A stretch of 64,000 nt of DNA from Strigamia acuminata (lineage: Eukaryota; Arthropoda; Chilopoda; Geophilomorpha; Linotaeniidae), in contig CASHSZ010000070.1 in assembly GCA_949358305.1 (NCBI GenBank), forward strand, positions 62,001-126,000, in the 5' to 3' direction. The notes under the pieces are model-generated. The model worked only from the letters and a program-made list of their open reading frames with translations. It did not search any database and had not been told where the DNA came from. Shown here in pieces: positions 1 to 64,000 of this stretch (positions are counted from its first letter, which is position 1; every line of letters starts with the position of its first letter). The translations under genes were made by a program, and so were the position numbers.

Positions 1-3000
1 CATTTTCTACCCCTGGGTGAGGTTTTCAGCGTTCATGATTGATGAAAAAGCTGTTTTCTAACTAGCTGTCCCATTGCTAGTTTTGGCGTCAGGTTTTAGC
101 AACCTTCCGATCCGACTCTGTCGTCTGCACGACCTCCAAGACCGTTTTAGGGTTAATTTGAGTCAAATAATTCATTCTGGGGGTTGTTTTGGGTTTTTTA
201 CAAGTGTGTTTTTGTAGTTTTTATTGGTTTCAAACATTGTCAATTCTTTATACAAGTGTAACTTTCATTTCTCTGTATTTTGAGAACTTTGCATTGCAGC
301 AAAGTTCATTTCTTGCCCCTTAATTATTGTGTAATTGTTGGTTTTCAAGCCCGTTTTTTAACAATAACTTTATTTGAAGTGCCTATTGTTTCAGGCACGT
401 GCCTTTTATTGTTGAGCAATTTCTTGGGCAGTTGCGCTCCTGTTGCTAGCATTGCCGCGCGTTCTCCGCGCGCGTACTCGCGTTTCGCATCACACACATT
501 CGGATTCGATGGCATATCGCGGCGGCACATTGTGTGGCATAGCGCGGCACGTTGCAATTGCTAATGCTACGGTCGACGGCGATTCGCATGCGCTATCCGC
601 TGCATCAAACCCCAAATACCGATAAAAAATCGCAGAAAACACTAATCCCGACCCAAAAACCGCCAAAATTACCCTCAACACACGCCAACAACCTTCCACC
701 ACTTAAATTACACCGGAAAAAAACAATTTCAAACCGAAAAATCAACAAAAAAGGCCAAAAAAATATTGCAAACAAAGAGAAAAGATCAATTATCGAGGCA
801 AATCCCCACCACAAAACAACGCATCGCCGGTATACACTTAAGCGTACAGTGCACAACACTACTGTTTATTTTCAATGATCCAATAAATAAAATTTGAAAC
901 AAAGTTGAGTGGAATTGTACGTTTCTTGTATATTAAAGTTTTTATTTTGTTTGTTTACACTTAATTTTTTTTTTCCATCATAGAATGGCGACTCGATACT
1001 TTTGTAGCTCGAATTCACTTCGTAAACGTGGTCGGTGTTCATCACGCGTCAATGCGCTCGTGCAATAGTATAGGCGCGCATACGATTTGATGCGCGCAAA
1101 ACTTGCAAAACTTGCACGGAATTTGGGCAATTTTTGACAAATTTCAGCAGATTTTTGCCTGTATTTGACAAATTTCAGAAGATTTTTGCCTATATTTGAC
1201 AAATTTCAGAAGATTTCCTCAATCCTCAAACATTTGCTGAAATTTCTCATAAAATTTCAAAAATTAATTGAAATTTGTCTGAAATTTGTCTGGAATTTGT
1301 CAAATATTGTCAAAAATCCGTGGAAATTTGTCAAATACTGGCAAAAATCCATGTAAATTTGTCAAAAATTGCCATAATTCGGTGCAAATTGTGTTAGATA
1401 TTGGAAAAATTTATTTTAACGCTTCCAACGCGCCAGTAAATCGCGCGTGCACACGCATGGATTTTTCGTCATAGTTGGATGCGCGCAAACCTCACGTAAC
1501 TTGCGCCAAAATTTGGCAATTTTTGACAAATTTCAGCAGATTTTTGCCAGTATTTGACAAATTTCCACTGATTTTTGACAATATTTGACCCAACAACTGC
1601 GCCACGTTCCAGGCGCCGGTTTAGGCATTTTAGACCCGTTTTAGACCGTTTTAGATGGCGAAAACGTTCTCTCCATCATTTTCTACCCCTGGGTGAGGTT
1701 TTCAGCGTTCATGATTGATGAAAAAGCTGTTTTCTAACTAGCTGTCCCATTGCTAGTTTTGGCGTCAGGTTTTAGCAACCTTCCGATCCGACTCTGTCGT
1801 CTGCACGACCTCCAAGACCGTTTTAGGGTTAATTTGAGTCAAATAATTCATTCTGGGGGTTGTTTTGGGTTTTTTACAAGTGTGTTTTTGTAGTTTTTAT
1901 TGGTTTCAAACATTGTCAATTCTTTATACAAGTGTAACTTTCATTTCTCTGTATTTTGAGAACTTTGCATTGCAGCAAAGTTCATTTCTTGCCCCTTAAT
2001 TATTGTGTAATTGTTGGTTTTCAAGCCCGTTTTTTAACAATAACTTTATTTGAAGTGCCTATTGTTTCAGGCACGTGCTTCCACGTGCCTTTTATTGTTG
2101 AGCAATTTCTTGGGCAGTTGCGCTCCTGTTGCTAGCATTGCCGCGCGTTCTCCGCGCGCGTACTCGCGTTTCGCATCACACACATTCGGATTCGATGGCC
2201 TATCGCGGCGGCACATTGTGCGGCATAGCGCGGCACGTTGCAATTGCTAATGCTACGGTCGACGGCGATTCGCATGCGCTATCCGCTGCATCAAACCCCA
2301 AATACCGATAAAAAATCGCAGAAAACACTAATCCCGACCCAAAAACCGCCAAAATTACCCTCAACACACGCCAACAACCTTCCACCACTTAAATTACACC
2401 GGAAAAAAACAATTTCAAACCGAAAAATCAACAAAAAAGGCCAAAAAAATATTGCAAACAAAGAGAAAAGATCAATTATCGAGGCAAATCCCCACCACAA
2501 AACAACGCATCGCCGGTATACACTTAAGCGTACAGTGCACAACACTACTGTTTATTTTCAATGATCCAATAAATAAAATTTGAAACAAAGTTGAGTGGAA
2601 TTGTACGTTTCTTGTATATTAAAGTTTTTATTTTGTTTGTTTACACTTAATTTTTTTTTTCCATCATAGAATGGCGACTCGATACTTTTGTAGCTCGAAT
2701 TCACTTCGTAAACGTGGTCGGTGTTCATCACGCGTCAATGCGCTCGTGCAATAGTATAGGCGCGCATACGATTTGATGCGCGCAAAACTTGCAAAACTTG
2801 CACGGAATTTGGGCAATTTTTGACAAATTTCAGCAGATTTTTGCCTGTATTTGACAAATTTCAGAAGATTTTTGCCTATATTTGACAAATTTCAGAAGAT
2901 TTCCTCAATCCTCAAACATTTGCTGAAATTTCTCATAAAATTTCAAAAATTAATTGAAATTTGTCTGAAATTTGTCTGGAATTTGTCAAATATTGTCAAA

Positions 3001-3933
3001 AATCCGTGGAAATTTGTCAAATACTGGCAAAAATCCATGTAAATTTGTCAAAAATTGCCATAATTCGGTGCAAATTGTGTTAGATATTGGAAAAATTTAT
3101 TTTAACGCTTCCAACGCGCCAGTAAATCGCGCGTGCACACGCATGGATTTTTCGTCATAGTTGGATGCGCGCAAACCTCACGTAACTTGCGCCAAAATTT
3201 GGCAATTTTTGACAAATTTCAGCAGATTTTTGCCAGTATTTGACAAATTTCCACTGATTTTTGACAATATTTGACCCAACAACTGCGCCACGTTCCAGGC
3301 GCCGGTTTAGGCATTTTAGACCCGTTTTAGACCGTTTTAGATGGCGAAAACGTTCTCTCCATCATTTTCTACCCCTGGGTGAGGTTTTCAGCGTTCATAA
3401 TTGATGAAAAAGCTGTTTTCTAACTAGCTGTCCCATTGCTAGTTTTGGCGTCAGGTTTTAGCAACCTTCCGATCCGACTCTGTCGTCTGCACGACCTCCA
3501 AGACTGTTTTAGGGTTAATTTGAGTCAAATAATTCATTCTGGGTGTTGTTTTGGGTTTTTTACAAGTGTGTTTTTGTAGTTTTTATTGGTTTCAAACATT
3601 GTCAATTCTTTATACAAGTGTAACTTTCATTTCTCTGTATTTTGAGAACTTTGCATTGCAGCAAAGTTCATTTCTTGCCCCTTAATTATTGTGTAATTGT
3701 TGGTTTTCAAGCCCGTTTTTTAACAATAACTTTATTTGAAGTGCCTATTGTTTCAGGCACGTGCTTCCACGTGCCTTTTATTGTTGAGCAATTTCTTGGG
3801 CAGTTGCGCTCCTGTTGCTAGCATTGCCGCGCGTTCTCCGCGCGCGTACTCGCGCGTTTCGCATCACACACATTCGGGTTCAATGGCCTATCGCGGCGGC
3901 ACATTGTGTGGCATAGCGCGGCACGTTGCAATT
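1..3933 (+). repeat. 1.68-kb tandem repeat array (A units, first block)
   Basis: Two units and the start of a third lie head to tail: 1-1676, 1677-3362 and 3363-3933. The second is 1,686 bp. The first is 10 bp shorter because one half of the CACGTG hairpin near 394-403 is missing. Each unit has a stretch rich in a degenerate 28-30 bp motif (TTTGACAAATTTC / TTTTTGCC, for example 1130-1600), an AATAAATAAA tract near 883, and a GC-rich part with many CG and GCGC steps. Reading frames of 60-108 codons recur in every unit but show no domain and overlap one another on both strands, so I treat the unit as non-coding satellite. The third unit stops matching at 3934, where a promoter-like segment begins. 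Confidence 0.93.
2070..2089. promoter_or_regulatory. Paired E-box hairpin in A unit
   Basis: Arms GGCACGTG and CACGTGCC flank a CTTC loop, giving two CACGTG E-boxes in a perfect 8-bp stem. It recurs in the A units (for example 3756-3775). In the first unit it has collapsed to a single GGCACGTGCC (394-403), and the copies next to D blocks (near 7832 and 20043) have one damaged arm. CACGTG is a basic helix-loop-helix site in animals; use here is inference. Confidence 0.45.
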
Positions 3934-4009
3934 ACGTGACGTGGCACGTTGCTGTTACGTGACGCGATAGCCAGTATTTAAGCAGGGGATTCCATCATCG
4001 TTTACACAA
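3934..4009 (+). promoter_or_regulatory. Inward TATA promoter, left edge of module 1
   Basis: The A unit breaks off at 3934. This 76-bp segment has two TTACGTGACG-type motifs (CRE/E-box-like), then TATTTAA at 3975-3981, and a conserved ATG at 4010, 29 nt after the TATA box. The same segment occurs four times in the window, always pointing into a hairpin array (also 7592-7668 minus, 20220-20296 plus, 27749-27825 minus). Position and spacing fit an RNA polymerase II core promoter with a very short leader. Transcription itself is inferred. Confidence 0.55.
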
Positions 4010-4732
4010 ATGCGCATTGCAACGTGGAGGCGCATTCGAGTCCTTTTCCCAAGCGTTGAAAAAGGACAAAACTCGTATTCGATTCGAAAGCGAATCGAAT
4101 ACGATTTTTGTCCTTTTTCAACGCAAAATTGTATTCGATTCGCTTTCGAATCGAATACGAGTTTTGCCCTTCTTCAACGCGAAATCGTATTCGACTCGCT
4201 TTCGAGTCGAATGCGAATTTTTCCCTTCTTCAACGCGAAATCGTATTCGACTCGTTTTCGAGTCGAGTACGAGTTTTGCCCTTCTTCAACGCGAAATCGT
4301 ATTCGACTCGTTTTCGAGTCGAATACGAGTTTTGCCCTTCTTCAACGCGAAATCGTATTCGACTCGTTTTCGAGTCGAGTACGAGTTTTGCCCTTCTTCA
4401 ACGCGAAATCGTATTCGACTCGTTTTCGAGTCGAGTACGAGTTTTGCCCTTCTTCAACGCGAAATCGTATTCGACTCGTTTTCGAGTCGAATACGAGTTT
4501 TGCCCTTCTTCAACGCGAAATCGTATTCGACTCGTTTTCGAGTCGAGTACGAGTTTTGCCCTTCTTCAACGCGAAATCGTATTCGACTCGTTTTCGAGTC
4601 GAATACGAGTTTTGCCCTTCTTCAACGCGAAATCGTATTCGACTCGTTTTCGAGTCGAGTACGAGTTTTGCCCTTCTTCAACGCGAAATCGTATTCGACT
4701 CGTTTTCGAGTCGAATACGAGATAGTCGATGA
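4010..4732 (+). other. ATG-initiated stop-free ORF over hairpin array, 240 codons
   Basis: This starts at the conserved ATG just downstream of the TATA box and reads through the 56-bp hairpin array. Because 56 is not a multiple of three, the predicted peptide cycles through three frames of the same DNA and repeats every 56 residues, rich in Arg, Phe, Ser and Glu. The typical sense-strand unit contains no TAA, TAG or TGA in any frame, so all three forward frames are open; the reverse strand has a TGA in each unit. No protein family is recognised. It may be a real repetitive protein or a by-product of an RNA-level constraint; I favour the second. Equivalent ORFs follow the other three promoters. 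Confidence 0.25.
4053..4720 (+). repeat. 56-bp hairpin repeat array, sense orientation (module 1 left)
   Basis: About twelve units repeat every 56 bp. Each has the spacer GTTTTGCCCTTCTTCAACGC followed by a hairpin with 14-nt arms TCGTATTCGACTCG and CGAGTCGAATACGA around a TTTT loop. A second stem version has ATTCG/CGAAT in place of ACTCG/CGAGT, so both arms change together. Other 3'-arm changes are mostly A to G opposite T, which keeps a G-U pair in sense RNA. The first unit (4053-4124) is a longer hairpin with 34-nt arms and one mismatch. Confidence 0.9.
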
Positions 4733-6897
4733 CCCGTTCCCGGACTTTGACTCGTACGACTCGTATTCGAGATGTATTCGAGATGTATTCGAGATGTATT
4801 CGAATCGTATTCGAGTCGCATTCGAGATGGTCGATGATTTCCACTCGCTCGTATACGCGTTGTATACGAGCTCGTATTTTGATCGTAATCGTAAACGAAT
4901 CGTTTACAAGTCGTATACAAGTTGTATACGACGTGTATACACCTCGTATACGAACGAAGTTTGGAAAATCCACCGGATACTTACTACGACATGAAAACAC
5001 ATAGTAGTCACATACGTCTTATTTGGAAATTGTGTTTTCACAAACTTCGTTCGTATACGAGGTGTATACACGTCGTATACAACTTGTATACGACTTGTAA
5101 ACGATTCGTTTACGATTACGATCAAAATACGAGCTCGTATACAACGCGTATACGAGCGAGTGGAAATCATCGACCATCTCGAATACGACTCGAATTCGAT
5201 TCGTATTCGATTCGAATTCGATTCGAATACGAATACGATCAAAATACGAACTCGTAACAACTCGAATACGAATCAAAGTCCGGGAAACAAAAATCGACCA
5301 TCTCGTATACGACTCGTATTCGAGATGTATTCGGGATGTATTCGAATCGTATTCGAGTCGCATTCGAGATGGTCGATGATTTCCACTCGCTCGTATACGC
5401 GTTGTATACGAGCTCGTATTTTGATCGTAATCGTAAACGAATCGTTTACAAGTCGTATACAAGTCGTATACGACATGTATACACCTCGTATACGAACGAA
5501 GTTTGTGAAAACACAATTTCCAAATAAGACGTATGTGACTACTATGTGTTTTCATGTCGTAGTAAGTATCCGGTGGATTTTCCAAACTTCGTTCGTATAC
5601 GAGGTGTATACACGTCGTATACGACTTGTATACGACTTGTAAACGATTCGTTTACGATTACGATCAAAATACGAGCTCGTATACAACGCGTATACGAGCG
5701 AGTGGAAATCATCGACCATCTCGAATGCGACTCGAATACGATTCGAATACATCTCGAATACATCTCGAATACGAGTCGTACGAGTCAAAGTCCGGGAACG
5801 GGTCATCGACTATCTCGTATTCGAGTTGTTACGAGTTCGTATTTTGATCGTATTCGTATTCGAATCGAATTCGAATCGTATTCGAATCGAATTCGAGTCG
5901 TATTCGAGATGGTCGATGATTTCCACTCGCTCGTATACGCGTTGTATACGAGCTCGTATTTTGATCGTAATCGTAAACGAATCGTTTACAAGTCGTATAC
6001 AAGTCGTATACGACATGTATACACCTCGTATACGAACGAAGTTTGTGAAAACACAATTTCCAAATAAGACGTATGTGACTACTATGTGTTTTCATGTCGT
6101 AGTAAGTATCCGGTGGATTTTCCAAACTTCGTTCGTATACGAGGTGTATACACGTCGTATACGACTTGTATACGACTTGTAAACGATTCGTTTACGATTA
6201 CGATCAAAATACGAGCTCGTATACAACGCGTATACGAGCGAGTGGAAATCATCGACCATCTCGAATGCGACTCGAATACGATTCGAATACATCTCGAATA
6301 CATCTCGAATACGAGTCGTACGAGTCAAAGTCCGGGAACGGGTCATCGACTATCTCGTATTCGAGTTGTTACGAGTTCGTATTTTGATCGTATTCGTATT
6401 CGAATCGAATTCGAATCGTATTCGAATCGAATTCGAGTCGTATTCGAGATGGTCGATGATTTCCACTCGCTCGTATACGCGTTGTATACGAGCTCGTATT
6501 TTGATCGTAATCGTAAACGAATCGTTTACAAGTCGTATACAAGTCGTATACGACGTGTATACACCTCGTATACGAACGAAGTTTGTGAAAACACAATTTC
6601 CAAATAAGACGTATGTGACTACTATGTGTTTTCATGTCGTAGTAAGTATCCGGTGGATTTTCCAAACTTCGTTCGTATACGAGGTGTATACACGTCGTAT
6701 ACAACTTGTATACGACTTGTAAACGATTCGTTTACGATTACGATCAAAATACGAGCTCGTATACAACGCGTATACGAGCGAGTGGAAATCATCGACCATC
6801 TCGAATGCGACTCGAATACGATTCGAATACATCTCGAATACATCTCGAATACGAGTCGTACGAGTCAAAGTCCGGGAACGGGTCATCGACTATCTCG
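4721..6897. repeat. 540-bp CpG-rich satellite block (module 1 centre)
   Basis: The sequence is built from TCGTAT, TCGAAT, TCGAGA and GTATACGA words with many short palindromes. Each 540-bp unit has one non-palindromic core of about 88 bp (TTTGTGAAAACAC... to ...GGATTTTCCAAA). One core is on the minus strand (from 4960) and three are on the plus strand (from 5502, 6042 and 6582), so the satellite reverses orientation near 5275. Long overlapping ORFs occur on both strands because the words rarely form stop codons; I see no protein family in them. Confidence 0.9.
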
Positions 6898-7591
6898 TAT
6901 TCGACTCGAAAACGAGTCGAATACGATTTCGCGTTGAAGAAGGGCAAAATTCGCATTCGACTCGAAAACGAGTCGAATACGATTTCGCGTTGAAGAAGGG
7001 CAAAATTCGCATTCGACTCGAAAACGAGTCGAATACGATTTCGCGTTGAAGAAGGGCAAAATTCGCATTCGACTCGAAAACGAGTCGAATACGATTTCGC
7101 GTTGAAGAAGGGCAAAATTCGTACTCGACTCGAAAACGAGTCGAATACGAATTCGCATTCGACTCGAAAACGAGTCGAATACGATTTCGCTTTGAAGAAG
7201 GGCAAAATTCGTACTCGACTCGAAAACGAGTCGAATACGATTTCGCGTTGAAGAAGGGCAAAATTCGCATTCGACTCGAAAGCGAGTCGAATACGATTTC
7301 GCGTTGAAGAAGGGAAAAATTCGCATTCGACTCGAAAGCGAGTCGAATACGATTTCGCGTTGAAGAAGGGCAAAATTCGCATCCGACTCGAAAGCGAGTC
7401 GAATACGATTTCGCGTTGAAGAAGGGCAAAATTCGCATTCGATTCGAAAGCGAATCGCATACGATTTCGCGTTGAAAAAGGACAAAACTCGTATTCGATT
7501 CGAAAGCGAATCGCATACGATTTCGCGTTGAAAAAGGACAAATTTCGCTTGGGAAAAGGACTCGAATGCGCCTCCACGTTGCAATGCGCAT
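6890..7591 (-). other. ATG-initiated stop-free ORF over hairpin array, 233 codons
   Basis: This is the mirror counterpart of the 4010 ORF. It starts at the conserved ATG (7589-7591) downstream of a minus-strand TATA box and reads leftward through the hairpin array. It has the same Arg/Phe/Ser/Glu-rich repeat peptide and no recognised domain. Its N-terminal part is identical to the ORF starting at 20297, as expected from the inverted repeat that joins the two sites. Confidence 0.22.
6898..7553 (-). repeat. 56-bp hairpin repeat array, minus sense (module 1 right)
   Basis: The hairpin units match those at 4053-4720 but lie on the opposite strand, so the stop-poor strand again points inward from the adjacent promoter. 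Some units lack the spacer and hairpins abut directly (near 7145). Units nearest the promoter carry the ATTCG/CGAAT stem version, and one spacer has TTTGAAG instead of GTTGAAG (near 7190). Confidence 0.88.
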
Positions 7592-7668
7592 TTGTGTAAA
7601 CGATGATGGAATCCCCTGCTTAAATACTGGCTATCGCGTCACGTAACAGCAACGTGCCACGTCACGTA
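7592..7668 (-). promoter_or_regulatory. Inward TATA promoter, right edge of module 1
   Basis: This is the reverse complement of the 3934-4009 segment: TATTTAA on the minus strand (7620-7626), paired ACGTGACG motifs, then the conserved ATG at 7589-7591. It faces the promoter at 3934, so the module would be transcribed convergently. Confidence 0.55.
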
Positions 7669-8789
7669 ATTGCAACGTGCCGCGCTATGCCACACAATGT
7701 GCCGCCGCGATAGGCCATTGAACCCGAATGTGTGTGATGCGAAACGCGCGAGTACACGCGCGGAGAACGCGCGGCAATGCTAGCAACAGGAGCGCAACTG
7801 CCCAAGAAATTGCTCAACAATAAAAGGCACGTGGAAGCACGTGACTGAAACAATAGGCACTTCAAATAAAGTTATTGTTAAAAAACGGGCTTGAAAACCA
7901 ACAATTACACAATAATTAAGGGGCAAGAAATGAACTTTGCTGCAATGCAAAGTTCTCAAAATACAGAGAAATGAAAGTTACACTTGTATAAAGAATTGAC
8001 AATGTTTGAAACCAATAAAAACTACAAAAACACACTTGTAAAAAACCCAAAACAACCCCCAGAATGAATTATTTGACTCAAATTAACCCTAAAACGGTCT
8101 TGGAGGTCGTGCAGACGACAGAGTCGGATTGGAAAGTTGCTAAAACCTGACGCCAAAACTAGCAATGGGACAGCTAGTTAGAAAACAGCTTTTTCATCAA
8201 TCATGAACGCTGAAAACCTCACCCAGGGGTAGAAAATGATGGAGAGAACGTTTTCGCCATCTAAAACGGTCTAAAACGGGTCTAAAATGCCTAAACCGGC
8301 GCCTGGAACGTGGCGCAGTTGTTGGGTCAAATATTGTCAAAAATCAGTGGAAATTTGTCAAATACTGGCAAAAATCTGCTGAAATTTGTCAAAAATTGCC
8401 AAATTTTGGCGCAAGTTACGTGAGGTTTGCGCGCATCCAACTATGACGAAAAATCCACGCGTGTGCACGCGCGATTTACTGGCGCGTTGGAAGCGTTAAA
8501 ATAAATTTTTCCAATATCTAACACAATTTGCACCAAATTATGGCAATTTTTGACAAATTTACATGGATTTTTGCCAGTATTTGACAAATTTCCACGGATT
8601 TTTGACAATATTTGACACATTCAAGACAAATTTCAGACAGATTTCAATTAATTTTAGAAAATGTTTGAGAAATATCAGCAAATGTTTGAGGATTGAGGAA
8701 ATCTGCTGAAATTTGTCAAATATAGACAAAAATCTGCTGAAATTTGTAAAAAATTGCCCAAATTCGGTGCAAGTTTTGCAAGTTTGCAA
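7669..8789 (-). repeat. Partial inverted A unit
   Basis: This is the reverse complement of part of the 1.66-kb A unit, from the GGCACGTG region back to the TTTGACAAATTTC-rich part. It diverges from other A units within the GCAAGTTTTGCAAGTTT stretch near 8785, where block D begins. It belongs to the long inverted repeat with 17642-20738. No gene is seen. Confidence 0.85.
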
Positions 8790-10246
8790 ACAGCAACAAG
8801 AATGATGTATTTAATAATTGTTTTTGCATTAGATATGTGTTTAATTCGTTTTACCTCGGTTTGTACGGTTCTTGCGCGTAGTGCGCACGTTCAACACGCG
8901 GCCACGCGCGTACATCGCGCGTGTTGCGAGCAGGACGCAACAAAAGTTTGAGAGACTCGCATTTTACCAAGTCCCCAACTTATTTTACAGTTTTAGTTTA
9001 GCTTACCAACTCGCTTGGTAATTTCTGGATCCTGTTTAAGTGTTTCGTCGGGTTTTGAGCCCATAAACCCGTCTTTTTCCTTGGTAAGCGATTGCGTCGT
9101 CTGCTCAGAGCAACTGGCTTTAAGCGGAGATCGCTTACACGAGTCTGGAATGAGCGCTTATCACCGCATTCGGCTCCAGTCTTCGTTTCTCGTTGAAAGT
9201 TAGCTTGTTGATTCGGGTTTTGGGCGACATTGACTAAAAAGACCTCGGGGAATCGTTCCCACCACTCGGTTTAGTCGTTTTCGAGACCCACGACCTCGAA
9301 AACGAAGTTAGAAGTGGCTCAAGGCCACTAGCGTGTCTGGCAGATAGCCATTTTGGTGATTTACGGGCGTCGGGCCCTTGTTCTTTGTTTCCCGTCTTTG
9401 CTCCTTTGTTTTTATTTGGTATTCAAGGTTCCTAAGCCTACAGTAGATTGGGATTAAATTCCCATGAAGATTTATTAAGTATTCATTGGTAAAAACGAAT
9501 ATTTCCGCCGGCGCGTTTCTCTCATAGGTTTCGGTTCGCTCGAATCTCATTTTCGAGCGACCCAGCGAATGCGCCAAGTTACAGGCGCCAGCTTAGCAGT
9601 TTTAGACTCGTTTTCGACCGTTCTAGTGTCAAAAAACGCGTAGAGCACGTTTTGCGACCTTTGGAAGGGCTTTTCTGACACCTAAGTGGTCGGAAAAGTG
9701 CTCTTCTGAGTTAAGACTCCTTTTGGCATTTTAGCGTCAGCATAAGAAATTCCTCAAACTTTTATTGAAATCTCTCAAAAATTTCTAAAATTAATTGAAA
9801 TTTGTCTGAAAATTGTCAAATATTGGCAAAAATCTGCAGAAATTTGTCAAATACGCGATCGCATTGCGACAGAAAGTCGTTTACGACTCCAATACGCACC
9901 CGTGCGTGTTTGTATCGCAACACGAAACTCAAACGCGCCACCGCGTTGCAAGACAACCAAATTTACAAACGCAAACGCGCATTTGAGACAAAAACGAGTT
10001 TATTTTATTCACTCTCGCTTGATCCCCCTTCATCGCGCCTCGTTGCTCCTGTGAAAAAAATATATGAGAATGCACAGAAATGAACCTTCCAATACTTAAA
10101 TGAAAATTGGCAACCTTGACACAAAACAGTCTATCGACACTCCCAACACCACCCCGGACATTTTTCGGAAGAGTATGGTCCACCCGGAATTCCCAGAATA
10201 GTCACCCCCGAAATGCGGATTTCGCGGAAGCCAATCCGCGAAAAGG
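8790..10246 (-). repeat. D block, inverted copy, ending at TTAA
   Basis: This 1.46-kb block replaces about 260 bp of a normal A unit. On the minus strand it starts CCTTTTCGCGG directly beside the TTAA (10247-10250) that belongs to the A unit. That is the arrangement left by TTAA-targeting (piggyBac-type) elements. The first 36 nt form a hairpin (TTTCGCGGA / TCCGCGAAA). The stretch 9590-9860 resembles a diverged A-unit segment in the opposite orientation to 8230-8790. Short ORFs (89-93 codons) show no domain and no transposase was found. The other end, near 8785, has no TTAA. Confidence 0.7.
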
Positions 10247-13200
10247 TTAAGTGTATACCGGCGATGCGTTGTTTTGTGGTGGGGATTTGCCTCGATAATT
10301 GATCTTTTCTCTTTGTTTGCAATATTTTTTTGGCCTTTTTTGTTGATTTTTCGGTTTGAAATTGTTTTTTTCCGGTGTAATTTAAGTGGTGGAAGGTTGT
10401 TGGCGTGTGTTGAGGGTAATTTTGGCGGTTTTTGGGTCGGGATTTGGGGTTTGATGCAGCGGATAGCGCATGCGAATCGCCGTCGACCGTAGCATTAGCA
10501 ATTGCAACGTGCCGCGCTATGCCACACAATGTGCCGCCGCGATAGGCCATCGAATCCGAATGTGTGTGATGCGAAACGCGAGTACGCGCGCGGAGAACGC
10601 GCGGCAATGCTAGCAACAGGAGCGCAACTGCCCAAGAAATTGCTCAACAATAAAAGGCACGTGGAAGCACGTGCCTGAAACAATAGGCACTTCAAATAAA
10701 GTTATTGTTAAAAAACGGGCTTGAAAACCAACAATTACACAATAATTAAGGGGCAAGAAATGAACTTTGCTGCAATGCAAAGTTCTCAAAATACAGAGAA
10801 ATGAAAGTTACACTTGTATAAAGAATTGACAATGTTTGAAACCAATAAAAACTACAAAAACACACTTGTAAAAAACCCAAAACAACCCCCAGAATGAATT
10901 ATTTAACTCAAATTAACCCTAAAACGGTCTTGGAGGTCGTGCAGACGACAGAGAACGGATCGGAAGGTTGCTAAAACCTGACGCCAAAACTAGCAATGGG
11001 ACAGCTAGTTAGAAAACAGCTTTTTCATCAATCATGAACGCTGAAAACCTCACCCAGGGGTAGAAAATGATGGAGAGAACGTTTTCGCCATCTAAAACGG
11101 TCTAAAACGGGTCTAAAATGCCTAAACCGGCGCCTGGAACGTGGCGCAGTTGTTGGGTCAAATATTGTCAAAAATCAGTGGAAATTTGTCAAATACTGGC
11201 AAAAATCTGCTGAAATTTGTCCAAAATTGCCAAATTTTGGCGCAAGTTACGTGAGGTTTGCGCGCATCCAACTATGACGAAAAATCCATGCGTGTGCACG
11301 CGCGATTTACTGGCGCGTTGGAAGCGTTAAAATAAATTTTTCCAATATCTAACACAATTTGCACCGAATTATGGCAATTTTTGACAAATTTACATGGATT
11401 TTTGCCAGTATTTGACAAATTTCTACGGATTTTTGACAATATTTGACAAATTCCAGACAAATTTCAGACAAATTTCAATTAATTTTAGAAATTTTATGAG
11501 AAATTTCAGCAAATGTTTGAGGATTGAGGAAATCTTCTGAAATTTGTCAAATATAGGCAAAAATCTTCTGAAATTTGTCAAATACAGGCAAAAATCTGCT
11601 GAAATTTGTCAAAAATTGCCCAAATTCCGTGCAAGTTTTGCAAGTTTTGCGCGCATCAAATCGTACGCGCGTCTATACTATTGCACGAGCGCATTGACGC
11701 GTGATGAACACCGACCACGTTTACGAAGTGAATTCGAGCTACAAAAGTATCGAGTCGCCATTCTATGATGGAAAAAAAAAATTAAGTGTAAACAAACAAA
11801 ATAAAAACTTTAATATACAAGAAACGTACAATTCCACTCAACTTTGTTTCAAATTTTATTTATTGGATCATTGAAAATAAACAGTAGTGTTGTGCACTGT
11901 ACGCTTAAGTGTATACCGGCGATGCGTTGTTTTGTGGTGGGGATTTGCCTCGATAATTGATCTTTTCTCTTTGTTTGCAATATTTTTTTGGCCTTTTTTG
12001 TTGATTTTTCGGTTTGAAATTGTTTTTTTCCGGTGTAATTTAAGTGGTGGAAGGTTGTTGGCGTGTGTTGAGGGTAATTTTGGCGGTTTTTGGGTCGGGA
12101 TTTGGGGTTTGATGCAGCGGATAGCGCATGCGAATCGCCGTCGACCGTAGCATTAGCAATTGCAACGTGCCGCGCTATGCCACACAATGTGCCGCCGCGA
12201 TAGGCCATCGAATCCGAATGTGTGTGATGCGAAACGCGAGTACGCGCGCGGAGAACGCGCGGCAATGCTAGCAACAGGAGCGCAACTGCCCAAGAAATTG
12301 CTCAACAATAAAAGGCACGTGGAAGCACGTGCCTGAAACAATAGGCACTTCAAATAAAGTTATTGTTAAAAAACGGGCTTGAAAACCAACAATTACACAA
12401 TAATTAAGGGGCAAGAAATGAACTTTGCTGCAATGCAAAGTTCTCAAAATACAGAGAAATGAAAGTTACACTTGTATAAAGAATTGACAATGTTTGAAAC
12501 CAATAAAAACTACAAAAACACACTTGTAAAAAACCCAAAACAACCCCCAGAATGAATTATTTAACTCAAATTAACCCTAAAACGGTCTTGGAGGTCGTGC
12601 AGACGACAGAGAACGGATCGGAAGGTTGCTAAAACCTGACGCCAAAACTAGCAATGGGACAGCTAGTTAGAAAACAGCTTTTTCATCAATCATGAACGCT
12701 GAAAACCTCACCCAGGGGTAGAAAATGATGGAGAGAACGTTTTCGCCATCTAAAACGGTCTAAAACGGGTCTAAAATGCCTAAACCGGCGCCTGGAACGT
12801 GGCGCAGTTGTTGGGTCAAATATTGTCAAAAATCAGTGGAAATTTGTCAAATACTGGCAAAAATCTGCTGAAATTTGTCCAAAATTGCCAAATTTTGGCG
12901 CAAGTTACGTGAGGTTTGCGCGCATCCAACTATGACGAAAAATCCATGCGTGTGCACGCGCGATTTACTGGCGCGTTGGAAGCGTTAAAATAAATTTTTC
13001 CAATATCTAACACAATTTGCACCGAATTATGGCAATTTTTGACAAATTTACATGGATTTTTGCCAGTATTTGACAAATTTCCACGGATTTTTGACAATAT
13101 TTGACAAATTCCAGACAAATTTCAGACAAATTTCAATTAATTTTAGAAATTTTATGAGAAATTTCAGCAAATGTTTGAGGATTGAGGAAATCTTCTGAAA

Positions 13201-15504
13201 TTTGTCAAATATAGGCAAAAATCTTCTGAAATTTGTCAAATACAGGCAAAAATCTGCTGAAATTTGTCAAAAATTGCCCAAATTCCGTGCAAGTTTTGCA
13301 AGTTTTGCGCGCATCAAATCGTACGCGCGCCTATACTATTGCACGAGCGCATTGACGCGTGATGAACACCGACCACGTTTACGAAGTGAATTCGAGCTAC
13401 AAAAGTATCGAGTCGCCATTCTATGATGGAAAAAAAAAATTAAGTGTAAACAAACAAAATAAAAACTTTAATATACAAGAAACGTACAATTCCACTCAAC
13501 TTTGTTTCAAATTTTATTTATTGGATCATTGAAAATAAACAGTAGTGTTGTGCACTGTACGCTTAAGTGTATACCGGCGATGCGTTGTTTTGTGGTGGGG
13601 ATTTGCCTCGATAATTGATCTTTTCTCTTTGTTTGCAATATTTTTTTGGCCTTTTTTGTTGATTTTTCGGTTTGAAATTGTTTTTTTCCGGTGTAATTTA
13701 AGTGGTGGAAGGTTGTTGGCGTGTGTTGAGGGTAATTTTGGCGGTTTTTGGGTCGGGATTTGGGGTTTGATGCAGCGGATAGCGCATGCGAATCGCCGTC
13801 GACCGTAGCATTAGCAATTGCAACGTGCCGCGCTATGCCACACAATGTGCCGCCGCGATAGGCCATCGAATCCGAATGTGTGTGATGCGAAACGCGAGTA
13901 CGCGCGCGGAGAACGCGCGGCAATGCTAGCAACAGGAGCGCAACTGCCCAAGAAATTGCTCAACAATAAAAGGCACGTGGAAGCACGTGCCTGAAACAAT
14001 AGGCACTTCAAATAAAGTTATTGTTAAAAAACGGGCTTGAAAACCAACAATTACACAATAATTAAGGGGCAAGAAATGAACTTTGCTGCAATGCAAAGTT
14101 CTCAAAATACAGAGAAATGAAAGTTACACTTGTATAAAGAATTGACAATGTTTGAAACCAATAAAAACTACAAAAACACACTTGTAAAAAACCCAAAACA
14201 ACCCCCAGAATGAATTATTTGACTCAAATTAACCCTAAAACGGTCTTGGAGGTCGTGCAGACGACAGAGAACGGATCGGAAGGTTGCTAAAACCTGACGC
14301 CAAAACTAGCAATGGGACAGCTAGTTAGAAAACAGCTTTTTCATCAATCATGAACGCTGAAAACCTCACCCAGGGGTAGAAAATGATGGAGAGAACGTTT
14401 TCGCCATCTAAAACGGTCTAAAACGGGTCTAAAATGCCTAAACCGGCGCCTGGAACGTGGCGCAGTTGTTGGGTCAAATATTGTCAAAAATCAGTGGAAA
14501 TTTGTCAAATACTGGCAAAAATCTGCTGAAATTTGTCCAAAATTGCCAAATTTTGGCGCAAGTTACGTGAGGTTTGCGCGCATCCAACTATGACGAAAAA
14601 TCCATGCGTGTGCACGCGCGATTTACTGGCGCGTTGGAAGCGTTAAAATAAATTTTTCCAATATCTAACACAATTTGCACCGAATTATGGCAATTTTTGA
14701 CAAATTTACATGGATTTTTGCCAGTATTTGACAAATTTCCACGGATTTTTGACAATATTTGACAAATTCCAGACAAATTTCAGACAAATTTCAATTAATT
14801 TTAGAAATTTTATGAGAAATTTCAGCAAATGTTTGAGGATTGAGGAAATCTTCTGAAATTTGTCAAATATAGGCAAAAATCTTCTGAAATTTGTCAAATA
14901 CAGGCAAAAATCTGCTGAAATTTGTCAAAAATTGCCCAAATTCCGTGCAAGTTTTGCAAGTTTTGCGCGCATCAAATCGTATGCGCGCCTATACTATTGC
15001 ACGAGCGCATTGACGCGTGATGAACACCGACCACGTTTACGAAGTGAATTCGAGCTACAAAAGTATCGAGTCGCCATTCTATGATGGAAAAAAAAAATTA
15101 AGTGTAAACAAACAAAATAAAAACTTTAATATACAAGAAACGTACAATTCCACTCAACTTTGTTTCAAATTTTATTTATTGGATCATTGAAAATAAACAG
15201 TAGTGTTGTGCACTGTACGCTTAAGTGTATACCGGCGATGCGTTGTTTTGTGGTGGGGATTTGCCTCGATAATTGATCTTTTCTCTTTGTTTGCAATATT
15301 TTTTTGGCCTTTTTTGTTGATTTTTCGGTTTGAAATTGTTTTTTTCCGGTGTAATTTAAGTGGTGGAAGGTTGTTGGCGTGTGTTGAGGGTAATTTTGGC
15401 GGTTTTTGGGTCGGGATTAGTGTTTTCTGCGATTTTTTATCGGTATTTGGGGTTTGATGCAGCGGATAGCGCATGCGAATCGCCGTCGACCGTAGCATTA
15501 GCAA
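10247..15504 (-). repeat. 1,658-bp tandem A array (second block)
   Basis: There are about 3.2 units on the minus strand, with period 1,658 bp (for example 11849, 13507 and 15165). They lack a 28-bp segment found in the first block. Only the last unit, beside F, has that segment (about 15419-15446). A few single-base differences mark units (for example GTCTATAC near 11660). The array is near-identical to 29232-34489 at an offset of 18,985 bp. Confidence 0.92.
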
Positions 15505-17591
15505 GTGCGCGCGCAAGTTAAATGTGTACAGGACTGTGAGAAAATAAAACGTGTGTGGAAGAGTAAATGTTCTTTGGTGATCGCCATGAGTTCGTACTTT
15601 GTCGTGGGCGCGAAATGTGTGTGATATATATGCTACTATGCGTGATGTAGCGCCGTCAGCGCGTTTCAGCACGCGATGTAGCGCCCTGAGCGCGTCCAAA
15701 TGCGTACAGGTGTTCGACAGATGTGCCAGGGCTTCACGTGCATACGCGAAACATAAACATGAAGAAAACAGAAAAAACCGTTGTGTGTGATGTTTATAAA
15801 GACACATTACACAAAGAATACTACTCTTCATACAAAAAGCAATAAACTTTATACATATTGCAATAAACTTACAAAATGGTAAAAATAAAATACTGGAAAA
15901 CATGGCCTTGAATAATAGTGGAAAACATGGCGTACTGCCTTGAATACCCCCTTGAATACGTCGCACCGCATCATCTCGCCTCACTTCTCGTCTTGGAAAT
16001 AAATAAACGCCCCGGCGTTTATTCGAGGCAATGTCCAACTTGGGCTTTCATTCGCGCCTCACATCCCGCCTTGGTAATAAATAAACGCCCCGGCGTTTAT
16101 TCGAGGCACATCACCCACACCTCCCCGGCGTTCAAACGAGTAGCTGCGCGTATTTGACCCCGGTTTTTATTCTTTCAAATTGTCGTGTGTTTTCAAAGTT
16201 CTTAATTTGTTCAAAAACAAACAAAATGGCTATTTGTTGATTTTTAATTGATTTTATCGATTTCTGTTCGTTTTTTGCTGGTTTTTAATCGATTTTTCTG
16301 TATTTTTGATCAATTTTTGCCAATTGTAATCGTTATTTGTCATTCTGAATTGATTATTGTCAGGTTTCAGTCGATTTTTGTCGATTTCTGATCAATGTTT
16401 ATACATTTCTTATCATTTTGTGTAGATTTCTGTTGAATTTTAATCATATTTCTTCGTTTTTATTCAATTTTTGTCCCATGCTCCGCGATCAGTTCGAATA
16501 ATTGACACCATACTGTGCTTTTACTCATATTCAAGATGGCGTCGCAAACTCAAGGTCGAATTCCGCTGAATTCATTTATTGCGACTGTTTGCGCTCCATA
16601 CATGCGAAAAGGATTATGGGAAAAATCCTCAATGCAGGTCATTTTGGTGTCAAATGAGCGAGGAAGGCTGGAGATAAGGAAAATTGGTGAAATTTCAAAA
16701 AAAAGCTAAACAATCAAAATTTACATGAAGCTCAATTTTTCTAACTGGAAATGCATGTATCGTCAATTTCGGGATATTTTAGGGGTGAAATTGACTGGGA
16801 AGGGACCCCCACATTCCCCATGCGTCAACGCGCGCGTTGACGAAATTCAAATCCAGGTTTTCACACAGCCCCACGTTATTTTCGGGTTCCAATTGCCGTA
16901 TTGCCGTATTGCCTCAAATAAACGCCGGGGCGTTTATTAATTTTCATTAATTTTCCAGACCGGAAATGAGGCGAGGTGATGCGGTACGATGCAAAATTGC
17001 GAGATGTAGTTTGCTTTATTTGTTAAAACAAATTAGGCGTCACTAATTCACCTGTATTAGGGTTTCAATGTGTGAAATTTCAAAATTTATCGGTTCCGTC
17101 AAAACGCCATTGAAAAGTTACATTTTTATAACGTTTCAATGATGAAAACGGCCATTTTTGATGAAAAACAGCCATTTTTTATAGAAAAAACGACGAAGAA
17201 AGCCATTTTCACTATGAAAAATGGCTGAAAATGACCATTTTGACGAAAAACGGCCATTTTTACTACGAAAAATGGCTAAAAATGCCACTTGAGTGAGTGC
17301 AAGTACATTTGGTGATGTACTATCGCGAGCGCGCGCGTTTTTGTGCAGTACAATGTGCTGATTAAACCAACAGCATTATAGAGTGATTACATTGTTCATT
17401 TGTGTTTTTAAGTTACAAAATGGTACAAAATCATAAAATAAACTTGTAAAGTGCAATTTCTGCGGATTGATCAAAATCCGCAAAATCCGCCGCAAAATTG
17501 CGAACAGGGGATCAGCATATAGGCAGCCGTAATGTTAAAAATGGGGTCCCTTTCGCACTCCGCAAAATCCGCATGCGCGCCATAAGGTTAA
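15505..17591. repeat. F block, copy 1 (2.09 kb, ends at TTAA)
   Basis: This begins where the A unit breaks after GTAGCATTAGCAA and ends CCATAAGG-TTAA (TTAA 17588-17591); read inward the end is TTAA-CCTTATGGCGCGC. It contains a candidate 1-kb inverted-repeat element (15951-17001), a T-rich degenerate stretch of ATCGATTTTTG-like words (16202-16480), an inverted cluster of GGCCATTTTT motifs (17143-17290) and a hairpin GCGGATT / AATCCGC (near 17463). I see no convincing coding region: a 284-codon frame on the minus strand (15184-16038) straddles A and F and shows no domain. Copies 2 and 3 are near-identical. Confidence 0.82.
15951..17001. mobile_element. Candidate MITE-like element inside F
   Basis: Two diverged inverted segments of about 90 bp face each other: CGCACCGCATCATCTCGCCTC near 15963, and its counterpart ending near 16990. 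Each contains a palindrome with arms AATAAACGCC and GGCGTTTATT around CC or GG (16002-16023 and 16917-16938). A third palindrome lies in a tandem partial copy (16080-16101). No transposase is encoded. Precise ends and a target duplication were not resolved. Matching copies lie at 34936-35986 and 60962-62012. Confidence 0.45.
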
Positions 17592-17641
17592 GCACTCCAG
17601 AAGCGTGTGTCGCACGCGTCGGCGCGCCGCTAAAAACATAT
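17592..17641. other. 50-bp junction between F and D
   Basis: This GC-rich segment contains GCGCGCCGC and sits between the TTAA closing F and the CCTTTTCGCGG start of the second D copy. It is the only stretch separating the two block ends and is not seen elsewhere in the window. Confidence 0.6.
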
Positions 17642-19098
17642 CCTTTTCGCGGATTGGCTTCCGCGAAATCCGCATTTCGGGGGTGACTATTCTGGGAATT
17701 CCGGGTGGACCATACTCTTCCGAAAAATGTCCGGGGTGGTGTTGGGAGTGTCGATAGACTGTTTTGTGTCAAGGTTGCCAATTTTCATTTAAGTATTGGA
17801 AGGTTCATTTCTGTGCATTCTCATATATTTTTTTCACAGGAGCAACGAGGCGCGATGAAGGGGGATCAAGCGAGAGTGAATAAAATAAACTCGTTTTTGT
17901 CTCAAATGCGCGTTTGCGTTTGTAAATTTGGTTGTCTTGCAACGCGGTGGCGCGTTTGAGTTTCGTGTTGCGATACAAACACGCACGGGTGCGTATTGGA
18001 GTCGTAAACGACTTTCTGTCGCAATGCGATCGCGTATTTGACAAATTTCTGCAGATTTTTGCCAATATTTGACAATTTTCAGACAAATTTCAATTAATTT
18101 TAGAAATTTTTGAGAGATTTCAATAAAAGTTTGAGGAATTTCTTATGCTGACGCTAAAATGCCAAAAGGAGTCTTAACTCAGAAGAGCACTTTTCCGACC
18201 ACTTAGGTGTCGGAAAAGCCCTTCCAAAGGTCGCAAAACGTGCTCTACGCGTTTTTTGACACTAGAACGGTCGAAAACGAGTCTAAAACTGCTAAGCTGG
18301 CGCCTGTAACTTGGCGCATTCGCTGGGTCGCTCGAAAATGAGATTCGAGCGAACCGAAACCTATGAGAGAAACGCGCCGGCGGAAATATTCGTTTTTACC
18401 AATGAATACTTAATAAATCTTCATGGGAATTTAATCCCAATCTACTGTAGGCTTAGGAACCTTGAATACCAAATAAAAACAAAGGAGCAAAGACGGGAAA
18501 CAAAGAACAAGGGCCCGACGCCCGTAAATCACCAAAATGGCTATCTGCCAGACACGCTAGTGGCCTTGAGCCACTTCTAACTTCGTTTTCGAGGTCGTGG
18601 GTCTCGAAAACGACTAAACCGAGTGGTGGGAACGATTCCCCGAGGTCTTTTTAGTCAATGTCGCCCAAAACCCGAATCAACAAGCTAACTTTCAACGAGA
18701 AACGAAGACTGGAGCCGAATGCGGTGATAAGCGCTCATTCCAGACTCGTGTAAGCGATCTCCGCTTAAAGCCAGTTGCTCTGAGCAGACGACGCAATCGC
18801 TTACCAAGGAAAAAGACGGGTTTATGGGCTCAAAACCCGACGAAACACTTAAACAGGATCCAGAAATTACCAAGCGAGTTGGTAAGCTAAACTAAAACTG
18901 TAAAATAAGTTGGGGACTTGGTAAAATGCGAGTCTCTCAAACTTTTGTTGCGTCCTGCTCGCAACACGCGCGATGTACGCGCGTGGCCGCGTGTTGAACG
19001 TGCGCACTACGCGCAAGAACCGTACAAACCGAGGTAAAACGAATTAAACACATATCTAATGCAAAAACAATTATTAAATACATCATTCTTGTTGCTGT
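17642..19098 (+). repeat. D block, plus-strand copy
   Basis: This is the exact mirror of 8790-10246 (each pair of positions sums to 27888). It starts CCTTTTCGCGG, but here it is preceded by AAAACATAT rather than TTAA, so only the other copy shows a TTAA junction. It contains a near-perfect stem, CTTTTCCGAC / GTCGGAAAAG, around 18188-18217. No gene is recognised. Confidence 0.75.
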
Positions 19099-20219
19099 TT
19101 GCAAACTTGCAAAACTTGCACCGAATTTGGGCAATTTTTTACAAATTTCAGCAGATTTTTGTCTATATTTGACAAATTTCAGCAGATTTCCTCAATCCTC
19201 AAACATTTGCTGATATTTCTCAAACATTTTCTAAAATTAATTGAAATCTGTCTGAAATTTGTCTTGAATGTGTCAAATATTGTCAAAAATCCGTGGAAAT
19301 TTGTCAAATACTGGCAAAAATCCATGTAAATTTGTCAAAAATTGCCATAATTTGGTGCAAATTGTGTTAGATATTGGAAAAATTTATTTTAACGCTTCCA
19401 ACGCGCCAGTAAATCGCGCGTGCACACGCGTGGATTTTTCGTCATAGTTGGATGCGCGCAAACCTCACGTAACTTGCGCCAAAATTTGGCAATTTTTGAC
19501 AAATTTCAGCAGATTTTTGCCAGTATTTGACAAATTTCCACTGATTTTTGACAATATTTGACCCAACAACTGCGCCACGTTCCAGGCGCCGGTTTAGGCA
19601 TTTTAGACCCGTTTTAGACCGTTTTAGATGGCGAAAACGTTCTCTCCATCATTTTCTACCCCTGGGTGAGGTTTTCAGCGTTCATGATTGATGAAAAAGC
19701 TGTTTTCTAACTAGCTGTCCCATTGCTAGTTTTGGCGTCAGGTTTTAGCAACTTTCCAATCCGACTCTGTCGTCTGCACGACCTCCAAGACCGTTTTAGG
19801 GTTAATTTGAGTCAAATAATTCATTCTGGGGGTTGTTTTGGGTTTTTTACAAGTGTGTTTTTGTAGTTTTTATTGGTTTCAAACATTGTCAATTCTTTAT
19901 ACAAGTGTAACTTTCATTTCTCTGTATTTTGAGAACTTTGCATTGCAGCAAAGTTCATTTCTTGCCCCTTAATTATTGTGTAATTGTTGGTTTTCAAGCC
20001 CGTTTTTTAACAATAACTTTATTTGAAGTGCCTATTGTTTCAGTCACGTGCTTCCACGTGCCTTTTATTGTTGAGCAATTTCTTGGGCAGTTGCGCTCCT
20101 GTTGCTAGCATTGCCGCGCGTTCTCCGCGCGTGTACTCGCGCGTTTCGCATCACACACATTCGGGTTCAATGGCCTATCGCGGCGGCACATTGTGTGGCA
20201 TAGCGCGGCACGTTGCAAT
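19099..20219 (+). repeat. Partial A unit beside module 2
   Basis: This is the mirror of 7669-8789 and gives the same A-unit portion in plus orientation, leading into the promoter at 20220. The E-box hairpin here has one mutated arm (CAGTCACGTG near 20040). Confidence 0.85.
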
Positions 20220-20296
20220 TACGTGACGTGGCACGTTGCTGTTACGTGACGCGATAGCCAGTATTTAAGCAGGGGATTCCATCATCGTTTACACAA
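20220..20296 (+). promoter_or_regulatory. Inward TATA promoter, left edge of module 2
   Basis: This is identical in layout to 3934-4009: paired ACGTGACG motifs, TATTTAA at 20262-20268, then an ATG at 20297. Confidence 0.55.
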
Positions 20297-21217
20297 ATGC
20301 GCATTGCAACGTGGAGGCGCATTCGAGTCCTTTTCCCAAGCGAAATTTGTCCTTTTTCAACGCGAAATCGTATGCGATTCGCTTTCGAATCGAATACGAG
20401 TTTTGTCCTTTTTCAACGCGAAATCGTATGCGATTCGCTTTCGAATCGAATGCGAATTTTGCCCTTCTTCAACGCGAAATCGTATTCGACTCGCTTTCGA
20501 GTCGGATGCGAATTTTGCCCTTCTTCAACGCGAAATCGTATTCGACTCGCTTTCGAGTCGAATGCGAATTTTTCCCTTCTTCAACGCGAAATCGTATTCG
20601 ACTCGCTTTCGAGTCGAATGCGAATTTTGCCCTTCTTCAACGCGAAATCGTATTCGACTCGTTTTCGAGTCGAGTACGAATTTTGCCCTTCTTCAAAGCG
20701 AAATCGTATTCGACTCGTTTTCGAGTCGAATGCGAATTTTGCCCTTCTTCAACGCGAAATCGTATTCGACTCGCTTTCGAATCGAATACGAGTTTTGCCC
20801 TTCTTCAACGCGAAATCGTATTCGACTCGTTTTCGAGTCGAGTACGAATTTTGCCCTTCTTCAACGCGAAATCGTATTCGATTCGCTTTCGAATCGTATA
20901 CGAGATGGTCGATTTTTGTTTCCCGGACTTTGATTCGTATTCGAGTTGTTACGAGTTCGTATTTTGATCGTATTCGTATTCGAATCGAATTCGAATCGTA
21001 TTCGAATCGAATACGAATCGAATTCGAGTCGTATTCGAGATGGTCGATGATTTCCACTCGCTCGTATACGCGTTGTATACGAGCTCGTATTTTGATCGTA
21101 ATCGTAAACGAATCGTTTACAAGTCGTATACAAGTCGTATACGACGTGTATACACCTCGTATACGAACGAAGTTTGGAAAATCCACCGGACACTTACTAC
21201 GACATGAAAACACATAG
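20297..21217 (+). other. ATG-initiated stop-free ORF, 306 codons
   Basis: This is the longest of the four promoter-proximal ORFs from a real ATG. It crosses the hairpin array (to about 20905) and continues in frame into the 540-bp satellite. The peptide is Arg/Phe/Ser/Glu-rich, then Arg/Tyr/Thr-rich, with no recognised domain. Open frames in several phases argue against ordinary coding selection. Confidence 0.22.
20343..20905 (+). repeat. 56-bp hairpin repeat array, sense (module 2 left)
   Basis: About ten hairpin units have the same spacer and stem design as 4053-4720. The first two have a TATGCG 5' arm that leaves one mismatch, and one chimeric unit near 20758 pairs an ACTCG arm with a CGAAT arm. 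The 34-nt-arm entry hairpin of 4053-4124 is missing here. The array is identical to the inverted array 7150-7553 up to 20738. Confidence 0.88.
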
Positions 21218-24200
21218 TAGTCACATACGTCTTATTTGGAAATTGTGTTTTCACAAACTTCGTTCGTATACGAGGTGTATACACGTCGTATACGAACGAA
21301 GTTTGGAAAATCCACCGGACACTTACTACGACATGAAAACACATAGTAGTCACATACGTCTTATTTGGAAATTGTGTTTTCACAAACTTCGTTCGTATAC
21401 GAGGTGTATACACGTCGTATACGACTTGTATACGACTTGTAAACGATTCGTTTACGATTACGATCAAAATACGAGCTCGTATACAACGCGTATACGAGCG
21501 AGTGGAAATCATCGACCATCTCGAATACGACTCGAATTCGATTAGTATTCGATTCGAATACGATTCGAATTCGATTCGAATACGAATACGATCAAAATAC
21601 GAACTCGTAACAACTCGAATACGAGATAGTCGATGACCCGTTCCCGGACTTTGACTCGTACGACTCGTATTCGAGATGTATTCGAGATGTATTCGAATCG
21701 TATTCGAGTCGCATTCGAGATGGTCGATGATTTCCACTCGCTCGTATACGCGTTGTATACGAGCTCGTATTTTGATCGTAATCGTAAACGAATCGTTTAC
21801 AAGTCGTATACAAGTCGTATACGACGTGTATACACCTCGTATACGAACGAAGTTTGGAAAATCCACCGGATACTTACTACGACATGAAAACACATAGTAG
21901 TCACATACGTCTTATTTGGAAATTGTGTTTTCACAAACTTCGTTCGTATACGAGGTGTATACATGTCGTATACGACTTGTATACGACTTGTAAACGATTC
22001 GTTTACGATTACGATCAAAATACGAGCTCGTATACAACGCGTATACGAGCGAGTGGAAATCATCGACCATCTCGAATACGACTCGAATTCGATTCGAATA
22101 CGATTCGAATTCGATTCGAATACGAATACGATCAAAATACGAACTCGTAACAACTCGAATACGAGATAGTCGATGACCCGTTCCCGGACTTTGACTCGTA
22201 CGACTCGTATTCGAGATGTATTCGAGATGTATTCGAATCGTATTCGAGTCGCATTCGAGATGGTCGATGATTTCCACTCGCTCGTATACGCGTTGTATAC
22301 GAGCTCGTATTTTGATCGTAATCGTAAACGAATCGTTTACAAGTCGTATACAAGTCGTATACGACGTGTATACACCTCGTATACGAACGAAGTTTGGAAA
22401 ATCCACCGGATACTTACTACGACATGAAAACACATAGTAGTCACATACGTCTTATTTGGAAATTGTGTTTTCACAAACTTCGTTCGTATACGAGGTGTAT
22501 ACACGTCGTATACGACTTGTATACGACTTGTAAACGATTCGTTTACGATTACGATCAAAATACGAGCTCGTATACAACGCGTATACGAGCGAGTGGAAAT
22601 CATCGACCATCTCGAATACGACTCGAATTCGATTCGAATACGATTCGAATTCGATTCGAATACGAATACGATCAAAATACGAACTCGTAACAACTCGAAT
22701 ACGAGATAGTCGATGACCCGTTCCCGGACTTTGACTCGTACGACTCGTATTCGAGATGTATTCGAGATGTATTCGAATCGTATTCGAGTCGCATTCGAGA
22801 TGGTCGATGATTTCCACTCGCTCGTATACGCGTTGTATACGAGCTCGTATTTTGATCGTAATCGTAAACGAATCGTTTACAAGTCGTATACAAGTCGTAT
22901 ACGACGTGTATACACCTCGTATACGAACGAAGTTTGTGAAAACACAATTTCCAAATAAGACGTATGTGACTACTATGTGTTTTCATGTCGTAGTAAGTAT
23001 CCGGTGGATTTTCCAAACTTCGTTCGTATACGAGGTGTATACACGTCGTATACAACTTGTATACGACTTGTAAACGATTCGTTTACGATTACGATCAAAA
23101 TACGAGCTCGTATACAACGCGTATACGAGCGAGTGGAAATCATCGACCATCTCGAATGCGACTCGAATACGATTCGAATACATCTCGAATACATCTCGAA
23201 TACGAGTCGTACGAGTCAAAGTCCGGGAACGGGTCATCGACTATCTCGTATTCGAGTTGTTACGAGTTCGTATTTTGATCGTATTCGTATTCGAATCGAA
23301 TTCGAATCGTATTCGAATCGAATTCGAGTCGTATTCGAGATGGTCGATGATTTCCACTCGCTCGTATACGCGTTGTATACGAGCTCGTATTTTGATCGTA
23401 ATCGTAAACGAATCGTTTACAAGTCGTATACAAGTCGTATACGACGTGTATACACCTCGTATACGAACGAAGTTTGTGAAAACACAATTTCCAAATAAGA
23501 CGTATGTGACTACTATGTGTTTTCATGTCGTAGTAAGTATCCGGTGGATTTTCCAAACTTCGTTCGTATACGAGGTGTATACACGTCGTATACGACTTGT
23601 ATACGACTTGTAAACGATTCGTTTACGATTACGATCAAAATACGAGCTCGTATACAACGCGTATACGAGCGAGTGGAAATCATCGACCATCTCGAATGCG
23701 ACTCGAATACGATTCGAATACATCTCGAATACATCTCGAATACGAGTCGTACGAGTCAAAGTCCGGGAACGGGTCATCGACTATCTCGTATTCGAGTTGT
23801 TACGAGTTCGTATTTTGATCGTATTCGTATTCGAATCGAATTCGAATCGTATTCGAATCGAATTCGAGTCGTATTCGAGATGGTCGATGATTTCCACTCG
23901 CTCGTATACGCGTTGTATACGAGCTCGTATTTTGATCGTAATCGTAAACGAATCGTTTACAAGTCGTATACAAGTCGTATACGACATGTATACACCTCGT
24001 ATACGAACGAAGTTTGTGAAAACACAATTTCCAAATAAGACGTATGTGACTACTATGTGTTTTCATGTCGTAGTAAGTATCCGGTGGATTTTCCAAACTT
24101 CGTTCGTATACGAGGTGTATACACGTCGTATACGACTTGTATACGACTTGTAAACGATTCGTTTACGATTACGATCAAAATACGAGCTCGTATACAACGC

Positions 24201-27028
24201 GTATACGAGCGAGTGGAAATCATCGACCATCTCGAATGCGACTCGAATACGATTCGAATACATCTCGAATACATCTCGAATACGAGTCGTACGAGTCAAA
24301 GTCCGGGAACGGGTCATCGACTATCTCGTATTCGAGTTGTTACGAGTTCGTATTTTGATCGTATTCGTATTCGAATCGAATTCGAATCGTATTCGAATCG
24401 AATTCGAGTCGTATTCGAGATGGTCGATGATTTCCACTCGCTCGTATACGCGTTGTATACGAGCTCGTATTTTGATCGTAATCGTAAACGAATCGTTTAC
24501 AAGTCGTATACAAGTCGTATACGACGTGTATACACCTCGTATACGAACGAAGTTTGTGAAAACACAATTTCCAAATAAGACGTATGTGACTACTATGTGT
24601 TTTCATGTCGTAGTAAGTATCCGGTGGATTTTCCAAACTTCGTTCGTATACGAGGTGTATACACGTCGTATACAACTTGTATACGACTTGTAAACGATTC
24701 GTTTACGATTACGATCAAAATACGAGCTCGTATACAACGCGTATACGAGCGAGTGGAAATCATCGACCATCTCGAATGCGACTCGAATACGATTCGAATA
24801 CATCTCGAATACATCTCGAATACGAGTCGTACGAGTCAAAGTCCGGGAACGGGTCATCGACTATCTCGTATTCGAGTTGTTACGAGTTCGTATTTTGATC
24901 GTATTCGTATTCGAATCGAATTCGAATCGTATTCGAATCGAATTCGAGTCGTATTCGAGATGGTCGATGATTTCCACTCGCTCGTATACGCGTTGTATAC
25001 GAGCTCGTATTTTGATCGTAATCGTAAACGAATCGTTTACAAGTCGTATACAAGTCGTATACGACGTGTATACACCTCGTATACGAACGAAGTTTGTGAA
25101 AACACAATTTCCAAATAAGACGTATGTGACTACTATGTGTTTTCATGTCGTAGTAAGTATCCGGTGGATTTTCCAAACTTCGTTCGTATACGAGGTGTAT
25201 ACACGTCGTATACGACTTGTATACGACTTGTAAACGATTCGTTTACGATTACGATCAAAATACGAGCTCGTATACAACGCGTATACGAGCGAGTGGAAAT
25301 CATCGACCATCTCGAATGCGACTCGAATACGATTCGAATACATCTCGAATACATCTCGAATACGAGTCGTACGAGTCAAAGTCCGGGAACGGGTCATCGA
25401 CTATCTCGTATTCGAGTTGTTACGAGTTCGTATTTTGATCGTATTCGTATTCGAATCGAATTCGAATCGTATTCGAATCGAATTCGAGTCGTATTCGAGA
25501 TGGTCGATGATTTCCACTCGCTCGTATACGCGTTGTATACGAGCTCGTATTTTGATCGTAATCGTAAACGAATCGTTTACAAGTCGTATACAAGTCGTAT
25601 ACGACATGTATACACCTCGTATACGAACGAAGTTTGTGAAAACACAATTTCCAAATAAGACGTATGTGACTACTATGTGTTTTCATGTCGTAGTAAGTAT
25701 CCGGTGGATTTTCCAAACTTCGTTCGTATACGAGGTGTATACACGTCGTATACGACTTGTATACGACTTGTAAACGATTCGTTTACGATTACGATCAAAA
25801 TACGAGCTCGTATACAACGCGTATACGAGCGAGTGGAAATCATCGACCATCTCGAATGCGACTCGAATACGATTCGAATACATCTCGAATACATCTCGAA
25901 TACGAGTCGTACGAGTCAAAGTCCGGGAACGGGTCATCGACTATCTCGTATTCGAGTTGTTACGAGTTCGTATTTTGATCGTATTCGTATTCGAATCGAA
26001 TTCGAATCGTATTCGAATCGAATTCGAGTCGTATTCGAGATGGTCGATGATTTCCACTCGCTCGTATACGCGTTGTATACGAGCTCGTATTTTGATCGTA
26101 ATCGTAAACGAATCGTTTACAAGTCGTATACAAGTCGTATACGACGTGTATACACCTCGTATACGAACGAAGTTTGTGAAAACACAATTTCCAAATAAGA
26201 CGTATGTGACTACTATGTGTTTTCATGTCGTAGTAAGTATCCGGTGGATTTTCCAAACTTCGTTCGTATACGAGGTGTATACACGTCGTATACGACTTGT
26301 ATACGACTTGTAAACGATTCGTTTACGATTACGATCAAAATACGAGCTCGTATACAACGCGTATACGAGCGAGTGGAAATCATCGACCATCTCGAATGCG
26401 ACTCGAATACGATTCGAATACATCTCGAATACATCTCGAATACGAGTCGTACGAGTCAAAGTCCGGGAACGGGTCATCGACTATCTCGTATTCGAGTTGT
26501 TACGAGTTCGTATTTTGATCGTATTCGTATTCGAATCGAATTCGAATCGTATTCGAATCGAATTCGAGTCGTATTCGAGATGGTCGATGATTTCCACTCG
26601 CTCGTATACGCGTTGTATACGAGCTCGTATTTTGATCGTAATCGTAAACGAATCGTTTACAAGTCGTATACAAGTCGTATACGACGTGTATACACCTCGT
26701 ATACGAACGAAGTTTGTGAAAACACAATTTCCAAATAAGACGTATGTGACTACTATGTGTTTTCATGTCGTAGTAAGTATCCGGTGGATTTTCCAAACTT
26801 CGTTCGTATACGAGGTGTATACACGTCGTATACAACTTGTATACGACTTGTAAACGATTCGTTTACGATTACGATCAAAATACGAGCTCGTATACAACGC
26901 GTATACGAGCGAGTGGAAATCATCGACCATCTCGAATGCGACTCGAATACGATTCGAATACATCTCGAATACATCTCGAATACGAGTCGTACGAGTCAAA
27001 GTCCGGGAACGGGTCATCGACTATCTCG
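20906..27028. repeat. 540-bp CpG-rich satellite block (module 2 centre)
   Basis: This is the same satellite as 4721-6897, expanded to twelve cores. Four are on the minus strand (from 21174, 21302, 21854 and 22394) and eight on the plus strand at an exact 540-bp spacing (22933, 23473, 24013, 24553, 25093, 25633, 26173 and 26713). Orientation switches near 22705. The first two minus cores are only 128 bp apart. Sparse variants such as GACATG/GACGTG and ACAACTTG/ACGACTTG recur every third or fourth unit, suggesting higher-order duplication. The ORFs of up to 258 codons are shadows of this composition. Confidence 0.92.
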
Positions 27029-27748
27029 TACTCGACTCGAAAACGAGTCGAATACGAATTCGCATTCGACTCGAAAACGAGGCGAATACGATTTTGCGTT
27101 GAAGAAGGGCAAAATTCGCATTCGACTCGAAAACGAGTCGAATACGATTTCGCGTTGAAGAAGGGCAAAATTCGTACTCGACTCGAAAACGAGTCGAATA
27201 CGATTTCGCGTTGAAGAAGGGCAAAATTCGTACTCGACTCGAAAACGAGTCGAATACGATTTCGCGTTGAAGAAGGGCAAAATTCGCATTCGACTCGAAA
27301 ACGAGTCGAATACGATTTCGCGTTGAAGAAGGGCAAAATTCGTACTCGACTCGAAAACGAGTCGAATACGAATTCGCATTCGACTCGAAAACGAGTCGAA
27401 TACGATTTCGCGTTGAAGAAGGGCAAAATTCGTACTCGACTCGAAAACGAGTCGAATACGATTTCGCGTTGAAGAAGGGCAAAATTCGCATTCGACTCGA
27501 AAGCGAGTCGAATACGATTTCGCGTTGAAGAAGGGAAAAATTCGCATTCGACTCGAAAGCGAGTCGAATACGATTTCGCGTTGAAGAAGGGCAAAACTCG
27601 TATTCGATTCGAAAGCGAATCGAATACAATTTTGCGTTGAAAAAGGACAAAAATCGTATTCGATTCGCTTTCGAATCGAATACGAGTTTTGTCCTTTTTC
27701 AACGCTTGGGAAAAGGACTCGAATGCGCCTCCACGTTGCAATGCGCAT
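27014..27748 (-). other. ATG-initiated stop-free ORF over hairpin array, 244 codons
   Basis: This starts at the conserved ATG (27746-27748) downstream of the minus-strand TATA box and reads leftward through the array. Its first residues match the 4010 ORF, the mirror site at coordinate sum 31758. No recognised domain. Confidence 0.22.
27029..27705 (-). repeat. 56-bp hairpin repeat array, minus sense (module 2 right)
   Basis: About twelve hairpin units run inward from the right promoter of module 2. The promoter-proximal unit (27634-27705) is the long hairpin with 34-nt arms, mirroring 4053-4124. Two units lack the spacer (near 27055 and 27370). Confidence 0.88.
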
Positions 27749-27825
27749 TTGTGTAAACGATGATGGAATCCCCTGCTTAAATACTGGCTATCGCGTCACG
27801 TAACAGCAACGTGCCACGTCACGTA
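27749..27825 (-). promoter_or_regulatory. Inward TATA promoter, right edge of module 2
   Basis: This is the reverse complement of the 3934 segment, with TATTTAA on the minus strand at 27777-27783. It closes module 2 so that both edges drive transcription toward the satellite centre. Confidence 0.55.
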
Positions 27826-30800
27826 ATTGCAACGTGCCGCGCTATGCCACACAATGTGCCGCCGCGATAGGCCATTGAACCCGAATGTGTGTGATGCGAA
27901 ACGCGCGAGTACGCGCGCGGAGAACGCGCGGCAATGCTAGCAACAGGAGCGCAACTGCCCAAGAAATTGCTCAACAATAAAAGGCACGTGGAAGCACGTG
28001 CCTGAAACAATAGGCACTTCAAATAAAGTTATTGTTAAAAAACGGGCTTGAAAACCAACAATTACACAATAATTAAGGGGCAAGAAATGAACTTTGCTGC
28101 AATGCAAAGTTCTCAAAATACAGAGAAATGAAAGTTACACTTGTATAAAGAATTGACAATGTTTGAAACCAATAAAAACTACAAAAACACACTTGTAAAA
28201 AACCCAAAACAACCCCCAGAATGAATTATTTGACTCAAATTAACCCTAAAACGGTCTTGGAGGTCGTGCAGACGACAGAGAACGGATCGGAAGGTTGCTA
28301 AAACCTGACACCAAAACTAGCTATGGGACAGCTAGTTAGAAAACAGCTTTTTCATCAATCATGAACGCTGAAAACCTCACCCAGGGGTAGAAAATGATGG
28401 AGAGAACGTTTTCGCCATCTAAAACGGTCTAAAACGGGTCTAAAATGCCTAAACCGGCGCCTGGAACGTGGCGCAGTTGTTGGGTCAAATATTGTCAAAA
28501 ATCAGTGGAAATTTGTCAAATACTGGCAAAAATCTGCTGAAATTTGTCCAAAATTGCCAAATTTTGGCGCAAGTTACGTGAGGTTTGCGCGCATCCAACT
28601 ATGACGAAAAATCCATGCGTGTGCACGCGCGATTTACTGGCGCGTTGGAAGCGTTAAAATAAATTTTTCCAATATCTAACACAATTTGCACCGAATTATG
28701 GCAATTTTTGACAAATTTACATGGATTTTTGCCAGTATTTGACAAATTTCTACGGATTTTTGACAATATTTGACAAATTCCAGACAAATTTCAGACAAAT
28801 TTCAATTAATTTTAGAAATTTTATGAGAAATTTCAGCAAATGTTTGAGGATTGAGGAAATCTTCTGAAATTTGTCAAATATAGGCAAAAATCTTCTGAAA
28901 TTTGTCAAATACAGGCAAAAATCTGCTGAAATTTGTCAAAAATTGCCCAAATTCCGTGCAAGTTTTGCAAGTTTTGCGCGCATCAAATCGTACGCGCGTC
29001 TATACTATTGCACGAGCGCATTGACGCGTGATGAACACCGACCACGTTTACGAAGTGAATTCGAGCTACAAAAGTATCGAGTCGCCATTCTATGATGGAA
29101 AAAAAAAATTAAGTGTAAACAAACAAAATAAAAACTTTAATATACAAGAAACGTACAATTCCACTCAACTTTGTTTCAAATTTTATTTATTGGATCATTG
29201 AAAATAAACAGTAGTGTTGTGCACTGTACGCTTAAGTGTATACCGGCGATGCGTTGTTTTGTGGTGGGGATTTGCCTCGATAATTGATCTTTTCTCTTTG
29301 TTTGCAATATTTTTTTGGCCTTTTTTGTTGATTTTTCGGTTTGAAATTGTTTTTTTCCGGTGTAATTTAAGTGGTGGAAGGTTGTTGGCGTGTGTTGAGG
29401 GTAATTTTGGCGGTTTTTGGGTCGGGATTTGGGGTTTGATGCAGCGGATAGCGCATGCGAATCGCCGTCGACCGTAGCATTAGCAATTGCAACGTGCCGC
29501 GCTATGCCACACAATGTGCCGCCGCGATAGGCCATCGAATCCGAATGTGTGTGATGCGAAACGCGAGTACGCGCGCGGAGAACGCGCGGCAATGCTAGCA
29601 ACAGGAGCGCAACTGCCCAAGAAATTGCTCAACAATAAAAGGCACGTGGAAGCACGTGCCTGAAACAATAGGCACTTCAAATAAAGTTATTGTTAAAAAA
29701 CGGGCTTGAAAACCAACAATTACACAATAATTAAGGGGCAAGAAATGAACTTTGCTGCAATGCAAAGTTCTCAAAATACAGAGAAATGAAAGTTACACTT
29801 GTATAAAGAATTGACAATGTTTGAAACCAATAAAAACTACAAAAACACACTTGTAAAAAACCCAAAACAACCCCCAGAATGAATTATTTGACTCAAATTA
29901 ACCCTAAAACGGTCTTGGAGGTCGTGCAGACGACAGAGAACGGATCGGAAGGTTGCTAAAACCTGACGCCAAAACTAGCAATGGGACAGCTAGTTAGAAA
30001 ACAGCTTTTTCATCAATCATGAACGCTGAAAACCTCACCCAGGGGTAGAAAATGATGGAGAGAACGTTTTCGCCATCTAAAACGGTCTAAAACGGGTCTA
30101 AAATGCCTAAACCGGCGCCTGGAACGTGGCGCAGTTGTTGGGTCAAATATTGTCAAAAATCAGTGGAAATTTGTCAAATACTGGCAAAAATCTGCTGAAA
30201 TTTGTCCAAAATTGCCAAATTTTGGCGCAAGTTACGTGAGGTTTGCGCGCATCCAACTATGACGAAAAATCCATGCGTGTGCACGCGCGATTTACTGGCG
30301 CGTTGGAAGCGTTAAAATAAATTTTTCCAATATCTAACACAATTTGCACCGAATTATGGCAATTTTTGACAAATTTACATGGATTTTTGCCAGTATTTGA
30401 CAAATTTCCACGGATTTTTGACAATATTTGACAAATTCCAGACAAATTTCAGACAAATTTCAATTAATTTTAGAAATTTTATGAGAAATTTCAGCAAATG
30501 TTTGAGGATTGAGGAAATCTTCTGAAATTTGTCAAATATAGGCAAAAATCTTCTGAAATTTGTCAAATACAGGCAAAAATCTGCTGAAATTTGTCAAAAA
30601 TTGCCCAAATTCCGTGCAAGTTTTGCAAGTTTTGCGCGCATCAAATCGTACGCGCGCCTATACTATTGCACGAGCGCATTGACGCGTGATGAACACCGAC
30701 CACGTTTACGAAGTGAATTCGAGCTACAAAAGTATCGAGTCGCCATTCTATGATGGAAAAAAAAAATTAAGTGTAAACAAACAAAATAAAAACTTTAATA

Positions 30801-33800
30801 TACAAGAAACGTACAATTCCACTCAACTTTGTTTCAAATTTTATTTATTGGATCATTGAAAATAAACAGTAGTGTTGTGCACTGTACGCTTAAGTGTATA
30901 CCGGCGATGCGTTGTTTTGTGGTGGGGATTTGCCTCGATAATTGATCTTTTCTCTTTGTTTGCAATATTTTTTTGGCCTTTTTTGTTGATTTTTCGGTTT
31001 GAAATTGTTTTTTTCCGGTGTAATTTAAGTGGTGGAAGGTTGTTGGCGTGTGTTGAGGGTAATTTTGGCGGTTTTTGGGTCGGGATTTGGGGTTTGATGC
31101 AGCGGATAGCGCATGCGAATCGCCGTCGACCGTAGCATTAGCAATTGCAACGTGCCGCGCTATGCCACACAATGTGCCGCCGCGATAGGCCATCGAATCC
31201 GAATGTGTGTGATGCGAAACGCGAGTACGCGCGCGGAGAACGCGCGGCAATGCTAGCAACAGGAGCGCAACTGCCCAAGAAATTGCTCAACAATAAAAGG
31301 CACGTGGAAGCACGTGCCTGAAACAATAGGCACTTCAAATAAAGTTATTGTTAAAAAACGGGCTTGAAAACCAACAATTACACAATAATTAAGGGGCAAG
31401 AAATGAACTTTGCTGCAATGCAAAGTTCTCAAAATACAGAGAAATGAAAGTTACACTTGTATAAAGAATTGACAATGTTTGAAACCAATAAAAACTACAA
31501 AAACACACTTGTAAAAAACCCAAAACAACCCCCAGAATGAATTATTTGACTCAAATTAACCCTAAAACGGTCTTGGAGGTCGTGCAGACGACAGAGAACG
31601 GATCGGAAGGTTGCTAAAACCTGACGCCAAAACTAGCAATGGGACAGCTAGTTAGAAAACAGCTTTTTCATCAATCATGAACGCTGAAAACCTCACCCAG
31701 GGGTAGAAAATGATGGAGAGAACGTTTTCGCCATCTAAAACGGTCTAAAACGGGTCTAAAATGCCTAAACCGGCGCCTGGAACGTGGCGCAGTTGTTGGG
31801 TCAAATATTGTCAAAAATCAGTGGAAATTTGTCAAATACTGGCAAAAATCTGCTGAAATTTGTCCAAAATTGCCAAATTTTGGCGCAAGTTACGTGAGGT
31901 TTGCGCGCATCCAACTATGACGAAAAATCCATGCGTGTGCACGCGCGATTTACTGGCGCGTTGGAAGCGTTAAAATAAATTTTTCCAATATCTAACACAA
32001 TTTGCACCGAATTATGGCAATTTTTGACAAATTTACATGGATTTTTGCCAGTATTTGACAAATTTCCACGGATTTTTGACAATATTTGACAAATTCCAGA
32101 CAAATTTCAGACAAATTTCAATTAATTTTAGAAATTTTATGAGAAATTTCAGCAAATGTTTGAGGATTGAGGAAATCTTCTGAAATTTGTCAAATATAGG
32201 CAAAAATCTTCTGAAATTTGTCAAATACAGGCAAAAATCTGCTGAAATTTGTCAAAAATTGCCCAAATTCCGTGCAAGTTTTGCAAGTTTTGCGCGCATC
32301 AAATCGTACGCGCGCCTATACTATTGCACGAGCGCATTGACGCGTGATGAACACCGACCACGTTTACGAAGTGAATTCGAGCTACAAAAGTATCGAGTCG
32401 CCATTCTATGATGGAAAAAAAAAATTAAGTGTAAACAAACAAAATAAAAACTTTAATATACAAGAAACGTACAATTCCACTCAACTTTGTTTCAAATTTT
32501 ATTTATTGGATCATTGAAAATAAACAGTAGTGTTGTGCACTGTACGCTTAAGTGTATACCGGCGATGCGTTGTTTTGTGGTGGGGATTTGCCTCGATAAT
32601 TGATCTTTTCTCTTTGTTTGCAATATTTTTTTGGCCTTTTTTGTTGATTTTTCGGTTTGAAATTGTTTTTTTCCGGTGTAATTTAAGTGGTGGAAGGTTG
32701 TTGGCGTGTGTTGAGGGTAATTTTGGCGGTTTTTGGGTCGGGATTTGGGGTTTGATGCAGCGGATAGCGCATGCGAATCGCCGTCGACCGTAGCATTAGC
32801 AATTGCAACGTGCCGCGCTATGCCACACAATGTGCCGCCGCGATAGGCCATCGAATCCGAATGTGTGTGATGCGAAACGCGAGTACGCGCGCGGAGAACG
32901 CGCGGCAATGCTAGCAACAGGAGCGCAACTGCCCAAGAAATTGCTCAACAATAAAAGGCACGTGGAAGCACGTGCCTGAAACAATAGGCACTTCAAATAA
33001 AGTTATTGTTAAAAAACGGGCTTGAAAACCAACAATTACACAATAATTAAGGGGCAAGAAATGAACTTTGCTGCAATGCAAAGTTCTCAAAATACAGAGA
33101 AATGAAAGTTACACTTGTATAAAGAATTGACAATGTTTGAAACCAATAAAAACTACAAAAACACACTTGTAAAAAACCCAAAACAACCCCCAGAATGAAT
33201 TATTTGACTCAAATTAACCCTAAAACGGTCTTGGAGGTCGTGCAGACGACAGAGAACGGATCGGAAGGTTGCTAAAACCTGACGCCAAAACTAGCAATGG
33301 GACAGCTAGTTAGAAAACAGCTTTTTCATCAATCATGAACGCTGAAAACCTCACCCAGGGGTAGAAAATGATGGAGAGAACGTTTTCGCCATCTAAAACG
33401 GTCTAAAACGGGTCTAAAATGCCTAAACCGGCGCCTGGAACGTGGCGCAGTTGTTGGGTCAAATATTGTCAAAAATCAGTGGAAATTTGTCAAATACTGG
33501 CAAAAATCTGCTGAAATTTGTCCAAAATTGCCAAATTTTGGCGCAAGTTACGTGAGGTTTGCGCGCATCCAACTATGACGAAAAATCCATGCGTGTGCAC
33601 GCGCGATTTACTGGCGCGTTGGAAGCGTTAAAATAAATTTTTCCAATATCTAACACAATTTGCACCGAATTATGGCAATTTTTGACAAATTTACATGGAT
33701 TTTTGCCAGTATTTGACAAATTTCCACGGATTTTTGACAATATTTGACAAATTCCAGACAAATTTCAGACAAATTTCAATTAATTTTAGAAATTTTATGA

Positions 33801-34489
33801 GAAATTTCAGCAAATGTTTGAGGATTGAGGAAATCTTCTGAAATTTGTCAAATATAGGCAAAAATCTTCTGAAATTTGTCAAATACAGGCAAAAATCTGC
33901 TGAAATTTGTCAAAAATTGCCCAAATTCCGTGCAAGTTTTGCAAGTTTTGCGCGCATCAAATCGTATGCGCGCCTATACTATTGCACGAGCGCATTGACG
34001 CGTGATGAACACCGACCACGTTTACGAAGTGAATTCGAGCTACAAAAGTATCGAGTCGCCATTCTATGATGGAAAAAAAAAATTAAGTGTAAACAAACAA
34101 AATAAAAACTTTAATATACAAGAAACGTACAATTCCACTCAACTTTGTTTCAAATTTTATTTATTGGATCATTGAAAATAAACAGTAGTGTTGTGCACTG
34201 TACGCTTAAGTGTATACCGGCGATGCGTTGTTTTGTGGTGGGGATTTGCCTCGATAATTGATCTTTTCTCTTTGTTTGCAATATTTTTTTGGCCTTTTTT
34301 GTTGATTTTTCGGTTTGAAATTGTTTTTTTCCGGTGTAATTTAAGTGGTGGAAGGTTGTTGGCGTGTGTTGAGGGTAATTTTGGCGGTTTTTGGGTCGGG
34401 ATTAGTGTTTTCTGCGATTTTTTATCGGTATTTGGGGTTTGATGCAGCGGATAGCGCATGCGAATCGCCGTCGACCGTAGCATTAGCAA
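27826..34489 (-). repeat. 1,658-bp tandem A array (third block)
   Basis: About four units on the minus strand share the 1,658-bp period (29176, 30834 and 32492). The unit nearest F again has the extra 28-bp segment (about 34404-34431), and the unit nearest module 2 carries the GTCTATAC variant. Compared with 10247-15504 the array holds one more unit, as expected from unequal exchange. No gene is seen. Confidence 0.92.
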
Positions 34490-36576
34490 GTGCGCGCGCA
34501 AGTTAAATGTGTACAGGACTGTGAGAAAATAAAACGTGTGTGGAAGAGTAAATGTTCTTTGGTGATCGCCATGAGTTCGTACTTTGTCGTGGGCGCGAAA
34601 TGTGTGTGATATATATGCTACTATGCGTGATGTAGCGCCGTCAGCGCGTTTCAGCACGCGATGTAGCGCCCTGAGCGCGTCCAAATGCGTACAGGTGTTC
34701 GACAGATGTGCCAGGGCTTCACGTGCATACGCGAAACATAAACATGAAGAAAACAGAAAAAACCGTTGTGTGTGATGTTTATAAAGACACATTACACAAA
34801 GAATACTACTCTTCATACAAAAAGCAATAAACTTTATACATATTGCAATAAACTTACAAAATGGTAAAAATAAAATACTGGAAAACATGGCCTTGAATAA
34901 TAGTGGAAAACATGGCGTACTGCCTTGAATACCCCCTTGAATACGTCGCACCGCATCATCTCGCCTCACTTCTCGTCTTGGAAATAAATAAACGCCCCGG
35001 CGTTTATTCGAGGCAATGTCCAACTTGGGCTTTCATTCGCGCCTCACATCCCGCCTTGGTAATAAATAAACGCCCCGGCGTTTATTCGAGGCACATCACC
35101 CACACCTCCCCGGCGTTCAAACGAGTAGCTGCGCGTATTTGACCCCGGTTTTTATTCTTTCAAATTGTCGTGTGTTTTCAAAGTTCTTAATTTGTTCAAA
35201 AACAAACAAAATGGCTATTTGTTGATTTTTAATTGATTTTATCGATTTCTGTTCGTTTTTTGCTGGTTTTTAATCGATTTTTCTGTATTTTTGATCAATT
35301 TTTGCCAATTGTAATCGTTATTTGTCATTCTGAATTGATTATTGTCAGGTTTCAGTCGATTTTTGTCGATTTCTGATCAATGTTTATACATTTCTTATCA
35401 TTTTGTGTAGATTTCTGTTGAATTTTAATCATATTTCTTCGTTTTTATTCAATTTTTGTCCCATGCTCCGCGATCAGTTCGAATAATTGACACCATACTG
35501 TGCTTTTACTCATATTCAAGATGGCGTCGCAAACTCAAGGTCGAATTCCGCTGAATTCATTTATTGCGACTGTTTGCGCTCCATACATGCGAAAAGGATT
35601 ATGGGAAAAATCCTCAATGCAGGTCATTTTGGTGTCAAATGAGCGAGGAAGGCTGGAGATAAGGAAAATTGGTGAAATTTCAAAAAAAAGCTAAACAATC
35701 AAAATTTACATGAAGCTCAATTTTTCTAACTGGAAATGCATGTATCGTCAATTTCGGGATATTTTAGGGGTGAAATTGACTGGGAAGGGACCCCCACATT
35801 CCCCATGCGTCAACGCGCGCGTTGACGAAATTCAAATCCAGGTTTTCACACAGCCCCACGTTATTTTCGGGTTCCAATTGCCGTATTGCCGTATTGCCTC
35901 AAATAAACGCCGGGGCGTTTATTAATTTTCATTAATTTTCCAGACCGGAAATGAGGCGAGGTGATGCGGTACGATGCAAAATTGCGAGATGTAGTTTGCT
36001 TTATTTGTTAAAACAAATTAGGCGTCACTAATTCACCTGTATTAGGGTTTCAATGTGTGAAATTTCAAAATTTATCGGTTCCGTCAAAACGCCATTGAAA
36101 AGTTACATTTTTATAACGTTTCAATGATGAAAACGGCCATTTTTGATGAAAAACAGCCATTTTTTATAGAAAAAACGACGAAGAAAGCCATTTTCACTAT
36201 GAAAAATGGCTGAAAATGACCATTTTGACGAAAAACGGCCATTTTTACTACGAAAAATGGCTAAAAATGCCACTTGAGTGAGTGCAAGTACATTTGGTGA
36301 TGTACTATCGCGAGCGCGCGCGTTTTTGTGCAGTACAATGTGCTGATTAAACCAACAGCATTATAGAGTGATTACATTGTTCATTTGTGTTTTTAAGTTA
36401 CAAAATGGTACAAAATCATAAAATAAACTTGTAAAGTGCAATTTCTGCGGATTGATCAAAATCCGCAAAATCCGCCGCAAAATTGCGAACAGGGGATCAG
36501 CATATAGGCAGCCGTAATGTTAAAAATGGGGTCCCTTTCGCACTCCGCAAAATCCGCATGCGCGCCATAAGGTTAA
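34490..36576. repeat. F block, copy 2, left flank of retroelement island
   Basis: This is a near-identical copy of 15505-17591 at an offset of 18,985 bp. It ends CCATAAGG-TTAA (36573-36576), immediately followed by copia-1 sequence. With the adjacent A units it forms the left arm of the inverted repeat 32948-36576 / 60372-64000. The internal MITE-like element lies at 34936-35986. No gene is supported. Confidence 0.85.
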
Positions 36577-36713
36577 TCAAAAGGAAAATAATAAAGTCGA
36601 ATCACCGAGCCGGGTACTGTAATTGAAAAACTCTACGAAAGCCCGAATATTCCCACTGAAACTCGATGATTCTCACAATCGGGAAAAACTAACACAGGAA
36701 TGTCACGATAAAG

Positions 36714-39491
36714 TTACAATCGGAAAATTCGAGAAATCAACGATTGTAAACGTTCCGATCCGAGCCACTTCGTGAAGATGTCGGCGACGTTAAGATCGCC
36801 GGGCACTTTGCGGAGTTCGAAACGTCCCGCCGTATACCACTCCCTGAGCCAGTGATATCGTACACGAATATGTCGAGTTTTCGAAGTTTCGACATCAGTG
36901 GAAGTAAACTGTATGGCAGAGAGAGCGTCGGAATAGATGACGAGTCGCGATAATCGGTTGAGGACCGGAAACTGAAGATAAACGTGGTCCAACCAGTAAA
37001 GTTCCTTGACACACTCAACAAGGGCGATAAATTCTGCTTCCATTGTTGAGCATGCCACGGTCGACTGTTTACGACAGGACCAGCCGATTGGAATGTTGCC
37101 GATGAAAGTGATATAGCCGCCGAAACTCAATGATGTCTCCGGATCGCATGCCCACGAAGCGTCGGTGTAAGCCCACAATTGCGAAGACGTACAGCCGGAT
37201 AATTCGATGCAAAAGTGCGCGGTGTTAGCGACGTACTGTAGAACTTGAAGTAATGCTCGGATGTGGGTCTTATTATAGCAGGTGTTGTATTGCGATAAAT
37301 GGATAACTGAGTAAAGTATATCGGGGCGTGTCCTCGAAGCCAAGAATAACAGTGATCCTATCAGCGAGCGGTATGGGAAATCTTCCAAATTCTCGGTCGA
37401 TCCTCTGACGAGTGTCGTCCCGGGTGTCACGGGAACTTTCACGAGCTTGTTGGTCGAGGTACCAAACTTTTTGATGATCTTCGCAATATAAGCACGTTGG
37501 GAAATGAATGTGCGTCCCATATCGCGGATGAACTCGACGCCTAACAATTTCGTAATCGGACCGAGGTTAACGATTTGGAATTTCGAACTGATAAGTTGGA
37601 TCAATTGGTCGAAAACACTGTCGGACGCGTAGAATAAAATAATATCGTCCACGTAGACTAACATGATGGCGGAATTTCCGAAGACGTAGACACAATTGCA
37701 CGCGGGCATTCTTCGGAATCCGAGGTCTCGAAGCGTTTCGTCCAATTTTTCGAACCACTGTCTTCCAGACTGGTGAAGTCCGTAAAGTGACTTAATGAGA
37801 AGCCACACATTGTTGGGGTTGGAACATGTGGCACCTGCAGGGATCCGCATATAGACCTTGTGTTTAAGTTCGCCATACAGGTACGCACATTTCACATCTA
37901 AGTGTGCATCCTTCCAACCACGCAACACGACGAGAAGACAGAAGAATAAACGGATTAAGACAAAATTCACCACCGGACTAAAAACTTCATCGTAGTCGAC
38001 TCCGAGAGTTTGACGAAAACCCTGGGCGACTAAACGAGCTCGATATCTGGTGATCGTCCCTGCTGCATCGGTCTTCAGCTTAAAAAGCCATTTGCAGCCA
38101 AGAATCGTAGTATCCGGTGGTCTTGGAACTTCGAGATAAACTTCTCTTTCGGTAAACGTGTCGAGCTCTTCCTTAATGGCTTCGCGCCATTTCGGAGCGT
38201 CGGAAAATTTCGAGATTTCAGCGTAGGAAGCTGGTTCCGTTCTGCAGAGATGAGCCGCATGGCGAGCACCCGGAATAGTCGGCAATGTGTACTCGATGTT
38301 GCTCCAAATAAACAAACTGGGGTCATAATCGATGTTGTTGAGCATACAGTATTCATCAACATCTCTCTGAGATCTAAGTCGAATGCCGGGCATCGGAAAG
38401 TAGTAAACGTCCGTTTTAATCGATCCCGGAACTTGATCCTTCCGAAGGTGTTCCTCGCGTCTCCAATCACTGCACTCGGAATCTCCCCCAATGGGTCGCC
38501 AAATATATGCAGTATGGCGATCCGTAGCAGGCAAGACTTCTGTCCCGACTATGTGCTGAATTGGAGCAGGAGACATTGGAGTATCGTCAAATACCGACAC
38601 TGTATGAGAAAGATCTGCTCCACGGGTTTTCCGGCGATACGTGATGTATCTGGCTGGGGAACCTAGCGGTGATTGGCGAGGAGACTGCTCTGCGGATGTC
38701 CCTGTGAAATCAGACGTCCTTGGAAGGATAGATAGGTCATCAAAGTTAGCAATATCGTCATCTGTGTCTCCTTCCTGATAGAGGATGGGATACGATTGGG
38801 AATGTCCTAGGCTTGCCGAACTTGGTAATTGCAGTGCACATGCATCCAACAATAACTGCTCTGGCGTTGTCGGAGGCGGCAATTGCATGACCGGTGTATG
38901 AACAGAGTGAGATGTCGATACGCCGCTGGCATGGCTAGCTCCACCATTATCGGAATCGTCGTCGGAATGATCAGAATGTTCGGAATCGGATCCTCTTGGC
39001 CAGTCATGGAACTGTACGTTGTCGTTAAACGAAACCGATTGCTGTCCGACATCAGAAAAAGTTTCTTCGGGCCGTTGAGATGCGCCACGAAGAGATTTCC
39101 GATATGATTGGCGTTCATCGATCTTGACGTAAACCGTTTCGTAAACTCGATCTTCTACCGGATTCCAAACTCTATATCCGCGGGTACCAGTCGCGTAACC
39201 AACGAGATATCCCTCCCATGCACGCAGATCTAGTTTCTTGCGGCCTGGCGCGGTGTAATGCACCCAGCATTTGGACCCCATTTTGGGTAGGTGTCGTAAA
39301 GACAATGCTCGTTGTCGCCATAGAATATAGGGAATCTGATTATTTAATCTCGAATGCGGGCTTCGGTTCTTCACATATGCAAAAGTAACTGCGACTTCCG
39401 CCCAAAGGTCGTCCGGGAGTTGAGTTTCAAAGATAAGAGATCGAACACTGTCGGCCATTGTTCGATTTATGCGTTCTGCAGTCCCGTTCAT
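36714..39491 (-). pseudogene. pol: Copia-1 pol, C-terminal part: integrase end, MBD-like, RT, RNase H
   Basis: A 925-codon frame begins just after the ochre codon that splits integrase and is in frame with the part at 39522-41198. Residues 1-30 carry the integrase catalytic Glu region (GTAERINRT). Residues 80-130 resemble the GKGxxxx-type integrase tail with a YLVGYATGTRGYRVW motif. Residues 130-335 are a Ser/Asp-rich linker. Residues 343-382 resemble a methyl-CpG-binding domain (W343, DVYY 361-364, RLRS 371-374). Reverse transcriptase runs from about 430 to 690 with YVDD at 613-616. RNase H is in the last 160 residues (YTDASW 775-780, STMEAE 815-820, SDALSAI, KTRHI). The frame is otherwise intact, so inactivation looks recent. 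Confidence 0.93.
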
Positions 39492-39521
39492 TTGAGGTGA
39501 CGTAGGATTGGTCCGCTGTCC

Positions 39522-41198
39522 TTAGATGCCCTTTTCTTTGAGGTAGTTCAGAAATTCATTTGACATGAATTCGCCGCCGCGGTCGGATCTAATCGCTTTC
39601 ACACGCGTATTCTGAATTCGTTCAACGCGGGCGACAAAGTCTTTGAATGCCCCAAAGGTTTGCGACTTCTGGGCCAACGGGATAATCCACGTATAACGTG
39701 TGGCATCGTCGATAATGGTGAAAACATAATCCGAACCGCCCAGTGATGTGAGCGGGGCTGGCCCCCACAAATCCATGTGTAGAAGATCCAAAGGTTTCGA
39801 TGTACAGGGATTCGGGTCCGGTTTATGTGAAGCTCTGGTCGATTTAGCAATTCTGCAGTCGTTACACGACAATTCTTGTTGGACTTCAGCTGGTTGCAGA
39901 CCATAAACTTGGTCGTTGGCTGCCAGAAGCTTCATTGCATTAGTATGCAGGTGACCGAGACGACTGTGCCATAGACCGGTGGCGTCTTTAACCGAAGCAG
40001 GATTAGCAATTACCTTCTTCTGTAACGGAGGTGAATTGCCGGGAGGAGGGGAAGTCGGTATTAACTGCAGAACATTGGAATAGGACTGTGTGGTCGGATT
40101 GACAATGACCGGTGGAGGAATAGGAGTAAGGACGGGAAAAAGTGTAGGATCGGTCAGGTTTGGAATTGGTTGGGTGGGAATTGCCTTCACACTCTCAACC
40201 GCTGGCGGATCAAAACGATAGTCTGTAATTTCCCGTTGCTTTTGTTTTCCTTTAACCGGTTTCGGAACATTGTCGAAATCCACTTCTGTCGTGATCATTG
40301 TTTTGACAGGTTGAATTGTCGGCTGAGCAGTTGTCGATACCGTCGTCGAACTGATGGGAACCGAGCACAAACCGTCCAAATAATAAAGTCCACCACGTTC
40401 TCGAGCACGAATAATCGGTGTGCGAATATCTGTCTGATAAGCATTGAACTCGCCATTGAAGATATGGATGTGATGGCGCGTTTTATCGATTTTCGACACT
40501 GAAATCAAATTGGCTTCAAAATTCGGTGCATATAAGACGTTTGTTAAATCGAGCACGCAATCAGCATCGTCGATCGACGTAAGAAGCTGAACTGTTCCTC
40601 GCCCAGTGACTTGGGATTTGCCTTGGCCTAATTCAATATCGAAAGGCGGAATGTTTGTAAAAGCGGTGAATAAAGCTCGTACATGGGTCACGTGGTCGGT
40701 AGCGCCGCAGTCAACAATCCACTCATTGGATTGCATAAGGTGGGCAACTGGGCGCTCAACGACTTGCGGTGCACTGCAGAAAAATGTCCCTTTCCGAACT
40801 GGATGTGAACTCCCTCGAGGACGAGTATCTTCGACCTTGGCGACGGCGTTCTTGTTCCGTCTTCGACTCTTGCTTCTCGAGGAGCGTTGCACGGAAGCCG
40901 TCGACTGATTCGGGTTCGGATTCTCACGTCGAGGGTGGGGGCACTTATTTGCGTAGTGGCCCATCTGGTCGCAATTGAAACACCGAATAGTTGACAAATC
41001 ACGAGCACCGGATTTATTGCGTTGGCGAAACTGTCCTTTCGCAGAAGCATGAGCCGTCGGAGGAGTTGTTCGAAGCAGACCCGCCGATCTTAAACGAGAT
41101 TGTTCGGATATCAACTGTTCGGCAACCAAAGTCGGTGTAAATTTGTCATCCGGCCAATGGTAAATTGCGAATGTTGCCTGGGCATACTCAGGTGGCAA
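39522..41198 (-). pseudogene. pol: Copia-1 gag (C-terminal), protease and integrase core
   Basis: A 558-codon frame closes at an ochre codon (39522-39524) where the reading otherwise continues in frame into the next part. It holds the CCHC zinc knuckle CFNCDQMGHYANKC (residues 73-86). The aspartic protease has an active-site motif of WIVDCGATDH, so Cys replaces the usual Ser or Thr after the Asp. The integrase zinc-binding HHCC region is LWHSRLGH ... CNDCRIAKS. The first two catalytic acids are in HMDLWGP and RSDRGGEF. The apparent start is not the true start: coding enters from the gag frame at 41111-41752 through a one-base frameshift near 41230. Confidence 0.92.
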
Positions 41199-41752
41199 TC
41201 CCTTAAGATACTGTGATATGCGTGGTGGTCGGGCGAAGTTTCCTCCTTAACGTCCTTTAATTGCCTAACATAGTGATCGACTCTGGCAATAAAATCCGGC
41301 ATATCCTCGTTGGGTCCAATCTGGAGATTTAAAAACTCCCAACGCATGGCTGCTCTTCTGGCCCGTGAGCTTGGCGCATAAATCTTAGCCAGCGCGTCCC
41401 ACGCCTCTTTCGGCGTGTTACACGTATCTAAAACCAATCGTTTGGGCTCGCTGACTTGAATATAGATGTGGCCGAGGGCTTTATCTTTCTTGGTCATGTA
41501 CCGATCCTTCTCTTTTTCACTTAAAGTTAGTAAATGTTCGGCTTCTTTATCTTCGGTAACATGCCTCCAAAGGCCCTCGGACTTTAGCGCTGCCACTGCT
41601 CGTAGTTTCCAACTCCGAGTACGGGGATTTTGCTCGATGAATCTCCGGATTTGTGCATCGTGGCGTTGGAAAACTGACACGTCGCGTGAAACACACTGAC
41701 TCAAGGAAATGGCACACAGGAGACACCGTAGCACTGCACGAAGATGAAGCAC
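41111..41752 (-). pseudogene. gag: Copia-1 gag, N-terminal part
   Basis: This frame carries a typical copia gag helical region: SWKLRAVAALKSEGLW, then a KEAWDALAKIY motif, then WEFLNLQIGPNEDMPDFIARVD, all family-typical of the UBN2/DUF4219-like gag. After about residue 178 (PDHHAY) the frame goes out of register; the proper continuation (SQYLKGLPPEYAQ) is one frame over. The N-terminal 40 residues do not look like gag, so the true start is unclear and another small indel may lie near 41650. Confidence 0.75.
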
Positions 41753-42700
41753 AACACTTGATTCGAAGCACTTTCGAGGCGGAAACCGTCAAATTGGGCA
41801 ATTCCTTCTGAAGGAATTCAAAAACCTCCGGTAGCCAGTCTGAGAGGGTCCGATCGGTGCACCTGGGCCCGCGGGAAACCTCACTTGTACCACGACAAGC
41901 ATTACCGGAGAATACGTAATCGCTTGATCGGATTCGATCGAAGGGCGAATACGATGCTAAATGTCCCCCAAAAGCCTTAAATATTATCTTAATGCTAACA
42001 AAGTAATGTCGACAAGAAGGAGAAATAGGCGAATCTAATTGCGGATGCAATCCTCGTGCAAATGAAGGCACGGCGCAGCTTTCTCGAAAAGCTGGAGAAA
42101 GCGCAATTCGGACGTTAATGTCCGAATTCTTCTCGAAAATTCGAGGCTCTTCGTCCGCTTGAAAAGATCGGTGATAACCGTCGTTCGCCGGGGAACTAAG
42201 CGGCCAATAATCTAGTATTGGATTCTCGTTGTATCCGCCGCAACGTGCTAAGCGGAGAAGCGAATCCAAAATGACGAAAAACCTGAAAATAAATTTAAAT
42301 TCGCCGATATTCGCGAATCCCGCGTAATTTCGGACGAAAATTAAACGAATCGGTGGAAATATAGACAGCCCTGGCTGTCTGGAACGTCGGCGATACGTTG
42401 TGGACGTACGGCGGACGAAAATCGGGCCGAAAATCGATGATACCTGCAAAAATACAAATTTTGTCTCGAAATTCGCGAAACCCGCGCAATTTCGGACAAA
42501 ATCAGCCAAATAGTGAAGGAATAGACAGCCCTGGCTGTCTAGAACGTTGCTGGTACGTCGTAGACGTTCGAAAAACGAAAAATTCGGGCCGGAAATCGTC
42601 GTAACCTGAAAATAATCAATTTCGGCGCAAAAATCGCGAAATTCGCGGATTTCACGTCGAAAAATTAACGGAATAAATGGCCAACTAGCAAGGAACCATC
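41753..42700 (-). other. Copia-1 long 5' leader with tandem hairpins
   Basis: About 950 bp separate the primer site from gag. Two diverged repeats of about 160 bp (around 42300-42440 and 42465-42600) each carry a perfect hairpin with arms AGACAGCC / GGCTGTCT around CT (42363-42380 and 42523-42540). Such leader hairpins could serve RNA dimerisation or packaging; that is inference. A 412-codon frame through this region (41547-42785) has no recognisable domain. Confidence 0.55.
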
Positions 42701-42711
42701 CTCTGCTACCA
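42701..42711 (-). other. Copia-1 primer-binding site (initiator-Met tRNA type)
   Basis: The minus strand reads TGGTAGCAGAG, the same primer site as copia-2 (52166-52180), which is typical of copia elements primed by a half initiator-Met tRNA. A second, inverted copy (TGGTAGCAGAGG on the plus strand, about 42724-42735) makes a palindrome around AATTGTAGTTAAC. Confidence 0.75.
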
Positions 42712-42713
42712 AT

Positions 42714-43133
42714 TGTAGTTAACTGGTAGCAGAGGAGCGCGCAGATGTCGGCAAATTGCCGACTGGAAGCGTGAATTGACGCCAAAATGGCGTTGAAAAT
42801 ACTCGGCGGTTAATTCCGATAACGGAATGACGTTTCGGAAATGGCGCGCGGTTTAAGACCGCTTATAATCGCCAGACTAGCACACAAAGTGCTTTAAATC
42901 AAAGACAAATATTTAAAAATATAAAAAACGATTTAATAAAGGCAAAAATCTTACATAATCTGCTTTGGAAAGCTGAGAGCTGCACAAACCCATGTGCAGC
43001 GCCATGTTGGAAAAGAGATGAGAGTGACGCAGCACTCTGGTGACAAATATTGGCATTTAACATTAAATTAAAGAACAAATCATATTGAAAAACATTATGC
43101 AGGTATGGAATTACATACGGTACAGCACACAAT
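42714..43133 (-). other. Probable copia-1 5' LTR remnant and unassigned DNA
   Basis: The LTR should abut the primer site, and the minus strand there ends CTACA (plus-strand TGTAG at 42714). A minus-strand TATA-like ATTATAAGC lies near 42866. No outer LTR end, target duplication or matching 3' LTR could be found. The rest, to 43133, shows no gene. Confidence 0.4.
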
Positions 43134-44189
43134 GTGTGCAGAAAGCGAAATATAACGAATAAGACATCAAACATCGAAATAACTGATTTGAAATTGAATT
43201 ATATAAAGTATAAACATTTGATATCGATAATAAATTTGGTCTTAGGACCAACAGTGACGAGTATTAGCGATTTTAATAATACTCGCGCAGGTTTGAGACG
43301 GTCGGCAGACGACGCGACTCAACCGCGTAACAATAAAATGAAATATAAATTTACTAACAGTAAAGGTGCAAGTGTGCTCGATTCTGGAGGGGAGTTGGAT
43401 GTAAGTTCAGTACTCTCCGCCTCCGACGATTCGAACTCGTTTATGCCGACCGATTCGCAACCAGTCAATCCACGATTGATGCAAGCTATGGCCGGTCAAA
43501 AGATTAGGAAGTGGACTACTCCACCCCTCGCCGCGGACGTTTCGATGCATCTCGGAGTTGAAGTACCGGCAGATAAGTCCAAACCTCAATCCACTATTCC
43601 TACATCGAAAGGTTTACCGAATGTGGAGCAGTTAACAAAACACATTTCGCAGATTCGTATGGACCCATTCTCAGGCGACCGTACTGCGGCGAGGATCTTT
43701 TTGATACAATTGCGTTCAAACTTGTCTTTCGCCGAATTACAGCTTGATTATGTGGCCCAACGATTCCTGTCTAGATTTTTTACAGGAGATGCGTTATCGT
43801 GGTGGCATTCAACGATGCCTGTGAAGACCTGGGATGAGTTCGAAATAGCATTTTAAACCCGTTTCGTGCCTTCAGATAGTCAGTTACTTGCGAAAGTGGT
43901 GACTGTTAAACAGGCAAAAGATGTGACAGCGCTACAGATCTGGACAGATTTGGACGCACTGTTTATTCAAATGCAGGTACCTATAACTGATAAAAATAAA
44001 ATAAATTATGCTTTAGCAGCTATGACAAAAGAAACTTGCAACATGGCGGCAAACACTTTGGCCTGGGATCACTCCTGGCTGGGTCAAAAGTGCTCACGTG
44101 CACGTTTCGCACCCGCAGCTTTGGCCATGGAAAGGTTTAGAGACCCAACCAGTGTGATTATACCGCACTGGCAAGCGCCACGAACCTAA
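43134..44189 (+). pseudogene. gag: Decayed gypsy-like gag
   Basis: Two stretches in the same frame (43134-43853 and 43857-44189) are separated by one TAA (43854-43856). The region around 43640-44000 carries a Retrotrans_gag-type pattern: PFSGDRTAARIFLIQLRSN, FTGDALSWWHS, TWDEFEIAF, then TRFVPSDSQLLAK. The frame ends in unrelated residues before 44189. It is followed in another frame by a zinc knuckle and then a protease-like piece, so the order gag-NC-PR of an LTR retrotransposon is kept, but RT and integrase are absent. Confidence 0.75.
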
Positions 44190-44191
44190 AG

Positions 44192-44530
44192 AGTGGAGAT
44201 AGAACGCGGAGTTGGCTGAAGCCTCCAACGGGTAAACCTGCAGCGACTCCTAGTGAGAAGCAAGCAGACGCCCCTAAGACCGCTACAACTCGCCCCACGT
44301 CTAACCTCTTAAAAGATCACGCGATTGCATCCCCCGGTGCAGGTTGCTGGCATTGTGGTGGCCCGCATTTTGAGCGGGAATGCACGATCAAGCAGAAACT
44401 CGCCGGTAAGGCTGCAGAACGCGTGGCCCATCTGACCGAAGAACTAGCGAAAGCAGTGTTCCTCGCAAATGGGTACTTACAGAAAAAGTCTAAGTCGGAA
44501 AACGAGCCAGAGCAGGCGACGGAGGATTAA
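44192..44530 (+). pseudogene. Decayed gypsy-like nucleocapsid, CCHC knuckle
   Basis: An open frame of 112 codons before TAA (44528-44530) has a Pro/Thr/Lys-rich start and a single knuckle, CWHCGGPHFEREC (near 44350). This is a CX2CX4HX4C nucleic-acid-binding motif. A Lys/Glu-rich tail follows. It continues the decayed gag at 43134-44189 after a frameshift. Confidence 0.7.
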
Positions 44531-44586
44531 GTTTCCCCGAAGCCTGTGACCAGGTTGCCTCCATCTTAGCACCCAGTGGATCTGAC

Positions 44587-44967
44587 ATGGATGATGATAT
44601 CTTCACAGACTTCTCACTATCAGAACCGCACCCCTTCTCGGGAAACCCCGATGTTGAGGTGTTTGATACAGTACACGTTGCTGTTTGGGATTGGAATTGC
44701 CCTCTACCTTACATCAACGTTAGCATTAATGGCCATGAGACGAAAGCTTTGGTCGACTGCGGTGCGACTGGTCCTTATTGTTGGTTCCTATTCGGTTCCA
44801 CAAAGATTTCGAATGTCCAAGTAAATGAAATGAGAGTTGCACACGGTAGGATGAAACATAAACACGTCTTTACTCTACGGTATTTTTACAACAATTCAAT
44901 TGCACGTGCATTACGTGCGTGCAACGTTCACACATTTGATAACGTTAAAACTATTGACAATTTGTAA
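44587..44967 (+). pseudogene. Decayed retroelement aspartic protease fragment
   Basis: The 126-codon frame contains PYINVSINGHETKALVDCGATGPY, where the DCGATG core is the retropepsin active site with Cys after Asp. The similarity fades after about 44860 and the second protease half is missing. It follows the zinc knuckle by about 55 bp, consistent with one decayed gypsy-like element ending near 44900. DNA from 44968 to 45106 is AT-rich and shows nothing. Confidence 0.6.
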
Positions 44968-45106
44968 CAATAGATTAAATCTAACAAACCCTCCTTACAA
45001 ATTTTTATAAGTTTTAAAATGAATTAAGAAAAACTAAAACTAACATTCAATGAAATTCGAAAACAAAAACAAAAAACATGAATAAAATATTATTTCGAAC
45101 TTAAAA

Positions 45107-45601
45107 CTATTTGTCTTTGTCTTCGTTCTTCTCTTCGTCCTCGTTTATCTTAACTTCTCCTCTCAGACTCACGCCGTCGCGTCCGTCCATGAATTTGTCT
45201 TTCGCGACCGCCTTCGTCAGGAAATCAGCAATCATGTCACCTGTTGGTAAATGGATTAATTCAATGTTGCCAAGTTTTATCTCGTCCCTTATGAACATCA
45301 AGTGTCGGTTCATATGTTTAGTTCTTCCAAACTGGTTCGAACCGCACAAAATCTGCATTGCTGGTTGACTGTCCGTGAAGATTGGTACTTTTCTCTGCAC
45401 ACAGCTTCCTTCGCCCACTTCACTCAAAAAGTCTCGCGCCCATTTTATGGATTTCAGCAATTCGCAGATGGCCAAAATCTCGCTTTCTGTCGATGACATC
45501 GCGACTAATCGTTGTTTTTTGGTTTTCCACGTTATTGTTGTTGATCCAATTTTTACTATCATCCCTGTATGTGATTTTGCATCTTGGGTGACGTTCCAGC
45601 T
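45107..45601 (-). pseudogene. pol: Copia-3 RNase H fragment, cut by gypsy LTR
   Basis: This is the C-terminal RNase H of a third Ty1/copia lineage. It reads in frame from SWNVTQDAKSHTG through TWKTKKQRLVAMSSTESEI, FTDSQPAMQIL, RTKHMNRHLMFIRDEI and LPTGDMIADFLTKAV to an acidic Lys/Glu tail and stop at 45107. The sequence breaks at 45601/45602, exactly where the gypsy 5' LTR starts (TGTGGTGACC), between the residues expected as Asp-Ala and Ser-Trp. The rest of copia-3 is not in the window. Confidence 0.88.
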
Positions 45602-46421
45602 TGTGGTGACCCAGTTGGATAAGTGTCCCCCCAGGGTGGATACTTGTCCTCTGAGTCACTATGATTGAAGAGTCGTTCCCCCCCGAGTTGGCTCCACCTC
45701 CCCATGGCAGGTGTGCGCCCCGAGGGGGAGGAAGCGGCTGGTGGTCAGCCCCCATTGGTTGATCGCCGGCCCTTCACCCCACTGCATAAAAGGCTGTGTT
45801 TCCCGCCTAAAGTCAGAACTTACACAAACGACACCAAGAACACAGCAACTACCTCACCGTCAGGCCAACTTCAACTACAAGTTAGGATTGATCGAGGATC
45901 GCTGAGTAAAGTGCAAACTGTAACTCTCACGAAGTCACTTGCGAGCTATTCCTGCGAAAGCACGAGAATAGCCCTTGTGAAATCATCCAGAATAATCGCC
46001 CAGTCGATTATTCGCCGAAGTAAGTGTCCGAGTGCTTTGTAGGGAACCCCAAAGTTCCTAGACGAGGCCTCTGCGACGCTAAACCAAACCCTAGACAACA
46101 GGCACGGATAGAAGACTCGAAAGAGCATTCCACCGCGTCCGTGAAGACGAATCCGTGACGAATTAACGACAACTCGAGACGCCGCCTTTGTTCCGCCGAC
46201 CACGCGGAACCGACGACGCCATCTTGAGAAATCCTTTGTTCGACTCTGACCAAGTCGACTTTAGTTGTATACTGAGTGTATTTTAAAGGCATAAAGCCTG
46301 GTGAATAAATTACCTGTTTATTTACATACATTTGGTATTCATTTGGGTATTTGCATAATTGATCACAGGTAAAGTATTACACGTTAGCGCTATTTAAACC
46401 TATACAAAGTAGGACGCGACA
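45602..46421 (+). repeat. Gypsy 5' LTR (820 bp)
   Basis: This starts TGTGGTGACC and ends GGACGCGACA. A TATA-like CATAAAAGG (about 45785) marks the U3/R side and AATAAA (46304-46309) the polyadenylation signal. It abuts the copia-3 fragment on the left and a primer site two bases to the right. I found no second copy after pol (59635-60371), so the 3' LTR is absent or replaced. Confidence 0.72.
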
Positions 46422-46423
46422 CG

Positions 46424-46439
46424 TGGGGGTCTGTCCGAG
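46424..46439 (+). other. Gypsy primer-binding site
   Basis: TGGGGGTCTGTCCGAG lies two bases after the LTR end, the standard position and TGG start for a tRNA 3' end. The priming tRNA was not identified. Confidence 0.6.
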
Positions 46440-46515
46440 ATTTAGAAATAAATCTCAAATCTGAACTTGTGATCTCTCAATAAGATAACCCAAATCGTAG
46501 AATTACCGAAAGAAA

Positions 46516-46602
46516 ATGTCAGACAAAGATGAACAATCCGCGTCTGAAACCGAGCAGAGAATGCCCGAGAAGGGAAAAAGGACCTCCGACTACCACCTAA
46601 GG
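46516..46602 (+). pseudogene. gag: Gypsy gag, first 29 codons, upstream of copia-2
   Basis: An ATG 76 bp after the primer site opens a short acidic and basic N-terminus (MSDKDEQSASETEQ...). The frame reaches the target duplication TAAGG (46598-46602) as codons CTA-AGG. After removing copia-2 and one TAAGG copy, reading continues without a shift into TCG-GAT-GGT at 52466. This shows that the ATG at 52487 is internal and the true gag start is here. Confidence 0.85.
46598..46602. other. Target site duplication of copia-2 (left)
   Basis: TAAGG borders the LTR remnant and is repeated at 52461-52465 beyond the 5' LTR. Five bases is the usual copia integration footprint. Confidence 0.92.
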
Positions 46603-46660
46603 TGTTGAAAGTATGGATTGATGAACAAATTCCAGGCCAAAAGTGAGTAAAAGAACAAGA
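46603..46660 (-). repeat. Copia-2 3' LTR remnant (58 bp)
   Basis: This is identical to the first 58 plus-strand bases of the 280-bp 5' LTR (52181-52238). The other 222 bp and the end of RNase H are deleted, so the LTR pair can no longer support replication. Confidence 0.95.
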
Positions 46661-47768
46661 CAATTTCCTTTGCACCGTCCAAAAGCGCTAGGAATTCCGC
46701 TTCCATAATGGACAAGGCGCAATAGCGTTGCTTACAGCAACCCCAGGAAATGGGAACCCCGAACACCGAAATTGTATAACCTCCGAAGCTCTTTCTTGTA
46801 TCTCGATCTGAGATCCAAGAAGCATCGGAGTGCCCTGATAGAATATCTCCAGTGACCGCGGAAAGCTGAATTGAATATTCCCGCGTATTCTTCACATACT
46901 GGAGGATCTGTAGCAAAAGGGCCACGTGCCTTCCAGTGAAACACGTGTTATATTGCGACATAAGAATAACTGGAAAGAGGATATCGGGACGCGTTCGAGA
47001 AGCTAGAAAGAGCAGAGACCCAATAAGAGACCGATATGGGAATTCATCATCCCTCAAAACACGTTCACCATCTCTAGCACAATTGACCATCGTGCCTACG
47101 GCAATCGGGACTTTGCACAAATGCTCGGAGGAAATTCCGTAGTCCTCAGCAATTCTATCAATGTAATCTCGCTGATGGATGCAGATTTTACCACCATCGC
47201 GATCAAATTGAACGCCCAACAACTTTGATACCGGACCTAAATCTGTTATTGTGAAAATTGCACGAAGGGCCTTAACAGTTCGATCACGCGGATCTTGTCC
47301 TTTGGTGAAAAGTACCATATCATCAACATAAACAAGGATGACGGCATCGTAAGTGTTGGAAATAAACACGCCATTGATCCCAAGAAGCTTGTGGAAATTA
47401 ATCCCTAGCAAAGCCTCAACTAGACGGAAATTCCATTGCCGTCCGCTCTGATGAAGGCCGTAAAGGGCCTTATGAAGCCTCCATACCTTACCGGCATTCT
47501 GAGGAGTTTCCCAGCCCTTAGGAATTCTCATGAAGATAGCTTCATCTAAGCTGCCATATAAATAAGCACCCTTGACATCGAGATGTGCATCTAGCCAGCC
47601 TAAAACGACTACTAGAAGCACGAAAAACAGGCGTATAAGCACATAGTTAACCACGGGACTGAAAACCTCGGAATAGTCGACTCCGAACTTTTGGCTAAAG
47701 CCCTGGGCAACCAACATCGCTCTAAAACGGCGCACGACGCCTTCTGCATCGGGCTTGATGTAGTAAAC
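46661..47768 (-). pseudogene. pol: Copia-2 pol, RT and truncated RNase H
   Basis: This continues in frame from the amber codon at 47769. The reading after the stop is VYYIKPDAEGVV, and the stop takes the place of the conserved Trp of the copia KW-(F/Y)-x-K motif (TGG to TAG). Reverse transcriptase includes GFSQKFGVDYSEVFSPVVN, KALYGLHQSGRQW and the catalytic LVYVDDM (47319-47330). RNase H begins SDASWISDRDTRKSFGGY and SIMEAEFLALLDGAKE, then breaks at 46660 into LTR sequence before its last catalytic residue. Confidence 0.93.
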
Positions 47769-50700
47769 CTATTTATTCCCCACAATGTTCACATTAGAAG
47801 GAGGTTTCTCAACCTCTTCGTAAACACCTCGCTCACGGAAGAGTGAAAGCTCTTCCTCCATGGCTTTCTGCCAATGGACACAGTCGGGACTTGCCATAGC
47901 TTCCTTATAGGTGCGAGGAACCTGGGCAAATAAGGAGTGCGCGTACCGTGGTGTAGCAGAATAGCAATCCCCTAATGCTTCATCTTCTGAAGCCGTAGGA
48001 CTAGGAAGAGGAAAAGCAGTTGGATCTGCCGGAAGGGGATCAACCGTGCAAACAGGCACGTTCCGGGTGCAAAAGTCAAAATTATCACGGTCATATGTCA
48101 ATCGATGATCTGCGCAATATTGCGCAACGTCAACATGACTCCGTAATCTGGTATGATCCGGGGGATAAAAATACACATCAGTGTTTCCCATAGTCGCACC
48201 AGACTGCCGAATCACCTCGGAGCGAGTCCACTTGCCCCCCACAGCCGAAGTAGAAGGCTGAGGCTGATTTAGTGGCGAGGCAATAGTAGGAGGTGTAGGC
48301 AACGGATGCGCTTGCGCTGAAGGTCGAGTAACCACAGGCGGTGGAGGAGGAGGATAAGAAGGTGGAGGAGGATAAGAAGGCGGAGGAAGATTGGGGGGAC
48401 GTTGAGGAGGAGGTGGAGGAAGAGGTGGATCGGAATCGAAATCCGAATCTAATGTCACCGATATAGCTCCCTCATCAGTTACCTCAGTACCCTCATAAAA
48501 ACGAGGATGTCCCCACATGCAGTTTTCATCAAAACGAACATGCTTTGATTCAAACACCGCACGGCGCTTAGGGCACCACACGCGATAACCTCGCGTGCGC
48601 AAAGCATAGCCAACAACTACACCCGTCCAGGCTCGAGACTCGAATTTTGAACCACGGACCTGTTGTGGTATGTGCACGAAACACCTTGACCCAATCACTT
48701 TTAAGTGCTTGAGTGGAACAGCCTTGTTGTACCACAGACAATAGGGGACAAGGTTATTCAGAGATTTATGTGGAAAGCGATTTTTGAGATAAATCATTGA
48801 AACCGCGAGCTCAGCCCACAACTCTCGAGGCAAAGATGACATCAAAAACAAGGAACGCACGCCCTCAAATAAGGTGCGGTTAAGGCGTTCCGCGACGCCA
48901 TTCTGCTCAGGTGTATAAACATTCGTGCGCTGTGCCTTGATGCCACGCTGGAGCAAGAAATTTTCGAAATTTTTAGAGCAAAATTCCATCCCGTTATCGG
49001 TTCTGACTGCTTTAATGCAGCCAGCCCCCCATAATGTTTCCATCCGAGCATGGAAAAGTTTAAAAACTTCAAAAACTTCCCCCTTCGTTTTCATAGGGAC
49101 AACAAAGGAATAGCGAGAAAAGTCATCCACGATCGTTAATAAATAACGAGCGCCACCCACGGAAGTAGTTGGGGAATTTCCCCAAACGTCCATATGGATT
49201 AAATCCAAAGGCTTCTTACTGGAAATTCTATTCTTTGCACTCGGAAACGAGGCTCGGGTGGATTTAGAACGAGCACACACGGCACATGCCGGAAATGCGG
49301 AAGTCGAAATATCGATTCCGGAAGCATTCGGAGATTTCGCTAAAAAGTGTAAACCTTCGGTATTAAAATGCCCAAATCTCCGGTGCCAAAGCTCTAAATC
49401 GGATAACTTCCCCTTCGGGGGTTTACAAGGAGGGGATAAAGCAGGTCCCTCGGCAAAAGTGACATGCCGAGCAGGCTTTATAGTCTGCGCAGAGAGGACC
49501 GGCTTGACCACTGAGGTGGCCGTAAGCGCAGGAAGCGGCGCAGATGTAGAATCTGCGGGCAAGACATGCTGAAGGGAATATAAATCATCCTTCAGTTTGG
49601 CATGCAAAAGAAATTGTTTGGCTTTGTCGGACGGATCAAAAATGGTCATTAAACCATTTGAAGCCACAAAATGTAGTCCGGCGCGATCAATTTTTGACAA
49701 ACTGACTAAATTACGCGAAAAAGCGGGGGCATGAAGAACATTATGCATTGTGACGGGAAATTCTCCTTTCGCGCCACCACGACCAATCCGCAAAACCACG
49801 TCACCTATACCATCAACTCGTGAACGGCCTTCACCCAAAATGATGAAATAATTCGAAACGGGCTTGTACGTCGAAAAAGAATCACGACGGCAACACACGT
49901 GGTCAGATGAACCCGAATCAATTAGCCATTCCAAAGACGAAGTCGATGCGACGTTGGATTCTGACCGTGCAAAGAAACCTAAACCGGACCTTGCACTTGA
50001 AACACTTTGAGCACTCGGGGCAGGTGGTGTTGCATTACCGCGTCCACTTTTGCGGTTCCGAGACGAAGATCGGCGACCACGATTGGTAGACGAGTTGGAA
50101 GAGGCAACGCCCTGGACTCGAGGTTTGAGGCACTTGTTCGCATAGTGTCCCATTTCCTTGCAATTAAAGCACTGAATTTGTGACAAGGGCTTGAAAACTC
50201 TCGTCGGTGCACTCGAAGACGAACTCGCTGACTGTAAACTAGTCGATGACCCCGAATCTGCATTCTTCATCTTCAAACGATTAAATTCGGAGAGAAGATG
50301 GTCGGAGACTCCCTTTAATGTGAAATCCGCTTTAGACCAATGATAAATTGTTTGTACGGTCGCCTCGTACGAATCTGGTAACAAATCCAAAAGTTGATAA
50401 GCGACATCCGAATCCGAAAATGTGACTTCCAAGTCCTTCAAAACGGCACGGGCTTTGGTGACACGGCTAATGAAAACTGACATGTCTTCATTCGGAAGTA
50501 AACGCATCATCAGGAAATCTCGGCGGAGTTTAGCAATTCGGGCAAGAGAAGTCGGCTGAAATGTCGCTTTCAAGGCTACCCAGGCGTCATGTGCGGAGTC
50601 CGCAGCAAGAACAATGTCCTGATATTGGGACTCGACAAACAAGCCAAGCAAGGCTTTTGCACGCTTTGAACGGTCGTCGTGAAGCTGTTTTCGAGGCTGA

Positions 50701-50855
50701 TCCCAGGCTTCGTCTTTGACCGGAGGATTCTCGGAGATGAAGTCATCTACTCCTTTTTCCAAGAGCAAAAATTGGATATTTCGGGACCAAGATTCGTAGT
50801 TATCGGAGTTCAGTCGTGGAATTGAAAATTGGTGAGATTTGCCGGTATCCGCCAT
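47769..50855 (-). pseudogene. pol: Copia-2 gag-protease-integrase-MBD-like polyprotein
   Basis: A 1,028-codon frame from ATG (50855) runs to an amber codon. Residues 1-200 are copia gag. Residues 229-242 form the zinc knuckle CFNCKEMGHYANKC. The protease active site is LIDSGSSDHV (Asp313). The integrase HHCC residues are H491, H496, C524 and C527, and its catalytic acids are D556, D620 and E656. A Pro-rich linker spans 810-840. Residues 873-915 resemble a methyl-CpG-binding domain: W876, R883, D893-V894-Y895, R905-S906. The last 60 residues enter the RT domain. The start is supported by a typical copia gag beginning (FSIPRLNSDNYESW). Only the final stop prevents a continuous gag-pol frame. 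Confidence 0.95.
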
Positions 50856-52165
50856 GGCGATATAAGTGAGCGGTTCTACGAAAAGTTTGGTCGAGGTGAC
50901 AGGAGAACGCGCGGTATCGTTGTTCGAGGCGGAAAACCAGAATTGGGCTATTCAGGTTGCTAGCCAACCCAACTAAACAGTGGCCGTTTAGGAGTTGTCG
51001 GGAAATAATGGCCCTATAGCCCCCGGATACTCCACTGTCGGGCACGGCAAATTAATACAACGGTCAAAGTGCAATGACCGAGGCAAAGATTTGTATCTGT
51101 TAGGGCAATTAAATCCACTAACAAATACAAATCCAGGATCCTACACCAGGTCCCTACCAAAAACCTTAATCTTATACAAAGTTTCACGAAACTTAATATT
51201 TAACAAATTTTCACGAAAAATAAGGAAGAAAATGAGGAGAATCTCGCAGAATCTCTTGGGATACTCGACGAAAATCCTCGAAAATCTCAGCAAAATGGTT
51301 GGCAAACGTCTGCCGCTTCGTACACGTCGTACGGTAAAATTCTGGATGAAAATCGACGAAAATTCCACGTAAAAATGCAGAAAATGTCTGAAAAATATAT
51401 AAAATAATCAGAAAAATGCTCAAATGAAGCAAATTAGCGATGTGAAGCAGGAAACACGGCGATCATAGAAATGTTCACTCATCACTTCACGTGTGCGGGA
51501 CGAAATTGACCCGAAAACATCGCAAAAAGTACACAAATCAATCCAAAAGTACTCACAACACTTGTGGAAACAAGTGGAATAATCTAATAATCCCTGGCAC
51601 AACACAGTATCGACGAAAAAGCACTAAATTCGATGAAAAGCACGTTAAAATTCGGCGAGAAGATCCTCGTGAAGCGCACGGGCATATGGCGCAAAAACAA
51701 CGAAAATCGGCCCGAAAAACGTGGAAAACATGATGAAAAGTACTCACAATCGTCTGTATAACACGTACACTGCTAAACACAAGCAGATACTGGATGGCAC
51801 AGTCAAAAACTCGATGAAACACGCGAAAATCGTGGCGAAAATCACTCGGAATTTGGTGCATCGCGATCGGGCGAATCTGCGGCGATCATCGGCGATAATC
51901 CACGGAAATCCATCAAGAAAAGTATCCACGATCCTTTTACAAGCCCTGGACAGTACCCACGAAAATTTGCAGCGTTCAAATCCGTTGCAAATTGCAGAAA
52001 AAGCATCAAAATCGTCGGGTGAGCAGGCATGAAGAAACGAGGTCGGCCATTTTGCCAGGAGCGAGTAATCGATCAGCAGGATAAGATGAACGAAAATTCA
52101 TGGAATTTTGACAAAAACTTGGCCAAAATTCAACATGAACAACTCACAGTGATGGAATGAACTCT
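50856..52165 (-). other. Copia-2 1.3-kb leader
   Basis: This lies between the primer site and the gag ATG. It has A-rich stretches and recurring AAAAGTACTCACAA-type motifs (near 51546 and 51736). No ORF has a recognisable domain. It is unusually long for a copia leader; copia-1 shares this trait. Confidence 0.6.
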
Positions 52166-52180
52166 AATCCTCTGCTACCA
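52166..52180 (-). other. Copia-2 primer-binding site (initiator-Met tRNA type)
   Basis: The minus strand reads TGGTAGCAGAGGATT directly after the LTR end ...TTTCAACA. It matches the usual copia initiator-Met half-tRNA primer motif. Confidence 0.88.
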
Positions 52181-52460
52181 TGTTGAAAGTATGGATTGAT
52201 GAACAAATTCCAGGCCAAAAGTGAGTAAAAGAACAAGATTTAATCATCTCATGCAAGCATGGAGAAAAATCAACAACAAGAGAACAAGTAATAACAACAG
52301 TTGCTAAGCAGTTAAAAAACAACCCCAACTACGGTAACCCAATTGATACATCAATGTTTACATGATAATAAACTATAAAATCATAAATAATTACAAATCA
52401 AACATGTGTAACATCAATAATCAATTGCATATCACAAATCTCGGAGAACAAAAGCCAACA
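52181..52460 (-). repeat. Copia-2 5' LTR (280 bp)
   Basis: The ends are the perfect inverted pair TGTTG / CAACA. It is flanked outside by TAAGG (52461-52465) and inside by the primer site. AT-rich, with several AATAAA-like and TATA-like words; no single functional signal is assigned. Confidence 0.93.
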
Positions 52461-52465
52461 TAAGG
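52461..52465. other. Target site duplication of copia-2 (right)
   Basis: TAAGG matches 46598-46602 and is followed by the in-frame continuation of gypsy gag. Confidence 0.92.
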
Positions 52466-55400
52466 TCGGATGGTCCCGTCCCTGAAATGTCCGCAAAGGC
52501 GAAAGCCCGAGCGAACAAAAGGAGAGCGAAGGCGCAGAAAGAGGAGCAAGCTGCATCGCTCGCGGCCCTAGACGGGCCAGAGCGAGAGCGGGTTCCCTTG
52601 AATATGCCAACCTTCGAAGATACCGATACGGAAGCCCCAGAAAATCGAGAAGAAATTCACGACGTATCACCGGGACGAGTATCGATATTAATGGCCGAGG
52701 AGACGAATGAAACTCCAAAGAAAACGGCCACGGTCGGCACGAACCCATCGCCACCAACGGCTCAGACGTCCGTAAAGCAAACCCCACGGAAAAACGACGG
52801 CGGGACCCCGATAACCCCCCGAGTTACGGCGAGTCCTGCAGTTGTTTCCTTCGAAGTATCTCACCTAATTCGGTTGACGCAACAAGCTGCCCAACTGAAA
52901 GCGATGATAGACATTCCAGTAGGGACGTCAGTCTGGGAATCGATTACTCTACTCACTGACGCTATCTGTGCGGCACAAGCCCCGACGCCGGTCGCAAGAC
53001 CAGCAGCGGAGACGCCCATGCCCCAGGTAACGCCCAGTGACACCGGAGGTTTCGTACCAGACCCCAACAAAGCCCTTCGCGAATCCAGAGAGAAAGCCCG
53101 CGAAGAAGCCAGACAAGAGGCAATTAATCGCCAACAAAGGCTGAGCGCGGAAAGACGAGAACTCTGGAAAGAAGAGGAAGAAAGGGAACAGCGTGAAGGA
53201 AGGACCACCGAGAGAACAGAGAAACTGGTCCAAAAAATGAGGGAAGAACGAGAAGCTAAAATTCGAAAAGAATGGAACGCCACAGTAGAAGGGCGACATC
53301 GAGAAGCTCAAGAATACGAGGACCAATTTCAAGCCCTCATAGCTCAAAGAAAAGCAGAAAAGCTACAAATGTTGCGAAAAGAAGCCATTCTACAACACCA
53401 GAAATGGGAAGAACAACATCGCGAGAGGCTGAGAGAAGAGGAAGCCCGAAAAGAAAAAGAACAGTTTCTGAAAGAGAAAGAAGAGTGGGAACGAGACAGA
53501 TGGACCGAAGAGTACAAAGCGAAGAAGCAAGCCATAATAGATGGGCAAAAAAGATGGGAAGCCGAAAACTGGGAAAAAGAAACAGAAAAGTTCCAAAAAG
53601 AGTATGAGCAAGACGTTTCGGATAGAAAGAAAAAGGAAGAAAACCTGAAAAGGAAACCAGAACCCCCCAGCGGCTCTGACACCGACACAGGAGAAGATAA
53701 AACAAAGTCGGCGAAAGCAGCGAAAAAAGGGAAATCTGAAAAGAAAGACGGGCCGGTCCCAAAAACAAAGGACCGTCACCCCTCAAAAAGATCCGAGACG
53801 GGAGCAGCCATCGACGCGCTACTCGAAAAGAAAAACGCGAATAAAAACCGGGAACATCCCGAAAGCGAGGAGAACAGATGGCATTCTTTTTACGAGAACA
53901 ACGACGGAGAGGAGCCGCCGCCATCCGGAGGCTCGAAACAGAAGAAGGCTGGCGGAGAGACCCCACCGAGAGGGCCGAGGTTTCACCCCCAAGGAGATCC
54001 CTCCGAGCCCTCCGATTCGTCAGACGACGACAACCCGAGTCGACCATCTACAGGGAGGAGTCGAGAGGGCAGCGATGGGCACCGGTCGAACCGACCGAAT
54101 GCTTCAAACCGCTCTTCCCGAAGCTCCAACCCTCGCTCAGAAGAAGGGAACTTTCAGGACTCATCTGGCCGCCATTACACGATGGCTGAGCTAGGCCGAG
54201 CCCTGCTGAACTCTTTCAGAAGAGAAGGAATTGATCTAGGCCATCCAGGCGACGAGCATAACCGCGCAGGAGAAAGGGTTAAGCGCAAATATGGCGTACG
54301 CAACAAACCAAGCGGTGAGGCCACGGGTAACATCCGTTGGCAACACTATATTCAAACGCGGTTTGACGGTTCGTGGAAGGCCGGAGACCGCTTCCTGGAC
54401 GAAGTAATGCGTATCAAGAAAGCGACAAAGGCCACCGTCGCCGACATGCTAACCCACGGTCTAGTGGAGCTAACCACGGGGGCAGCTCGAGAATGGTATC
54501 AGGGACTGAAAAACCCAACCTGGGACGATTTTCTCGTCCGTTTCGATCTCCGATACGGCGAGACTCCAGACGAGATCAGTAACAAATTACGTGGTCTACG
54601 ACAAGCCCCAGGAGAAACATTAGCCGACTACGACGCCCGAGCGAAACTACTGTTTGCAAGAGCGCCGTATGAAATAAACCCCGCTGGTTTTACGATGATC
54701 TTTTACGGAGGATTATCGGCCCACTCGCAAAGAATTCTGCTGGACATGCGTGCACCCCGCACTGGCAATTACCAAGATGTCAGTAACTATCTTCTAACAA
54801 ACACGTTAGAAATAGAACAGCGGTATTACGCCACTCTGCCCCCGGAAGAAGCTGACGCACACGAGAAACGGTTGCAGACGAGCGCCGAACGTCACAAGAC
54901 CTCAGAGAAATTAATGAGGCCAAGTGAATATTTGAGCGGCATAATGAGTCTCACCGAAGCATCCTTCGGACGAATGCTGACGCCTAAAGCAGGCAGTACT
55001 CTTCCAGCCAACCCGATAGCTGCCCCAAAGAAAGCACCGGCAGCGACAGCGATGCAGGTGACCTCGACGGACTCCACCCAGATGGAGAAAGTCGAAGAGA
55101 CAACACCTCTCGCCACGACTAAAGAAGAGGAGCCAGCGTCAAGCGACGAGGAAGCCCTAAATGAACACCTCGAAAACTTATCAACGGGATGCGACGATCA
55201 AGGTCCCTATTTGCACCACGCGCACCGGGCCTTAGCAATCGCACAATTCAGAGCACACGTGCAGGCAACAAAAGCGAGAGGGGCATTGGGAGGAAAAAGA
55301 CGATTCCCGACGCCCTTCGTCCCCAAAAAACCGGGATTCACTCCCACAGGGGATAAAAGTAACATCAAATGTTACAGCTGCGGAGAATACGGTCACTATT

Positions 55401-55510
55401 CAGACAAATGCGAAAAAACCGTCAAAGAAAAGGACATCATGCAAACCCTGATGAAAATGATGATGGAGTTAAATACTAATCTGGCAAAAAACTCCCAAGC
55501 GCAGGCGTAG
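52466..55510 (+). pseudogene. gag: Gypsy gag, main part, large coiled-coil type
   Basis: About 1,014 codons continue from the 29 codons at 46516. An early Ala/Lys/Arg stretch precedes a long Glu/Lys/Arg-rich predicted coiled coil (about 53080-53690). A Ser/Pro/Asp-rich disordered region follows (53700-54180). Next is a Retrotrans_gag-type capsid region (about 54330-54800: WKAGDRFLDEV, AAREWYQGL, WDDFLVRF, ETLADYDARAK). Last comes the zinc knuckle CYSCGEYGHYSDKC (55370-55411). It ends at TAG (55508-55510), and the -1 frameshift signal lies just before the stop. At about 1,040 residues it is much longer than most gypsy gag proteins because of the N-terminal coiled coil. The only damage seen is the copia-2 insertion. 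Confidence 0.92.
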
Positions 55511-55537
55511 CCGAAATAAATTCAGCTTCGTCTGCGC
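55486..55537 (+). promoter_or_regulatory. Programmed -1 ribosomal frameshift signal, gag to pol
   Basis: The heptamer A-AAA-AAC (55486-55492) sits in the gag frame as gcA-AAA-AAC. A 6-nt spacer follows. A 9-bp stem comes next: GCGCAGGCG (55499-55507) with CGTCTGCGC (55529-55537), one G-U pair, loop 21 nt. The gag stop is inside the loop start (55508). Slipping back one base enters the pol frame exactly (AAA-AAA-CTC-CCA-AGC-GCA). This matches the known retroviral and retroelement rule for -1 frameshifting. Confidence 0.88.
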
Positions 55538-57180
55538 CAGCCGCGGAAATTAAAAAGAAGAAATATCACACTGGACCCGCAGGTCATGCCTTGGCAGAGG
55601 CACAGATCAAAGACCGCATACAGACCATTCCGAAGAAGGAGGAAAAAGTGACGTTAACGAGTATGCAAGTGAGAACGAAACCGGACGTCGACATGGATTG
55701 GACGGACCTTCCGTTCAATCTGGAGGTTGAGCCCCAGACATTACGCGTATTTCACTGCAATGTCACGAAAGCACATTGCGAAACTCTGTGTATGCTACCA
55801 GTGGAGATAGAGAATCAGAAAATGTTCGGTCTGCTGGACTCGGGAGCGGACCGCTCATTCATATCCGAAGATATAGTAAAGGACTTGGATATTGAAAAAA
55901 AAGTGGCACAAGTGAACGCGAACGTAGAATTACTCACCGCCAACGGCTACGTCAAGCCAAAGGGCGTAGTTCGCATCATGATCGACTGGAAAGGGGGGAA
56001 CCTGTCCCATCCCTTCATAGTCTTGCCATCCCACGACAAAGTATTCCTCCTAGGGATGGATATCATGGCAAAACTGAAAATTCAGCCAAACCCGATAACC
56101 CGTTCATGGAACTGGATAAGTCCCGAGGGAGAACGGCTAGTCCCCGTAGTTCCCCAAAAATTACTGGACGAAGCCAAGGACAAAGAGGAATACGGAAGAG
56201 GATTGCGAAAATTCGTCCAAGATTACGATTTCGCAGCCTTCACTCTGGAATTACAGAGGAGTAACGTCGTGGACACACTGGTCGAGGAGGCAGCACTGCG
56301 TGTTAACGAGGCATCGCTACTAAGGCGAGTGCTTCGGAAACATGAAAGAATTCTGACCAAGACACCCGGTCGAACAACGGAAGCAGTCCACGAGATAGTC
56401 TTGACCACGGACAAGCCGATTCGAGTGCCTTACAAGGGGATGAACCCCCAGAAAAGAGACATTGTGACGCAAATGTGCCAAGACATGCTCGACAAGGGCA
56501 TAGTAACGCAAGCCCTGGGCGAATACGCCATGCGGATCGTCCTAGTAATGCGTCCAGGCTCGGAACCTCGACTATGCATTGATTATCGCCCCCTGAACGC
56601 GATAACAATTATAGACCCGATTCAGATGCCGTCTATAGACTCGATTCTCCGGGAGCTGAGCCCATTCAAGTGGGTAACCACCATGGACCTGTCAAAAGGG
56701 TATTGGCAAGTGGAGCTAAAACCCGAAGACAAACTAAAAACGGCTTTCTACTCCCCGATAGAAAGATTAATGTTCAACGTGATGCCGTTCGGGCTTGTAA
56801 ACGCCCCGAGCACGTTCCAAAAACTGATCGAAAGCGTGTTGGAAGATATGCTTCACGACTTCGTGTGGGCGTATCTCGACGACATCATAATAACGTCGGA
56901 CACATTCGAAGAGCATATAGACCACATCGATAGAGTGGTCTCTCGCCTAGCCAAGGCGGGACTCCACATCCATCCAGGGAAGAGCAAGTTTTGCAGAAAA
57001 GAGCTTGCCTTCCTAGGATATCGAATAGGAGTCGAGGGAATCGCGATTGACCCCGAAAAGGTCAAAGCAATAAACGGATTCCCCGCCCCCGAAGATATAA
57101 AAGGTGTCCAGAGATTCATGGGCATGGTCAATTTCTTCGGCCGACTACTCTCTGGTCTGGCTGAGGTGGCCGCGCCTATA
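55493..57180 (+). pseudogene. pol: Gypsy pol, protease and reverse transcriptase
   Basis: Entered by -1 frameshift, with no ATG needed; a TTG near 55591 is not the start. The retropepsin motif is GLLDSGADRSFI (about 55827-55862). The reverse transcriptase has RLCIDYRPLN, TTMDLSKGYWQ, MPFGLVNAPSTFQ and YLDDIII (YLDD at 56871-56882), followed by FLGYRIG and the connection region FMGMVNFFGR. The frame then runs out of register near 57180, right after AEVAAPIT, and ends at 57294. The correct continuation (LLRTDKEFEWTVQCEAAF) is one frame over. A single one-base deletion or a sequencing error would explain this. Confidence 0.93.
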
Positions 57181-59621
57181 ACGATCTCTTACGAACGGAT
57201 AAAGAGTTTGAGTGGACGGTCCAGTGCGAGGCCGCATTTAGCACTATCAAGCAAATGCTGGCTGACGTCGAAAAGATGCCATTGCCGGACCTAAACCGAC
57301 CGTTCGTGTTGCACACCGACGCGAGTAAAATCGGACTGGGTGCAGCCCTTCTGCAGACCCACGTGTACAACGGAACCTCGCAGGAAGTACCCTGTATGTT
57401 TATAAGCAGAAAAATACAGGGCGCGGAGAAAAATTACACGGCAACGGAACTAGAATGCCTAGCCGTAATTTGGGCAGTTCGGAAATTTCGCGACTATCTG
57501 GAGTACACGAACTTCGAGGTTCAGACAGATCACCAGGCACTAAGCTGGTTGATGAAGCTCAAAGAACCCTTAGGCCGGCTCGCGCGATGGCAACTGGAGT
57601 TAATGGCGTGCGACATAACCATTACGTACCGCCCCGGGAAGTACAATCATGTGGCCGACGCCCTCTCAAGAGCCCCAGCATCTGACCCCCAGGGTCCAGA
57701 CGACGACGGCGAGGACGACACCCATCTCTTGTACTGCCCAACTCCACGGAGAATATGGCGCTTGCGGAAGGCGAACGAGCTACCAGTGATGGAGCCCGAA
57801 GATAGAACGTTTTGTGGTTTTTGGACCCGAACGTACCAGCCAGCTGGGACGAGCGATTCAACATCCGAAATTCAATCTCCGCCCCCCGGAGAAACCCACA
57901 AAACACTACTACGCGCCTTCACAGCAAAAATTGAAGAAAAAACGCAATATGCTCCACCCACGAGACGTGAGTTCGTCGAACACCAGGCAGCAGACACAAA
58001 ATGTCAAATTATAACGCAATATTTGCTAAACGGCGAATTTCCGGAAGGGAAGACAAACCCACACCGCCGAAAACAGTTCGTCAAAGAAGCAACAAGCTAC
58101 CTCATAGATGATGAACTCCTGGTAAAATACCACCCGACGTTTCAAGACGACCTCAGCGGAGCGGGAAACTCGGTTAAGGTGGTCGTACCGGCATCGCTGC
58201 ACACCCGACTGTTGTGGCTGATGCACGGACACCCGCTCGCCAGCCATTCCGGCATAGCGAGAACCCTTTATCGAGTAAAACAACTTTTCTTCTGGCCGGG
58301 CGCGCGGCAAAAGATAACGAAATTTATCCGACACTGCCCCCGGTGCCAAGCGTGCAGACCGCGAGATAAAGTGGCCAGAAACGCCATGTCACTCGGACCC
58401 TACGCACCGTTTGACTGCTTAAGCATTGACTTGATGGGCCCCAAGCCCGCAACTGGAAACAAGAACATGTATATTCTCGTAATTATGGATGTGGCCACCC
58501 GATGGCCGGAGCTGTACGCCCTCGTGAAGCCCTCGGCTGAAAATATAGTCGAGTGCCTTTACGACGTGGCAATGCGATTTGGGTTTCCCAGAAAACTCAT
58601 TTCGGATAACGGCCCCCAATTCCGAGCAAAAATATACAAAGACTTCTGTAGAAAATTTAAAATGGATGCATCGAACACCTCCACGTATAATCCTCAGACA
58701 AATCCAGTCGAGAGATTAAATAAAGACATAAAATATGCGCTGACAGTATTCACTGATATTCACAATCGATGGGACGAATACCTGCGAGAAATCGCTTTCA
58801 GCATTCGCTCAACCGTGTCAAGAACACGCGAATTCTCACCGGCGTACCTCAACTTCGCCCGCGAATTAAGGATGCCATGGGACCCACGCGTTGCCGAAGC
58901 TGTTAACGTATTAGACCCATCGAGCCCACATGAGTACGTGTGCCGGTTGGAACAGACTATATCCGACACATACCAGCATATGATGGCGCATATTTTCAAC
59001 ATGAGAGAGCGAATCGCAGATAAGGAAGGCGATCTCGCTTTCGCGAACTTTAAAGTGAACGATCTAGTGTGGAAGGAGGCACACACGTTGTCCAATGCAG
59101 CGAGGGGCATCGCCGCGGGTTTAGCCGACAAGAGGGACGGTCCCTATGTAATTGTGGCCGAACACGGCGGCAACGCATACCAACTGCGTCGTTTAGAGGA
59201 CAACAAAAATTTTCAGTCGATACATGGCCGAGATTTAAGGCCATATCTGCCAGAATTTCCACAGGAAATTTGGCTGGAAGGTCAGACACACAGCGGCCAA
59301 GGGGGCACCGTGGTCGACACGTTCCAAAAAACAAATGAAGCTGAAAATATAGCGGAGAGCGAGGATGAATTCTTCGACGCCGAATCCCCAGCCGACGAGG
59401 CTCCAGCTCAGCCGGAGCAAGCAATTTCGGAGAGGGAGGAAGCAGAACAATGTACTTCTGAAATGGAAAATAAAAAAATTAATAATGAGAAAAATGCCAA
59501 CACATCGGAGATGAACGAGCAAGTAGAGTCACGATCTACGAGCACGTCGAAAATCAACCTTCGACCACGACGAAGCAATAATCCGTTCATTCGGGACGGC
59601 AAAGTCGTGGGGAAGAACTAA
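57181..59621 (+). pseudogene. pol: Gypsy pol, RNase H and integrase
   Basis: This continues pol after the frameshift near 57180. RNase H has FVLHTDASKIGLGAALLQ, the ELECLAVIWAVRKFRDYL helix and TDHQAL. The integrase zinc finger is HPLASHSG ... CPRCQAC (HHCC, about 58227-58360). The DDE core is SIDLMGP, SDNGPQF and PVERLNK (about 58425, 58605 and 58707). A GPY-like tail (KRDGPYVIVAEHGGNAYQLRRL) follows near 59130. The last 130 residues are acidic and Glu/Ser-rich, ending in a basic SKINLRPRRS motif. No chromodomain or envelope was seen. Confidence 0.93.
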
Positions 59622-59634
59622 AAATAAAAGAAAA

Positions 59635-60371
59635 TGTGATAACATGGAGCGGAGGCCTTGTAAAATAAAAAGATTTACTTACGAGAGCTGCTGCACATGT
59701 TGAGACGCGAAAATTTGGCTAAGTCCAAACTTCGCAACGAATTGTCGCAGTCACCACTAACAGACGAGAAGTTATGACGTATCGGGCGACCACATGACAA
59801 TGAAACCACGCGGTCGACCCCGTAGCGTCATTGCCAGCACGGCGGATCTCGCAAAATACGAGACGCGTTCGAGACCCACAATTCTCAGCGTCGATAGGCC
59901 CAGTTTCCGACTGTTTTTAACACGACGAGACGTGTTTTTTGCTTCTCCCCCAAAGAGAAAACAAAGACCTCTCAAAAAACTTCATTTTCCTAAATTGAAA
60001 TGGCCGATCGACGCAACCCACGATTAGAGCCGAGCGCATCGTCGAGAGACGAGAGCGACGGCCTAATCGTAAATGCAGAAGAAGATGAGAATTGGGACGA
60101 ACAACCGCCGTTGCAGGTAAATTAGTGTGATTTCCCCAGAGAGATCACATAATTCTTTGAATCTGTTACATCCAACCCAAATTGGAGCGTGACGTGTGAC
60201 TGATATATTTCTTTCTGTTTTATTGTTGATTTAAGGCTGGCTAAAAACCCGAGAGTGGACCCAGATTCACCTCGGAGTCAAGGCCGCCAAAAAACTAGAA
60301 CAAAGGAAGTGTTCGCGGAATGGCGTCGTGGCAAACCAAAACCAAAACTAAAGGTTTTCTTTCTTTTAAAA
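59635..60371. other. Unassigned DNA between gypsy pol and F
   Basis: The A-rich tract after the pol stop is followed by TGTGATAACA, which only loosely resembles the 5' LTR start, and the rest does not match that LTR. A 39-codon ATG frame (60000-60116) ends at a CAGGTAAAT donor-like sequence, but no acceptor restores an open frame. I see no other gene. Confidence 0.5.
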
Positions 60372-62458
60372 TTAACCTTATGGCGCGCATGCGGATTTTG
60401 CGGAGTGCGAAAGGGACCCCATTTTTAACATTACGGCTGCCTATATGCTGATCCCCTGTTCGCAATTTTGCGGCGGATTTTGCGGATTTTGATCAATCCG
60501 CAGAAATTGCACTTTACAAGTTTATTTTATGATTTTGTACCATTTTGTAACTTAAAAACACAAATGAACAATGTAATCACTCTATAATGCTGTTGGTTTA
60601 ATCAGCACATTGTACTGCACAAAAACGCGCGCGCTCGCGATAGTACATCACCAAATGTACTTGCACTCACTCAAGTGGCATTTTTAGCCATTTTTCGTAG
60701 TAAAAATGGCCGTTTTTCGTCAAAATGGTCATTTTCAGCCATTTTTCATAGTGAAAATGGCTTTCTTCGTCGTTTTTTCTATAAAAAATGGCTGTTTTTC
60801 ATCAAAAATGGCCGTTTTCATCATTGAAACGTTATAAAAATGTAACTTTTCAATGGCGTTTTGACGGAACCGATAAATTTTGAAATTTCACACATTGAAA
60901 CCCTAATACAGGTGAATTAGTGACGCCTAATTTGTTTTAACAAATAAAGCAAACTACATCTCGCAATTTTGCATCGTACCGCATCACCTCGCCTCATTTC
61001 CGGTCTGGAAAATTAATGAAAATTAATAAACGCCCCGGCGTTTATTTGAGGCAATACGGCAATACGGCAATTGGAACCCGAAAATAACGTGGGGCTGTGT
61101 GAAAACCTGGATTTGAATTTCGTCAACGCGCGCGTTGACGCATGGGGAATGTGGGGGTCCCTTCCCAGTCAATTTCACCCCTAAAATATCCCGAAATTGA
61201 CGATACATGCATTTCCAGTTAGAAAAATTGAGCTTCATGTAAATTTTGATTGTTTAGCTTTTTTTTGAAATTTCACCAATTTTCCTTATCTCCAGCCTTC
61301 CTCGCTCATTTGACACCAAAATGACCTGCATTGAGGATTTTTCCCATAATCCTTTTCGCATGTATGGAGCGCAAACAGTCGCAATAAATGAATTCAGCGG
61401 AATTCGACCTTGAGTTTGCGACGCCATCTTGAATATGAGTAAAAGCACAGTATGGTGTCAATTATTCGAACTGATCGCGGAGCATGGGACAAAAATTGAA
61501 TAAAAACGAAGAAATATGATTAAAATTCAACAGAAATCTACACAAAATGATAAGAAATGTATAAACATTGATCAGAAATCGACAAAAATCGACTGAAACC
61601 TGACAATAATCAATTCAGAATGACAAATAACGATTACAATTGGCAAAAATTGATCAAAAATACAGAAAAATCGATTAAAAACCAGCAAAAAACGAACAGA
61701 AATCGATAAAATCAATTAAAAATCAACAAATAGCCATTTTGTTTGTTTTTGAACAAATTAAGAACTTTGAAAACACACGACAATTTGAAAGAATAAAAAC
61801 CGGGGTCAAATACGCGCAGCTACTCGTTTGAACGCCGGGGAGGTGTGGGTGATGTGCCTCGAATAAACGCCGGGGCGTTTATTTATTACCAAGGCGGGAT
61901 GTGAGGCGCGAATGAAAGCCCAAGTTGGACATTGCCTCGAATAAACGCCGGGGCGTTTATTTATTTCCAAGACGAGAAGTGAGGCGAGATGATGCGGTGC
62001 GACGTATTCAAGGGGGTATTCAAGGCAGTACGCCATGTTTTCCACTATTATTCAAGGCCATGTTTTCCAGTATTTTATTTTTACCATTTTGTAAGTTTAT
62101 TGCAATATGTATAAAGTTTATTGCTTTTTGTATGAAGAGTAGTATTCTTTGTGTAATGTGTCTTTATAAACATCACACACAACGGTTTTTTCTGTTTTCT
62201 TCATGTTTATGTTTCGCGTATGCACGTGAAGCCCTGGCACATCTGTCGAACACCTGTACGCATTTGGACGCGCTCAGGGCGCTACATCGCGTGCTGAAAC
62301 GCGCTGACGGCGCTACATCACGCATAGTAGCATATATATCACACACATTTCGCGCCCACGACAAAGTACGAACTCATGGCGATCACCAAAGAACATTTAC
62401 TCTTCCACACACGTTTTATTTTCTCACAGTCCTGTACACATTTAACTTGCGCGCGCAC
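60372..62458. repeat. F block, copy 3, right flank of retroelement island
   Basis: This is the reverse complement of 34490-36576 (positions sum to 96948). It starts TTAA-CCTTATGGCGCGC at 60372. The internal MITE-like element is at 60962-62012. It points away from the island, so the two F copies face outward. No gene is supported; the 284-codon frame 61925-62779 is the same A/F-spanning artefact as in copy 1. Confidence 0.85.
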
Positions 62459-64000
62459 TTGCTAATGCTACGGTCGACGGCGATTCGCATGCGCTATCCG
62501 CTGCATCAAACCCCAAATACCGATAAAAAATCGCAGAAAACACTAATCCCGACCCAAAAACCGCCAAAATTACCCTCAACACACGCCAACAACCTTCCAC
62601 CACTTAAATTACACCGGAAAAAAACAATTTCAAACCGAAAAATCAACAAAAAAGGCCAAAAAAATATTGCAAACAAAGAGAAAAGATCAATTATCGAGGC
62701 AAATCCCCACCACAAAACAACGCATCGCCGGTATACACTTAAGCGTACAGTGCACAACACTACTGTTTATTTTCAATGATCCAATAAATAAAATTTGAAA
62801 CAAAGTTGAGTGGAATTGTACGTTTCTTGTATATTAAAGTTTTTATTTTGTTTGTTTACACTTAATTTTTTTTTTCCATCATAGAATGGCGACTCGATAC
62901 TTTTGTAGCTCGAATTCACTTCGTAAACGTGGTCGGTGTTCATCACGCGTCAATGCGCTCGTGCAATAGTATAGGCGCGCATACGATTTGATGCGCGCAA
63001 AACTTGCAAAACTTGCACGGAATTTGGGCAATTTTTGACAAATTTCAGCAGATTTTTGCCTGTATTTGACAAATTTCAGAAGATTTTTGCCTATATTTGA
63101 CAAATTTCAGAAGATTTCCTCAATCCTCAAACATTTGCTGAAATTTCTCATAAAATTTCTAAAATTAATTGAAATTTGTCTGAAATTTGTCTGGAATTTG
63201 TCAAATATTGTCAAAAATCCGTGGAAATTTGTCAAATACTGGCAAAAATCCATGTAAATTTGTCAAAAATTGCCATAATTCGGTGCAAATTGTGTTAGAT
63301 ATTGGAAAAATTTATTTTAACGCTTCCAACGCGCCAGTAAATCGCGCGTGCACACGCATGGATTTTTCGTCATAGTTGGATGCGCGCAAACCTCACGTAA
63401 CTTGCGCCAAAATTTGGCAATTTTGGACAAATTTCAGCAGATTTTTGCCAGTATTTGACAAATTTCCACTGATTTTTGACAATATTTGACCCAACAACTG
63501 CGCCACGTTCCAGGCGCCGGTTTAGGCATTTTAGACCCGTTTTAGACCGTTTTAGATGGCGAAAACGTTCTCTCCATCATTTTCTACCCCTGGGTGAGGT
63601 TTTCAGCGTTCATGATTGATGAAAAAGCTGTTTTCTAACTAGCTGTCCCATTGCTAGTTTTGGCGTCAGGTTTTAGCAACCTTCCGATCCGTTCTCTGTC
63701 GTCTGCACGACCTCCAAGACCGTTTTAGGGTTAATTTGAGTCAAATAATTCATTCTGGGGGTTGTTTTGGGTTTTTTACAAGTGTGTTTTTGTAGTTTTT
63801 ATTGGTTTCAAACATTGTCAATTCTTTATACAAGTGTAACTTTCATTTCTCTGTATTTTGAGAACTTTGCATTGCAGCAAAGTTCATTTCTTGCCCCTTA
63901 ATTATTGTGTAATTGTTGGTTTTCAAGCCCGTTTTTTAACAATAACTTTATTTGAAGTGCCTATTGTTTCAGGCACGTGCTTCCACGTGCCTTTTATTGT
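62459..64000 (+). repeat. A array, fourth block, running off the window
   Basis: This is almost one A unit in plus orientation, with the 28-bp segment next to F (about 62517-62544). It mirrors 32948-34489 as far as the window edge, so the inverted repeat probably extends further. Confidence 0.9.

Follow-up and report, generated by a model that had tools for sequence, protein, structure and literature searches.

The window, by which we mean the whole 64,000-nucleotide stretch of Strigamia acuminata DNA that was analysed, contains a damaged retrotransposon of the Ty1/copia type on its minus strand. Its gag-pol open reading frame (ORF) of 1028 amino acids (47769-50855) was taken from the ORF list, and its domains were assigned by Pfam; they comprise, in this order, gag, a zinc knuckle that scores slightly below the Pfam cut-off, Pol_BBD, GAG-pre-integrase, the integrase (IN) core, an SH3-like domain, a Pro-rich linker and a methyl-CpG-binding domain (MBD). 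A stop codon ends the ORF where the reverse transcriptase (RT) region begins. A separate ORF on the same strand encodes the RT/RNase H piece (46590-47735; RVT_2, E = 2.4e-48) and runs into a remnant of the 3′ long terminal repeat (LTR) after a deletion in which 3′ sequence beside the LTR was lost. The 5′ LTR of 280 bp lies at 52181-52460 (minus strand), with an LTR-edge motif found in 17 of the 20 sister copies fetched, and of the 3′ LTR the final 58 nt remain at 46603-46660 (minus strand) as a direct repeat of 52181-52238. Beside the 5′ LTR lies a primer-binding site, presumably matching initiator tRNA-Met at its 3′ end. The element is flanked by the two copies of a 5-bp target-site duplication (TAAGG) at 46598-46602 and 52461-52465 (plus strand). 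The element thus shows the hallmarks of Ty1/copia, namely LTRs, a 5-bp duplication and the order gag, integrase, RT, the last being read from the two window ORFs and from six long relatives. A sister element, at locus L033, has two identical 307-bp LTRs and the duplication CAGTG.

The copia element is itself inserted into a Ty3/gypsy element on the plus strand. An LTR of the latter (~824 bp; 45602-46425) matches locus L038 at 98%, and the start of this LTR is common to all 18 gypsy copies fetched. The gypsy coding part (52487-59621) comprises a gag-like ORF without a Pfam match, a protease-RT ORF and an RNase H-integrase ORF, and none of the three had a Pfam MBD match at E 0.001. At locus L036 a gypsy copy is contiguous across the site of the window insertion and differs by one base in the 5 bp that were duplicated; it carries an MBD-bearing copia element (CopiaMBD) of its own ~340 bp further along. 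Other parts of the window are repeated as well. ORFs at 15184-16038, 34169-35023 and 61925-62779 have an identical 284-residue translation and mark a repeated part of the window; one of the three was given to Pfam and had no match. Long ORFs at 4017-4994, 6789-7577, 20297-21217 and 26920-27741 are built from repeats of a short Arg-, Phe- and Ser-rich peptide and are probably satellite-like DNA rather than genes.

The MBD lies between the SH3-like domain of the integrase and the reverse transcriptase of this S. acuminata element. Residues 875-932 of the pol ORF (48060-48233, minus strand) matched the Pfam family PF01429 with 35.1 bits against a curated cut-off of 21 (E = 1e-8, with the whole pol ORF as query). 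An earlier note on this DNA, written from the sequence without database searches, had proposed an MBD-like module in the copia pol at 48111-48239 and had named PF01429 as the profile against which to check it. The coordinates, the minus strand and the letters of the feature were as described there, the 43 residues in question matched PF01429 on their own (E = 1.1e-7), and the Pfam match extends beyond that span. When the single sequence was compared with the PDB by phmmer, MBD1 ranked first (E = 1.8e-7) and MBD2 next, both aligned without a gap; 29 of the 33 PDB sequences listed were MBD proteins, the remaining 4 being weak and unrelated. A profile of 11 MBDs from separate elements (alignment A2) ranked MBD2 first in the PDB (E = 2.1e-15), followed by MBD1, MBD4, MBD3, MeCP2 and others. 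The Pfam and PDB profile searches therefore bear out the proposed module.

The residues characteristic of the family are also in place. W876, R883, D893, R905 and S906 occupy the canonical MBD positions; the first four had been placed correctly in the earlier note, and the spacings given there of 7 (W876 to R883), 10 (R883 to D893) and 22 (R883 to R905) hold. R883, D893 and R905 are the counterparts of the known DNA-contacting residues of MBDs. The pattern W-x6-R-x9-D-x11-R-S occurred once in the 425 ORF segments of the window, and 500 residue shuffles gave a mean of 0.008. The AlphaFold prediction of the domain, for which the input consisted of two window sequences only, was of low confidence (pLDDT 51). 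A protein database search with pol residues 840-1028 had 339 candidates, none of which reached E 1e-3, and a phage search gave no match. On these sequence grounds, we conclude that 48060-48233 encodes a real methyl-CpG-binding domain.

A second copia element of the window (36714-41198, minus strand) carries a divergent MBD-like domain at 38271-38495 (minus strand; ORF 36714-39491; alignments A1 and A2). It keeps the W, R, D, R and S residues, has a first loop that is one residue longer, and gave no Pfam MBD match at E 0.001; as it was part of our custom profile, its own score with that profile is circular. The copia ORF L031:7217-9706 looks by Pfam like one without an MBD, a reading overturned by a match of 24.5 bits to the custom profile. 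Its domain is degenerate, with a shortened first loop, and retains W, R, D, R and S. With its shortened loop, this ORF could serve as a natural experiment on the role of the loop in recognition. The survey of related copia elements that the earlier note had recommended did not refute its reading: the two relatives met without MBD-based choice both carry the domain at the same place.

MBD-bearing copia elements are widespread in the assembly (237,517,015 bases). We searched it with the Pfam MBD, with the 43 residues of the window domain and with the second copia domain; the three lists may overlap, so that counts refer to the matches listed. All of the best 150 of 1092 first-look candidates scored with the Pfam MBD passed the cut-off, and 20 of these places were examined closely. 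Among the best 150 of 1292 candidates scored with the window's 43 residues, 28 were identical and 9 matched at 98%, and 22 of these 37 places (98-100% identity) lay in frames of 1525 codons. The second copia domain (best 150 of 1272 candidates) found many frames of 1647-1701 codons. Many of the listed places thus lie in open frames of 1,500-1,700 codons. The domain was located between SH3 and RVT_2 in all six long pol ORFs given to Pfam, and was found in six of seven candidate ORFs of damaged elements; in the seventh, from L026, it lay in a separate ORF. All 13 of these ORFs had been picked by their MBD match. Half of the 20 loci have a direct-repeat pair of the LTR kind, nine pairs being 99.4-100% identical and one 98.1%, and the near-identity of these pairs indicates that several elements moved recently. 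One fetched MBD match, L022, contains a stop. A stretch beside a CopiaMBD place on scaffold C8, L046, matches the window at 99.4%. Another locus, L039 (G000:C3:20309085-20309201), gave a 35-bit match to the MBD family outside any long copia ORF; it does not have several residues common to the copia MBDs and is probably an exon of a host gene.

Across 11 aligned MBDs chosen from the window and the fetched loci, seven residues of the domain do not vary (W, R, R, D, R, S and F). Between the window copy and L033, the dN/dS of the MBD was 0.14, and that of RT, IN and SH3 in the same pair was 0.05-0.07. Across the 12 pairs compared, the MBD gave 0.00-0.09 in six others and 0.19 and 0.39 in two distant ones, and was undefined in three. 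Judged by these codon comparisons, the MBD is under purifying selection. Distances between MBDs closely follow those between RTs of the same 15 elements (Mantel r = 0.94, reached in 0 of 10,000 permutations) and those between INs (r = 0.96, 12 elements); most of the relatives in this comparison were chosen by their MBD match, so that it cannot test for absence of the motif. These correlations fit a single old capture followed by joint inheritance with pol, and do not imply a date for the capture.

As to where the domain came from, the A2 profile, with MBD2 at the head of its ranking, may point to an origin of the MBD2/3 type. The host MBD2/3 gene (L042), located via its MBDa region, appears from the DNA alone to have an intron midway through its MBD, and the copia MBDs have no intron. 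This difference suggests that the domain may have been captured from a spliced host transcript.

We then turn to the sites at which these elements have inserted. One flank each was taken from 20 copies of the window's family, out of 23 with 98-100% identity in the 43 residues and frames of 1522-1525 codons. Seventeen flanks were used, L046, L048 and L050 being dropped as their LTR edge fell outside the fetched stretch, and all were read on one side only. In these 17 near-identical copies, the first 100 bp outside the LTR contained 12.0 CpG per 100 bp and the region 600-940 bp outside it 7.1. The near value was the higher in all but one of the 17 (Wilcoxon p = 1e-4), and with three alternative definitions of near and far p was 7e-4, 0.027 and 0.002. 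One pair (L045 and L053) among 15 flanks has repeats in common. Besides this distance control within each flank, the edges of gypsy copies, which differ in the whole integrase and not in the MBD alone, served as a comparison: in 18 of the 150 gypsy copies listed, the 100 bp just beyond the LTR had 3.9 CpG per 100 bp and a GC content of 0.37. The window-family copia copies differed from them in CpG (p = 2e-5), GC (p = 1e-5) and observed/expected CpG (p = 0.002). The GC content of 15 copia flanks was 47.6%, and the chromosome mean for S. acuminata is 38.9% in the genome report (PMC10556566).

Seven elements of other MBD clades, some of them close kin, had a mean of 6.4 CpG per 100 bp (p = 0.04 versus gypsy); they come from ten elements with repeat pairs, of which L026, L029 and L033 were left out. 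Since this mean compares with 12.0 in the window's own family, the CpG preference is strongest in that family. The insertion of this family beside unusually CpG-dense DNA, unlike gypsy, provides indirect support for the idea that the MBD may guide integration to methylated CpG chromatin, which the earlier note had put forward. CpG near the insertion sites was present at 1.64 of the expected frequency, which does not look like the result of long-standing germline methylation; two host loci also lacked CpG depletion (observed/expected 1.20 and 1.35).

The listed places are unevenly distributed over the scaffolds. Among the matches listed, 58 of the 229 CopiaMBD places used lie on X and Y, versus 6 of 150 gypsy places. 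The 229 consist of all 150 places found with the second copia domain and the best 79 found with the window's 43 residues, the remaining ones from the latter search and those from the Pfam MBD search being left out; scaffolds C12 and C13 were assigned as X and Y by length. On the autosomes, both the CopiaMBD and the gypsy sets of listed places are clustered, with 0 of 1000 random sets as tight. Six of the listed CopiaMBD places lie within 10 kb of a listed gypsy copy, which does not clearly exceed what random placement gave (mean 2.3, maximum 9). The window copy and the L036 copy both lie in gypsy DNA. The data do not bear out the idea that the family lands mostly in other transposons: for 13 of the 20 flanks, a small library of loci gave no match.

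DNMT1-RFD matches were found at four sites (G000:C3:35916032, C1:11843310, C3:32740723 and C3:35876619), suggesting that S. acuminata may have two or more genes of the DNMT1 type; DNA_methylase was matched at five sites. From these matches, DNA methylation is likely to be present in the host. The S. acuminata genome is given as 237.5 Mb with a longest scaffold of 66,985,994 bp (PMC10556566), the methylation level of S. maritima as 33.18% (PMC8857917), and the fraction of 719 S. maritima transposons that are highly methylated as 0.758 (PMC7343188).

Taken together, we consider it likely that a domain of the MBD2/3 type entered the integrase tail of an ancestral copia element, probably by capture from a spliced host transcript, and that it would since have been passed on together with pol while purifying selection maintained it. 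In the present elements, the MBD most likely binds methylated CpG and would tether the integration complex to CpG-dense methylated DNA. The sequences themselves show what the domain is, where it sits, that it is conserved and co-inherited with pol, and that insertions of this family are biased toward CpG-dense DNA. We infer that the S. acuminata copies would bind methyl-CpG, that their target sites would be methylated, and that the MBD would be the cause of the insertion bias. One could object that the domain lacks a DNA-binding function, being either a passenger in decay or a piece of the Pro-rich linker that resembles an MBD by chance. The window copy is indeed damaged, with a stop at the start of RT and a 3′ deletion, the first loop is altered in the second copia element and in L031:7217-9706, and a stop interrupts the L022 match. 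Yet chance resemblance is ruled out by the significant Pfam match, by the PDB matches of both the single sequence and the profile, and by the shuffles of the motif spacing, while decay is at odds with contact residues that are invariant in 11 aligned domains, with dN/dS values well below 1 in the informative pairs, and with the 98-100% identity of the 43 residues at 37 of the best 150 places, 22 of them in 1525-codon frames. This objection is hardly credible and, as far as sequence allows, already refuted. It is also quite improbable, if less so, that the domain has diverged from MBD2/3 to read something other than methylated CpG, such as unmethylated CpG-rich DNA or RNA. There is a precedent in members of the MBD family that do not recognise methyl-CpG, TAM domains among them, and the high observed/expected CpG at the targets would agree with such a reading; both arginines and the Asp are nevertheless kept in the 11 aligned domains, and the 2019 paper on such elements (de Mendoza et al., Genome Res 29:1277), to judge by its title, terms the captured domain functionally active.

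A more serious competitor, though still rather unlikely in our estimate, accepts a functional MBD and attributes the CpG-dense targeting to a preference of the integrase or of nucleosomes, or to the loss of insertions elsewhere; the MBD would then serve another step, for example holding the element on its own methylated copies or competing with host silencers. The contrast with gypsy does not isolate the effect of the MBD, since that control has another integrase; the CpG excess is smaller in the other MBD-bearing clades, and the excess of listed CopiaMBD places on X and Y would arise likewise if recombination were low or selection weak. The enrichment in CpG is a local one, however, being strongest within 100 bp and falling outward in 16 of 17 flanks, a pattern that large-scale retention fits poorly, and the MBD sits at the integrase tail, where gypsy chromodomains steer integration. 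We therefore keep to tethering by a captured MBD as the preferred reading. A stronger form of it, which we offer tentatively and regard as possible but doubtful, holds that the MBD is a short-range targeting device, directing integration to within ~100 bp of dense methylated CpG, that specificity has come to differ between the MBD clades (the CpG preference is strong in the family of the window and weaker elsewhere, and the lineages of the second copia element and of L031 have a changed first loop), and that X and Y are a major sink. If this were true, a single host genome would hold a set of natural epigenome-reading integrases.

The earlier note knew of no MBD as a standard part of Ty1/copia pol. 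Such an arrangement has been reported for arthropod Copia elements. In 2019, de Mendoza, Pflueger and Lister reportedly described CopiaMBD elements from S. maritima and from a spider; the captured MBD is said to bind methylated CpG-dense DNA, and young copies in the centipede are said to accumulate in CpG-dense regions. The element described here shares with them the Ty1/copia type, a Strigamia host, an MBD captured into pol between integrase and RT, and an insertion bias towards CpG-dense DNA, seen here against the gypsy control and reported for S. maritima; it differs in its species, S. acuminata. Given that description, we conclude that the S. acuminata element belongs to the published CopiaMBD kind, in a new species. 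The distance profile of insertion, the comparison with gypsy edges, the X and Y excess and the loop variants were obtained in the present analysis and may have counterparts in the 2019 paper. A second, chromosome-scale Strigamia genome supports the notion that a methyl-CpG reader is conserved in Copia elements, and its many near-identical insertions, together with existing HiFi reads such as ERR10906091, make the targeting hypothesis directly testable in S. acuminata.

The chromodomain at the integrase tail of chromoviruses probably steers integration, and chromoviruses resemble CopiaMBD in having a host-type chromatin reader at the C-terminus of the integrase. Chromoviruses are, however, Ty3/gypsy elements that read histone methylation, whereas the element described here is Ty1/copia, has its reader between IN and RT, and would read DNA methylation. 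The host MBD2/3 gene (L042) has the domain type closest to that of the copia elements by the PDB profile, which ranks MBD2 first, and differs from them in the apparent intron within its MBD and in its MBDa region. Retrotransposons with captured DNMTs, as presented by de Mendoza et al. 2018 (PMC5890265), likewise have taken over a host methylation gene, but theirs encodes a writer enzyme rather than a reader, and their hosts are dinoflagellates and charophytes.
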